Shown one piece after another: positions 1 through 48,964 of a stretch of 48,964 nt of DNA. The stretch comes from Candidatus Gastranaerophilales bacterium. Lineage in GTDB: Bacteria; Cyanobacteriota; Vampirovibrionia; Gastranaerophilales; Gastranaerophilaceae. The stretch spans positions 1 to 48,964 of the forward strand of contig JAFVFO010000025.1 in assembly GCA_017475485.1 (NCBI GenBank). The letters are read 5' to 3'. Position 1 is the first letter of the stretch, and each line of letters begins with the position of its first letter. The position numbers were made by a program, and so were the translations under genes. The notes under the pieces are model-generated. The model saw only the letters and a program-made list of their open reading frames with translations. It ran no database searches and was not told the DNA's origin.

Positions 1-150
1 CTTTTTAAACTAAATAATTAAGGTGCAAATTTCTCCGGTTTTTTGTTTTGGTGAATTAATTTTTAAAACTTGTTGCTTTTGTGGTTTAGTGCTGTAGTGC
101 GAAAATATTAAACCTTACACTGATTTCTTAATGCCTTAGTGCCCTTATCT
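1..150. other. AT-rich non-coding left edge
   Basis: I see no credible open reading frame, RNA gene or strong hairpin here. The stretch is AT-rich like the rest of the genome and lies just outside the GC-rich tandem repeats that begin near 151. It may belong to the end or promoter of a gene outside the window. Confidence 0.4.
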
Positions 151-445
151 ACATCCTTATGCCCGAGCCTTCGTTCGCTAAGAACTTCGTTCTAAGCTCA
201 CTCGGCTCGGGTAGTCCAGTTACGCATTAGCCCGCCAAGCTCCTCGCTTGCCGTGCCAATGCTTCACATCCTTATGCCCTCGCCTTCGTTCGGCAAGCAA
301 AGCATTGCTAGCCTCACTTGGCTCGGGTAGAACGGCTCCGCACCAGCCCGCCGCGTCATCCGCGCCGTGCAGGTGCATACGCACTCTTATGCCCGAGCCT
401 TCGTTCGGCAAGCAAAGCATTGCTAGCCTCACTCGGCTCGGGTTG
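151..445. repeat. Three-copy 115-bp tandem repeat of palindromic units
   Basis: Equivalent points of the unit fall at 161, 276 and 391, a period of 115 bp. Each unit contains an outer inverted repeat, CCCGAGCC ... GGCTCGGG (162-169/204-211 and 392-399/435-442; copy 2 at 277-284/320-327 has two mismatches). An inner stem sits inside it. The inner stem sequence differs between copy 1 (around GAAC-TTC-GTTC) and copies 2 and 3 (around GCAA ... TTGC), yet both can fold with the same single A-A mismatch. A second small stem lies in the linkers (near 236-252 and 350-366). The block is far richer in G+C than its surroundings. It resembles REP/BIME-type palindromic elements. The third copy is incomplete and runs into the 3' end of miaB. 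Confidence 0.85.
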
Positions 446-1742
446 CAAACATGCACCAGGTGGAAACGCGCTCTATTTTGGCGTTGATAAATTGTCCTAT
501 AAAATAATCATTATCATCTATAAGATGCACAACTTTGTTATTTCTCGTTCTGCCTTGATACACCCCGTCTTTTGATGAATCTATCAATACTTCAAGCGTT
601 TTACCTATATATTTTTGATTTGATTTTAAACTTGCTTCTTTGACCTTGTCATTTAAAATTTGAAGTCTGATTTTTTTTGTATTTTCATCAATAAATTTAT
701 CAGTCATTTTACCTGCGCGTGTAATGGGGCGCGGAGAGTATGCTGCAGTGTTTGAATAATCCAGTTCTAATTCTTCAATTGCTTTTATAGTATCTTGAAA
801 TTCTTCTTGTGTTTCGGAAGGAAAACCTGCAATAAAATCAGATGTAATTGCTACATTTTCAATTTGCCCTCTGATTTTTTGGACAATTTCGGAATATTGT
901 TTAACATTGTAGCGTCTGTTCATTTCTTTTAAAATTCTGTCATTGCCCGATTGCATTGGAATATGAAAACATTCACAGATATTCTTTGAGTTTTTTACAA
1001 CTTCAATTACTTCATCAGTTATGTCTGTCGGATAGCTTGAAGTAAAGCGAATTCTAAAATCGCCTTGCAATTTATCAAGTTCCGATAAAAGACGGGCAAA
1101 ATTCGTGCCGTCTTCTAAGTTTTTCCCATAGCTGTCAACATTTTGCCCTAAAAGAGTAATTTCTTTAAAACCTTGCGCTATAATATCTTTTGCTTCTTTT
1201 ATAACAGCCTCTATGGTTCTTGAACGCTCGCGCCCGCGTGTATATGGAACAACGCAGTATGAGCAGAAATTATTGCACCCTTCCATAATGGGAAGCCAGG
1301 CGTTAATTGAATTTGTTCTTGAAATTTTATAATCATTTTCAACAATAGGATTATCAGAAGTTGCACAAATTCTTTTGTTTTCGATTTCTTTTAGTAAAGA
1401 AGGGAGTTCTGAAATATTTCTTGTTCCAAAAACAATATCAACGGCCGGGAATTTTTTTAGAAGTTCTTCTTTTTCTAATTGCGCGACACATCCGCAAATG
1501 CCGATTTTTATTGATTTTCCTTCTTTTTTCTTATCTTGTTTCAGTCTTTTCCAATTTCCAAGACGGGAATATGCTTTGTCTGTTGATAACTGCCTTATTG
1601 CGCAAGTATTTACAATAAGTAAATCTGCCTCTTTTTCGTCTTCGACTGCTTCATAATCGAAATGCGACAGCATGCCAAAAATGCGCTCGGTATCAGACTT
1701 ATTCATTTGACAACCAAGAGTGTCTATAAATATTTTTTTCAT
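429..1742 (-). CDS. miaB: tRNA-2-methylthio-N6-(dimethylallyl)adenosine synthase MiaB
   Basis: A radical-SAM methylthiotransferase that converts i6A37 to ms2i6A37 in tRNAs reading UNN codons. The order is an N-terminal UPF0004 domain with auxiliary [4Fe-4S] cysteines C11, C47 and C85, a radical-SAM motif C156-x3-C160-x2-C163 (GCNNFCSYC), then a TRAM domain over roughly the last 65 residues. At 437 aa it has normal family length. The start is ATG at 1742, two bases after the stop of the upstream synthase gene, so the two are probably co-transcribed. Oddity: after the conserved STWCMF near the C-terminus, the last five residues (ATRAE) and the TGA stop are encoded by the third copy of the tandem repeat, so the native C-terminus appears to have been replaced. 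Function is confident. Confidence 0.96.
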   Translation of the reverse strand: MKKIFIDTLGCQMNKSDTERIFGMLSHFDYEAVEDEKEADLLIVNTCAIRQLSTDKAYSRLGNWKRLKQDKKKEGKSIKIGICGCVAQLEKEELLKKFPAVDIVFGTRNISELPSLLKEIENKRICATSDNPIVENDYKISRTNSINAWLPIMEGCNNFCSYCVVPYTRGRERSRTIEAVIKEAKDIIAQGFKEITLLGQNVDSYGKNLEDGTNFARLLSELDKLQGDFRIRFTSSYPTDITDEVIEVVKNSKNICECFHIPMQSGNDRILKEMNRRYNVKQYSEIVQKIRGQIENVAITSDFIAGFPSETQEEFQDTIKAIEELELDYSNTAAYSPRPITRAGKMTDKFIDENTKKIRLQILNDKVKEASLKSNQKYIGKTLEVLIDSSKDGVYQGRTRNNKVVHLIDDNDYFIGQFINAKIERVSTWCMFATRAE

Positions 1743-1744
1743 TT

Positions 1745-3049
1745 CTATATAATCCTTGCGCCTGTAACCTGTTCTAATCTGTCCATTCTTTCTTTTAAAG
1801 CACCTGACGGATTATAATACGGGTCAACTGTCATGATTTTGGCTGCTATATTAGGATAGAAATATATAAACCTTAATTCCGAATCAGTTAATGGTTTTTG
1901 GGTATGAACATTGGCATAGCGTGCAAGTTCAAGAATATTTCTTGCTTCATCTTCATCATGGAATTCTAATTCCAAGCTGTGGAATACATTTCTAAAACCT
2001 TTAATACCTGCATATTCACCAACGGTTATCATTCTTCCTGTTTCAATTATTTCAGGTTCACCTCTGCCTAATTCTTCAAAATCATAAAGTTCGTAGTTGC
2101 GTCTGTCTTTTAAAGCACCGTCCGCGTGTATTCCTGATTCATGCGCAAATGCGTTAGCACCCACTGCAACCTGATTCATGGGAATCGGCACACCAAAGGC
2201 ATAAGATGTATATTTTGCAAGTTTCCATGCTTTAGAAATATCAATTTGAGGATCAATTTTATATTTACCTTCAAATCCGGAAGATTTAGCTATTGCAAGA
2301 ATGCAGGAAACTAAATCCGCATTGCCGGCGCGTTCCCCCATGCCGTTAATTGCGGTATTAATCCATGCGTCAACACCGGCATCTATTGCTGCACGCGCCC
2401 CCATTACAGAACATCCTACCGCCATACCAAGGTCGTTGTGGAAATGAAGTTCTATTTCCATGCCTGTTTCTTTTGCAATAGTATAAACTCTGTCATAAGC
2501 GCTCTGCGGGTCGTCATAACCAAGAGTGTCGCAATATCTGAAACGTGTTGCACCATATTTTTTGCAGGCATTTGCATACTCTATTAAATAATCAATTTTA
2601 GAACGTGAAGCATCTTCTGCATTAACACCGATTATTTTTGCATTTTGATTAATTGCTTCATTAATTGCTTCTAAAGTATCATTTAAAACATCCTTAGGAG
2701 TTTTTTTACCCTGATATTTGCCGTTAATCATTTGTTCTGATGTACTTTGCGACATATTAATGTATTGGAGTTTCGGAACATTTCTGAATGAATCTATTAC
2801 ATCATTTCTTATTGCTCTCATCCAGCCCGATAATTTTGTTTTATTAATAACACCGCGCTCAACAAGTTCTAAGTTGCCGTTTAAATAGTTAAGCTCATGG
2901 CGCGTTGTCGGAAAACCGAATTCGGATTGGTTAATACCCATTTCGTTAAGCATTAAATTAATAATTGTTTTTTGGAGCTTCGCAAGCCCTAAACGTGATG
3001 TTTGGACACCGTCCCTGTTTGTAACATCTACAAATTTTATATAGTTCAT
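1745..3049 (-). CDS. DRE-TIM metallolyase: homocitrate synthase-like, candidate Re-citrate synthase
   Basis: An acetyl-CoA-dependent Claisen condensation enzyme of the 2-isopropylmalate/homocitrate/citramalate synthase family (434 aa). Visible signatures are the catalytic R12-D13-G in a DVTNRDGVQ motif (the classical enzymes have DTTLRDGEQ), the metal-binding H202-x-H204 in HFHNDLGMA, and the NGMGERAGNADL loop near 235-246. The DVTNRDGVQ and QSEFGFP motifs recall, from memory, the Clostridium-type Re-citrate synthase rather than LeuA. No leuBCD or lysine-pathway genes lie nearby, which fits a stand-alone citrate-forming role for glutamate synthesis. Homocitrate synthase remains possible. It is first in a two-gene unit with miaB (2-bp gap). 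Confidence 0.85.
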   Translation of the reverse strand: MNYIKFVDVTNRDGVQTSRLGLAKLQKTIINLMLNEMGINQSEFGFPTTRHELNYLNGNLELVERGVINKTKLSGWMRAIRNDVIDSFRNVPKLQYINMSQSTSEQMINGKYQGKKTPKDVLNDTLEAINEAINQNAKIIGVNAEDASRSKIDYLIEYANACKKYGATRFRYCDTLGYDDPQSAYDRVYTIAKETGMEIELHFHNDLGMAVGCSVMGARAAIDAGVDAWINTAINGMGERAGNADLVSCILAIAKSSGFEGKYKIDPQIDISKAWKLAKYTSYAFGVPIPMNQVAVGANAFAHESGIHADGALKDRRNYELYDFEELGRGEPEIIETGRMITVGEYAGIKGFRNVFHSLELEFHDEDEARNILELARYANVHTQKPLTDSELRFIYFYPNIAAKIMTVDPYYNPSGALKERMDRLEQVTGARII

Positions 3050-3143
3050 ATTCCCTCAAAAGTCAGTGATAAAGATATTATAGCACAAGGATTTTTAATC
3101 TTTATGTAATTTTAATATATGTAAAGTATTCTGTAAATTTTTC

Positions 3144-3171
3144 TTGCATTATTTTTAAAATATAATACAAT
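3144..3171 (+). promoter_or_regulatory. Probable sigma-70 promoter for the 3220 gene
   Basis: TTGCAT (3144-3149), a 16-bp spacer and TACAAT (3166-3171) lie about 50 bp before the start codon, in the 170-bp divergent gap between the synthase gene and the 3220 gene. A ribosome-binding site (GAGAGGAAAC) follows just before ATG 3220. Confidence 0.5.
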
Positions 3172-3219
3172 AGTCATGTAGAAAGATAAAATGCATATCT
3201 ATTCTTTACGAGAGGAAAC

Positions 3220-3993
3220 ATGCAAATTAACAACGTAGCATCCGTCGCAGATAAATGTACAAAACCGCATAGATTTTTAGGTTTCACAGGAAACGAGAGC
3301 TCGTCGAGCGAGAAAAAGAAGGTGCGATACAAGCATTATGAGGAATTAAGTGATGATGTTTTGAGTGCCAGAAGTATTATAAAAGCACATCAGGATGTCC
3401 AAAATAGCGGAAAAATGCGTTTATTCAAAGCGATACCCGCAATAGCTACAGGAATATTTGCAACAAGTTTAGCATTAACCCGACCCGGAAAGTTATCAGA
3501 AAAAGCTGCTACAGGGTTGGGTTTTTTAGCCACTGTAGCAGGTGTTGATACAATAGCAGATTTAGCATTTCCAAAAGGAAAAGAAACTAATCGTAAAAAA
3601 GCAATTACTACCCTTGGCGCAATTGGTGCTGTTGCATTAGGTGCTGCGGTAATTGCAAAAGGTGCGGGTAAATCCGAAAAAGTTAAAAAAGTAACAAACT
3701 TTATTTCAAATGAAGTATCACAGCTTGCTTCTGAAGTAGATAAAACAAAATTAGCAAACTTTAGCAATAAACACATTCAACCGTTTTTAGAAAAACATCC
3801 TAAAGTTTCTTTTATAGCACCGCTTGCTACAGCTATAGGTTCAAGCGTATTGGGCGGTCTTGCAAGTGTTGGTTTATTGCAGGGCATTTCGCAAGATATA
3901 AGCAAAAAGGCATGTGAAAATTTTGAGCATGCTAAGTTAATTCAACAAATTGCTAAAAATCATTATGATTCAGTTGACGCCATTGAAGTTTAA
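3220..3993 (+). CDS. Lineage-specific membrane-associated protein with N-terminal FxG-type motif
   Basis: I do not recognise a characterised family. The 257-aa product starts with about 24 polar residues ending in a GFTGNE motif, then a charged segment. Two glycine/alanine-rich hydrophobic stretches follow (about residues 68-110 and 128-150), and another near 190-215, consistent with membrane association or glycine-zipper helices. A lysine-rich linker separates the hydrophobic parts. The ATG at 3220 has a good AGAGGAAAC ribosome-binding site. It precedes two larger membrane-anchored proteins on the same strand (60-bp gap), so the three may form a locus. The N-terminal motif recurs in the unrelated genes at 27113 and 34615. 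Confidence 0.75.
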   Translation: MQINNVASVADKCTKPHRFLGFTGNESSSSEKKKVRYKHYEELSDDVLSARSIIKAHQDVQNSGKMRLFKAIPAIATGIFATSLALTRPGKLSEKAATGLGFLATVAGVDTIADLAFPKGKETNRKKAITTLGAIGAVALGAAVIAKGAGKSEKVKKVTNFISNEVSQLASEVDKTKLANFSNKHIQPFLEKHPKVSFIAPLATAIGSSVLGGLASVGLLQGISQDISKKACENFEHAKLIQQIAKNHYDSVDAIEV

Positions 3994-4053
3994 AAGCAAT
4001 TTTTTAGCTTTATATGTTTTATAGCTATGTATTTATTTTTTAAGGTTGGTTGA

Positions 4054-5487
4054 ATGTCACAAAATACTGTTTCACCGTTATTGCAATCGCGTATTAATAC
4101 CGCAAAATCTGCGCCAAAACCGCAAATACAGGATGATGATTTTGATGAAGATGTAGCTTTTAATAATACTTCTCAAATTGCGGCAGCCTCTATTGCTGCT
4201 ACGTTATGTATTTCCGCATTGGTTTTTGGCGGTATGCTGTATAAAAACAAGCAAGCTCAGGCAGATGCAATAAAAGTTTCAAATGAATTTCATGATATGG
4301 TTGCAAATTATGCGCAAAATGTTATGGATTATTGTGTAAAAATAAAAAATGAAATAGAAGAATGTTTTGCGAGTGCTTCGCTTAAAATTGAAAATGCACA
4401 TGTAGAAGCTCTGCAAATCAGCCAAAATGCAGTTAAAATACAGCAGGCTTCAATTGAACAATATAATAAAACAGAACCGGAAAAAATATTTCATGAAGTT
4501 ATGGATTTGATTAACTCTGCCAAGGCAAATGGTTTTCAAGCCGTTGAAGATGAAGCGCAAGGAATAAGAAGAACATTTGCAAAAGTTTCAAATAATGGTG
4601 AAGATAATATCATAATGCATGAAATTAAAGACGGAAAAATAATTCGTTCGGTTGTTTCAAATGAAGGTCATACTAATGTTGAATATACAAAAGGCGGACT
4701 TCGTACGGTTATTGATTTTATACGCGATTTTGAAGGCAAACCTCATAAAACAAGCATAACTTATAATGAGGAAAATGCCACATCTTCTCAAACTATAGTT
4801 TCTGAATTTTTACATCAAAATGGCGTACCCGTACTATCAAAATTCGTAAATTCAATAAAAGAAAAATGTACAGGTACAACAGAAACCGAAATTTATGAAC
4901 TGCCAAACGGTATTTTATCAAGGTTTGCCTTGAAAACTTCTGCCAATGATTCAACTTCTTATTTTGTAGATAAATGTTTTAATTTTGATTGTAACGGCGA
5001 AATGGAAAGCTATTACAAAGGTTTTTCGAGCGATACGAAATTGTGTGACGAGCTTTATGCCAATAACACTTTAGTTGAAAATGCAGAGTTATCTTCAAAT
5101 CCTGATAACATAGGCAGAATAATAGAAAATTCCGAATTTGAAAACTTTTTTGCTTTGTATAGATATGATAGCTATGATTTTTCACCACAGCATTTCACAA
5201 GCATGTATGAAAAAACCCAAGACGGCGCAAGAGCTGATGAAGTTTGGTTCGCTACTCCGAGTGGTGAAAAATATGTAAAAAATGCTTTGTTTGATAAACA
5301 AAACAGTATTACAAAAGAAGGAAGCAATATCTTAAAAGCGGACGACGAGCTTTATGTATATAACAAAAGTGATATTGATGAAATTCCTTATGACAGTAAT
5401 TGGGCATTTTACAACGGCGAATTCAGACGATGCAATATGCCCGATTTTTCCGCAAGAAATGAAAACGGCAAATTCGTAAGGGATTAA
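4054..5487 (+). CDS. SPLLQS-motif membrane-anchored protein, paralogue 1
   Basis: A 477-aa protein of unknown function. It has a short N-terminal tail with the motif SPLLQS at residues 7-12, an acidic linker, one transmembrane helix (about 41-62) and a predicted coiled-coil (about 75-150). A long C-terminal region of repeated short beta-rich stretches resembles YD/MORN-type antitoxin-like repeats, but no family is assigned. It shares architecture, the SPLLQS tail, an EFH motif just after the membrane helix and part of the coiled-coil with the gene at 5935. Its TAA stop overlaps the convergent yraN-like gene by 4 bp (TTAA). Confidence 0.8.
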   Translation: MSQNTVSPLLQSRINTAKSAPKPQIQDDDFDEDVAFNNTSQIAAASIAATLCISALVFGGMLYKNKQAQADAIKVSNEFHDMVANYAQNVMDYCVKIKNEIEECFASASLKIENAHVEALQISQNAVKIQQASIEQYNKTEPEKIFHEVMDLINSAKANGFQAVEDEAQGIRRTFAKVSNNGEDNIIMHEIKDGKIIRSVVSNEGHTNVEYTKGGLRTVIDFIRDFEGKPHKTSITYNEENATSSQTIVSEFLHQNGVPVLSKFVNSIKEKCTGTTETEIYELPNGILSRFALKTSANDSTSYFVDKCFNFDCNGEMESYYKGFSSDTKLCDELYANNTLVENAELSSNPDNIGRIIENSEFENFFALYRYDSYDFSPQHFTSMYEKTQDGARADEVWFATPSGEKYVKNALFDKQNSITKEGSNILKADDELYVYNKSDIDEIPYDSNWAFYNGEFRRCNMPDFSARNENGKFVRD

Positions 5488-5846
5488 TTAAGGCTGATAT
5501 CTTCTAAAAAGCTGATATCGGGTTCATTATTTTCCGATAAAATTATTCCTATTGCGTCAATTTGTATTTTCTTATATCTTGCAGTGTTTTTTGTAAGGTA
5601 GAATTTTGCACATTTATAAATCGAAGATAATTTTGTTTTTGAAACAGCTTCAAACGGACTGCCGAAAAAATTGCCGGTTCTTGTCTTAACTTCGACAAAA
5701 TGTAAAACATTATTTTTCTGCGCAATTATATCAATTTCTGCCATTTTGGAATATCTGAAATTAGTTTCAATAATCTTATAGCCTTGTTTTATAAGATATT
5801 TTTGCGCAATTTCTTCGCCGTATTTGCCTGTAGCTTTGTTGTTCAT
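5484..5846 (-). CDS. YraN/UPF0102 family nuclease-like protein
   Basis: A 120-aa member of the UPF0102 (YraN) family, small proteins with a PD-(D/E)XK endonuclease-like fold and unclear cellular role. The family pattern is complete: a KYGEEIA helix at 8-14, the AEIDIIA strand with E37 and D39, and VEVKTR with E52 and K54, which together would make the metal site. The start is ATG at 5846. It converges on the SPLLQS paralogue 1 gene, sharing the TTAA at 5484-5487, and faces away from paralogue 2. Confidence 0.9.
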   Translation of the reverse strand: MNNKATGKYGEEIAQKYLIKQGYKIIETNFRYSKMAEIDIIAQKNNVLHFVEVKTRTGNFFGSPFEAVSKTKLSSIYKCAKFYLTKNTARYKKIQIDAIGIILSENNEPDISFLEDISLN

Positions 5847-5934
5847 AAATCCATTTTCGCAAAAATATATTATTTAACAATGGCAAATTTTTACATTTAT
5901 ATTTTTTTATATTAATACCAAAGGAGAAATGTTA

Positions 5935-7368
5935 ATGTCTGAAATTTCAATGTCGCCATTGCTCCAATCACAAAATGAATCATCTAAAAATATACAGCCC
6001 CAAAAAAATGATACAAAAACACAAGAACAAGAACCCAAAAAAGTTAACAAAGCGTTAATCGGTCTTGGTGCTGCAGCGGGTGTATCCGCATTGGCAATCG
6101 GCTCTATGCTTCTTTTCAAGGGTAGAAGAATGCCTGAATTTGCTTCCATGGTTTTAGATGAATTTCATAAATTACAAAATGAAGTCTTTGGTGAGTTCAA
6201 TGTTGCAAAAATAAGAATAAGCGAAATAACTCAACAGTCAAAATTAATTCAGCAAGAAGCGCAAGCCGTTCAAGAAAAAGCAAGAACGGCATTTTCCGAC
6301 CCTGCAATACAAGAAAGCTATGAAAAAATAATGTCTTTATTTGAGCAAGGTAAAAAAGCGGGTTACGAAAGCATACTTGATATGACAAGCGGAAATGAAA
6401 TAACATTTAAGGTTGAACCTGCTTCAAAAGGTTATGTTGAAAGAGTTAAAATGTTTGAGCGCAGAGGTGATGAACTTGTTTCTCAAAGCGAAATGTTTAC
6501 AAACAGCAGAACCTTCTTATCAATTGAAGAATTTTCGGGACAAACTTCAAAAGAAATGAGATTTACGAACGGAAAATGCACCGAATTGTCTTATAACGAT
6601 TATTCAAGCGGTCATCTGGTTTCTTTGGAACATTTTGCAAGACATGACGATAGTCCTTGTACAAGCTATGTTAAAAACTTTGAAATGCTTGAAGATGACA
6701 GTTATAAAATTGGCGAAGAATATTTCTTTAACAGTGAAGGAAGGCTAATATCCTATACTAAGGACACATTTGCAATAAAAGATGTTTATGACGCGCAAAC
6801 AGGAGAAAGATTTGAATATTCTACCTTTAATGACAGATTAAGTAAGGCATCTTTCGGTATTAACGGAATAGATAAAACAATACAAGAAGAACTCGAACCA
6901 CCTTCTTTTGAATGGAGTGAGTGTATTTACAGAACAGGAATTAAATCGAAAGAATATCAATCTTATATCAGTCTTGCGCATTCATCCAAATCGAACGGTA
7001 CTTCAATTGATAAAGAATTGCGTTTCAGAATTTCTAAAGACGGGAAATTAATTCCTTTCATGTATAATAAAGGCTATAATGTTGAAGATGATATATTAAC
7101 TCAAGAAGCAAGTTATGTATTGCAAGATGTTAATGATAAACTTGAATTGGTAAGCGGAACAAAAGGTCTTAAACAAAAAATTACTTCAAGAAGCGAAGCG
7201 GGCAATGCCGTATATCATGAAGATATCGGTGTTCCTATACAATTTAGAACATATTCGGATAACACAAGGGAATTTCAAACAGCATTTTTCTTTCCGGACA
7301 GAGAAGATGTTATCTTTAGATTTGATACAAAAGGCAGATATTTAGGTGCTAATAATTCTTTAAGTTAA
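5935..7368 (+). CDS. SPLLQS-motif membrane-anchored protein, paralogue 2
   Basis: A 477-aa paralogue of the 4054 product. I start it at ATG 5935 rather than 5929: AGGAG at 5922-5926 is only 2 nt from 5929 but 8 nt from 5935. With this start the N-termini of both paralogues align without gaps, each 12 residues ending in SPLLQS. A Gln/Lys-rich tail is followed by one transmembrane helix (about 42-60), a coiled-coil (about 75-140), then a long C-terminal domain of repeated beta-type motifs. Function is unknown; the single anchor and large hydrophilic domain suggest a cell-surface or periplasmic part, though orientation is not proven. Confidence 0.8.
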   Translation: MSEISMSPLLQSQNESSKNIQPQKNDTKTQEQEPKKVNKALIGLGAAAGVSALAIGSMLLFKGRRMPEFASMVLDEFHKLQNEVFGEFNVAKIRISEITQQSKLIQQEAQAVQEKARTAFSDPAIQESYEKIMSLFEQGKKAGYESILDMTSGNEITFKVEPASKGYVERVKMFERRGDELVSQSEMFTNSRTFLSIEEFSGQTSKEMRFTNGKCTELSYNDYSSGHLVSLEHFARHDDSPCTSYVKNFEMLEDDSYKIGEEYFFNSEGRLISYTKDTFAIKDVYDAQTGERFEYSTFNDRLSKASFGINGIDKTIQEELEPPSFEWSECIYRTGIKSKEYQSYISLAHSSKSNGTSIDKELRFRISKDGKLIPFMYNKGYNVEDDILTQEASYVLQDVNDKLELVSGTKGLKQKITSRSEAGNAVYHEDIGVPIQFRTYSDNTREFQTAFFFPDREDVIFRFDTKGRYLGANNSLS

Positions 7369-7414
7369 TTTTGTTAAGTGCTTTTATTTACCTGTGGTTT
7401 TATTTGTCATAAAA

Positions 7415-7420
7415 TATAAT
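7415..7420 (+). promoter_or_regulatory. -10 element upstream of gatA
   Basis: A perfect TATAAT lies 27 nt before the gatA ATG, with a GGAG ribosome-binding site at 7435-7438. No clear -35 hexamer accompanies it, so this is a tentative promoter. Confidence 0.35.
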
Positions 7421-7446
7421 CAGATATATTTTATGGAGCAAAATTT

Positions 7447-8913
7447 ATGACCATGGACTTACTTGAAAAGACCGCAGTTGAACAACATAAGGCATTGATT
7501 AACAAGGAAATCAGTGCGGTTGAATTAACAAAAAGCTCAATTGAAAGAATTGAAAAACTTGATAAAACTCTTGGTGCTTTTAATTCATTATGCGTTGATG
7601 ACGCTATTAAAACAGCAAAACTTGTTGATGAAAAAATTGCACGCAAGGAAGAAATCCCTATGCTTGCAGGTATTCCGACAGCCCTAAAAGACAATATGAA
7701 TTATAAAGGCTATAAAACAACCTGCTCATCTAAGATTTTGGAAAATTTTGTATCGCCTTATGACGCTACAATTACTGCAAAATTAAAAGAAAATTTAGTT
7801 CCGATTATAGGTAAAACAAATCTTGATGAATTTGCAATGGGGTCAAGCAACGAAAATTCGGCCTTTAATATAGTAAGAAATCCATACAATACCAACAAAG
7901 TTCCGGGTGGTTCTTCGGGCGGTTCGGCTGCAAGTGTTTCAGCTTCGGAAGTTACGCTTTCACTGGGTTCTGATACCGGCGGTTCTATAAGATTACCTGC
8001 TTCTTTTTGCGGTATTGTAGGGTTTAAACCTACTTACGGCAGGGTTTCAAGATATGGTCTTGTGGCATTTGCTTCATCGCTGGACCAAATCGGCCCGTTT
8101 GCAAAATCAATTGAAGATACGGCATATCTATACGAAGCTATAGCAGGACATGATGTTAAAGATTCAACATCTTTAAACCTTGAAACAGGTAATATTGCAT
8201 CAACCCTATCTTGTGATGTAAAAGGTTTAAAAGTAGGCTACATTAAAGAATTAATGGGCGAAGGCATAGCGGATGATGTTAAAAAATCAATCGAAAATGC
8301 CATTAAAACTTATGAAAAAATGGGTGCTGCAATCAAAGAAATATCGCTTCCTTTAATTACTCATTCAATTGGTGTTTATTATATTGTTGCAACGGCGGAA
8401 GCAAGCTCTAATTTAGCTCGTTTTGACGGTGTTAGATACGGATACCGCGCTCAAAATTGCGAAAATTTACTGGATATGTATTGCAAAACTCGCGCTGAAG
8501 GTTTTGGTCCGGAAGTTAAAAGAAGAATAATGCTCGGTACTTATGCACTTTCAAGCGGATACTATGACGCATATTATAAAAAAGCTCAACAAATAAGAAG
8601 ATTAATCGCACAAGACTTTGATAAAGCCTTCAGGGAAGTTGATATTTTAGTATCTCCAACGTGCCCTACAACGGCATTTGACTTAAATTCAAAGGCAAAC
8701 AATCCTCTTGAAATGTATTTAACGGATATTGCAACAATTTCATCTAACTTAATGGGCGGACCTGCACTATCCATGCCTTGCGGTTTTGATTCCGATAATA
8801 TGCCAATCGGTATTCAAATTATTGCGGATAAATTAAATGAAAAAGTTCTTTTAAATAGTGCTTATGCGCTGGAACAAGAACTTGGCATTTATAATCAAAG
8901 ACCAAAAATATAA
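7447..8913 (+). CDS. gatA: Aspartyl/glutamyl-tRNA amidotransferase subunit A
   Basis: The amidase subunit of the GatCAB complex, which releases ammonia from glutamine to turn Glu-tRNA(Gln) or Asp-tRNA(Asn) into the correct amide. The Ser-cisSer-Lys triad is intact: K81 (ALKDN), S156 (GGSSGGS) and S180 (SDTGGSIR). Spacing of 75 and 24 residues matches characterised GatA enzymes. The 488-aa length is normal. ATG 7447 has GGAG 8 nt upstream; an alternative ATG two codons later changes little. gatB and gatC are not in the window, so the subunits are encoded at separate loci. Confidence 0.97.
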   Translation: MTMDLLEKTAVEQHKALINKEISAVELTKSSIERIEKLDKTLGAFNSLCVDDAIKTAKLVDEKIARKEEIPMLAGIPTALKDNMNYKGYKTTCSSKILENFVSPYDATITAKLKENLVPIIGKTNLDEFAMGSSNENSAFNIVRNPYNTNKVPGGSSGGSAASVSASEVTLSLGSDTGGSIRLPASFCGIVGFKPTYGRVSRYGLVAFASSLDQIGPFAKSIEDTAYLYEAIAGHDVKDSTSLNLETGNIASTLSCDVKGLKVGYIKELMGEGIADDVKKSIENAIKTYEKMGAAIKEISLPLITHSIGVYYIVATAEASSNLARFDGVRYGYRAQNCENLLDMYCKTRAEGFGPEVKRRIMLGTYALSSGYYDAYYKKAQQIRRLIAQDFDKAFREVDILVSPTCPTTAFDLNSKANNPLEMYLTDIATISSNLMGGPALSMPCGFDSDNMPIGIQIIADKLNEKVLLNSAYALEQELGIYNQRPKI

Positions 8914-8927
8914 ATAAATAATAAAAT

Positions 8928-8970
8928 AAAAATTGCCTCTTTAAAATTATAAAAAAGAGGCAATTTTTTT
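8928..8970 (+). terminator. Rho-independent terminator of gatA
   Basis: The hairpin arms AAAATTGCCTCTTT and AAAGAGGCAATTTT (8929-8942 and 8954-8966) are followed by a T-run, 16 bp downstream of the gatA stop codon. Confidence 0.9.
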
Positions 8971-9010
8971 GTGCAAAATTTTTTTATTATTATATAAGGG
9001 GTCTTAGGTT

Positions 9011-9712
9011 ATGGAAAAATTACTCGGTTTTACTTTTTTATCTGTGTTCTTTTGTTACTTTTACAACAAAATTCAAGCATTAATTAAAACAAACAAAAGA
9101 AAAAAACTATATGAGCAAATGCAGGCTAATAAGCAGAAGGTTTATTTGAATAATCTTAAGGAATATAGTGCAATTAATAATTTTGCAATATGTTTAAGTA
9201 TTGACTATAAGACTAAAAGAAAAATTACGCCTGAAAATAAAACTGTTATGAATAAAGTTATTTTTGCAAAAATAACAGACAGTATGAAAAGTATTATTCC
9301 AAAACTGGAAATTAAAAATCTGAGCGATATGTTAATAATTGCTTGTGCGGATTTTAATTTGTATGATAAAATCTACGATTGTTTGTTAAAAATTCTATCT
9401 AAAATAAAACATGAAGTAGATGAAAGATATTGCGTGTATTTAATCCCAAGTATAACAACGGACGCTTACACCGTAAGACCTGATACGGAAACAATTAAAG
9501 CTAACCATAACAATATAAAACACTGCAATTTTGTAAATAAAGCATGTACAACAAAAACTTTTTCTAAAAAATATGGGTATTTAAACCATAATAAATATAT
9601 GGGAACTCCTTTGGGAGAATATGCAATTTTAGATAGTGAAAAAGAAAATACTTATGAACTTAATATGGTTCAGAAGGATTTATCTTCACAGCTTGAAAGT
9701 ATGGGGCAATAG
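9011..9712 (+). CDS. Membrane-anchored protein, possibly a degenerate nucleotide-cyclase-like domain
   Basis: A 233-aa protein I cannot assign firmly. Residues 4-20 form a hydrophobic N-terminal anchor followed by a basic stretch (KTNKRKK). The remainder has an alternating alpha/beta pattern whose order vaguely resembles the class III adenylate/guanylate cyclase fold: an opening strand near residues 57-65 (FAICLSIDY), a central strand (DMLIIACADF), a helix (DKIYDCLLKIL), a strand (YCVYLIPSI), and a closing strand near the C-terminus (GEYAILD). The catalytic aspartates and other key residues are not evident, so it would be inactive. This resemblance is weak and by eye. The gene stands alone between two terminators. 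Confidence 0.6.
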   Translation: MEKLLGFTFLSVFFCYFYNKIQALIKTNKRKKLYEQMQANKQKVYLNNLKEYSAINNFAICLSIDYKTKRKITPENKTVMNKVIFAKITDSMKSIIPKLEIKNLSDMLIIACADFNLYDKIYDCLLKILSKIKHEVDERYCVYLIPSITTDAYTVRPDTETIKANHNNIKHCNFVNKACTTKTFSKKYGYLNHNKYMGTPLGEYAILDSEKENTYELNMVQKDLSSQLESMGQ

Positions 9713-9730
9713 TTTACTTTAAAATTGAAC

Positions 9731-9776
9731 AGGAGCTATTTGAAAAGTTAAAATTTTGACTTTTAAATAGCTCCTT
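9731..9776. terminator. Hairpin terminator between convergent genes
   Basis: The long inverted repeat AGGAGCTATTT ... AAATAGCTCCT, extended by AAAAGT/ACTTTT, sits between the 9011 gene (plus) and the TPR gene (minus). It probably ends transcripts from both sides. Confidence 0.8.
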
Positions 9777-9782
9777 GATGTA

Positions 9783-10943
9783 TTATTTTTTTGAAAAGAA
9801 ATTCATTATTTTGTCTATAAAACCTTCATAGTTTTCTTGCTTTTCTTCTTTCTTTTCAATTACTTTGCCGTATTCCTGCGCTTTATCGAAATTACCTTCG
9901 GAATAATAAAATTCTGCTAAAATTTCGCGTGCTAATTCATCTTTATCAAGGTCATATACCTTTTGCCAAAATTCAATTGAAACATACTTTTCTTTATTTT
10001 CCTGATAAAGATTTGCAAGTTCTATTAAAACGGTTTTATTGTTTTGATTTTCTCTGTATGCGTTGTCAAATTCAACCAATGCGTCATCTAATTTGTTTTG
10101 CAATTTATAACAAAAGCCCCAGTTTAAATGCGCATTGAATTCGTCATTTAATTCTTCATAAATCAAAGCTCTCATCTGAAATGATAAAGCATCGGGTGCA
10201 CCAATTTTGGAATAGTTGTCAATTTCTTTTAGTGCATTTTCAAAATCCTTTGTATTATACAAATATTGGGCTTTTAAAATTGCATAGCTTTTTTTCTGAA
10301 CATCATTGAGCAGGTTGTAATTTATTTTAGATAATTCTTCCTGTGCTTTTTCGTTTTGCTCATCCTGCAAAAGAATTTTTATTCTAAGCATATAATCTTC
10401 CACAACTTCAAGGGCTGATTTGAAATCATTATTTTTAAAATATAATTGCGCAAGCATATTTTTAATATCGGGGTTATCTTTGAATTCTTCCAAACCTCTT
10501 TTTGCAATTGAAATTGCGCTATCTATACTTCCTTCTTTCATGTATAAATCAACAAGCTCAAAATAAGCGTCAATTTCCTTCGGGCTTAATTCAAGCATTT
10601 TTAAAAATTCATCAATTGCTTTTAAAATTTTATTATCTACTTTATACAATCGTGCTAGTTTTCTTCTTGCGTCAATATTATCCAAATCAAGCTCAAGCGC
10701 TTTTTTGGTGTCATTTATTGCATATTCCACTTTGTTTTGCGCAATATTTACATTTGCACGCGCTAAATAATAATTAAATTTATCGTCAAGTTCTAAATAA
10801 ATATCCATTATGCAAGAAAGTGCTACCTCATCATAAGGACACATTGTTGCAATTATTTCTTCATATACCTTTAAGGCTTCTTGAAGTTTTCTTTCTTCAT
10901 ATAATGCAGCGGCTTTTTGGTGCAATGTTTCTAAGGTTGGCAT
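9783..10943 (-). CDS. Tetratricopeptide-repeat protein
   Basis: A 386-aa protein made almost wholly of TPR-type helix pairs. Several 34-residue units are clear, for example near residues 70-103 (KVEYAINDTKKALELD), 104-137 and 138-171, and again near 275-350. There is no signal peptide or membrane helix, so it is a likely cytoplasmic scaffold. It is the last gene of a minus-strand run beginning at 15554, 27 bp after the glycosyltransferase stop, with its own ribosome-binding site (AAAAAAGGAATAG). Context suggests a link to the surface-glycosylation genes, but TPR proteins are too general to name a role. Confidence 0.9.
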   Translation of the reverse strand: MPTLETLHQKAAALYEERKLQEALKVYEEIIATMCPYDEVALSCIMDIYLELDDKFNYYLARANVNIAQNKVEYAINDTKKALELDLDNIDARRKLARLYKVDNKILKAIDEFLKMLELSPKEIDAYFELVDLYMKEGSIDSAISIAKRGLEEFKDNPDIKNMLAQLYFKNNDFKSALEVVEDYMLRIKILLQDEQNEKAQEELSKINYNLLNDVQKKSYAILKAQYLYNTKDFENALKEIDNYSKIGAPDALSFQMRALIYEELNDEFNAHLNWGFCYKLQNKLDDALVEFDNAYRENQNNKTVLIELANLYQENKEKYVSIEFWQKVYDLDKDELAREILAEFYYSEGNFDKAQEYGKVIEKKEEKQENYEGFIDKIMNFFSKK

Positions 10944-10970
10944 AACTATTCCTTTTTTAAATATTATTCC

Positions 10971-12770
10971 TTATTCTATCACAACTTTATAGATAGGAAC
11001 AATTGTAGTATCTATTCTTTTTATATCTAATGTTTTTGAATATTTTATTTTAGAATTTAAACAACATTCGGGAATATATATAATCGTTTTTTCTTTAATG
11101 TTTGAAAAATATTCTTTTTCTAAATCCTTCTTTCCGTTGATATATCCTGCAATAATGACCTTATCGAAAATAGCTTCGGGATAGTATTTTAAATATTTTT
11201 CGTTATCGGGTATTATAATATATTTTTTATAAGAAGGATGTTTTTTAGAATCATAAATTGCGTATTTAACCGTAAAATCAATATTATAAAAAAGATTAAA
11301 GTTTTCATATTTGGGAATATTTAAAGAAAATAAAAATACTAAAACCGCTATAAAAGGTTTTAAATCCGAACTCAAAAAAATTGCCGTATTGATAATTAAA
11401 TAAGGTAAAAATATGCAAAAATATCTTTCAAATAATATAGGTTTTATAAAAATCGAAATTATTAAAGCGCTTAAAAATACAAAAACAATCGTCCCTGTTG
11501 TGTAATTTAATACATTTTTTTGTATGGAAGTTAATTTTTTATAAATAAAAATTGAAAATATTATCACAATAATAAAAAATAAAATATTTCCAAAATAAAA
11601 AACAATATGATTATTTATAATATCGGGCGAAGGGCTTTCTATCCAAGTGTTAAAGCTATTTGAAATTGAATTTTTATAATTTAAAAGAAAATACGGAATT
11701 ACGGTAATAAATGAAATCAGATTGCTAATCAAAAATTTTATTTTATTTTTAAATAAAATTTCACCCAAAATAAAATTAAATATTACAAATAAAATGCAGT
11801 AATAGTGCGTGTTTAATAAAAAAATTGTTAAAATACAATAAAATAATAAATTTTTATTAGAAAAATTATTTTTTAATTTGAAAAATATAAATAAATTCCA
11901 AACAATTAATGCCATAGAAAGAATATATGAGCGCAATTCATTAGCCTGCAAAATCATAAAAATATTTATGGAAGCTAAAAACGAAGCAATGAGTGCGGTT
12001 TTTTTATCTAAAATTTTATCTGTTGCATAATAGATTGAATAAATACCCAAAATGCCGATAATTAAAGGTAAAAAACGAATGGAAATTAAACTTTTATTAA
12101 AAATCAAAAGCCAAATATTTGAAATTAAATAAAATAAAGGCGGATTGCCTGCATCGTTATAAATATTGCGTAAATTTAGACCGCTGCCGTTATCTGAAAT
12201 AACACAATAGCTATAAAGTTCATCATTCCATAAAGGAATAAAATTTATATGGGATAATCTTAAAATAAAACCTAAGAATAAAATTAATGCTATATTTAAT
12301 TTTAATTTGGGCTTATATTTTATAACATAAATTAATGTCAAAACATAAAATGCAATATAAAAATACCAATTGTAAAAAATACTTTCAAAATAAACAGCTA
12401 TTTGCTTTATAAAAGATTTTTTATTATTTATTTTTAAATCGTTTGAAAAGCCCTTCATTCCTTGAAAAACTAAGGGATTGTTTATTTCAATATTTTTATT
12501 TGATAAAAATTCTATTTCTTTGTAATTCTTTTTGTAAAATAAATGATTCAAAGGCGATAGTTTATAAGAATATATGCCGTTTTCAAATTTCATTTTGTCG
12601 CAATTTTTATCAAAGCAGGTATATATTTCGCCTTTATTTTCGCTTTCTATATTAATAGCTATATTATTTAAGTCACTTTGAAAATAAAAAATATGAAAAT
12701 AATGCCTGAAAATAAAAGTGCAGGTAGCTAAAGATATTATTATAAAAATAAACAAAAGTTTTCTATACAT
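10971..12770 (-). CDS. GT39/ArnT-like polytopic glycosyltransferase
   Basis: A 599-aa polytopic enzyme of the GT-C (PMT/ArnT, GT39) class, expected to move a sugar from a polyprenyl-phosphate donor to an acceptor on the outer face of the membrane. The family aspartate pair is present as D183-E184 in PLWNDELY, after the usual transmembrane helix, followed by DAGNPPLFYL. About ten further membrane helices follow, then a soluble C-terminal tail. Unusual feature: before the catalytic helix lies an extra region of about 105 residues (30-135) after a first membrane helix, with a C52/C57 pair (CFDKNC). The paralogue at 13494 has the same insertion. The start overlaps the phosphoesterase gene by 8 bp. 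Confidence 0.88.
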   Translation of the reverse strand: MYRKLLFIFIIISLATCTFIFRHYFHIFYFQSDLNNIAINIESENKGEIYTCFDKNCDKMKFENGIYSYKLSPLNHLFYKKNYKEIEFLSNKNIEINNPLVFQGMKGFSNDLKINNKKSFIKQIAVYFESIFYNWYFYIAFYVLTLIYVIKYKPKLKLNIALILFLGFILRLSHINFIPLWNDELYSYCVISDNGSGLNLRNIYNDAGNPPLFYLISNIWLLIFNKSLISIRFLPLIIGILGIYSIYYATDKILDKKTALIASFLASINIFMILQANELRSYILSMALIVWNLFIFFKLKNNFSNKNLLFYCILTIFLLNTHYYCILFVIFNFILGEILFKNKIKFLISNLISFITVIPYFLLNYKNSISNSFNTWIESPSPDIINNHIVFYFGNILFFIIVIIFSIFIYKKLTSIQKNVLNYTTGTIVFVFLSALIISIFIKPILFERYFCIFLPYLIINTAIFLSSDLKPFIAVLVFLFSLNIPKYENFNLFYNIDFTVKYAIYDSKKHPSYKKYIIIPDNEKYLKYYPEAIFDKVIIAGYINGKKDLEKEYFSNIKEKTIIYIPECCLNSKIKYSKTLDIKRIDTTIVPIYKVVIE

Positions 12771-13494
12771 ACATTTTTGCTAAATCTTCGATATGGTTTA
12801 ATTTTCGAGCCAGAATATTTTTTTGAGCTTGAAAATTATCATATTTTATAATTCTATGTTCTACAAAAAATTTACCGGAATTATCTATTGTCATCTGCAA
12901 ATATACGGGCATTTTATCTTCCGTCATGGATCGACCCACAGAACCTGCATTTATAACGGTTTTACCCGAATTCAAACTGTACCCGCAGGGTATATGTGTA
13001 TGTCCGCATAAAATTACATCTGCACTTGAATTTTCCGTCATTTTTTCTACTTCGTCATTCGCCAAGGAAGGATATATGTTTTCATCCTGTTTTCTTGGTG
13101 AACCATGTACAAGTTCTATTTTTAATCCGTTTAGTTCTATTGATTTTTTCTCAGGTAAATTTCTTACAAAATCAATATATTTTTTATCTGTAATTTGAAT
13201 ATCGTTTTCCAGCGAATAACCCATACAGGGGAAAACTTCTTTTGTTTTTTTAATTAATTTATCATTACCCTGTGCAATCATTTTATCGGTGTTTCCTTGA
13301 ATAATTATAAAATTATCATTATATTTTTCTTTTAATTCAAACATTTTTTCACAAATATAATTAGGGTCATATCCGCCTAAGATAATATCTCCAAGGCAGA
13401 ATATTTTATCGGGAATGAATTTATTAATATCTTCCATAACACTTTCATACGCCAAAGGGTTTGCATGGATATCTGATATAACTGCAATTTTCAT
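12763..13494 (-). CDS. Calcineurin-like metallophosphoesterase (YfcE/MJ0936 type)
   Basis: A 243-aa phosphodiesterase-fold protein. All metal-binding blocks are visible: D8-x-H10 (SDIHAN), GDIILGG near 36-42, GNTD near 67-70, the HGS motif and the GHTH near the C-terminal half. The true substrate cannot be told from sequence. It is tightly sandwiched between two GT39-type genes (overlaps of 1 bp upstream, via TAATG, and 8 bp downstream), so it is translationally coupled to them. A role in handling lipid-phosphate or nucleotide by-products of glycosylation is conjecture. Confidence 0.93.
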   Translation of the reverse strand: MKIAVISDIHANPLAYESVMEDINKFIPDKIFCLGDIILGGYDPNYICEKMFELKEKYNDNFIIIQGNTDKMIAQGNDKLIKKTKEVFPCMGYSLENDIQITDKKYIDFVRNLPEKKSIELNGLKIELVHGSPRKQDENIYPSLANDEVEKMTENSSADVILCGHTHIPCGYSLNSGKTVINAGSVGRSMTEDKMPVYLQMTIDNSGKFFVEHRIIKYDNFQAQKNILARKLNHIEDLAKMYV

Positions 13495-15554
13495 TATTTA
13501 TTTTCTCCTTTTGAAATTAATTTAATACTCGGTGTAATGTTTGAATTATAAATATATATTCTTGGGTCGAAATATACATCCATTTTGAACTTTGTATTTA
13601 TAGTGCTTGCAAAAATAACTGCTTTTTCATCTTTTTTTATATAGTATTCTTTTTTAAAATGTTCTTGTATTTTCCCGTTATTAGAATTTTGAATATGCCA
13701 TTTTACATAATCAAGTTTTTCCGCTTCGGGATATTCTTTGACATATTCTATATAATCAGGAATAACCGCATGAATATTGTATCCTATTGAATGATAATAT
13801 GGAGCTTCGTATTTAATTAAGTCTGCTAAATCATTAAGGGTGCAATATTCGCGCGGATTTAGCGGAGTTGTTACATTAAAAAATATTCCAAGCATAATAA
13901 CAAAATAAATTGCCCTTATACTAAAGTACCATTTATTGAATTTTTCAATTTCTGCTAATAAAGAAATAACTGCGACTTCAACAATAAATAAAAGCCCGTA
14001 TATATTCATTACTAATTTTGCATGTATTATCGGCTTAATAAATAAAGATATTAAACCTGCAAAAATTAAAACCGAAACAATGCTGTATATTGAATAAATA
14101 AAGAGGTTTTCTTTTTCCTTGTTTACTTTGATTTTTGGTATAAAACAAATTATTAAATTTAATAAAACAATAAAACATAAAAATATAAAAAGATTTTCGC
14201 TGTAAAAATATTGATTAATTATATTTTTAAAAATATCAGAACTTAATTTTGGTATCCAGCTGTTGAAATCGGGAGATATTGCTTTATTAAAGGAAATAAA
14301 AATATAAGGAATAATTGTCAATAAAGAAATAAAACTTGCAATTAAAAAAGGTTTTAATTTATTTTTATTTTCTACTAAATCAACAACCCCCCAAATTAAA
14401 TTAGAAAAAAACAGTAAAATAAGGTAATAATTTGCATTTAATAAGGCTATGGAAGTAATTAAATATAAAATAAGATTTTTCTTATTTGTGGTTTTTAAAT
14501 ATTCAAATAAAATATAACAAGCTAATATTGATAAAAATATAGATAAAATATACCCTCTTGCTTCTTGAGAATAATAGATAAATATTGTATTTATACAAGC
14601 TAAAAAAGAGGCAAATAAACCAAGATTTTTGGAGATATTTTTAAATAAAAAATAACTCAAAGGAATAATTAAAACTCCAAAAAACATTGCTAAAAATCTT
14701 AATGTAAAAATATTATTTGAAAATATTTTTGTGAAAATAAATTCTAAAAGATAAAATAAAGGCGGGTTTCCCGCATCTTGAAAAACGGTTTTAAAACTCT
14801 TAAGCGCAACTGTTTTTGTATAAAGTTCATCTGTCCACAAAGGAAAATAAGTAATATCTTGTATTCTTATAATAAAACCGATAGCGCAAAGGAAAATTAA
14901 AGCATAGAGATATAATTTTTCATTAATTTTAAAATTAAAACAATCTTTATTGAAAACATATAAAAGATAAGCAACAAACAGCCAAAAATAAGGTATTATA
15001 AATATTTTCCAATTTGAAAATAAGGATAAGAATATTATCACAAAATGATTGATTGCACCCTTGTAGTTATTAATATCGGGTAAAATCAAGGTTTCATAAT
15101 TTTTATTTTCATTGGTTTCTTCAAATGCAATAGAATAATTTTTCTTTTTAAATTTTGAAATATCTTCTTTTGCCCAGTAATGGTTTTTGTTTCCGACACT
15201 TAGAAATATCTTTTGGATTTCGGGGTTTTGAATTTCTTTTGAATATGCTATTTTTATATTTCTTACTATGAAATTGAAAAAATACCTGTCATTATAGTTA
15301 AATTTGTAGCTATATACATTTCTGAAATTATCGCTTAGAGGGGCTGTACAACAATCGTTAAAGCAAACCAACAGATTATCAATAGGAATTTTATTTTTTA
15401 ATTCAAAGTTCAAAGAAACCGTTTCAAGGGTTTTGTTTAAATTTTGAATATTAAAATTATAAGGATATTTTAAAAAAGTAATTATAATTGAATAAAATGC
15501 AAATATCACCAAAAGCCAAAAGGCAGATAAAACAACTTTTTTATTTCTTTCCAT
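13494..15554 (-). CDS. GT39/ArnT-like polytopic glycosyltransferase, larger paralogue
   Basis: A 686-aa GT-C glycosyltransferase related to the 10971 product. The catalytic pair is D242-E243 in PLWTDELY, followed by the DAGNPPLFYL segment shared with its paralogue. A first membrane helix (about 8-28) precedes a roughly 140-residue soluble insertion carrying C64 and C68/C69 (CFNDCC). This is aligned in position with the Cys pair of the smaller paralogue and is not part of the minimal GT39 layout. It is first in the four-gene minus-strand run to 9783. The start at 15554 lies in a 70-bp divergent gap shared with ispG; the ribosome-binding site is weak. Confidence 0.88.
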   Translation of the reverse strand: MERNKKVVLSAFWLLVIFAFYSIIITFLKYPYNFNIQNLNKTLETVSLNFELKNKIPIDNLLVCFNDCCTAPLSDNFRNVYSYKFNYNDRYFFNFIVRNIKIAYSKEIQNPEIQKIFLSVGNKNHYWAKEDISKFKKKNYSIAFEETNENKNYETLILPDINNYKGAINHFVIIFLSLFSNWKIFIIPYFWLFVAYLLYVFNKDCFNFKINEKLYLYALIFLCAIGFIIRIQDITYFPLWTDELYTKTVALKSFKTVFQDAGNPPLFYLLEFIFTKIFSNNIFTLRFLAMFFGVLIIPLSYFLFKNISKNLGLFASFLACINTIFIYYSQEARGYILSIFLSILACYILFEYLKTTNKKNLILYLITSIALLNANYYLILLFFSNLIWGVVDLVENKNKLKPFLIASFISLLTIIPYIFISFNKAISPDFNSWIPKLSSDIFKNIINQYFYSENLFIFLCFIVLLNLIICFIPKIKVNKEKENLFIYSIYSIVSVLIFAGLISLFIKPIIHAKLVMNIYGLLFIVEVAVISLLAEIEKFNKWYFSIRAIYFVIMLGIFFNVTTPLNPREYCTLNDLADLIKYEAPYYHSIGYNIHAVIPDYIEYVKEYPEAEKLDYVKWHIQNSNNGKIQEHFKKEYYIKKDEKAVIFASTINTKFKMDVYFDPRIYIYNSNITPSIKLISKGENK

Positions 15555-15624
15555 TTTTAAATTCCAAAAATATTTTATGATATGATTTTATCATAATTTT
15601 AATAACGGGGTTAAAACGTAAAAT
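15555..15624. promoter_or_regulatory. Divergent promoter region between the glycosyltransferase operon and ispG
   Basis: This 70-bp AT-rich gap must carry the promoters of two divergent units. It contains the small palindrome TATGA-TTTTA-TCATA and -10-like sequences on both strands. No confident -35 boxes were seen. Confidence 0.4.
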
Positions 15625-16686
15625 ATGGCAAAAGTTGAAAAAATAAAATTAAAAATAGGCAATGTTGAAATAGGTGCAGGTGCGCCGGTTTCGGTTCAAT
15701 CTATGACAAATACAAAAACAGATGATGTTTATGCAACTTTAAAACAAATTGAAGAATTGGCTTCTATGGGTTGTGAAATAATAAGGGTTGCGGTTTTAAA
15801 TAAAAATTGTGCAAAAGCACTCGGTGAAATTGTTAAAAATTCACCCATTCCTGTTGTTGCAGACATTCATTTTGATTATAGATTGGCTTTAATTGCAATG
15901 GAGGAAGGCATTAACGCCCTTAGAATTAACCCTGGCAATATTGGAAACATTGAACATACAAAACGCGTTGTTGAAATGGCAAAAAAAACAAAAACCCCTA
16001 TAAGAATAGGGGTGAATGCAGGGTCATTAGAGCGTGATTTGTACGAAAATAAAGAAATGGCACTGTCTGATAAAATGGTTGAATCGGCCAACAGGCATAT
16101 AAAAATTTTAGAAGATTTGGATTTTCATTTAATTAAGGTTTCTCTGAAATCATCAGATACCATGACAACAATTAATGCTTACAGAAAAATGTATGAAATA
16201 ACTCCTTATCCTTTACATGTGGGTTTGACGGAATCGGGAACATTAAAATCCGGAATTGTGAAATCATCCGTTGCAATAGGGGCGTTATTATCGGAAGGAA
16301 TAGGCGATACAATAAGAGTTTCATTGACAGAAAATCCTATTGAGGAAGTTAAACTTGCCTATGAAATTTTAAAAACTTTGAATTTAAAAAAGCGCGGTAT
16401 AAATTTCATCTCATGTCCTACATGCGGAAGAACACAAATTGATTTAATAGGTTTGGCAAAAAAAGTTGAAGAAAGATTTTCAAATCTTGATATACCTATT
16501 ACAATAGCAACAATGGGTTGTCCGGTTAACGGCCCGAAAGAAGCCGCATGTGCAGATTACGGTATTGCAGGGGCAATTGGTGAAGGTTATATTTTCAAAA
16601 AAGGTGAAATGATTAAAAAAGTTCCGCAGGAAAATTTGCTTGAGGAACTTGAAAATATCATCCGTTTAGACTTAAAAATCTCTTAA
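15625..16686 (+). CDS. ispG: (E)-4-hydroxy-3-methylbut-2-enyl-diphosphate synthase (GcpE)
   Basis: The penultimate step of the MEP isoprenoid pathway, reductively converting MEcPP to HMBPP with a [4Fe-4S] cluster. Cluster ligands C264, C267 (SCPTCGRT) and C299 (MGCPVNGP) and the fourth ligand E306 are present. The N-terminal TIM-barrel motifs (SVQSMTNT, INPGNIG) are also present. At 353 aa it is the short two-domain bacterial type. The start is ATG 15625, reached from a GGGG-containing leader. No other MEP gene is adjacent. Confidence 0.97.
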   Translation: MAKVEKIKLKIGNVEIGAGAPVSVQSMTNTKTDDVYATLKQIEELASMGCEIIRVAVLNKNCAKALGEIVKNSPIPVVADIHFDYRLALIAMEEGINALRINPGNIGNIEHTKRVVEMAKKTKTPIRIGVNAGSLERDLYENKEMALSDKMVESANRHIKILEDLDFHLIKVSLKSSDTMTTINAYRKMYEITPYPLHVGLTESGTLKSGIVKSSVAIGALLSEGIGDTIRVSLTENPIEEVKLAYEILKTLNLKKRGINFISCPTCGRTQIDLIGLAKKVEERFSNLDIPITIATMGCPVNGPKEAACADYGIAGAIGEGYIFKKGEMIKKVPQENLLEELENIIRLDLKIS

Positions 16687-16708
16687 TATTTTGTAAAATA
16701 CAAAATAT
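16686..16708 (+). other. AT-only palindrome overlapping the ispG stop
   Basis: ATATTTTGT-AAAAT-ACAAAATAT forms a perfect 9-bp inverted repeat starting in the ispG stop codon. It lacks GC pairs and a T-run, so it is a weak terminator or RNA-end structure at best. Confidence 0.4.
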
Positions 16709-16754
16709 GATATATAATAAATAATAAATAGAATATAATTTTGGGAGCACCTAA

Positions 16755-17126
16755 ATGAAAAAAATATTAGTATTATTCGGAATTATAGCTTTAAGCCATT
16801 TAAGCGTTATGGCGTTTTTATATGAAAATGAAACAACTGATGTTGAAGTACTTAGAGCCCAAGGCTATTCTGAAGCAACGCTTCAAGCTGCGGATTGGGC
16901 AAATTACAGAAATGGCGGAGTTAATACAAAATATGTAAGACATTATCAGCCAAAGAAAAGCAATTTTCTTGGCAGAGCATATCAAAAGGTAAAAGTATAT
17001 TTTGACCCGATTCAAGATGACGGTTTGTATGGCGACAGAAGTATTGAATTTTCAAATACATGGCGCGGTTTAGACAATAAATATTCAAGCGATATGCAAA
17101 AAACAAACACTGTTGAAAATTTATAA
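16755..17126 (+). CDS. Small secreted protein of unknown function
   Basis: A 123-aa product with a typical Sec signal peptide: MKK, a hydrophobic core to about residue 18, and likely cleavage after VMA. The mature part is hydrophilic and slightly aromatic, with no cysteine and no recognised domain. GGGAG lies 8 nt before ATG 16755. It abuts the convergent NuoN-like gene without a gap: its TAA ends at 17126 and the opposing stop begins at 17127. Confidence 0.75.
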   Translation: MKKILVLFGIIALSHLSVMAFLYENETTDVEVLRAQGYSEATLQAADWANYRNGGVNTKYVRHYQPKKSNFLGRAYQKVKVYFDPIQDDGLYGDRSIEFSNTWRGLDNKYSSDMQKTNTVENL

Positions 17127-18353
17127 TTAAAATTTTATATTAATTTTATAAAAACTCTCAAGCAATTTGAGGGTTTTTATTATTAATAAAACATTGCAAA
17201 ATATAACTGTATTAAGGGTATAAAATCCGATTTTATCAAAAACATAGATATTATATAAAATATCAAAGCCGAAAATAGGCACTAACAGTGCAGTTGCGAT
17301 AATAAGCATTGAAAAAATCAGTCTGTATATATTTTTATTTTTGTAAATTCTAATCATAGAATATAAACACAGCATTAAACAAATGGCAATTATTAAAAAG
17401 CCTGGATTTAAGTCTTTTGTAAAAATTGAATTTAAAATATAAAAACATGTGTAAAATTGCCCTATACTAATTATATAGCCTGTCAGGTTCTTAGTTTTAA
17501 ATGCGTTTATTGAAGCTAAAAATGCGCATAATAATACAAATACACATGAGCTTAATTGGCAGACTTCATTATACATACATAAAGAAATTATTTTATTAAA
17601 TGCAACAGCCCCCGCAAAGGGTAAAAAACAGAACAATAAAACGGAATATGCAATATTAGAACGGCATTTTTTATCTATAGAATAATTAAATATCGGGAAC
17701 AGCCCTATTTTTAAAAGCAAGCTCAGCGCCATACAAGATTGCACAATGCTTTTTTGTAAAACATCATCTACAAGATAATCCATTAAATAAAACATTACAA
17801 ATAAAAATGTCGCACAAAAGCTGATTGTAATATATTCTAAACTATAAATACTGTTTGTTTTAAGACGCATTTTTGAAGCATATTTATAAATTAAAATAAT
17901 TATCCCTTCAAGCAATATATATGTGAAAGTGAAATTATCGCTTGTTAATAATAGTCCTGTAAGCATTATAATTGCAATAAGTATAGAATTTATTGCAGGA
18001 ACTCTGTATTTTGATTTTCTTGTAAATTTATAAGTTATTAAAATGAAAAATATTGCAAATATGTTGATAAATAACTTGAAAAATATAGTATTGTTATTAA
18101 ATACTACAAGGTCATTTCTGATAGAAAAACTTTCCCCTTGAAATAAAAATGCGGTTAATATTATTGAATTTATGCAGAAAATGCTGCATGTTAAAATGTC
18201 GGACAATCGTTTCAGTTTTAAATTTTTCAGAATAAAAAATGAAATAATAAAATTTAAAACTATTCCCAAAATACATATTAATTCAACCGAAAAATATGAT
18301 AATAACTCGCTTGGCATTAATTTTATATTTATATTTGCTATTATCTCATTCAT
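17127..18353 (-). CDS. Divergent NuoN-like membrane subunit
   Basis: A 408-aa polytopic protein with about 12 hydrophobic segments. By eye it matches the NuoN antiporter-like subunit of complex I: DN...LLEG places E149 where the conserved TM5 glutamate lies, and LLLKIGLFP places K215 exactly five residues before the proline, as in the TM7 lysine motif (FKISAVPFH). It is shorter than typical NuoN (about 480 aa). It is the third of three coupled genes; its ATG directly follows the TAG of the NuoM-like gene. Identity is an inference from residue spacing, since overall similarity is low; it could be another antiporter-type or wholly different membrane protein. Confidence 0.5.
   Translation of the reverse strand: MNEIIANINIKLMPSELLSYFSVELICILGIVLNFIISFFILKNLKLKRLSDILTCSIFCINSIILTAFLFQGESFSIRNDLVVFNNNTIFFKLFINIFAIFFILITYKFTRKSKYRVPAINSILIAIIMLTGLLLTSDNFTFTYILLEGIIILIYKYASKMRLKTNSIYSLEYITISFCATFLFVMFYLMDYLVDDVLQKSIVQSCMALSLLLKIGLFPIFNYSIDKKCRSNIAYSVLLFCFLPFAGAVAFNKIISLCMYNEVCQLSSCVFVLLCAFLASINAFKTKNLTGYIISIGQFYTCFYILNSIFTKDLNPGFLIIAICLMLCLYSMIRIYKNKNIYRLIFSMLIIATALLVPIFGFDILYNIYVFDKIGFYTLNTVIFCNVLLIIKTLKLLESFYKINIKF
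17151..17177 (+). terminator. Terminator for the 16755 gene inside the opposing coding region
   Basis: AAAACTCTCAA and TTGAGGGTTTT pair (one G-T wobble) and are followed by T-rich sequence. The hairpin lies within the last codons of the convergent NuoN-like gene. Confidence 0.75.
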
Positions 18354-19673
18354 CTACATATTCCCGACACTAACTATATTCATAAATTGGCTCATAATGT
18401 ATTGAATACCAAGCCCTGATATTAAAAGCGCAAAAGATATTACGGATAATATGAATTTTTGCCTTTGTGAAATCATAAAAGATTTAAGAGGTCTTATTGG
18501 TTCAATTAAAATTTTTGAAATTACATTGAGTGCATTCAGACTCAACAAAAACATTGCAGCAAAAAGAATATAAGGTGCAAAAGTCATTATTAAACCTTGC
18601 ATATCTATTAAAAATATATTTAAAAACGTATATATCGAAGCGCAAAAAGCAACACAGGGCGGAATGTGTGCAATATTTAAGAAAATTATAAAAATAAAAA
18701 ACTTAATTAATCTGTCATTATGTGTAATTTTTTTAAGCATGGAAAATTTATCGGAGTGCATTTTCTTTTCTATGATATCGGAAAGTAAAAACCCCGCAGC
18801 GTATGTTAAAATTAACGATATTGAATAATAAATAAAAGATATAAAGCCGCTTTCATTGTACAAAAATAGTCCGAAAATACCTATTATTATGTTTGCGCAC
18901 AGGCTTAATTTTAAAAATTCGTTAAGTCCCTTGCTTTTAAATTGGCTGAGTACAAAATAAACAAGATTTAATATCAAATACAGTGCAATAATGCTTTGAG
19001 ATTTATAGAAATAATAGTTAAATAAAATAAATGTTTTTATTAATAAATCGCACCCTACTATTAAATATATTATTGTACTAAAGCCAAAAATATGGGAATT
19101 TTGCGCTTTCAGGTCGAAAGGTAAGAAGTTAAATAATCTGAATATTAAAATTAAAAAACCTAAAAACCCTATATTTACAATAAAATCATCAACCCTGTAT
19201 TGATATTGTGCGATATTAGAAAAAGTTGCAGAAATATCATTTAATACAAAATATCTTAAAAGTCCGTAGCTGATTAGCGCAAAGGAGATAAATAAAATAA
19301 TACAGTCATAGGAAAAAGTTTTTTCAGACCTATTTAAAATGTAATTTATCAAAAATGTTATAAATAAAATCAGAAATAAAATAAAAATATTATCTGCAAT
19401 AACGGCCAAATTAACTGCTATAAGCAGAAGTACAGATAAGGGATAAAATAGTTTCTGCATGTTTCTAATACTGTTTTTGGAATTAAGATTAAACAAAAAA
19501 AGTACCAAATCGGCCAAAAATAAAAACATTCCGTTGATTTTATTATAGCAAAATTCAATTCCCGCTATGGAAATAATTTTGTCATCCATAAAAAACAAAG
19601 CCAGACAGGACAAAATAAATGCCAAAAAATAAATTATATGAGATATTTTTCTAAGAAAAATTATTCCGCTCAT
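18354..19673 (-). CDS. Divergent NuoM-like membrane subunit
   Basis: A 439-aa protein with about 13 hydrophobic stretches. Its position between a NuoL-like and a NuoN-like gene, and the segments IADNIFILF (compare the TM5 region of NuoM) and RLFNFLPFD (compare KVPLFPFH of TM7), suggest a NuoM homologue. By this alignment the essential TM5 glutamate is replaced by leucine (about L103), and the TM7 lysine is absent or shifted to R179. The start is ATG 19673, sharing one base with the TGA of the NuoL-like gene (TGATG), so translation is coupled. The relationship is inferred by eye. Confidence 0.45.
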   Translation of the reverse strand: MSGIIFLRKISHIIYFLAFILSCLALFFMDDKIISIAGIEFCYNKINGMFLFLADLVLFLFNLNSKNSIRNMQKLFYPLSVLLLIAVNLAVIADNIFILFLILFITFLINYILNRSEKTFSYDCIILFISFALISYGLLRYFVLNDISATFSNIAQYQYRVDDFIVNIGFLGFLILIFRLFNFLPFDLKAQNSHIFGFSTIIYLIVGCDLLIKTFILFNYYFYKSQSIIALYLILNLVYFVLSQFKSKGLNEFLKLSLCANIIIGIFGLFLYNESGFISFIYYSISLILTYAAGFLLSDIIEKKMHSDKFSMLKKITHNDRLIKFFIFIIFLNIAHIPPCVAFCASIYTFLNIFLIDMQGLIMTFAPYILFAAMFLLSLNALNVISKILIEPIRPLKSFMISQRQKFILSVISFALLISGLGIQYIMSQFMNIVSVGNM

Positions 19674-20989
19674 CAGCTCTGCATTTCTCCAAAATTACCG
19701 AATAACCCTATAAATATAGATAACAATGCAAAAAGCGCAAATATCATCATAATTCCTTTTATAATTGAAGGTATTTCTTTTTTCTGAATAAAGCGCATAT
19801 AGTTGTAGCTTAAAACATCAATTAAATATAAAAAGAAATAAAAAATTTTCCTGATAATTTTTTTATCTAAAAATTCTGTTAAATATGCAATTTTAACAGG
19901 AGCTTTCTCGTATAAAGCTATAAAAAATCTTTCCTGAATAAAACCGTTATTAATATTAATAAGCCTTCTTTTGAAGGATAGTTTGTCTTTTAAAAATAAA
20001 ATTGAAATTACCGTAAATAACAAAACATAAGACAATAAAAGAACAACATAAGACAATGTTTCATTATAAAAATACAAAAATATAAAAATTGTGTTTGCTA
20101 TAGATAATAAATATCCGAAAATTATTTTAAAATGTTTTTCAAAAGGCAGTAAAAGCAGGATGAATAATACTGCTAAAAGCAAATATATTTTGCAATAAAA
20201 ATAAGTATCATCAAATAAATCTAATTTTAAAAATAAAATAAGAGAATATAAAGGTGCAAAAACGCTGAATATTACCAAGTACAATAAAGAAGAAGCATTT
20301 GCTAAAAAACTGTATAAGCAGGAAAAAGGAAACACGCAAGCTCTTGAAAATAGTGCAATTGTGACAAGTATTGGTAAAATAATATATTCAAAATCGCTGT
20401 TTCCGATAATATAGCTTGCAACTAGTTTTAAATCCGAAAAATTAATAAAATACGAATAATTATCTAAAATTATTGCATATTTAACAAAAATAAACACTGC
20501 CAACAACAGACAAAAGTCGCCCGTTAAAAAAATAGAATAAAATCTGTTTGAATTGTAATCCGAATTTGTTTTAAAAATATCAAAATATGAAAAAATATAG
20601 ACCAATATGCCTGAAATTATCCAAAAAACCAAAGAAGAAACAAGGTTTTGACTTAATATAAAAAGATAAGTTACAGACATCAAAAGCGAAAGAAAAACGT
20701 TAAACCTTAGGCGCGTAAACATAAATTGCTTTTTATGTTTAAAAAACAAAAAGCTGAAAACACACAAAAATATAAAAATAGTATTGGCAATTATTAAAAA
20801 TATATTAGTTATGTCGGGTTTTAAAATTTGATTAATTGCGGATACTAAAAAAGCACCCACAGCGCAGAATATAAGCCCGTAATCAAGAATCGGTTTTTTT
20901 ACATAGGAAAGATTTAATCTTTTTAAAATTAAAAACAAAGAAAAGATAAAAGGCGAAAACAAAATTATTAAAAATAAAATATTGTTCAT
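19673..20989 (-). CDS. Divergent NuoL-like membrane subunit
   Basis: A 438-aa protein, clearly shorter than NuoL (about 600 aa). The segment NLVSSLVFWIISGILVY aligns with the NuoL TM5 region, placing I124 at the essential glutamate. A TGD motif (156-158) fits the RVGD motif, and SRACVFPF aligns with GKSAQLPL, placing R216 at the TM7 lysine. The C-terminal tail (ALYEK..., then YLIDVLSYNY) resembles the amphipathic end of NuoL. It is first in a three-gene coupled unit ordered L-M-N as in complex I operons; AGAAGGAAAAG precedes ATG 20989. No other complex I or Mrp gene is in the window. Assignment is tentative. Confidence 0.5.
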   Translation of the reverse strand: MNNILFLIILFSPFIFSLFLILKRLNLSYVKKPILDYGLIFCAVGAFLVSAINQILKPDITNIFLIIANTIFIFLCVFSFLFFKHKKQFMFTRLRFNVFLSLLMSVTYLFILSQNLVSSLVFWIISGILVYIFSYFDIFKTNSDYNSNRFYSIFLTGDFCLLLAVFIFVKYAIILDNYSYFINFSDLKLVASYIIGNSDFEYIILPILVTIALFSRACVFPFSCLYSFLANASSLLYLVIFSVFAPLYSLILFLKLDLFDDTYFYCKIYLLLAVLFILLLLPFEKHFKIIFGYLLSIANTIFIFLYFYNETLSYVVLLLSYVLLFTVISILFLKDKLSFKRRLININNGFIQERFFIALYEKAPVKIAYLTEFLDKKIIRKIFYFFLYLIDVLSYNYMRFIQKKEIPSIIKGIMMIFALFALLSIFIGLFGNFGEMQS

Positions 20990-21118
20990 ACTTTTCCTTC
21001 TACCCTTACCAATAAGACAATTATACTATAACTTTTTTATAAAGAAATAAAATTTTAATTTATTTTAAAACACTTTCATAATAAAATTAAAGAAAACTAT
21101 TAAGGAGTAATTTTTATT

Positions 21119-22840
21119 ATGAAAATGTCAAGGCTTTTTGTTGAAACTAAAAGAGAATTCCCGAATGACGCTGAAGCTGTATCGCATAAATTGCTGGTAA
21201 GAGCAGGTTTTATAAAGAAATTGACAAACGGTATTTATACATATATGCCTTTGGCAAAACGAGTTTTATCTAAAATTTCCGATATAGTAAGGGAAGAAAT
21301 GAATAAATCGGGTGCGCAAGAACTTTTAATGCCTTTTGTGCAGCCAGCTGAAGTTTGGCAAAAGTCGGGCAGATGGCAGGTGTACGGTAAAGAGCTTTTA
21401 AGATGTAAAGACAGACACGATAACGATATGTGTCTTGCCCCAACCCATGAAGAAGTTATAACTTCCGTAGTATCCGATACCGTTCATTCATATAAAGATT
21501 TGCCGTTAAATGTCTATCAAATTGCAACAAAATTCAGAGATGAAATCAGAGCTCGTTTCGGACTTTTAAGAGGCAGGGAATTTATTATGAAAGATGCCTA
21601 TTCGTTTCATACTTCTCAGGAAGATTTAGAGCGCGAATATAAAGTAATGGCGCAAACTTATACCAATATCTTTAAAAGGTGCGGATTGGAAACTAAAGTC
21701 GTTCAATCTGATTCCGGTGCAATAGGCGGTGCTGTTTCGCATGAATATATGGTTTTAACGGATACTGCAGTGGGCGAAAATGACGTTTTTTATTGTGAAC
21801 ATTGCGATTACAGTGCAAATTCAAACCATGCAATTTCAATATTACCGGAAGAAATAACAGATGGTGCTAAATACGGCTACACAAAAGAAGAAATAGTTGA
21901 TACGCCAAATACAAAGACCATTGAAGAACTTGCAAAATTTTTAAAAGTTAATGCAAATTGTATTTTAAAGGCTGTAGCTTATATTTATGATTCAAAACCG
22001 GCTATTGTTATGATTAGAGGCGATAAAGAAGTTGAAGAAACAAAATTAATGAATGCCTTAAATGCACTTGAAATCCGTCCCATGGAAGATAGCGAAGTTA
22101 GGGATTTGCTTGGCTTTGAACCGGGTTTCATATCTTATAAAAATGTTGATACAAATAAAGTAAAAGTTTTGTTTGATAATACCACAAAAGGTATGAAAAA
22201 CTTCGTTGTGGGCGGTGTCGGTTCTGATAAACATCTTGTCGGCGCTAATTTAGAAGAAAATATTAAAGACTTTGTCGATATATCGCTTGTAAAAGAAGGA
22301 GAATATTGTCCTATTTGCCATAAGCCCTTAAAAGTTACAAGAGGTATAGAAGTGGGAAATATTTTCCAGCTTGGTACAAAATATTCTGCACCTATGAATG
22401 CCTGCTATACAGATGAGCAAGGGCAATTAAAACCGTTTATTATGGGCTGTTACGGCATAGGTGTTTCCCGTACAATGGCGGCAGCTATTGAAAAATACCA
22501 TGATGAATTCGGTATAATTTGGCCAATGGCAATTGCGCCATATCAGGTTGACATAGTTCCCGTTAATATTGATGATGAAATGCAGTCGAAAACCGCTTAT
22601 GAAATTTATGAAGAATTGACTAAACAAGGAATAGAAGTTATTATTGATGATAGAATTGACAGGGCAGGGGTCAAATTTAAAGATTCCGAGCTTATCGGTT
22701 TCCCGATAAGAATTACTGTCGGTAAGACAATATCCGAAGGGCTTGTTGAATATAAAACAAGATTAACGGGCGATATGGTTAAATTATCAGTAAAAGATGC
22801 CATCAATAAAGCAATAGAAGATGTCAAAAAATCCTCTTAA
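21119..22840 (+). CDS. proS: Prolyl-tRNA synthetase, bacterial type
   Basis: A class II aminoacyl-tRNA synthetase charging tRNA(Pro). At 573 aa it has the bacterial layout: a catalytic core with motif 2 (FRDEIRARFGLLRGREF), a YbaK-like editing insertion of about 180 residues (about 225-405), motif 3 (MGCYGIGVSRTMAAAIE) and a C-terminal anticodon-binding domain. The start is ATG 21119 with AAGGAG 11 nt upstream; a second ATG lies two codons on. The 3' end overlaps the amidotransferase gene by 20 bp, and four more genes follow closely on the same strand. Confidence 0.97.
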   Translation: MKMSRLFVETKREFPNDAEAVSHKLLVRAGFIKKLTNGIYTYMPLAKRVLSKISDIVREEMNKSGAQELLMPFVQPAEVWQKSGRWQVYGKELLRCKDRHDNDMCLAPTHEEVITSVVSDTVHSYKDLPLNVYQIATKFRDEIRARFGLLRGREFIMKDAYSFHTSQEDLEREYKVMAQTYTNIFKRCGLETKVVQSDSGAIGGAVSHEYMVLTDTAVGENDVFYCEHCDYSANSNHAISILPEEITDGAKYGYTKEEIVDTPNTKTIEELAKFLKVNANCILKAVAYIYDSKPAIVMIRGDKEVEETKLMNALNALEIRPMEDSEVRDLLGFEPGFISYKNVDTNKVKVLFDNTTKGMKNFVVGGVGSDKHLVGANLEENIKDFVDISLVKEGEYCPICHKPLKVTRGIEVGNIFQLGTKYSAPMNACYTDEQGQLKPFIMGCYGIGVSRTMAAAIEKYHDEFGIIWPMAIAPYQVDIVPVNIDDEMQSKTAYEIYEELTKQGIEVIIDDRIDRAGVKFKDSELIGFPIRITVGKTISEGLVEYKTRLTGDMVKLSVKDAINKAIEDVKKSS

Positions 22841-23540
22841 AATAAAAGTTGCATATTTGTATCCTGACTTTTTGCAAGGCTTATGCGATAAGGCTAATCT
22901 TGACATCTTCAAATTAAGGGCAAACGAAAGAAATATTGATGTTGAAATTGAAGAAATTAAAAATAATGATAGAATTAATTCTTCAAGATATGACTTTTAC
23001 TATATTTCAGGTTCTAACTTAGAAGCACTTGATACTTGTAATAAACTTTTAAAAAATAATTATTCGCAGCTGCAAATTGCGCTGGAATCAAATATTCCCA
23101 TGCTTGCAATAAATTGCGGATATATACTGTTCGGCAAAAACTATCAGCTCAATAATTCGCCTATGTATAATGCACTCGGTGTTTTTTCATCTTCCACCAC
23201 AGTAGTGCAAAATCCGATTTATTCTAAAGTTATAGGTACATGCGGTTTTTTAAAAAAATATAAACAAATTGTAGGTTTTATTCATTGCTACACTCAAACA
23301 ACGCTTGAAGAAGATACAAAGCCTTTTATAACATTAAAAAAAGATAAAACGGAAGGCGCGGTGTATAAAAATGCAATAGGTACATATATTACAAGTCCGA
23401 TACTTGCGCATAATCCTTATTTTTGTGATTATTTAATAGCAAATTGTCTGAGAACAAGGTATAAATGCATAATTCCTTTGGCTAAACTTTGTGATGACAT
23501 TGAATGGTACGCTCATAACTATCTTCTTGAGGCAAAATAA
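22821..23540 (+). CDS. GatD-like class I glutamine amidotransferase lacking the usual catalytic His
   Basis: A 239-aa CobB/CobQ-like glutaminase domain, most like GatD of the MurT-GatD enzyme that amidates lipid II. Matching segments are AYLYPDFLQ near residue 11, YDFYYISGSN, AINCGYILFG with nucleophile C99, the NALGVF motif at 118-122 and GTYITSPIL near 200. In GatD the last motif is GTYLHGPLL and supplies the catalytic histidine; here the position is threonine, so normal glutaminase activity is doubtful. No murT neighbour is present. Alternatives are a pseudo-enzyme or regulatory subunit. It overlaps proS by 20 bp. Confidence 0.75.
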   Translation: MSKNPLKIKVAYLYPDFLQGLCDKANLDIFKLRANERNIDVEIEEIKNNDRINSSRYDFYYISGSNLEALDTCNKLLKNNYSQLQIALESNIPMLAINCGYILFGKNYQLNNSPMYNALGVFSSSTTVVQNPIYSKVIGTCGFLKKYKQIVGFIHCYTQTTLEEDTKPFITLKKDKTEGAVYKNAIGTYITSPILAHNPYFCDYLIANCLRTRYKCIIPLAKLCDDIEWYAHNYLLEAK

Positions 23541-23561
23541 TTTCTGGTATAAAATAAAACT

Positions 23562-24323
23562 ATGGGAATAATTTTAGCAATTGATATAGGCAACACTCAC
23601 GCGTCAATCGGTATTTATGATGGAAATAAATTGGTTGATACATTTAGAATTTCATCCGATATCAAAAGAACAGTGGATGAATACGGCATATTGATTTGCG
23701 GATTTTTAAACCATAAAAATTTGAAAATAGAAGGTGCAATAATTTCTTCCGTTGTACCAAAGTTGGGTGAAACGTACAAAGAGGCTTTGAATAAATACCT
23801 TAAAATTAAAGCGGTAAATTTATCTTATAAATCAAAAATGCCTGTTAATTTAAAATTAGATAATAATAAAGAAATAGGTGCAGATAGAATTGCAAACGCA
23901 ACCGCGGTTGTAAAAAAATATTCCCTGCCCGCAATAGTAATAGATTTCGGTACTGCAACAACATTTGATATTGTAGATGAAAATTCTGATTTTATCGGGG
24001 GTATTATCGCTCCGGGGCTTGAAATTCAAGCAAGAGCTTTATCGCAATTTACTTCAAAATTGCCTAAAATTAAAATAGAACCGGCCAAATCTGCAATAGC
24101 AAAAGATACAATTTCTGCTATGCTGTCAGGAATTGTGTTGGGGCATAAATGTATGATTGAAGGAATGATTAAAAACTGCGAAAAAGAACTTAATGCAAAA
24201 GCAACAATTGTTGCAACGGGCGGTTATTCCGATATACTTTTTGAAAACAGCGTTATTGATTATATAGATAAAGATTTGACTTTGCTTGGTTTAAAAGAAT
24301 TATATTATTTGAATAAGGATTAA
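23562..24323 (+). CDS. coaX: Type III pantothenate kinase
   Basis: Phosphorylates pantothenate, the first step of coenzyme A synthesis. The ASKHA-fold motifs are visible: DIGNTHASIG (phosphate 1), GADRIANA near 107-114, DFGTATTFD near 130-138, and GG-containing C-terminal motifs (ATGGYSD). The 253-aa length is normal. ATG 23562 has no Shine-Dalgarno sequence but follows a TATAAAAT box by 6 nt, so it may be read from a leaderless transcript. It is followed 3 bp later by dut. Confidence 0.95.
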   Translation: MGIILAIDIGNTHASIGIYDGNKLVDTFRISSDIKRTVDEYGILICGFLNHKNLKIEGAIISSVVPKLGETYKEALNKYLKIKAVNLSYKSKMPVNLKLDNNKEIGADRIANATAVVKKYSLPAIVIDFGTATTFDIVDENSDFIGGIIAPGLEIQARALSQFTSKLPKIKIEPAKSAIAKDTISAMLSGIVLGHKCMIEGMIKNCEKELNAKATIVATGGYSDILFENSVIDYIDKDLTLLGLKELYYLNKD

Positions 24324-24326
24324 AAA

Positions 24327-24782
24327 ATGATTACTAAAGAAAAACTTGTCTTGAGAATTAAAAAACTTGATAATTTTGTTTCCATGCCTGAATATAAAAC
24401 CCAAGGTGCTTCTGCAATGGATTTAGTTGCGGCAATTGATAATGATATAATTATTCCTTCGGGTGAAATCAGAATGATTCCGACCGGAATAGCAATAGAA
24501 TTACCCCACAATACAGAAGCTCAAGTGCGTTCACGCTCCGGACTTGCAATAAAATCGGGAATTGCCGTAGTTAATGGTGTAGGTACAATTGATGAAGACT
24601 ATAGAGGCGAAATTTGTGTCGGTTTAATTAATCATTCCAAAGTGGATTTTAAAATTCAAAGGGGCGACAGAATTGCACAAATGGCAATTATGGAAGTATT
24701 GAAGCCTGAAATAATTACAAAAGATGAATTATCTGAAACAACACGTTCTACAGGCGGATTTGGTTCTACGGGAATTAAATAA
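24327..24782 (+). CDS. dut: dUTP diphosphatase
   Basis: A trimeric dUTPase that hydrolyses dUTP to dUMP and pyrophosphate. All five motifs can be read in the 151-aa sequence: ASAMDLVA, RSRSGLAIKSG, NGVGTIDEDYRGE with the catalytic aspartate, RGDRIAQM, and the C-terminal P-loop-like STGGFGSTG. It starts 3 bp after coaX with AAGGATT as ribosome-binding site. Confidence 0.97.
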   Translation: MITKEKLVLRIKKLDNFVSMPEYKTQGASAMDLVAAIDNDIIIPSGEIRMIPTGIAIELPHNTEAQVRSRSGLAIKSGIAVVNGVGTIDEDYRGEICVGLINHSKVDFKIQRGDRIAQMAIMEVLKPEIITKDELSETTRSTGGFGSTGIK

Positions 24783-24785
24783 TAT

Positions 24786-27116
24786 ATGTACGGATTTGGT
24801 TTTGAGCTGGATGATTTTCAAAAAGAAGCTATAGAGCACATTCAAAATGGTTCTAGCGTTGTTGTGTGCGCTCCGACAGGTGCAGGTAAAACTTGTATTG
24901 CTCAAAGCGCAATCCACCTTGCAATTGAACAAGGTAAAAGAATATTTTATACAACACCTTTAAAGGCTTTATCCAATCAGAAATATAATGATTTTAAAGA
25001 ACTGTACGGCGAAGAATATACGGGACTTTTAACCGGTGATACCTCCATAAACAGAAATGCCCAGATTGTTATAATGACAACCGAAGTATTTAGGAATATG
25101 CTCTATGGTACAACTTTTGGCTCTGTTAAAGATAATTTGAAAGACGTGGGTTATGTTGTACTGGATGAAGTCCATTATATGAATGATGAAGATAGGGGTA
25201 CTGTTTGGGAAGAAAGCATTATATACTGCCCGACAAATATACAAATAATTGCCCTGTCTGCTACGGTTAAAAATTCCCGCCAATTAACAGATTGGATTAA
25301 TACGGTTCATGCCAGAACGGAACTTGTCTATACGGATTTTCGCCCTGTTCCTTTGAGGTTTTTTTACTATGATTCATCAAAACCTAATACGATTTTGCCT
25401 TTATTAACACCCGAAGGAAACTTAAATAAAAAAATAAGGCCCGAGAGCAAATATAAGTACTTTAATAAAAAAGAAAAGCCTAAAAACCCTACAACCAATA
25501 TAATTGAAGTATTAAAAGAAAAAGACATGCTTCCTTGCATATATTTTACTTTTTCAAGAAAAAAATGCGACGAGCAGGCAAGAAAATGCCTTAAATTGGA
25601 ATTGTTGGATAAGGATGAACAAACAGAGTTAAACAGAATTGTAGATGAATTTATAAAAGATAATCCCTATCTTGAAAACAATCCACAGCTCGATTTAATA
25701 AAATGCGGTATAGCATCTCACCATGCAGGCTTATTGCCGGGATGGAAGGCGTTAGTTGAAAAATTATTTCAAAAAGGGCTTATAAAAGCTGTTTTTGCGA
25801 CAGAAACGCTTGCTGCAGGTATAAACATGCCTGCTCGTACTACCGTTATAAGTTCAATATCAAAAAGAACCGATTCGGGCCACAGAATTTTAACTTCTAA
25901 TGAATTTTTGCAAATGTCCGGCAGGGCAGGGCGCAGAGGCATGGACACAATAGGCTATGTCGTTGTTGTGGGTACACCGTTTCAAACTCCTGATGAAGTG
26001 GCGCGTCTTGCAACATCAACCTCGAATCCGCTGGAAAGCAAATTCTCACCAAGTTATTCCATGGTTTTAAATTTACTGCAAAGATTTTCGATAGAAGAAG
26101 CCCGCGAATTAATATTTAAAACCTTCGGGTATTTTTCTTCAACCGACAGGTTGACCCCTCTTTTAAATGCAAAAGAAAAAAAACAGGAAGAAATAAAAAA
26201 TGCGCATGATTTTACCTGTCAACATAACTTGAGTGATGAAGATTTTGATGAATATAATAAGTTGAAAAATTTGTTTGTTCAATCACGCACACTTTATAAA
26301 ACCCTGAAACGTCAGGCAAAAGGCAAATACAAAGACCCCAATTGCGCTCCTGAGGTTATTGAATATAATCAAAAATCACGCGAATTAAGGCAAAAAGTAG
26401 AACGCTACGGTTGTCATACCTGCAAAATTTATAAAAAACATAAAAAATGCCTTGAATTAATAAAACGCTATGAAAAAGAATTGAAAAAATTAAATAAAGA
26501 AATTGATTTTCAAAAAGATGTCTATTGGCAAAAGTTTTTAGCTCATAAGTCAATTCTTGAGCATACAAAAAATCTGAAAGACAATTACCCGACAGAACGC
26601 GGCCAAATTACCATGGCCTTAAGGTGTGAAAATGAATTATATTTATCGGAAATTGTTTTATCCGGATTATTGGATAACTTAAATGTTGTAGAATTGTCTT
26701 CTGTGATTTGCGCTTTGATTTCGGAAGAAGTCAGAAATAACGATGAAGAAATCGCACGTCCGCCTTCAAAAAGCGTTAGGAAAGTATTAAACCAAATTAA
26801 AGATATAAGAAGAAAAATATTCCTTTTAGAACGTGATGAGTCAATAGAAAATCCAATGTATATAAATACTTTCTACTGTTATTTTATTGAATATTGGATT
26901 GGCGCAAACTTAAACCCCGAAAACAATAATATTGAAACTTGGGAAAATATGTTTGCAGATACTTCCGTTTCTCAAGGAGATGTTGTAAGAACATTTAAAC
27001 GAACAATTGATATTTTAAGACAATTAACAACGCTGGATAATATATCTGACAATATCAGGCAAAACGCTAAAGAAGCAATCAGGATAATTAATATTGAACC
27101 TGTAAATGCAGATTAA
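24786..27116 (+). CDS. Ski2/Mtr4-like DEVH-box RNA helicase with DSHCT domain
   Basis: A 776-aa superfamily 2 helicase of the Ski2-like group. Motifs: Walker A APTGAGKT (29-36), DEVH box (127-130), SAT (158-160) and motif VI SGRAGRRGMD (about 378-387). A lysine/cysteine-rich segment with CHTC and a further Cys (about 542-554) could bind zinc. A C-terminal helical DSHCT region holds many acidic residues. Such helicases are common in Cyanobacteria and chloroplasts (ISE2-like) and act in RNA processing. It starts 3 bp after dut and has no strong ribosome-binding site. The stop shares TTAA with the convergent gene at 27113. Confidence 0.93.
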   Translation: MYGFGFELDDFQKEAIEHIQNGSSVVVCAPTGAGKTCIAQSAIHLAIEQGKRIFYTTPLKALSNQKYNDFKELYGEEYTGLLTGDTSINRNAQIVIMTTEVFRNMLYGTTFGSVKDNLKDVGYVVLDEVHYMNDEDRGTVWEESIIYCPTNIQIIALSATVKNSRQLTDWINTVHARTELVYTDFRPVPLRFFYYDSSKPNTILPLLTPEGNLNKKIRPESKYKYFNKKEKPKNPTTNIIEVLKEKDMLPCIYFTFSRKKCDEQARKCLKLELLDKDEQTELNRIVDEFIKDNPYLENNPQLDLIKCGIASHHAGLLPGWKALVEKLFQKGLIKAVFATETLAAGINMPARTTVISSISKRTDSGHRILTSNEFLQMSGRAGRRGMDTIGYVVVVGTPFQTPDEVARLATSTSNPLESKFSPSYSMVLNLLQRFSIEEARELIFKTFGYFSSTDRLTPLLNAKEKKQEEIKNAHDFTCQHNLSDEDFDEYNKLKNLFVQSRTLYKTLKRQAKGKYKDPNCAPEVIEYNQKSRELRQKVERYGCHTCKIYKKHKKCLELIKRYEKELKKLNKEIDFQKDVYWQKFLAHKSILEHTKNLKDNYPTERGQITMALRCENELYLSEIVLSGLLDNLNVVELSSVICALISEEVRNNDEEIARPPSKSVRKVLNQIKDIRRKIFLLERDESIENPMYINTFYCYFIEYWIGANLNPENNNIETWENMFADTSVSQGDVVRTFKRTIDILRQLTTLDNISDNIRQNAKEAIRIINIEPVNAD

Positions 27117-27682
27117 ATGCAGTATTGTTCAATAGCTTTTGAAAGAATTTGCCCTTTTGTAGGTTTTTGAGGTTTGCCGTTAGGACTGTTTTTTAATGCT
27201 TCCTGTGCAACTCGTTTCATATCTTGCGTTCTGATTTTTTCAAGCTGGTTGCAAACTTCACCTGCTTTATAAATATCGTCAAAACTTGTTTGGAAGCCAT
27301 TCATTTCAGACATTGCCAGTGCAACATCACTTGCAAAATTTGTAAATTCTTTTATAACCGTTACATCTTCCGCATCAACGCCTACCGGTAAATACATTTT
27401 ATAATCGTTAATTTCGGCCGTACTTTCTTCAACCTTTTTGTAATGTCCGCCTTCACGACAAATTATATATCTTCCGTATTTTGGAATAATGTGGTATGTT
27501 TCATTTTTGCTTTGCTCGCGCAAAAAATTTGTAAATCTGTTTAATTCGGAATCCTTATTTTTGGCAAATTCGTTAGAAGTAAGATATTGCTTTGCAGCAA
27601 GTTCATGGACTTTGCCAAAGGAAGGTGCTGATTTTTTCATTGACGGACGATAGTTATTATAACCAACGGGTTGAATATTCAT
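27113..27682 (-). CDS. Lineage-specific protein with N-terminal SFGK motif
   Basis: A 189-aa soluble protein of unknown function. I choose the ATG at 27682 over the longer frame starting at 27715, because AAGGAG sits 6 nt before it and the resulting MNIQPV N-terminus matches the style of other lineage proteins (MQINNV at 3220). About 25 polar residues lead to PSFGK, then a compact mixed region without membrane helices or cysteine clusters. The gene converges on the helicase gene, sharing the TTAA at 27113-27116. Confidence 0.75.
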   Translation of the reverse strand: MNIQPVGYNNYRPSMKKSAPSFGKVHELAAKQYLTSNEFAKNKDSELNRFTNFLREQSKNETYHIIPKYGRYIICREGGHYKKVEESTAEINDYKMYLPVGVDAEDVTVIKEFTNFASDVALAMSEMNGFQTSFDDIYKAGEVCNQLEKIRTQDMKRVAQEALKNSPNGKPQKPTKGQILSKAIEQYCI

Positions 27683-27737
27683 GGTTGCTCCTTGAATTTT
27701 AATATGCCAATACAAAACACCTGAAAAAAATAAATTG

Positions 27738-28343
27738 CTAATCAGTCAATAAATCTCGCACATTTTCTTGTAAATTATTGTAAACATCAATTGTAACAGG
27801 GCAAATATAGAGTTTTCTATTAACAAGGCTTTTGATTGTTTCGCTGTAACACTTTAATAAAGCTGTATCAAGCCCCTTTATACCTGAATTATCCTGAATA
27901 TAGCCGTATAACACCTTACTGTATTCAAAATCACGCGTATTCGGCTCAATTTTATCCGCAAGAAAAATTATTTTATCAAATAAAGTCATATCTAATGAAC
28001 CGATAGTATGCCTTCTTATTGCATTTAAAATAACTTTATCATCAATTTCAAATTCTTTTTTTGCAATATAAGGCCCTGCAATTGCATGATAGACTTTCGG
28101 GTTTTTTAATTCACAACTTAAAAACCCTTCTTTTATTTCATTTTTTATTAAATCAAGCAGGGTATCGTTATTCATATTTTTTGCACAATCATGTACGAGC
28201 CCCGCCAGATAGGCTTTTTTACTATCTAAATCATAATACTTTGCAAGTTCATAAGCACTTTGAGCGCAACCTAAAGAATGAGAGTATCTTTCAGAAGAAA
28301 GATTTTTCTTTAGCCAATCCTTTATATAATCTATGTTTTTCAA
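27738..28343 (-). CDS. yqeK: YqeK-type HD-domain dinucleoside polyphosphate hydrolase
   Basis: A 201-aa HD-superfamily protein of the YqeK family, which hydrolyses Ap4A to ADP and is commonly encoded beside nadD. Metal ligands are H22 in RYSHSLG, the HDCAKN pair near 51-52, a further His in NPKVYHAIAG and a later HTIG motif. The probable start is TTG at 28343, because no in-frame ATG precedes the conserved region. It overlaps the nadD 3' end by 53 bp, so the two are translationally coupled. Confidence 0.93.
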   Translation of the reverse strand: MKNIDYIKDWLKKNLSSERYSHSLGCAQSAYELAKYYDLDSKKAYLAGLVHDCAKNMNNDTLLDLIKNEIKEGFLSCELKNPKVYHAIAGPYIAKKEFEIDDKVILNAIRRHTIGSLDMTLFDKIIFLADKIEPNTRDFEYSKVLYGYIQDNSGIKGLDTALLKCYSETIKSLVNRKLYICPVTIDVYNNLQENVRDLLTD

Positions 28344-28899
28344 TGTAGTTTTTTACCTCTGTAGTAGTTAGACCTGTAATATCTTGATTGTTTTCAAGAA
28401 GTTTTCTTATCATGCTTGATGATATATCAAGAAAATCTATATCTAATACTTCAAAATGATAGCCTTTTTTCTTGAAGTATTCAAAAACCCCTTTGCCAAT
28501 TACTTGCCCGTTTCGGAACTTTCTTGGTATAACAATAAAATTAATTAATTCTTTTAAAATTTCAGGCTCTCTCCAGCTTTCTAATTTGAAAAACTGGTCA
28601 TACCCGATTATAAAATTAATTCTTTCTTTTTTTTCTTCGTATAGTTTTTGAATGGTTCTATAGGTATAGCTCGGCACTTGCAGTTTGTGCTCTATATCGC
28701 TTGTACAGTCTTCTCCGACAGCCAATTTTACCATTTCAAGCCTTTTTTGATAAGAAATTAAGCCCTCTATTTTGTGAGGAGGCATAAAGGAAGGAACAAA
28801 AATAACCCTATCAAAACCCGCAAGCTCCTTAACTCTCCTCGCAATTTCAATATGACCAAGATGAACAGGATTAAATGTTCCAAAGAAATAGCAATCCAT
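28291..28899 (-). CDS. nadD: Nicotinate-nucleotide adenylyltransferase
   Basis: Transfers AMP from ATP to nicotinate mononucleotide in NAD synthesis. The nucleotidyltransferase signatures are clear: FFGTFNPVHLGH near the N-terminus (GxFxPxHxGH) and ISSSMIRK near the C-terminus (ISSTxIR). I place the start at ATG 28899; a TTG at 28914 would add five residues. No Shine-Dalgarno is present, but a TATAAT lies 6 nt before the ATG, suggesting a leaderless message. The product is about 202 aa, as usual. Confidence 0.95.
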   Translation of the reverse strand: MDCYFFGTFNPVHLGHIEIARRVKELAGFDRVIFVPSFMPPHKIEGLISYQKRLEMVKLAVGEDCTSDIEHKLQVPSYTYRTIQKLYEEKKERINFIIGYDQFFKLESWREPEILKELINFIVIPRKFRNGQVIGKGVFEYFKKKGYHFEVLDIDFLDISSSMIRKLLENNQDITGLTTTEVKNYIEKHRLYKGLAKEKSFF

Positions 28900-28944
28900 G
28901 ACTTTATTATACAATAATTTTATTTATATTAAAATAGTATAGCT

Positions 28945-30462
28945 ATGTATAGTTTTGATTCTTTAACATTAAAATATTTTTTTCAGGAAAATAAAGATTT
29001 TATACAAGGTGCAATTGTACAGAAAATACAACAGCCTTCAAGACGCGAAATAATTTTGAATATCAGAAATTTGGAAAAATCTCAAAATAAAAAATTATAC
29101 ATAAATATAGACCCTAAATATCCGCATATTTGTTTTATTGATGACAAGACCCAAGATTTAAGAAATATAGAAATCCCGTCTGCCCCGCCTATGTTTTGCA
29201 TGCAGTTAAGAAAATATTTATCAGGTTCAAAAATTAAAGATTTTAAGCAAATCGAGTATGACAGAATTTTAGAATTTTATTTTGATTATATGGATGAAAT
29301 AGGCTCTTTGACGCGCATTTGTCTTACGGCAGAATTTATGGGCAAATATTCAAACATAATTTTATATAATGCGCAAAACAAAGAAATTATAGGCTGCTGT
29401 CATAACGTTTCAAGTGATAAAAGCCAAATAAGAGAACTTTACGGCGGAATAAAATATATCTATCCGCCTTTAGCTGAAAAGCTGGATATTCTAAAAATAA
29501 GTTATGCAACATTTTGCCAATTTAAAGATATTAAAGAAATATCTGATAATTTTTATTATTTGCACTTTGCACTTTTAGAAAAAATTAAAAAAGATAATAA
29601 ATTGGACTTTCAATTTTTGCAAGAAGTGGTTTCGCTTCGCAATCCCCAATATATTTGCGAATTTTGGGGCGGGGAAAATATTAATAATGCAATAGATAAA
29701 TATTTTTCAAATGAAATTTTTAAACAGATTTTAAGTTCCAAAAAAACGAAATTAAAAAAAATAGTATCTCCGGAAATTAAAAAGTGTGAAAAAATAATCA
29801 GCCAACAGCCTGATGATGACAAGGCCTTTAGATACAAACGAAAAGCTGATACAATAATGGCTAATTTATATACAAAGCAAAATATTGATTTCGAGCTTGA
29901 TGATAACTTATCTTTAGAAGAAAACGCACAAAAGCTCTACACTTTATACAAAAAGGCCCGCACTGCGCAAGAATACGCTAAAAAGCGTGTTCAAGAAGCA
30001 AAAAACGGACTTTTATATTATAATTCTATTTTATTTGATATTGAAAATTCTTCAAATTATACCGAATTAAATGAAATTGAAACAGAACTTAAAACAGAAA
30101 ATAAAAAAGCCTCTAAAACGCCTCAAATCAACAAAATAATATACAAAGGCTATGAGATTTATATAGGTAAAAATAATAAACAAAATGATTATCTTATCTC
30201 TAAAATTGCTCAAAATGAAGATTTATGGTTTCATGGGCTAAATTATCCTTCGGCGCATATTATTTTAAAAGTGCCCAACAACAAAAAAGAACCCTCCGGG
30301 GAAATAATTGAATTTTGTGCAAAATTAACAAAAGATAATTCAAAAGCGCGTACAGGCGGTAAAGCGTCAATTATTATGACAAAAAGAAAAAATCTTAAAA
30401 AACCGCCAAATACTTATCCGGGGTATGTTACATATAAAAATGAAACAGAAATAATCATTTAA
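28945..30462 (+). CDS. rqcH: NFACT-domain ribosome quality-control protein RqcH (FbpA-like)
   Basis: A 505-aa homologue of Rqc2/NEMF that binds stalled 50S-peptidyl-tRNA and directs alanine tailing. The layout is a NFACT-N domain (residues 1-200, starting with a short helix as in YSFDSLTLKYF), a central helix-hairpin and coiled-coil part (about 265-370), and a C-terminal NFACT-R domain (about 385-500). NFACT-R carries DLWFHGLNYPSAHIIL and the KARTGGKASI segment, matching the DxWFH family motif. The start is ATG 28945 with no obvious ribosome-binding site; it diverges from nadD across a 45-bp gap. Confidence 0.9.
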   Translation: MYSFDSLTLKYFFQENKDFIQGAIVQKIQQPSRREIILNIRNLEKSQNKKLYINIDPKYPHICFIDDKTQDLRNIEIPSAPPMFCMQLRKYLSGSKIKDFKQIEYDRILEFYFDYMDEIGSLTRICLTAEFMGKYSNIILYNAQNKEIIGCCHNVSSDKSQIRELYGGIKYIYPPLAEKLDILKISYATFCQFKDIKEISDNFYYLHFALLEKIKKDNKLDFQFLQEVVSLRNPQYICEFWGGENINNAIDKYFSNEIFKQILSSKKTKLKKIVSPEIKKCEKIISQQPDDDKAFRYKRKADTIMANLYTKQNIDFELDDNLSLEENAQKLYTLYKKARTAQEYAKKRVQEAKNGLLYYNSILFDIENSSNYTELNEIETELKTENKKASKTPQINKIIYKGYEIYIGKNNKQNDYLISKIAQNEDLWFHGLNYPSAHIILKVPNNKKEPSGEIIEFCAKLTKDNSKARTGGKASIIMTKRKNLKKPPNTYPGYVTYKNETEIII

Positions 30463-30510
30463 AAATTTTTATAATATAATAATGTTAAACAGAACAAAAA
30501 GGAATTAAAC

Positions 30511-32970
30511 ATGCAGGTTTCACATGAATGGCTAAATGAATTCGTAGATTTAGAAGGTATTACGCCCGAAGAAGTTGCTCATAACTTAACTATGTCAGGG
30601 CTTGAGGTTGAAGAAATTGAATATAAAAAACCTCAATTTACAAATATCAGAACTGCAAAAATCATAAAAATAGATAATCACCCGAATGCGGATAAACTCC
30701 ACCTTGTAACGCTGGATATTGCAGGTATTGAAAAATGTGTTGTCTGCGGGGCGCAAAATATTGAAATAGGGCAAATTATTCCCTATGCTTCAGTAGGTTC
30801 AAAGGTTTTAGACAGAAAAACCGGTGAACAATTTGAATTAACTCCTGCCGTTATCCGAGGTGTAGAATCTCGGGGAATGCTTTGTTCGCAAGATGAGCTC
30901 GGATTATCCGGCATGCAGGAAGAAGACGGCATTTTGATTTTAAACAGATTGTTTGATAATGTTGAATTAAATCAGCCTCTTGAAAAAGTTTTAAATTTAT
31001 CTGATGAAATAATTTACCATGTAGCACCCACTGCAAACAGGGGTGATGAAATGTCTGTTATAGGTATTGCAAGGGAATTAAGCGCATTATTTAACCGTAA
31101 AATGAACTTTAAAAAACCTGAAATAGAAAATAAACCCTGCGATTTTAAAGTTGAAATAATAGATGATGAAACTTGTAAATATTATAGTGTTGCTGTTTTG
31201 AAAAACCTTACAATTAAACCTTCTCCGGATTTTATACAAAGAAGAGTAATTGCAGGCGGCATGCGCCCGATTAATAATATTGTAGATATTACAAACTACG
31301 TTATGCTTGAATACGGAACTCCTCAGCATGCGTTTGATTATGACAAATTGCAAAATTATTTATGTGTAAGATATGCGCATGAAGGTGAAAAATTAATTAC
31401 AATTGATGAAACAGAGCGTAAATTAACCGATAAATCAGTTGTTATTGCTACAAAAGACGTGCCTGTTTGTGCGGCAGGTGTATTTGGCGGTTTAAATTCT
31501 GAAATCGACTCCAATACAAAAAATATTGCACTTGAAGGTGCATATTTTACATCCCATACAAACAGAAAATCCGCCCGTTCAATCGGCTATCATTCAGACG
31601 CTTCAAGCCGATATGAAAGAGGAATAGATATTGAAATGGTTAATTGTGCAATAAACCATTCTATCGAACTATTACAAAAATATGCAAACGCAGAATTCAT
31701 AGGGATTTCAAAATGCGGGTGCGATAAACTTGAAGATATTGAAATAACTCTCAGAAATTCTGAAATCAAAAGAATTATGGGGGTTGAAATTCCGCAGTCA
31801 CGTTCTGTTGAAATATTGGAAAATCTTGGGTTTGAGCTTTTAGGCAAAAATGAAACCGCAGCAAAATTCAAAGTTCCAAGCTGGCGTTATGATGATGTCA
31901 AAAGAGAAATTGACCTAATTGAAGAAGTTACAAGGATAGACGGTTTTGACAAAGTATCTCCTTCTATTCCGAATATATCTCAAGGGTGTGACATAAGCCT
32001 TGATACAAGAATTGTTAAAACAATTAATCAGACTATGCTGAGTTATGGTTTTGATGAAATAATTACAAGCTCTTTAATAGGCAAAAATCTTTGTAATCAA
32101 TTTTTAGAACCTATTGATGAAACTTGTGCAATTAAGGTCAAAAATCCGCATTCTGAAGATTTCGCAATTTTAAGGCAAACGCTTTATCCTAACTTGCTTG
32201 AAGTTGTTAAAAATAATTTTGATAATTCTCAAAAAAACTTCAGATTATATGAAATAGGGAAAACTTATATCCAAAAATCTGCCCCTGATGAAGATAATTC
32301 AGGTGCATTGGAAACAAGAAAACTTTCAGGATGTATTTTTGGCTCTGTAAATAATTCTTTAATTAATTCGGATAATAACGACTTTTTCACCCTGAAAGGT
32401 GTTTTGGAATCTTTATTTGAAAAATTAAACTTAACAAAAAGAATAGTATATAGCGCATTTTCTGAAAATGATGCACAAAATTATCAGTATCTTCATCCTG
32501 CGCAATCTGCCACAATTTCAATTTTAGGAAAAAATAAAAATGTAATAGGCTATATTGGCAGATTACATCCGGTTTTAGCCGATAAATTAAAGTTCAACCA
32601 AAACCTCTACATCTTTGAAATTAATTTGGAAGATGTGATTGAAGCAGTTAATTTAACCACCGTTAAATACAAAAAACTTCCGCAAACAAGTCCTATTCAG
32701 CGCGATATTGCGTTTATAGCACCGAAAGAAGTAACAAATGAAGATATTAATAAAGTGATTAAAAAATCGGCAGATAAAAACATATTTAAGTCTTCTCGAA
32801 TTTTCGATATTTATGAAGGTGAAAATATTGAAGAAGGTAAAAAATCTTTTGCATACAGAATTACTCTGCAGGATGAAAACAAAACGCTTACCGATGAAAT
32901 AATACAGGCAGAAATAAACAAAATTAAATCGGGACTTGAAAAAAATATCATAGGTTTAATATTAAGATAA
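30511..32970 (+). CDS. pheT: Phenylalanyl-tRNA synthetase beta subunit
   Basis: The 819-aa beta subunit of the alpha2-beta2 enzyme. Domains in order: N-terminal module with the EMAP/tRNA-binding OB fold (about 40-150, including NADKLHLVTLD), the B3/B4 editing domain (about 210-385), B5 (about 400-475), the catalytic-like core, and a C-terminal anticodon-binding FDX-ACB domain (RDIAFIAPKE to the end). AAGGA lies 8 nt before ATG 30511. pheS is not adjacent, so the subunits are unlinked here. Confidence 0.97.
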   Translation: MQVSHEWLNEFVDLEGITPEEVAHNLTMSGLEVEEIEYKKPQFTNIRTAKIIKIDNHPNADKLHLVTLDIAGIEKCVVCGAQNIEIGQIIPYASVGSKVLDRKTGEQFELTPAVIRGVESRGMLCSQDELGLSGMQEEDGILILNRLFDNVELNQPLEKVLNLSDEIIYHVAPTANRGDEMSVIGIARELSALFNRKMNFKKPEIENKPCDFKVEIIDDETCKYYSVAVLKNLTIKPSPDFIQRRVIAGGMRPINNIVDITNYVMLEYGTPQHAFDYDKLQNYLCVRYAHEGEKLITIDETERKLTDKSVVIATKDVPVCAAGVFGGLNSEIDSNTKNIALEGAYFTSHTNRKSARSIGYHSDASSRYERGIDIEMVNCAINHSIELLQKYANAEFIGISKCGCDKLEDIEITLRNSEIKRIMGVEIPQSRSVEILENLGFELLGKNETAAKFKVPSWRYDDVKREIDLIEEVTRIDGFDKVSPSIPNISQGCDISLDTRIVKTINQTMLSYGFDEIITSSLIGKNLCNQFLEPIDETCAIKVKNPHSEDFAILRQTLYPNLLEVVKNNFDNSQKNFRLYEIGKTYIQKSAPDEDNSGALETRKLSGCIFGSVNNSLINSDNNDFFTLKGVLESLFEKLNLTKRIVYSAFSENDAQNYQYLHPAQSATISILGKNKNVIGYIGRLHPVLADKLKFNQNLYIFEINLEDVIEAVNLTTVKYKKLPQTSPIQRDIAFIAPKEVTNEDINKVIKKSADKNIFKSSRIFDIYEGENIEEGKKSFAYRITLQDENKTLTDEIIQAEINKIKSGLEKNIIGLILR

Positions 32971-32971
32971 A

Positions 32972-33000
32972 TAAAAAAGGGGCTTAAAAATAAGCCCCTT
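32972..33000 (-). terminator. Hairpin terminator, T-run on the minus strand
   Basis: AAGGGGCTTA-AAAA-TAAGCCCCTT (32977-33000) is a perfect 10-bp stem. The flanking A-run at 32973-32978 gives a U-run only in the minus-strand transcript, so it best serves the small secreted gene at 33018, while also bounding pheT. Confidence 0.85.
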
Positions 33001-33017
33001 AAAAGATTATCATAAAT

Positions 33018-33305
33018 CTATTTTATATTATGTTTTCTTTTATATTCGATTGAATCTTGATAAAAGTTTGTTTTTGGCTTTTGTGCTTCTTCTTCCTTGA
33101 GTAGTTTTTCGTAGTCAATCTTTGCGGCGGCAGCAGCTTTTAACTTTTGTTGTTGTTCAATTTTTGCTTGTGCGGCACGTTTTTGACCGCGTATTGTACC
33201 GTCATATATGATATGCCTGCCGGTAGAATCATAAATTGTTCTGGCGCTTACCCAAGAACCTGTAGTTAGTAAAACCAATAACGTTAAAGCTAATATTTTT
33301 TTCAT
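33018..33305 (-). CDS. Small secreted coiled-coil protein
   Basis: A 95-aa product with a Sec signal peptide (MKKILALTLLVLL, probable cleavage after VSA). A short YDSTGRHIIYDG stretch follows, then a basic, Ala/Gln/Lys-rich helix (about 45-75). Family unknown. AGGGG lies about 8 nt before the ATG at 33305. It is divergent from serC and separated from it by a 147-bp regulatory gap. Confidence 0.75.
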   Translation of the reverse strand: MKKILALTLLVLLTTGSWVSARTIYDSTGRHIIYDGTIRGQKRAAQAKIEQQQKLKAAAAAKIDYEKLLKEEEAQKPKTNFYQDSIEYKRKHNIK

Positions 33306-33385
33306 ATTTTACCCCTAACCTTTTTCTTTTATTATACATTTTTAAAACCCAAGCGCCAAAAAAATTGTTTAAAATTTTTGTTTTT

Positions 33386-33403
33386 TGTTACATTATTGTA
33401 ACA
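33386..33403. promoter_or_regulatory. Perfect 18-bp operator-like palindrome upstream of serC
   Basis: TGTTACA-TTAT-TGTAACA has 7-bp perfect arms and lies 50 bp before the serC start and 80 bp before the divergent secreted gene. Its dyad form is typical of a dimeric repressor/activator site. It resembles, but is one base longer than, the TGTNA-N7-TNACA pattern of GlnR/TnrA sites. The binding protein is unknown. Confidence 0.55.
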
Positions 33404-33452
33404 TTCAAGAGCTCTTTGTTGTGTTATCATTGAAAAAGAGAGGAGCAGGAAA

Positions 33453-34550
33453 ATGACAGAAAAATATAACAGATGTTACAACTTCTCAGCCGGCCCCGCT
33501 GTTTTACCGGTTGAAGTATTAGAAATTGCGCGTGATGAAATGCTTAATTATAAACATTCAGGCATGTCTGTAATGGAAATGTCGCATAGGTCTAAAACTT
33601 ATGACGAAATTATTAAAACCGCAGAAGCTGATTTAAGGGAATTGATGAATATACCTGATAATTATAAGGTTTTATTTTTACAAGGCGGTGACCATTTGCA
33701 GTTTTCCATGGTTCCGATTAACTTATTGAAAAACGGTGTTGCCGATTATATTGTTACGGGTCAATGGGCTAAAAAGGCTTATGTGGAAGCTCAAAAATAC
33801 GGCAAGATTAATAAAATTGCAACAAGTGAAGATAAAACATTTTCATACATCCCTGATTGCAGTAATTTAGATATTTCGCCAGATGCTGATTATGTTTATA
33901 TTTGCGAAAATAACACAATTTATGGTACAAAATTCCATACATTGCCTGATACAAAAGGTAAAGATTTGGTTGCAGATATGTCATCTTGCTTTTTATCAGA
34001 ACCTGTTGATGTTTCAAAATACGCTCTAATCCATGCGGGTGTTCAAAAAAATGTCGGCCCTGCAGGGGTTCAAATTGTAATAATCAGAGAAGATTTAATA
34101 AGAGAAGATTTGCCTGAATGGTGTCCTACAATGCTGAAATATAAAACGCATGCGGATAATGACAGCTTATATAATACTCCGCCTGCTTACGGTATTTATG
34201 TTTGCGGTTTAGTCTTTAAATGGCTTAAGAAAATGGGTGGATTATCCAAAATGAAAGAACTGAACGAAAAGAAAGCTAAATTGTTGTACGATTTTCTTGA
34301 TAGTTCAAAATTATTTAAAGGCACTGTTGAAAAATCATCTCGTTCATTAATGAATGTGCCTTTTGTTACGGGCAGTGAAGAACTTGATAAGAAATTTATT
34401 GAAGAAGCCAAAAAAGAAGGACTTTTACAATTAAAAGGCCATAGGACAGTTGGCGGAATGAGAGCTTCAATATACAACGCTATGCCTATTGAGGGTGTTC
34501 AAAAATTAGTTGATTTTATGAAAAAATTTGAAAGTGAAAATTTGAACTAA
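33453..34550 (+). CDS. serC: Phosphoserine aminotransferase
   Basis: A PLP enzyme that transaminates 3-phosphohydroxypyruvate to phosphoserine, with a second role in pyridoxine synthesis in some bacteria. The N-terminal NFSAGPAVLP signature, the QGGDHLQF loop (77-84), D175 (VADMSS) and the Schiff-base K199 (HAGVQKNVGPAG) are all present. The C-terminal GHRTVGGMRASIYNA motif is intact. The 365-aa length is normal. GAGGAG sits 8 nt before ATG 33453. No serA or serB is adjacent. Confidence 0.97.
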   Translation: MTEKYNRCYNFSAGPAVLPVEVLEIARDEMLNYKHSGMSVMEMSHRSKTYDEIIKTAEADLRELMNIPDNYKVLFLQGGDHLQFSMVPINLLKNGVADYIVTGQWAKKAYVEAQKYGKINKIATSEDKTFSYIPDCSNLDISPDADYVYICENNTIYGTKFHTLPDTKGKDLVADMSSCFLSEPVDVSKYALIHAGVQKNVGPAGVQIVIIREDLIREDLPEWCPTMLKYKTHADNDSLYNTPPAYGIYVCGLVFKWLKKMGGLSKMKELNEKKAKLLYDFLDSSKLFKGTVEKSSRSLMNVPFVTGSEELDKKFIEEAKKEGLLQLKGHRTVGGMRASIYNAMPIEGVQKLVDFMKKFESENLN

Positions 34551-34570
34551 ACCCCCTCTAAGTTATAAAA

Positions 34571-34607
34571 AATAAACAGGAAGTTTTTTCTTCCTGTTTA
34601 TTTTTTG
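34571..34607 (+). terminator. Rho-independent terminator of serC
   Basis: AATAAACAGGAAG pairs with CTTCCTGTTTATT (34571-34583 and 34590-34602), followed by a T-run. The near-symmetry lets it also end the convergent 34615 gene. Confidence 0.9.
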
Positions 34608-34614
34608 TTTATAA

Positions 34615-35655
34615 TCAGCCTTGGTGCATTTGCATAGTTACAAGGCTATATGTATCATTTTCATTCTTTTTATAATTTCTTATGATTTGTGCATTATCCG
34701 ATACATTTACAACTTGTACCGTTTTTGTTTTTGCGTTTGGAATAAACTTCGTATAAGAGTTTTGGTTGTATGGGTTTTGTACTCTTATTTCCTTGATTGT
34801 GCCGTCTGCATTGAATTCTATTTGCTGTTCATTACCATATCCCATACTGCAGCTTATATAATCGCCGTTTGCGTTATCGCGTCTTATTTGCATTACACTG
34901 CTAAAACTTGCATACATATATGTTGATGTACCGTCATTATTATCGGTAATTTCGGGCCGGGACGCTATAAAGGCATTTTTTGTTAATATATCAATTGCTC
35001 TTTTCGGGTTTCTTTCAAAACCTGCGTTTAATGCCTGCTGAAATGAGTAGTTTGAAACTTTATTTATCATATTGAAAATATTTTTTAATTCGGGATATTT
35101 TTCCTGCCTCATTATTTTGCCCTGCATAGAAAAATCAGGCATTTCACTTGTTGCTTCATTCAGTATGGAAGCAAGTAAAAGCGCGTCTTGCGTATCTTGG
35201 TCATCTGCATCAAACATTGAAATATTTTCATTTAAAGCACTTGAAAATTGTTCCATTTGTTCATTCAAGCTGTCAAATGTTTTTAGGTAATCTTCGAGGT
35301 CATATTGTACAAAGGAAGGTATTTTTGATAATTTATCCTGCGGAATTCTTTCATATTCTGCTTTTGTAGTCATTTCAAGCACTTCAACACTTGTGTTTAC
35401 GGCACTTCTTATGATATCTGATTCGGAACCCGATTCTAATAATTCCATTTCTTCTGTAAAATCTTTATCTTTTATAGCGTCGCTTTTCATTGCGCTATCT
35501 ATAAGTGCGCCATAGTAATATTCAGGCGGCATATAATATTCTGGGTCGTTTTTTTGATTACTTACCGGATTATCGGCATTTCCTTTAAAATTGATTTTAT
35601 TTTGATTTTTAATTGCATTATTTTGATTAAAAGCAGATATTTTTGAAACAAGCAT
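34615..35655 (-). CDS. Lineage-specific protein with N-terminal NFKG motif
   Basis: A 346-aa protein of unknown function. A polar N-terminus ends in INFKGN (about 21-26). An acidic helical region follows (about 45-200). The C-terminal part (about 230-330) is beta-rich, with short strand-turn motifs (YMYASFSS, IEFNADGTIKEI) like the repeats seen in the SPLLQS paralogues at 4054 and 5935. There is no signal peptide or membrane helix. AAAGG lies 7 nt before ATG 35655. Confidence 0.75.
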   Translation of the reverse strand: MLVSKISAFNQNNAIKNQNKINFKGNADNPVSNQKNDPEYYMPPEYYYGALIDSAMKSDAIKDKDFTEEMELLESGSESDIIRSAVNTSVEVLEMTTKAEYERIPQDKLSKIPSFVQYDLEDYLKTFDSLNEQMEQFSSALNENISMFDADDQDTQDALLLASILNEATSEMPDFSMQGKIMRQEKYPELKNIFNMINKVSNYSFQQALNAGFERNPKRAIDILTKNAFIASRPEITDNNDGTSTYMYASFSSVMQIRRDNANGDYISCSMGYGNEQQIEFNADGTIKEIRVQNPYNQNSYTKFIPNAKTKTVQVVNVSDNAQIIRNYKKNENDTYSLVTMQMHQG

Positions 35656-35762
35656 ATAAAACCTTTCTTAACTTTCCTGTAATGCCATAAAACAACTCAA
35701 TGTTAAAAATTGCCTATAAAAAATAAATTGATGATATAATATAGAAAAATGAGGAGATTTTT

Positions 35763-36992
35763 ATGAATAGACGCGATTTTTTAGTTAATACAACACTTGT
35801 TGCCGGTGCAGGAGCGTTTCTTGCAGGGTGCGGTAAGGAAGAAATTATTCAAAAAGAAGGTTCTGTTGCAAAACGTAAGTTTAAAGACATGGAAATCCCG
35901 CTTCTTGGCTTTGGGTGTATGCGCCTGCCTATGAAATCCGAAAAAGAAATTGATATGGTTGAATTAGATAAAATGGTTGAATATTGTATGAACCATGGGG
36001 CTAATTATTTTGATACTGCTTATATGTACGTCAATTCTCAATCTGAAATTGCTATGGGCAAAACTTTGAAAAAATATCCTCGCGAAAGTTATATATTGGC
36101 TGATAAATCCCCGATTTATAAAATGAAAAATGAAGCAGATGTTAGAAAAATTTTCAATGAACAACTGAAAAAGTGCGGCTGTGATTATTTTGATTTTTAT
36201 ATGGCGCATAATATTAATAAAAATACTTACGATACATATAAATCAACTAATATGCACAAACAGCTTTTAGAACTTAAAAAAGAAGGCAAAATTAAATATG
36301 TCGGATTTTCTTTCCATGGCACGCCTTAAATTTTAAAAGAAGTTGTCCAAGAAGGCGACTGGGATTTTTGCCAATTGCAGGTTAACTATCTAGATTGGGA
36401 TGTGGTTAAAGGTAAGGAACAATATGAAATTGCACAAAGCGCGGGTATTCCTGTTACGGTTATGGAACCGCTTAGAGGAGGCGGGCTCGTAAACCTTTCA
36501 GATAAAGCATTACAAGAATTAAAAGCAAATTATCCCGATACTACACCTGCAGAGTTCGGGCTTCGCTGGGCCGCAAGTTTAGATAACGTTGTAACCGTAT
36601 TATCGGGTATGAGTAATCTTGAACAGGTCAGACAAAACATTAAAACTTTTGAAAATTATAAAGATATGACAAAAGAAGAAAAAGAAGTTGCAAATAAAAT
36701 TGCAAAAATTATTCAATCTCAAGGTGAAATTAACTGTACAGCTTGCAAATATTGCCTTGAAGTTTGCCCTAAAAATATAAATATACCTGCAATTTTCTCT
36801 TTGTATAATCAATATAAAGTTGTAAAAAATAAAATGATGTTTACAATATATTATGAAAGTTTGGCTGAAGAAGAAAGGGCAAATGCCTGCATAAAATGCG
36901 GTTTATGCAGTAAAAACTGTCCTCAGAGCCTTCAAATACCTGAACTTTTAGAAAAAATCGAAAAAGAATATAAAAAGGCAAAAGAAGAATAA
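35763..36992 (+). pseudogene. Tat-signal lipoprotein aldo/keto reductase-ferredoxin, interrupted by in-frame TAA
   Basis: Two open frames (35763-36329 and 36330-36992) lie in the same phase, separated only by TAA at 36327-36329. Together they make a normal 409-residue protein: twin-arginine signal (N-R3-R4-DFL) with lipobox LAGC at 20-23, then an aldo/keto reductase barrel with tetrad candidates D84, Y89, K115 and H149, then a C-terminal 2[4Fe-4S] domain (CTACKYCLEVCP and CIKCGLCSKNCP). The TAA follows FSFHGTP, where related proteins usually have a sense codon such as GAA before ILKEV. This is therefore a single-base nonsense change, a sequencing error or a rare readthrough site. It heads the Tat/polyferredoxin block. 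Confidence 0.85.
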
Positions 36993-38264
36993 ATGAAATA
37001 TAAAATCAGATTAACAATAGCAGGGATAGTTTTATTGGCTTCAATATGTGCGGTATTGGGGTTTTATCCTGTGCATTTTTTAAACATTGAATTCAGTCCG
37101 ATTTTACAGAAAACAATTACTAATTATACGGTTTTTTCATTAATAATATTGGTTTTACTTGTTTTATTTACAATATTTTTCGGAAGATTTTACTGTTCAA
37201 TTCTTTGTCCTTTTGGAATTTTACAGGAATTTGTTAATTTGATATTTAATAAAATTAAGGGTAAAAAATTGCCCGCTCTTGAATATATTGAACCAAAACC
37301 CGTCAAATATTTTATTTTAAGCCTGTGCTTCGGTGCGCTAATCGGGGGAAGTGCGGTAATAATAAGGCATATTGACCCTTATACTTTATTTGGTTCATTT
37401 ATCAGCTTATCAAAATTAGGAATAATTCTTACATTAATTGTATTGACATTAGTATTTTTCAAAAACAGATTTTTTTGTACATCAATCTGCCCTGTAGGCG
37501 CTATTTTAGGCTTATTGGCAAAATTTGCACCATTTAAAGTGTATATGAACGATAATTGCGTGCAATGCGGAATGTGTGCAAGATACTGCCCTTCTAAATG
37601 TATTAATCATAAAGAAAAAAATATAAAAAGCGAAAATTGCGTTAAATGTTTAAAATGTACGTCTGTTTGCCCGAAAGGCGCTATGAAATATGGCTTAAAG
37701 CCAAAGTTTGAACCTTTTGATGTAACAAGAAGAAAAGCCCTTATATCAACGGGTGCTATAGCTTTGTTTATAGGCGCGTGGGGAATGGGGGTTAAAATTT
37801 CAAAAGATTTATTTAAAAATATAAAAAATGTAATTTTACCGGCAGGAGCACAAAATGCGCAAAAAATGGCAAACAAATGTCTTAATTGCAATTTATGCGT
37901 AAATAATTGTCCTCAGGGTATTTTGCAAAAGGCAAATTCTGAAATACCTGCTGTTCATATTGATTATTCAAAAGGTAATCATTATTGCAAATATGATTGC
38001 AAAAAGTGTTCTGAAATATGCCCTGCGGGTGCAATCAAAAGACTTACTCTTGAAGAAAAACAAAATACTAAAATCGCAATGGCAAGCGTCAATAACTACT
38101 GTATAGGCTGTGGTGCATGTATTCGTAAATGCCCCAAGAAAGCAATATCTATAACAGATGGATTGGCAAAAGTAGATGGTGCTTTATGTATAGGCTGCGG
38201 TGCATGCAAGGCGGTGTGTCCTATGGCTGCTATAGATATTTTTGCTATAAATAAACAAATGTAG
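36993..38264 (+). CDS. NapH-NapG-like fusion polyferredoxin with internal twin-arginine signal
   Basis: A 423-aa membrane electron carrier. Residues 1-245 look like NapH: four membrane helices (about 8-26, 46-66, 106-124, 142-160), the CSILCP and CTSICP motifs (68-72, 162-166), and two cytoplasmic [4Fe-4S] sites (C189/192/195/199 and C216/219/222/226). Residues 244-265 read TRRKAL plus a hydrophobic stretch, like a Tat signal. The tail carries four further clusters (C296-306, C332/336-343, C370-380, C399-409), like NapG. Inferred topology: the last helix is inserted by Tat and the tail lies outside. It starts immediately after the reductase stop and precedes tatAC. Confidence 0.88.
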   Translation: MKYKIRLTIAGIVLLASICAVLGFYPVHFLNIEFSPILQKTITNYTVFSLIILVLLVLFTIFFGRFYCSILCPFGILQEFVNLIFNKIKGKKLPALEYIEPKPVKYFILSLCFGALIGGSAVIIRHIDPYTLFGSFISLSKLGIILTLIVLTLVFFKNRFFCTSICPVGAILGLLAKFAPFKVYMNDNCVQCGMCARYCPSKCINHKEKNIKSENCVKCLKCTSVCPKGAMKYGLKPKFEPFDVTRRKALISTGAIALFIGAWGMGVKISKDLFKNIKNVILPAGAQNAQKMANKCLNCNLCVNNCPQGILQKANSEIPAVHIDYSKGNHYCKYDCKKCSEICPAGAIKRLTLEEKQNTKIAMASVNNYCIGCGACIRKCPKKAISITDGLAKVDGALCIGCGACKAVCPMAAIDIFAINKQM

Positions 38265-38310
38265 AAATTTATGTTATCATATTAATAATACAAAATAAGA
38301 GGGAGATACA

Positions 38311-38544
38311 ATGTCAATCGGAATACCTGAAATAGCCCTGATTTTAATCGTAATTTTACTTCTTTTCGGCGGAAAAAGAATTCCGGAACTTGCTAAAGCG
38401 TTCGGAAGAGCTTCTTATGAATACAAAAAAGCAAAAGAAGTAATCAAAAAAGAAGCACAAGAACTAAAAGATGAAATTGATGCTACTATCGAAAAGCCTC
38501 AGGAATATCAAATTAAGGATAATGCCAAAGAGCCCGAAGTGTAA
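38311..38544 (+). CDS. tatA: Twin-arginine translocase subunit TatA
   Basis: A 77-aa single-span protein that forms the Tat pore. The N-terminal helix with an early Glu (IPEIALILIVILLLFGG), the FG hinge and RIPELAKAFG, and an amphipathic then charged tail are all typical. GAGGGAG lies before ATG 38311. No tatB is seen, so this is a minimal TatAC system. It is directly downstream of two proteins with twin-arginine signals and 17 bp before tatC. Confidence 0.95.
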   Translation: MSIGIPEIALILIVILLLFGGKRIPELAKAFGRASYEYKKAKEVIKKEAQELKDEIDATIEKPQEYQIKDNAKEPEV

Positions 38545-38561
38545 TTTTAGAAACAGATACA

Positions 38562-39281
38562 ATGGAACATGAAGACAAAGACCAAAGTATTATTGCACAT
38601 CTTGAAGAATTAAGAAGTACAATACTAAGGTGCTTAATTGCTATTGCAGTTGTATTACCTTTTGTATTCTATTTTTCAGGAGATATACTTGATTATCTTA
38701 CAAAATTGACCATTGGCAAAAATGATATAACTCTTAATTACTTTGCGCCAATGGAAGTTTTTATATTGCAGTTAAAATTATCCCTTTTAATTGACGCTGT
38801 AATATGTTTTCCTTATATTGTGAAAAATTTATGGGATTTTATTTTACCCGCACTTTATGACAACGAACGCAAATTTATAAAAAATATTGTATTATCATCA
38901 AGTTTTTTGTTTACATTCGGAGTTTTGTTTTGTCTTTTTGTAATAATTCCAATGATTATAAACTTTGGAATAAGTTTTTCGCGCTCAGAAATCCATGCTG
39001 TTTTTGGCATTTCAAATGTTATAAATCTGGCATTAAATATGGCATTAGTGTTTGGATTAATGTTTCAAATCCCGCTTATTGTTAATATGTTAATCAGGTG
39101 GGATATTGTAAGTTATGAAGATATCAGCCAATATCGCCCTTATGTGGTTGTGGCATTGTTAATTTTTTCGGCCCTTTTAACACCGCCGGATATAGTATCG
39201 CAAGTATTTTTGTTTACCCCTACATATCTTTTATTTGAACTTGGTCTTTTATTTTCAAAAAAGAAAAATCTGAACGATTAA
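38562..39281 (+). CDS. tatC: Twin-arginine translocase subunit TatC
   Basis: The 239-aa, six-helix receptor for twin-arginine signals. The N-terminal HLEELR motif, the SPMEVF-like APMEVF segment and the late PPD motif (LLTPPDIVSQ) are present. It follows tatA by 17 bp. Proximity to the Tat-signal reductase and the fusion polyferredoxin suggests a dedicated export block. Confidence 0.96.
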   Translation: MEHEDKDQSIIAHLEELRSTILRCLIAIAVVLPFVFYFSGDILDYLTKLTIGKNDITLNYFAPMEVFILQLKLSLLIDAVICFPYIVKNLWDFILPALYDNERKFIKNIVLSSSFLFTFGVLFCLFVIIPMIINFGISFSRSEIHAVFGISNVINLALNMALVFGLMFQIPLIVNMLIRWDIVSYEDISQYRPYVVVALLIFSALLTPPDIVSQVFLFTPTYLLFELGLLFSKKKNLND

Positions 39282-39318
39282 TTAATAAAGCAGTTAATAT
39301 TTCATTACAAATAAGGTA

Positions 39319-40329
39319 ATGTCAGAAAGTTTGTGTTATTTTTCTTTTATGAGTTTATCTGTGGCAACAAGTCTTTTAAAACCTCTTGAAACAAGTTCTT
39401 CTCTTGGTTTATTTGCGCGAGATACAGGCGGATGTTTGATTTCCAGATTATCGCTTTCAAGAAGCAATAATGAAAGAAAAGAAGTCAGCATGTCTGAAAT
39501 TTCAGAGTCTTTAATATTTTATTTTTCCGCACCCCTGCTTGCAAAATTAACGGGTAAACTATTTAACAATTTAACAAATGATAAAAATCTGGCAAAAACA
39601 GGGCAAATCTTATCAACCTTCAGCGTGATTCTTCCTTTGGTATATGCAATTGCACCGTTTAGAAACCTTATGACCCTTTCTAAAACGGGGCAGGATGAAT
39701 TTGTATCTGTTGTGGGATTAAAAAAGGAAGATAATAAAAAAGATAAAAAAGAGCAGGCAAAAGAAAAAGGTTTAGACCTATTAAAAAAAATATCGCTTGT
39801 TTCGCTTTCTTCTCTTGCAATGACGGGTGCGCTTTTTGGGGCATGTAAAAATGATAAAATTCATAAATCGCTTGAACCTGTGCTTAAAAAGTTCGCTAAA
39901 ACCTTTGAATTTAGTGATAAAAATGATTTAAAACTAATGCACTACGCTGCTTTGATTTATCCTGCCAGTATTTTGGGCTATTTTAAGGCCTCAAGAGATA
40001 AATATGAAGTTATGGAAAATGTAAGAAGATTTTGTGTAACCGTACCTTTGTTGTTTTTAGGGGATAAAGTAATTGAAAAACCAATTCATAAATTCTTCGA
40101 CAAATGTTTTAACACCAATGTTTTAGAAGGCAATGAAATTAAAAGCTATAAGGATATCTTGAAATTACCGCAAAATCAGCAAAAAGAATTTTTAAAAACA
40201 AAAAATTGGGCCTTCGCCTTAACTTTTTTGATTTCCACAATGTTTGTAGCGGGCGGTGTTGCGCTTTTAAACAGAATTCAAACCAAAAAGAATTACGAAA
40301 AAGATAACGAATTGAAAAATAAAAATTAA
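39319..40329 (+). CDS. Multi-span membrane protein of unknown function
   Basis: A 336-aa protein with about six hydrophobic segments, a lysine-rich linker (KKEDNKKDKKEQ, about 130-145) and a lysine/asparagine-rich C-terminus. I do not recognise a family. The ATG at 39319 has only a weak AAGG close by. An internal ATG at 39490 begins MSEISES, similar to the start of the SPLLQS paralogue 2 (MSEISMS), and could be the real start. It lies between tatC and larB with small gaps, so it may be co-transcribed with either. Confidence 0.65.
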   Translation: MSESLCYFSFMSLSVATSLLKPLETSSSLGLFARDTGGCLISRLSLSRSNNERKEVSMSEISESLIFYFSAPLLAKLTGKLFNNLTNDKNLAKTGQILSTFSVILPLVYAIAPFRNLMTLSKTGQDEFVSVVGLKKEDNKKDKKEQAKEKGLDLLKKISLVSLSSLAMTGALFGACKNDKIHKSLEPVLKKFAKTFEFSDKNDLKLMHYAALIYPASILGYFKASRDKYEVMENVRRFCVTVPLLFLGDKVIEKPIHKFFDKCFNTNVLEGNEIKSYKDILKLPQNQQKEFLKTKNWAFALTFLISTMFVAGGVALLNRIQTKKNYEKDNELKNKN

Positions 40330-40345
40330 AAGGTAGAATTAAAAA

Positions 40346-41023
40346 ATGGATTATGTTGAAATTGATTGCGCAAAAATAGATACAGGAAGGCTTAAGAGGA
40401 AAGGCTATTCCGAAGTTGTTTATTGTGAATGTAAAACCACAGAGCAGTTAATTGAAATTTTTAAAACATTTAAAAACAATAATCAAAATGCTCTGGGAAC
40501 GCGCGCTTCAATAGAACAATTTAAGGCATTAAAAAAAGAATTGCCCGAAATTAAATATAACAGTGAAGCAAGAACGTTATCTTTAATACAAAAACCAATT
40601 GCAAAAACAGGTGAAATTGCAATATGTTGTGCAGGAACGGGTGATATACCGATTGCACTTGAAGCCAAGGAAACAGCGGAGTTTTTCGGAAGTAATGTAA
40701 AATGTTATTTTGATATTGGAATTGCCGGCATACATAGGCTTATAGATAAAATAGAAGAAATTAAATGCGCAAATGTGATTATAGCGCTTGCAGGCATGGA
40801 AGGAGCTTTGCCGAGTGTTATTGCGGGCATGGTTGATATACCTGTTATTGCAGTTCCTACTTCAATCGGCTACGGTTCATCTTTTAAAGGTATAACAGCC
40901 CTTTTTGCCATGCTTAATTCTTGTGCGGAAGGTATAACCGTTGTAAATATTGATAACGGCTTTGGTGCGGGGTACAGCGCAAACCAGATTAATTGCTTAA
41001 TCGCGAAAGGTAAAAATAGATGA
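40346..41023 (+). CDS. larB: Pyridinium-3,5-biscarboxylic acid mononucleotide synthase LarB
   Basis: A PurE-like enzyme that carboxylates and hydrolyses nicotinic acid adenine dinucleotide, the first step to the nickel-pincer nucleotide cofactor. The C-terminal PurE-like domain is plain: AGTGDIPIALEA, GIAGIHRL, ALAGMEGALPSV and PTSIGYGSSFKG, ending in NIDNGFGAG. The 225-aa length is near the family norm. It overlaps larC by 4 bp (ATGA), so the two are translationally coupled. Confidence 0.93.
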   Translation: MDYVEIDCAKIDTGRLKRKGYSEVVYCECKTTEQLIEIFKTFKNNNQNALGTRASIEQFKALKKELPEIKYNSEARTLSLIQKPIAKTGEIAICCAGTGDIPIALEAKETAEFFGSNVKCYFDIGIAGIHRLIDKIEEIKCANVIIALAGMEGALPSVIAGMVDIPVIAVPTSIGYGSSFKGITALFAMLNSCAEGITVVNIDNGFGAGYSANQINCLIAKGKNR

Positions 41024-41769
41024 AATTATATTTTGAATGTACAAACGGAATTTCAGGAGATATGACAATAGGCGCGCTTTTAAGTCTTGGCGCAGATAGA
41101 GAAAAGCTCGATAGGGCGCTTTCTTCCTTGAAATTGGATGATGAATTTTCTTATTTTATTTCCGATAAAAAAGTTAATTCTATTAATGCGGTTGATTTTG
41201 ATGTAACTTGCAAAAAAGATGAACATCATCACCATAAGCATTTACACAATAAACCCCATACCCACAGAAATCTTGAAGATGTAATTAACATTATAAATAA
41301 AGCGGATATCAGTGAAAATGCAAAAATATTGGCAAGAAAAATTTTTACAATAGTTGCACAGGCAGAAAGCAAGGTGCATGGTTTGCCGGTTGAAAAAGTA
41401 CATTTCCATGAAGTCGGGGCAATTGATTCAATTGTTGATATAGTTGCTTTTAGCGTGTTGTATGATGATATAAATCCGGACAGCGTCTTTTTTACGGCTT
41501 TAACGGAAGGAAAAGGTACTATATCCTGCGCCCATGGGGAATTAAATGTGCCTGTACCTGCGGTTGTTGAAATTGCAAAAGAATATAAAATTCCGCTAAG
41601 AATTATTGACAATGAAGGCGAAATGATTACTCCTACAGGAATTGCAATTGTTGCTTCGTTATATAAAAACAACAAATTACCGGAATCAATAATAATTAAA
41701 AATGCAGGCTATGGCCGGGGCAAACGCCCTTATAAAAATCCTGTATTAAGGATATTTGAAATTGAATAA
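41020..41769 (+). CDS. larC: Short LarC: nickel-pincer cofactor nickel insertion protein, N-terminal domain only
   Basis: LarC inserts nickel into the pincer cofactor with CTP. This 249-aa protein covers only the LarC1-like half: the CTNGISGDM start, a histidine-rich loop (H69-72, H74, H76, H80, H82) suited to nickel, HFHEVGAIDSIVD, and the closing AGYGRGK...PVLRI motif. The usual C-terminal domain (about 150 residues, CTP-binding) is absent. After the stop comes a transporter gene. Full-length LarC is about 400 aa, and in lactobacilli it arises from a programmed frameshift. Here I found no downstream LarC2 frame, so the missing half may be encoded elsewhere. Confidence 0.9.
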   Translation: MKLYFECTNGISGDMTIGALLSLGADREKLDRALSSLKLDDEFSYFISDKKVNSINAVDFDVTCKKDEHHHHKHLHNKPHTHRNLEDVINIINKADISENAKILARKIFTIVAQAESKVHGLPVEKVHFHEVGAIDSIVDIVAFSVLYDDINPDSVFFTALTEGKGTISCAHGELNVPVPAVVEIAKEYKIPLRIIDNEGEMITPTGIAIVASLYKNNKLPESIIIKNAGYGRGKRPYKNPVLRIFEIE

Positions 41770-42634
41770 AGTATCAATTATTGCAATTTTATCCGCAGTT
41801 TTTTACGGAATCAGCATTCCTTTTTCTAAAATCATGCTTATAAAAGGAGTTAACCCCATGGTGCTTGGTGGTTTAACCTATCTTGGTGCGGGATTTGGAC
41901 TTTTGTTGTTCAGTTTAATGAAATCATTCAAAAAAGAAAGAATTTTTCAAAACCCACTGGGTAAAAAAGAGTTTCCTTACGCTGTTTTAATGGTATTTTT
42001 TGATATTTTTGCAATTTTATTTTTAATGTATGGATTATCTAAAACGAATTCCGCCAATGCTTCTTTATTATCAAATTTTGAAATAGTTTCAACTTCAATA
42101 ATAGCCTTCATTTTTTTCAAAGAAAAAATTTCAAAAAAGCTGTGGTTTGCAATTATTTTAATTATTATAGCAAGTATTATCCTGACATACGAAGGTAGCA
42201 CTTGCCTTGATTTTACTTTTGGTTCTGTTTTTGTATTGTGTGCATATCTTTTCTGGGGAATGGAAAATAACTGTACAAAAATGATTAGCTCAAAAAATAT
42301 CTTTGAAACAACAATAATTAAAGGGGTCTGTTCGGGCATAGGCAGCCTTATTATTGCATATTTTGCAAAATGTGAAATACCTGCTTTTAATTTGATTTTT
42401 GCAATTTTAATAATGGGGCTTTTTTCGTACGGCATAAGCGTTTTAATGTATATTTATTCTCAAAACAAATTAGGTGCTGCAAAAACAGCCTCTTATTTTT
42501 CTTATGCGCCGTATATCGGGATTTTTGCAAGTATTATAATATTAAAAGAGCTGCCGAGTTTCCATTTTTTAATAGCTTTTATTATAATGTTATTTGCAGG
42601 ATGTTTAATTTACAAAGATAATAAAAATGATTGA
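41762..42634 (+). CDS. EamA/DMT-family transporter
   Basis: A ten-helix drug/metabolite-transporter superfamily permease of about 290 aa, built of two EamA repeats (about 1-140 and 145-290). The two TTG candidates, 41756 and 41762, lie 3 and 9 nt after AAGGA; I favour 41762. The start overlaps the larC stop by 8 bp, so it is coupled to the cofactor genes. Its substrate is unknown; a precursor such as a nicotinate-type metabolite is speculation. Confidence 0.88.
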   Translation: MNKVSIIAILSAVFYGISIPFSKIMLIKGVNPMVLGGLTYLGAGFGLLLFSLMKSFKKERIFQNPLGKKEFPYAVLMVFFDIFAILFLMYGLSKTNSANASLLSNFEIVSTSIIAFIFFKEKISKKLWFAIILIIIASIILTYEGSTCLDFTFGSVFVLCAYLFWGMENNCTKMISSKNIFETTIIKGVCSGIGSLIIAYFAKCEIPAFNLIFAILIMGLFSYGISVLMYIYSQNKLGAAKTASYFSYAPYIGIFASIIILKELPSFHFLIAFIIMLFAGCLIYKDNKND

Positions 42635-43232
42635 AAATTATGTAAAATACCTTGAATTTATAACAAAAAAGCTGGATAGTTTTTTTGAAAATCAGCGTGA
42701 TTATATTTTTTGCAAAAAAGGATGTGCAAAATGCTGTAAAAATGCGCAATTTCCGTACTCTTTAACGGAAGTAACCTATCTTTTGCAAGGCGCAATAGAG
42801 CTTGATGAAGATACCCAAAATAAAATTAAAACAAATATTTTAAACATTTTAAAGCAAAAAGAAGATTTTAAAGGGGATACTTTTTTATATGACTGCCCGT
42901 TTTTAATTGATGATGTTTGTTCTGTTTATAACTACAGGGGCTTAGTATGCCGAAGTTTCGGATTAATTAATCAAAATCCCTTGAATAATGATAATAAAAC
43001 AAAAATACCGTTTTGTTATAAAGAAGGCTTAAACTATTCAAATGTTATGGATATGGAACTTAATGAAATTACGCCTGAAAAATATGCTCAATCAGGCATT
43101 AAAGAAGAACCGCATGGTTATAATATCAGTTATGAATTTTTAACAGATAAAGATTTTGAGCGTGGTTTTAATTTTAAATTCGGTGAAAAAAAGGCACTAA
43201 TCGACTGGCTTATAGGCTTTAAAAAATATTAA
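42627..43232 (+). CDS. YkgJ-family cysteine cluster protein
   Basis: A 201-aa protein with the N-terminal CKKGCAKCC cluster (about 29-37) and later CPF, CSVYNYRGLVCRSF and C residues. This is the CxxxCxxCC pattern of the YkgJ/zinc-iron-chelating family, thought to bind a metal centre. It overlaps the EamA gene by 8 bp, making it the fourth gene of a larB-larC-transporter-ykgJ unit. Its stop shares TTAA with the convergent larE. Its role in the nickel-pincer block is inferred from position only. Confidence 0.85.
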   Translation: MIENYVKYLEFITKKLDSFFENQRDYIFCKKGCAKCCKNAQFPYSLTEVTYLLQGAIELDEDTQNKIKTNILNILKQKEDFKGDTFLYDCPFLIDDVCSVYNYRGLVCRSFGLINQNPLNNDNKTKIPFCYKEGLNYSNVMDMELNEITPEKYAQSGIKEEPHGYNISYEFLTDKDFERGFNFKFGEKKALIDWLIGFKKY

Positions 43233-44044
43233 ACATTTAATACTTCATTCATTGCGCCTGTTCTGTATCCTTCAATATCCATTGAAATATATTTAAAACC
43301 GTATTCTCTGAATTTTTCAGATATTATTTTTCTGTTTTTTAAAATTTTATCAAATTCATCTTCCAATACTTCAATTCTTGCAATATTATCATTGTGTATT
43401 CTGACTCTTAATTGGTGAAAGTCAAGGTCTATAAGAAGTTGTTCTGCCATATCAACCATTTTTAATTTTTTTTCGGATATTTCTTCTCCGTAAGGAAATC
43501 TTGAAGAAAGACATGCGAAAGACTGCTTATCGTATGTTTTTAGACCCAATTTTTTTGACAGCTGTCTTATTTCTTTTTTGTTAAGCCCTGAATATCTTAA
43601 AGGACTTTTTATTCCAAGCTCCTTAATTGCAATTAGTCCGGGGCGATAATCGCCCTCGTCATCAATGTTTGAACCTTCAACAACATGTTCAATTCCGTAT
43701 TCTTTTGCGGTTTTAAGCATTTTTTCAAACAGTTCTTTTTTGCATAAATAACATCTGTCGGGCGGATTTTTCCTAAAGCCTTCAATGTCTAATTCTTCCG
43801 ATTCCACAATAATGTGTTTTATATTTTCAGATTTACAAAATTCAATTGCTTCACTTAATTCTCTTTTTGGAAAAGAGCAAGATTTTGCACTGAGCGCTAT
43901 AACGTTATCTTTCAATACATCTTTAGCTGTTTTTAATAAAAAAGTAGAATCAACCCCTGATGAAAAAGCTACAACAACGCTATTAAGACTTTTCAGGTAA
44001 GTTTTTAATTTTTCAAATTTGTAATTTAAATTTTCATTTTCCAT
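43229..44044 (-). CDS. larE: Pyridinium-dithiocarboxylate sulfurtransferase LarE
   Basis: A PP-loop ATPase that adenylates the LarB product and adds sulfur to it. The P-loop AFSSGVDSTFL (26-36) is present. The cysteine equivalent to the sacrificial Cys176 of Lactobacillus LarE is C178 (SFACLSSRFPYG). Two more cysteines form CYLCK (C98, C101), matching the three-cysteine pattern of the [4Fe-4S]-type LarE enzymes. At 271 aa it has normal length. It is on the minus strand, converging with the larBC unit. No larA or larD is visible in the window. Confidence 0.93.
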   Translation of the reverse strand: MENENLNYKFEKLKTYLKSLNSVVVAFSSGVDSTFLLKTAKDVLKDNVIALSAKSCSFPKRELSEAIEFCKSENIKHIIVESEELDIEGFRKNPPDRCYLCKKELFEKMLKTAKEYGIEHVVEGSNIDDEGDYRPGLIAIKELGIKSPLRYSGLNKKEIRQLSKKLGLKTYDKQSFACLSSRFPYGEEISEKKLKMVDMAEQLLIDLDFHQLRVRIHNDNIARIEVLEDEFDKILKNRKIISEKFREYGFKYISMDIEGYRTGAMNEVLNV

Positions 44045-44093
44045 ACAATCAATTATCTCAAAAAATAAGCGAAAAATCTACTTTATTCGTTTG

Positions 44094-44121
44094 TTGCATT
44101 AGTTTGTTTATGATATATTAT
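44094..44121 (+). promoter_or_regulatory. Probable promoter of the hydrogenase operon
   Basis: TTGCAT (44094-44099), a 16-bp spacer and TATTAT (44116-44121) sit about 45 bp before the hydC start, in the divergent gap with larE. The same TTGCAT/16-bp layout is seen upstream of the 3220 gene. Confidence 0.5.
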
Positions 44122-44162
44122 AAATTAAATAGAGAAAAAAATAACGATTGAAGGAGAAACAA

Positions 44163-44660
44163 ATGACTGGAAGCACAGTATCAATAGATTTTAAAACTAT
44201 TGATGAAATTCTTGAGTCTTGCAATTATTCAAAACAATACTTAATTGCTATGCTTCAAAAAGTTCAGGAAGTATATAAATATTTGCCTGAAGAAGCAATG
44301 ACTTACATTGGCGAAAAAGTGGATGGCTTATCCCCTGCAACGGTTTACGGGGTTGCAACTTTTTATGCACAATTTTCACTAGAGCCAAAGGGCAAATACG
44401 AAATCAAAGTTTGCGACGGTACAGCATGCCATGTTAGAGGTTCAATGCCTGTATTGAATGCAATCAGAGAAAAACTAAACCTTAAAGATAACAAAATTAC
44501 AACCGACGACGGCTTATTTTCACTGGAAATCGTTAGCTGTCTTGGTGCATGCGGTTTAGCTCCCGTTTGTGTTATAAATGAAAAAGTCTATCCTCAAATG
44601 ACTTCTGATGCTATTAGCATCGTGCTTGATACACTTTTAAAAGAAGAAAGAGGTAATTAA
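44163..44660 (+). CDS. hydC: [FeFe] hydrogenase subunit HydC (NuoE-like)
   Basis: A thioredoxin-fold [2Fe-2S] subunit of 165 aa, with ligands C84, C89 (CDGTACH), C126 and C130 (CLGACG). I start it at ATG 44163: a longer frame would begin at a TTG at 44148, but that sequence is the ribosome-binding site itself (AAGGAG at 44151-44156). It overlaps hydB by one base. It passes electrons between the HydB and HydA subunits. Confidence 0.95.
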   Translation: MTGSTVSIDFKTIDEILESCNYSKQYLIAMLQKVQEVYKYLPEEAMTYIGEKVDGLSPATVYGVATFYAQFSLEPKGKYEIKVCDGTACHVRGSMPVLNAIREKLNLKDNKITTDDGLFSLEIVSCLGACGLAPVCVINEKVYPQMTSDAISIVLDTLLKEERGN

Positions 44661-46504
44661 TGATAGATATTATTGAAGAACAAAATAAAGCCCAAGAACA
44701 CATTAAACAACAAGGTTTGCGTGTTTTGGTATGCGCCGGAACAGGTTGTGTTGCGAACGGTTCTTTAAAGGTTATTGAAAAATTCAAAGAATTAGGCGCA
44801 AATGTTTCTGCTCTTACGGATTATGATAAAATGACCATTGTACCCACAGGTTGTCATGGCTTCTGTGAACAAGGTGTTTTGGTTATTATTCCGGATAAAC
44901 ATGTTACTTATGTTAAAGTTAAAGTTGAAGATGTTGAAGAAATTTTTGAAAGCCATATTAAAAACGGCACTCCGGTTGAAAGATTATTATACAAAGACCC
45001 AAAAACCAATGAAGCTATTCATAAAAATGATGATATTAATTTCTATGCAAAACAAACTCGTACAGCTTTAAAAAATTGCGGAAAAATTAATGCCGAATCA
45101 TTGGAAGAAGCAATTTCAGTGCGCGGTTATGAAGCGTTAGCAAAAGTTATTACAGAAAATAACCCCGATAATGTTATTGATACAATTACAAAATCAGGCC
45201 TTAGAGGTAGGGGCGGCGGCGGTTTTCCGACAGGTATGAAATGGAAGTTCACCGCAGCAAACAGAGGCGGAAAATCATACGTTGTATGTAACGGAGATGA
45301 AGGTGACCCGGGTGCATTTATGGACAGATCTGTCATGGAAGGCGATCCTCATAAACTTTTAGAAGGTATGGCAATTGCAGCCTTTGCAATAGGTGCAGAT
45401 GAAGGATATATCTATGTCAGAGCAGAATATCCTTTGGCAATCAAACGTTTAAGAAAGGCTATAGCTGACGCTGAAGAACGTCATTTCTTAGGCGAAAATA
45501 TTATGGGTTCTGATTTTTCTTTTACCCTTCATATTAAAGAAGGTGCAGGCGCATTTGTTTGCGGTGAAGAAACGGCTCTAATCGCCTCAATTGAAGGTGA
45601 ACGCGGTATGCCTAGACCAAAACCGCCATTTCCTGCAAACAAAGGTTTATTCGGCCGTCCTACATTAATTAATAATGTTGAAACATTGGCAAATGTACCG
45701 TTAATAATCTTAAACGGTGCAGACTGGTTTGCTTCTATGGGCTGCGATACTTCAAAAGGTACAAAAACTTTTGCCTTAACAGGTGAGGTTAATAATACCG
45801 GCCTTATAGAAGTTCCTATGGGTACAACCTTAAGACAAATCATTTTTGATATCGGGGGCGGTATCCGCGGCGGTAAGAAATTTAAAGCTGTTCAAATAGG
45901 TGGCCCGTCAGGCGGTTGTTTAACGGAAGAACATCTTGATATTTCAATGGATTATGACAGTCTTATTAAAGCAGGTGCTATGGTTGGTTCAGGCGGTCTT
46001 GTTGTAATGGCCGAAGATACTTGCATGGTTGAAGTTGCAAGATTTTTCATGAACTTTACCAAAAACGAATCTTGCGGAAAATGCGTTCCCTGCAGGGAAG
46101 GCACTAAGAATATGCTGAAAATCTTAGAAAAAATTGTTAAAGGCAAGGGTGAAATGTCTGACCTCGATAAGCTCGAAGAACTGGCACACACTGTGAAAGA
46201 CGGTTCTTTATGCGGGTTGGGTAAAACTGCACCTAATCCGGTACTTTCAACTTTAAAATACTTTAAAGATGAGTATATAGCACACATTAAAGACCACAAA
46301 TGCCCTGCAGGCGTATGTAGCGCAATGAAAAAAATCACAATTAATGCAGATTTATGTAAAGGTTGCACAAAATGTGCCCGCACTTGCCCTGTCGGTGCTA
46401 TCGAAGGTACGGTTAAAAATCCTCACAAAATTAATCAAGAAAAATGTATTAAATGTGAGGCTTGCTTGAACGCATGTCCATTTAAGGCAATAAGCAAAGA
46501 GTAA
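44660..46504 (+). CDS. hydB: [FeFe] hydrogenase subunit HydB (NuoF-like, NADH- and FMN-binding)
   Basis: The 614-aa diaphorase subunit that links the hydrogenase to NAD. Order: an N-terminal thioredoxin-like [2Fe-2S] domain (C25, C30, C65, C69), the NADH/FMN-binding NuoF core (GRGGGGFPTG at 183-192), a [4Fe-4S] site in SCGKCVPCREG (about 471-481), and a C-terminal 2[4Fe-4S] ferredoxin domain (CKGCTKCARTCP and CIKCEACLNACP, from about 560). This extended form is typical of the bifurcating HydABC enzymes. It overlaps hydC and is 14 bp before hydA. Confidence 0.96.
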   Translation: MIDIIEEQNKAQEHIKQQGLRVLVCAGTGCVANGSLKVIEKFKELGANVSALTDYDKMTIVPTGCHGFCEQGVLVIIPDKHVTYVKVKVEDVEEIFESHIKNGTPVERLLYKDPKTNEAIHKNDDINFYAKQTRTALKNCGKINAESLEEAISVRGYEALAKVITENNPDNVIDTITKSGLRGRGGGGFPTGMKWKFTAANRGGKSYVVCNGDEGDPGAFMDRSVMEGDPHKLLEGMAIAAFAIGADEGYIYVRAEYPLAIKRLRKAIADAEERHFLGENIMGSDFSFTLHIKEGAGAFVCGEETALIASIEGERGMPRPKPPFPANKGLFGRPTLINNVETLANVPLIILNGADWFASMGCDTSKGTKTFALTGEVNNTGLIEVPMGTTLRQIIFDIGGGIRGGKKFKAVQIGGPSGGCLTEEHLDISMDYDSLIKAGAMVGSGGLVVMAEDTCMVEVARFFMNFTKNESCGKCVPCREGTKNMLKILEKIVKGKGEMSDLDKLEELAHTVKDGSLCGLGKTAPNPVLSTLKYFKDEYIAHIKDHKCPAGVCSAMKKITINADLCKGCTKCARTCPVGAIEGTVKNPHKINQEKCIKCEACLNACPFKAISKE

Positions 46505-46518
46505 AGGAAAAAATAATT

Positions 46519-48291
46519 ATGTCAGAAGATAAAAAAACACTAATAATCGAAGGTAAAGAGGTTGAATTTACCAACGAACCGAATTTGCTTGAAGTAATTA
46601 GAAAAGCGGGTATGAATGTTCCTACATTCTGTTATCGCCCTGATTTAACACCATTCGGTGCTTGCAGAATGTGCGTTGTAGAGGTGATTTATCCAAACGG
46701 CAGAACAATGATTAATTCATCCTGTACAATGCCCCCTGAAGCAGGTATTAAAGTATTATTAAATACCGAAAGGGTTAGAAAAATAAGAAAAATGGTGCTT
46801 GAATTATTACTTGCAAACCATGACAGAGAATGTACATCCTGCGATAAATCAGGTTCTTGCGAACTTCAACAATACGCTGAAGAATATGGAATTAAAGATG
46901 TTAAAAAATATGCCCAAAAAGAAGATTGGCAAGAAATTGATAATTCATCCGATTGTTTGGTTCGCGATAATAATAAATGTATTCTCTGCGGCGCATGTGT
47001 CAGAGCATGCCATGAACATCAGGGCTTGCAGGTATTAGGCTTTGCTAACCGCGGTTCAGCTACCCATGTTCAACCAATGGCAGGCAAACCTTTGGCAGAT
47101 ACAGAATGTATTAATTGCGGTCAATGTGCTGCAGTTTGTCCGACAGGCGCATTGACAATCAAATCGGTTGTAAATGATGTATGGGCTGAAATTACAAACC
47201 CGAATAAAAAAGTTGTTGCACAATTTGCGCCTTCCGTTCGTGTAGCACTTGGTGAAATGTTTGGTTTAAAACCCGGTGTTAATACAACTAATAAAATTAA
47301 TGCTGCCCTAAAGAAAATCGGCTTTGATTTAGTATTTGATACAAATTTCTCAGCTGACTTAACAATCATGGAAGAAGCTCAAGAATTTGTTACCCGTTTA
47401 ACAACAGGCGGAACTCTTCCTATGTTTACATCATGCTGTCCCGGCTGGGTCAGATTTTTAGAATTACAACATCCTGATATGCTTAATCATCTATCTACCT
47501 GTAAATCTCCCCAAGGAATGCTGGGTGCTGTTATAAGAGAATATGTACCTCAATACTATCCTGAAATAACAAAAGAAAATCTTGTAAGCGTTTCTATAAT
47601 GCCATGTACAGCTAAAAAATATGAAGCAAAACGCGAACAATTCAAAATGGAAGACGGCAGGCAGGAAATAGATTACGTTATGACAACTCAAGAATTGGGC
47701 AGAATGATAAAATCAGCAGGTATTGATTTTAACTCTCTTGAAGATGTTCCTGCAGATTCACCATTTGGCCAATATACAGGTGCGGGTACAATCTTTGGCG
47801 TGTCGGGCGGTGTTGCTGAAGCTGCCGCAAGAACAGCTTATACTCTTGTAACAGGTCAAGAACTTCAAAATGTTGTAATAAATGATATGAGAGGCACTCA
47901 TAGAGTTAAAACCGTTGAATTAGACCTTAACGGTACAAAAGTTAAAGTCAAAATCGTTAATACATTGGCTGAAGCCGAAAAATGTATGAGAGAAATCAAA
48001 GAAGGCAAAGCCGATTATCAACTGTTAGAAGTTATGGCTTGCCCTGGCGGATGTATTAATGGCGGCGGTCAGCCGTTGAGCTTTAATGATTCTAATATTA
48101 AAGAACAGCGTGCACAAGGGCTATATACTGATGATGAACAAGGTCAATACAGAAAATCTCACGAAAACCCTGAAATTAAAGAGCTTTATGATAAACATCT
48201 TGAAAAGCCAAATTCTCATAAATCCCATGAATTATTGCATACCTCATATAGCGATAAGCGTTCGGGATGTTATATCGGAATTGCTAAATAA
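46519..48291 (+). CDS. hydA: [FeFe] hydrogenase catalytic subunit HydA
   Basis: The H2-producing subunit, 590 aa. The N-terminal relay is complete: [2Fe-2S] C38, C49, C52, C69; His-ligated cluster H101, C105, C108, C114; and two [4Fe-4S] (C154/157/160/164 and C197/200/203/207). The H-cluster motifs are intact: TSCCPGW (proton-relay C306, ligand C307), MPCTAKK (C363), and CPGGC (C508, C512). The C-terminal small-subunit-like end is present, and no extra [2Fe-2S] tail is seen. With hydB and hydC this makes a HydABC-type electron-bifurcating enzyme oxidising NADH and ferredoxin together. Maturases hydE, hydF and hydG are outside the window. Confidence 0.97.
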   Translation: MSEDKKTLIIEGKEVEFTNEPNLLEVIRKAGMNVPTFCYRPDLTPFGACRMCVVEVIYPNGRTMINSSCTMPPEAGIKVLLNTERVRKIRKMVLELLLANHDRECTSCDKSGSCELQQYAEEYGIKDVKKYAQKEDWQEIDNSSDCLVRDNNKCILCGACVRACHEHQGLQVLGFANRGSATHVQPMAGKPLADTECINCGQCAAVCPTGALTIKSVVNDVWAEITNPNKKVVAQFAPSVRVALGEMFGLKPGVNTTNKINAALKKIGFDLVFDTNFSADLTIMEEAQEFVTRLTTGGTLPMFTSCCPGWVRFLELQHPDMLNHLSTCKSPQGMLGAVIREYVPQYYPEITKENLVSVSIMPCTAKKYEAKREQFKMEDGRQEIDYVMTTQELGRMIKSAGIDFNSLEDVPADSPFGQYTGAGTIFGVSGGVAEAAARTAYTLVTGQELQNVVINDMRGTHRVKTVELDLNGTKVKVKIVNTLAEAEKCMREIKEGKADYQLLEVMACPGGCINGGGQPLSFNDSNIKEQRAQGLYTDDEQGQYRKSHENPEIKELYDKHLEKPNSHKSHELLHTSYSDKRSGCYIGIAK

Positions 48292-48308
48292 GAAAAATAA
48301 AACACCAC

Positions 48309-48337
48309 AAAAAGCAGGCTTAACGGCCTGCTTTTTT
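48309..48337. terminator. Terminator of the hydrogenase operon
   Basis: AAAAAGCAGGC and GCCTGCTTTTT form an 11-bp stem (48309-48319, 48326-48336) with T-runs on both strands. It also serves the convergent gene at 48353. Confidence 0.9.
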
Positions 48338-48352
48338 AATTAAAATTTAAAA

Positions 48353-48646
48353 TTAAAACCTTGGAAGAAGGGTAGAATTTGTTTGCTTTGTGGTAAAATC
48401 AAGCGCACGCTGGTGATTAACCTGTTTTAGGTCAACTTTAAATTTCGGACTTTTATTACTAAAAGCCTCTTTTTGCACTTCTTTAATTTTGTCTGCTTTT
48501 TTCATACCTTCAACATCAATTGTTTCTTGCTCGGCTTCATTGAATTGCAAATTAAACCCCGATTCTTGAGGCAAGATAGGCATATCCTCATACCCAAAAC
48601 AAGGTAATACTAAAATTGATAATAAAATAAAACTAATCTTTTTCAT
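48353..48646 (-). CDS. Small secreted protein of unknown function
   Basis: A 97-aa product with a Sec signal peptide (MKKISFILLSILVLP, cleavage near CFG), then a charged, Gln/Lys-rich mature part without known domain. I choose ATG 48646 rather than the upstream frame opening at 48730, because only this start gives a signal peptide. A TACAAT lies 6 nt before it, so a leaderless message is possible. Confidence 0.65.
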   Translation of the reverse strand: MKKISFILLSILVLPCFGYEDMPILPQESGFNLQFNEAEQETIDVEGMKKADKIKEVQKEAFSNKSPKFKVDLKQVNHQRALDFTTKQTNSTLLPRF

Positions 48647-48744
48647 AAAAATATTGTACCATGTTTTTGATTTAATAACTATAGTAATAAAAAAATGGGC
48701 AGTTTTAAAAAACAACCGCCCACGTATCAATACACAAAATAAAA

Positions 48745-48964
48745 TTAATTTTTTGTAGTGTCATGATGTCCGCCTATGATAGGAGTTAAAATTGCAGGTA
48801 AAAAATATGAAACTTCCGCTGGCGCATTACCTGAATGTGTTACCTGACTGTATTTCCAGCCCCATGAACCGCCAGTGCTTGTAGATATACTGAATGTACC
48901 ATACGTAGGATGTGTTGCCTGACTGTATTTCCAGCCCCATGAACCGCCAGTGCTTGTAGATATA
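48745..48964 (-). CDS. 3' end of a gene encoding 25-residue Gly/Ser/Trp repeats (continues off the window)
   Basis: An open frame with a TAA at 48745-48747 runs to the right edge without a start. It encodes at least 73 residues. Two copies of a 25-residue unit containing STGGSWGWKYSQ and THPTYGTF-type segments are visible, then a tail ending GGHHDTTKN. The Trp/Tyr/Gly/Ser-rich repeat suggests an extracellular or cell-wall-type beta-repeat protein, but no family is recognised. Confidence 0.7.
   Translation of the reverse strand, partial: ISTSTGGSWGWKYSQATHPTYGTFSISTSTGGSWGWKYSQVTHSGNAPAEVSYFLPAILTPIIGGHHDTTKN
48836..48964. repeat. 75-bp direct repeat within the right-edge gene
   Basis: The segment starting TGTGTTACCTGACTG at 48836 recurs at 48911 (TGTGTTGCCTGACTG) with few changes. 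The period of 75 bp keeps the reading frame, giving 25-residue protein repeats. The second copy is cut by the window end, so the real array is longer or continues to the right. Confidence 0.8.

Follow-up and report, generated by a model that had tools for sequence, protein, structure and literature searches.

Gene content of the locus

The window, that is, the whole 48,964-nucleotide stretch of Candidatus Gastranaerophilales DNA analysed here, encodes an iron-sulfur aldo/keto reductase (AKR), a polyferredoxin (PFD), TatA and TatC in four consecutive plus-strand genes (Table 1). This arrangement, proposed in the first-pass annotation, is borne out by the coordinates and by Pfam matches to Aldo_ket_red (in both pieces of the AKR, see below), Fer4_5 and Fer4 (in PFD), TatA_B_E, and TatC. 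The larB, larC and larE genes located just downstream of tatC were overlooked in that annotation. The larC match covers profile positions 1-233 of 375 only, and the LarC1 model scores above its cut-off. Several relatives carry a CbiM/NikM-type uptake gene in place of the EamA-family gene, between larC and larE.

Table 1. Features of the AKR-PFD-tatAC-lar region of the window
Feature	Positions	Strand	Basis and remarks
Fe-S AKR with Tat/lipobox-type N-terminus	35763..36992	+	Sequence and Pfam; broken by TAA
AKR RR signal and lipobox (MNRRDFL ... LAGC)	35763..35831	+	Sequence motif
NapH-NapG type fusion polyferredoxin, PFD	36993..38264	+	423 aa; Pfam and Cys pattern
Internal twin arginine, PFD residues 246-247	37728..37733	+	Invariant, 22/22 open frames
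Fifth transmembrane segment, PFD residues 249-267	37737..37793	+	Followed by K/R-rich residues
tatA	38311..38544	+	PF02416, 51.9 bits (cut-off 21); TIGR01411, 49.0 bits, just below 53.9
tatC	38562..39281	+	TatC, 192.4 bits (cut-off 25.1)
Unmatched protein between tatC and larB	39319..40329	+	No Pfam or NCBIfam match; also in some relatives
larB, NPN biosynthesis	40346..41023	+	NF033503, 287.9 bits (cut-off 175)
larC	41020..41769	+	PF01969, 258 bits; TIGR00299, 181 bits (cut-off 90)
EamA-family transporter	41756..42634	+	CbiM/NikM-type gene here in several relatives
larE, sulfur transferase of NPN synthesis	43229..44044	-	TIGR00268, 327 bits (cut-off 150)

Hydrogenase-like genes of the NuoE/NuoF/HydA type, named by eye, adjoin the block at 44148-48291. 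A scan of genome contigs yielded three loci, one of them close.

A polyferredoxin with an internal twin-arginine motif

Profile matches and hydropathy indicate that PFD combines a NapH-like part with four helices and a NapG-like tail in a single chain. The NapH-NapG fusion reported in the first-pass annotation is real: 28 cluster cysteines, 4 of them in two CxxxCP motifs, 8 preceding the internal twin arginine and 16 following it, are conserved among the 22 sequences compared (25 in all sequences and three in 21). Seven 4Fe-4S clusters would be ligated by these cysteines, three of the clusters on the inner and four on the outer side of the membrane. The arginine pair itself, the conservation of which had been left to be checked, is invariant, with the window's own copy among the 22. 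The fifth transmembrane segment has a mean Kyte-Doolittle hydropathy of 1.80, the lowest of the five main helices, and a net charge of +1.67 on its C-terminal side (the published analysis of such proteins, discussed below, used insertion energies). The positive-inside pattern is consistent with an inner N-terminus, five helices and an outer tail; this charge bias suggests that the tail lies outside.

The Pfam TAT_signal model misses most PFDs, matching only those of G041 and G056, weakly, in a scan of 98 genomes, and yields no match on the AKR N-terminus in the window or in the same scan. The Tat assignments of both proteins are therefore based on motif, hydropathy and conservation.

The possibility that the fusion represents a novel kind of protein was ruled out, because an identical architecture has been published. 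PFD fits the dual Sec/Tat polyferredoxin family of Tooke et al. (2017, PMC5449189), who described NapH-NapG fusion polyferredoxins and found that reporters fused to one of them were exported in a Tat-dependent manner; thus, contrary to the earlier remark that no named system is known, the fusion type already has a name. Like the MLMS-1 member of that family (Q1NSB0; PMC5449189), PFD has five helices, seven (here predicted) 4Fe-4S clusters, a twin arginine just before a weaker fifth helix and positive charges after it. The hosts given in the available text of that paper include a deltaproteobacterium, chloroflexi, nitrospirae and euryarchaeota, among others, and, unlike in the block described here, no linkage to AKR, tatAC or lar genes is mentioned there (PMC5449189). 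PFD also shares NapH-like membrane clusters and four NapG-like exported clusters, all predicted, with the NapGH quinol dehydrogenase, but is a single polypeptide, has no nap genes among its identified neighbors and scores far below the cut-offs of the NCBIfam napH models (102.6 of 234 bits and 99.7 of 213 bits). Among solved structures, 13 chains were matched (E-values up to 1e-10), and in none of them did the best-aligned stretch include the NapH-like half.

The aldo/keto reductase is interrupted in the window

The reductase and 4Fe-4S domains of the AKR, and its twin-arginine and lipobox motifs, are as originally annotated; the single open gene is not, given that an in-frame TAA at 36327-36329, previously overlooked, splits the product into 188 and 220 residues. 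PF00248 is matched by both pieces, and the dicluster domains Fer4_9 and Fer4_17 by the second piece. Unless the stop codon is an assembly error, the AKR may be non-functional in this genome. Intact copies exist in relatives, and among the 26 intact AKRs compared, three of which come from Bacteroidales, the twin-arginine motif is present in all and the lipobox pattern in 24. AKR matches with a span of 340 residues or more were obtained in 90 genomes of the order, and in 9 of these genomes the match contains internal stops.

Retention and loss of tatAC together with the polyferredoxin

Among 287 Gastranaerophilales genomes, PFD was detected in 101 and TatC in 106, with both present in 96, PFD only in 5, TatC only in 10 and neither in 176. 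When ten partial or broken PFD matches are set aside, TatC is present in 90 of the remaining 91 PFD genomes. The two genes reside on the same contig and strand in 94 of the 96 genomes that match both, with a median gap of 292 bp, which rules out the tatAC adjacency being a peculiarity of the window's contig. The tatC gene at 38562 is the sole TatC match in the window's assembly, which is 89.67% complete. Deletion scars (G033; G009, G044, G034 and G022; G019 and G046; G208, G216 and G217) show that tatAC was lost together with the block. Partial blocks also occur: G244 keeps tatA, tatC, larB, larC and larE in the absence of AKR and PFD, and G217 keeps an intact AKR, with most of PFD, Tat and LarB gone. 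A literature search combining Gastranaerophilales or Melainabacteria with twin-arginine translocation returned nothing.

In the reading that we favor, tatAC would be kept in Gastranaerophilales mainly for the predicted conduit formed by PFD and for the AKR. At somewhat below even odds, PFD and Tat may instead provide general support for several exported Fe-S proteins, with the AKR as one client that is being lost. Lipoproteins with Tat motifs, radical SAM and distantly U32-like ones, are indeed encoded in genomes with both the fusion and TatC; in the Tat-less G031, both U32-like homologs begin without a signal; the internal stops in AKRs point the same way, as do G013 and G040, which have PFD and Tat and no AKR. 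This is countered by the fact that most fusion genomes (89 of 101) still have a long AKR match; for 86 of these, the match sits immediately upstream of PFD and on its strand (G208: a chimera), at a median gap of 36 bp. One family of Tat lipoproteins has six matches in the window's genome, of which two are truncated at the ends of contigs. With the AKR broken there, and provided that the stop does not stem from an assembly error, other Tat lipoproteins may now have become clients of the conduit. With respect to exported or Tat-signal radical SAM proteins, the accessible part of PMC10924467 was not on point.

Lar genes and the nickel-pincer nucleotide

The known user of the nickel-pincer nucleotide (NPN) is LarA. 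Compared with the lactate racemase system larABCE, the window shares larB, larC and larE, but shows no LarA match, covers only the first part of the larC profile and links these genes to a predicted exported redox block. LarA did not score above the cut-off elsewhere in the window's genome (G000) or in any of the 98 genomes comprising it and 97 relatives, with one weaker match in G061.

The AKRs fall into two clades that differ in the co-occurrence of LarB, which was found in 68 of the 71 clade-I AKR genomes versus none of the 19 clade-II ones in the 287-genome set, a contrast that counts related genomes without correction for kinship and could reflect a single event. One genome of the 98-genome set only (G050, 85% complete) is a counterexample, encoding an intact AKR with 53% identity and no LarB. 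In 64 of 74 genomes, the distance from TatC to a downstream LarB is at most 2.5 kb. Genes of the lar set are present though not adjacent in G231, G250, G248, G274 and G176; G241, G245 and G267 were not counted with these because their lar genes lie close to the beginnings of contigs, so that linkage is possible. In G008, an AKR-nikM pair was observed.

It is rather doubtful that the lar genes are mere passengers, making NPN for an unlinked cytoplasmic enzyme and co-occurring with the block through linkage and shared ancestry. The frequency of linkage, as well as G050, would fit such a scenario, as would G168, in which PFD and Tat were lost but larB, larC, nikM and larE remain at full span, and the presence of LarE-LarB without the block in other families; G059, G061, G065 and G067 have LarB but no PFD, and their larE and larB genes are arranged differently. 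However, the co-occurrence persists in the five genomes with non-adjacent lar, LarB is missing in all clade-II block carriers, and G013 and G040, which belong among Lar-positive lineages in the PFD tree, lack both AKR and LarB, yet keep PFD and TatC.

A stronger version of the coupling, in which the clade-I exported AKR would be a non-LarA NPN enzyme, with Tat-carried NPN replacing free NAD(P)H and being reduced outside via PFD, appears improbable. A comparison of clades I and II found no residues marking the loss of the NAD(P) site in clade-I AKRs. Both clades retain the LSGM...N motif, together with the D, Y, K and H residues that are putatively catalytic, so direct use of NPN by the AKR stays speculative. 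The literature search yielded nothing joining the nickel pincer with aldo-keto reductases.

A predicted transmembrane conduit for an exported reductase

Taken with the gene content and co-occurrence, the conserved motifs make it likely that the block specifies a Tat-dependent transmembrane Fe-S conduit serving an exported AKR and, in the window's clade, tied to the NPN cofactor. The NapH-like half, with four helices and three clusters on the inner side, would be inserted by Sec, and the internal twin arginine with the fifth helix would pass the NapG-like tail, bearing four clusters, to the Tat machinery supplied by the adjacent tatA and tatC. The tail would exchange electrons with the Tat-exported, lipid-anchored AKR bearing two 4Fe-4S clusters, which could act by redox chemistry on an extracytoplasmic carbonyl or hydroxyl compound with no need for free NAD(P)H. 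In the window's clade, the system would be functionally coupled to NPN synthesis by larB, larC and larE, with nikM in some genomes and LarA not found. Weighing against this reading are the broken AKR of the window and the internal stops in other AKRs, the TAT_signal misses, G050, the partial blocks of G168, G244 and G217, LarB in genomes that have no PFD, and the Bacteroidales pairs described below, near which tat and lar genes are not annotated. The first-pass annotation is partly confirmed as to its observations and partly supported in its interpretation, namely, that an exported AKR is fed through one fused protein, as we also infer.

Electrons are unlikely to flow inward, with the exported AKR oxidizing a hydroxyl compound outside and PFD delivering the electrons to a cytoplasmic ferredoxin or [FeFe] hydrogenase. 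Such flow would agree with the adjoining hydrogenase-like genes and with the description of the Gastranaerophilales group as H2-producing fermenters (PMC3787301), but the two-chain relative, NapGH, serves nitrate respiration as a quinol dehydrogenase (PMC5449189), which implies outward flow in NapGH.

The predicted conduit would be relevant beyond this locus because these gut bacteria are thought to lack respiration and because NPN is a rare nickel cofactor with an unknown user in many microbes. According to the available portion of a 2013 study, the genomes of the group studied there have no membrane electron carriers or terminal reductases (PMC3787301); the conservation, across about one third of the 287 genomes, of a predicted membrane Fe-S conduit and its exported enzyme calls this into question for part of the group. 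A 2024 analysis, as far as its accessible text goes, reports NPN synthesis genes without LarA in about 15% of the analyzed genomes, many cyanobacteria included, the NPN-using protein in LarA-less genomes being unidentified (PMC11796402). The close match between one clade of exported AKRs and LarB provides a concrete candidate, and the retention or loss of Tat with one small block constitutes a natural experiment on the reason for keeping Tat. What looks new here is the context, with tatAC kept next to the block and lost with it and the lar genes linked downstream, rather than the fusion itself.

Homologous pairs in Bacteroidales

A literature search on aldo-keto reductases with twin-arginine, iron-sulfur and Bacteroides returned nothing. 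Homologs of both AKR and PFD, each with a twin-arginine motif, are paired in Parabacteroides distasonis and Bacteroides finegoldii; unlike in the window, no tatAC, lar or nikM genes are annotated within about 8 kb in the (incomplete) gene table. Of the 130 records matched in a plasmid collection, three, all from Bacteroidales, span 80% or more of PFD. The twin arginine precedes the last helix in all four Bacteroidales PFD copies, and the PFD gene precedes that of the AKR in two of the three pairs.

A Tat-linked block with a fused polyferredoxin

Domain matches on the plus strand of the window place a gene for an Fe-S aldo/keto reductase (AKR) with a dicluster domain upstream of the genes for a polyferredoxin, TatA and TatC. 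The first-pass annotation had the positions, order and strand right, but not the AKR as one open gene: an in-frame TAA, which may be a genuine stop or an assembly error, divides it into two pieces, each matching Aldo_ket_red and in frame with one another apart from the stop. Intact AKR copies are present in relatives of the window genome. The earlier observation of a Tat-linked redox export block is partly confirmed, and its interpretation partly supported.

The polyferredoxin, 49% identical to a copy on a Candidatus Gastranaerophilales contig, contains 28 cysteines, which would serve for seven clusters. In a comparison of 22 open frames longer than 380 residues, the window's own included, 25 of these cysteines are present in all frames and three in 21, and the RR at residues 246-247, expected to be conserved in homologues, is invariant (22/22) and followed by x[FLI][IL] in most frames. 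Hydropathy indicates five main helices and two hydrophobic stretches over CxxxCP motifs. Of the main helices, the fifth has the lowest hydrophobicity (1.80 versus 2.02 to 2.74 for the others), and the charge bias suggests an N-in protein with its tail outside, as previously proposed. The NapH model scored 102.6 bits against a cut-off of 234, so the protein is NapH-like rather than NapH.

The excerpted text of Tooke et al. 2017 (PMC5449189) describes a dual Sec/Tat family with five helices, seven clusters and an RR preceding the fifth helix, which is weak and followed by positive charges; reporters for one member were exported Tat-dependently. The polyferredoxin agrees with this family in every feature testable here. 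The fusion, first taken as part of no named system, has an architecture that was already published and, judged from its sequence and as far as tested, is of a known kind.

Co-occurrence of the block genes

Among 98 relatives (the window genome included), the polyferredoxin was detected in 27 genomes and TatC in 46, 16 of the latter from the wider class. In a larger set of 287 genomes from the order, polyferredoxin matches were found in 101 and TatC matches in 106: both in 96, polyferredoxin only in five, TatC only in 10, and neither in 176. In 94 of these 96 genomes the two genes share a contig and strand, and the gap between them has a median of 292 bp, so that the neighbourhood recurs. Fisher tests of co-occurrence, here and for LarB below, ignore kinship and serve as a guide only.

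The TatC-only genomes comprise three with distant TatC-like proteins (G061, G063, G067), two with matches under the model cut-off (G128, G169), three with C-terminal partial matches (G014, G246 and G156, where the match is at the contig start and the neighbourhood unseen), and two with a full TatC gene (G033, G244). Four of the five polyferredoxin-only matches are truncated, fused or half-length (G046, G135, G207, G208); the fifth, in G134, is full-length. AKR matches of at least 340 residues occur in 90 genomes, 89 of them among the 101 with the polyferredoxin and one without it (G217). In 86 of the 89, the AKR lies directly upstream of the polyferredoxin (median gap 36 bp; the 86 include the chimera of G208); in G008, G176 and G295 it is located elsewhere.

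Polyferredoxin and AKR genes are also adjacent in Parabacteroides distasonis and Bacteroides finegoldii records (three pairs), and in one P. distasonis record a polyferredoxin adjoins a DUF362 protein that has an N-terminal RR. The RR motif was present in all Bacteroidales polyferredoxins (4/4) and AKRs (3/3) read. The gene table, described as incomplete, lists neither tat nor lar genes within about 8 kb of these pairs. The AKR-polyferredoxin pair is thus more widespread than its lar-linked version.

Proposed coupling to lar genes and repeated loss

The lar genes make nickel-pincer nucleotide (NPN), for which LarA is the known user. In the window, larB, larC and larE, all above curated cut-offs, are found downstream of tatC, with larE on the opposite strand. 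A CbiM-family NikM-type gene is located between larC and larE in at least 11 loci (one scanned, 158.8 bits; the others called from similarity or first residues). The two LarC proteins scanned seem, from their domain matches, to be missing the C-terminal domain; other LarC proteins seen are of similar lengths. None of the 98 relatives encodes LarA above the cut-off, with one weak match below it (G061). According to the excerpted text of PMC11796402, about 15% of the genomes analysed there, many cyanobacteria included, have larB, larE and larC without larA, and the NPN user in such genomes is stated to be unidentified.

LarB was detected above the cut-off in 79 of the 287 genomes. In 64 of 74 it is found on the TatC strand, no more than 2.5 kb downstream of TatC; the other five LarB genomes (G059, G061, G065, G067, G168) are without TatC of the block type. 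When AKRs matching over at least 340 residues were grouped by identity to the G001 protein (clade I, at least 53%; clade II, 44 to 48%), LarB was present in 68 of 71 clade-I genomes, the exceptions being G030 (contig ends) and G208 and G217 (scars), and in none of 19 clade-II genomes. Among the 11 LarB genomes without such an AKR match, six have AKR pieces only (G011, G168, G202, G240, G253, G301), G244 has no AKR, and four have another lar arrangement. The polyferredoxin clades split likewise (68/72 versus 0/19, ten partial or broken matches left out). The contrast could stem from a single ancestral event.

The block was lost repeatedly, with different break points, as varied remnants indicate. 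AKR fragments are kept in G034 and G022, and AKR pieces abut LarE in G044; in G009, AKR pieces together with a polyferredoxin piece run into LarE, and in G019 and G046 the broken AKR and polyferredoxin adjoin LarE. In G208 the AKR and polyferredoxin form a chimera and a piece of LarE remains; in G217 the AKR is intact and the polyferredoxin start is fused to NikM; and in G216 a broken LarB abuts a fragment of the AKR. G033 has an AKR fragment joined to the C-terminal half of TatA, with an intact tatC after it; in the other nine of the 10 scar genomes, tatAC is gone with the block.

Several arrangements favour the AKR over the polyferredoxin as the NPN partner. In G231 and G250, the lar genes are present on the tatC contig but at a distance of 42 kb and, on the opposite strand, 21 kb, respectively; G248, G274 and G176 carry them on a separate contig, where no tat genes occur in the regions inspected. 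G013 and G040, placed among Lar+ lineages in the tree (support for their pairing 93/91), have a clade-I polyferredoxin and TatC and neither AKR nor LarB. In G008, nikM directly follows a second AKR, away from the main block. Against this pairing, G050 (of the 98-genome set, absent from the 287; 85% complete) encodes an intact AKR (53% identity) but lacks LarB, G168 keeps full-span larB, larC, nikM and larE with the rest of the block lost, and families f2 and f4 contain larE-larB pairs without the block. The AKRs of both clades have the usual nucleotide and catalytic motifs intact, and no sequence feature proving NPN binding was found in them.

Beyond the gene content, motifs, co-occurrence and scars observed directly, the NapH half of the polyferredoxin would be inserted by Sec, its tail and the AKR would be exported by Tat, and the two would exchange electrons, in a direction that is likewise putative; the system would need NPN. 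On the basis of the genomes available at the time, the excerpted text of PMC3787301 concludes that these bacteria have no membrane electron carriers or terminal reductases; such a conduit, if true, would be an exception in about one-third of the 287 genomes. No description of this lar-coupled, tat-linked variant was found in the literature searched.

Further Tat-motif proteins

A Tat-signal scan of the 98 genomes yielded RR proteins encoded in tandem, the majority of which carry a lipobox. The first type was above the Radical_SAM cut-off in 7/7 RR-bearing members scanned, in genomes that carry the polyferredoxin and TatC. To our knowledge, export of radical SAM proteins would be very unusual. 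The second type distantly resembles peptidase U32 (above the cut-off in 1/9 members scanned), with six matches in the window genome, two cut by contig ends. In G031, which is without TatC, both U32-like homologues lack a signal and start directly with the mature domain; one copy in G040, a genome with Tat, is signal-less as well. Tat thus probably serves other Fe-S clients here as well, and such lipoproteins may now be its main ones in the window genome.

Coordinates of features in the window and in loci (L) of the compared genomes
Locus	Coordinates	Feature
Window	36327-36329	In-frame TAA in AKR
Window	41020-41769	LarC; positions 1-233 of 375 of PF01969 matched
L058	11332-12066	LarC; positions 1-234 of 375 of PF01969 matched
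L058	13773-14510	RR-plus-lipobox FMN-reductase-like gene directly 3' of larE
Window	44148-48291	NuoE-, NuoF- and HydA-like genes of bifurcating [FeFe] hydrogenase, beside larE (named by eye)
L103	4577-11330	Radical SAM, CxxxCxxC after Tat motif, many tandem
L104	4097-8702	As above
L109	4257-7099	As above
L105	5410-6591	As above
L107	3414-4607	As above
L110	4080-4945	As above
L103	3499-4557	Neighbouring radical SAM copy without signal
L101	292-2787	U32-like Tat lipoprotein, C-terminal cysteines (window genome)
L102	2-646	U32-like Tat lipoprotein, C-terminal cysteines
L108	4391-6885	As above
L123		As above
L131		As above
L155	4494-5261	Second, distant TatC-like protein
L157	4830-5561	As above
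L158	5110-5841	As above
L053 (G052)	5706-10430	About 0.7-0.8 kb extra DNA in three block gaps

The polyferredoxin match of G052 contains one stop. The distant TatC-like gene adjoins an rRNA methyltransferase-like gene (named by eye) and is seen both where the main TatC is present and where it is absent.
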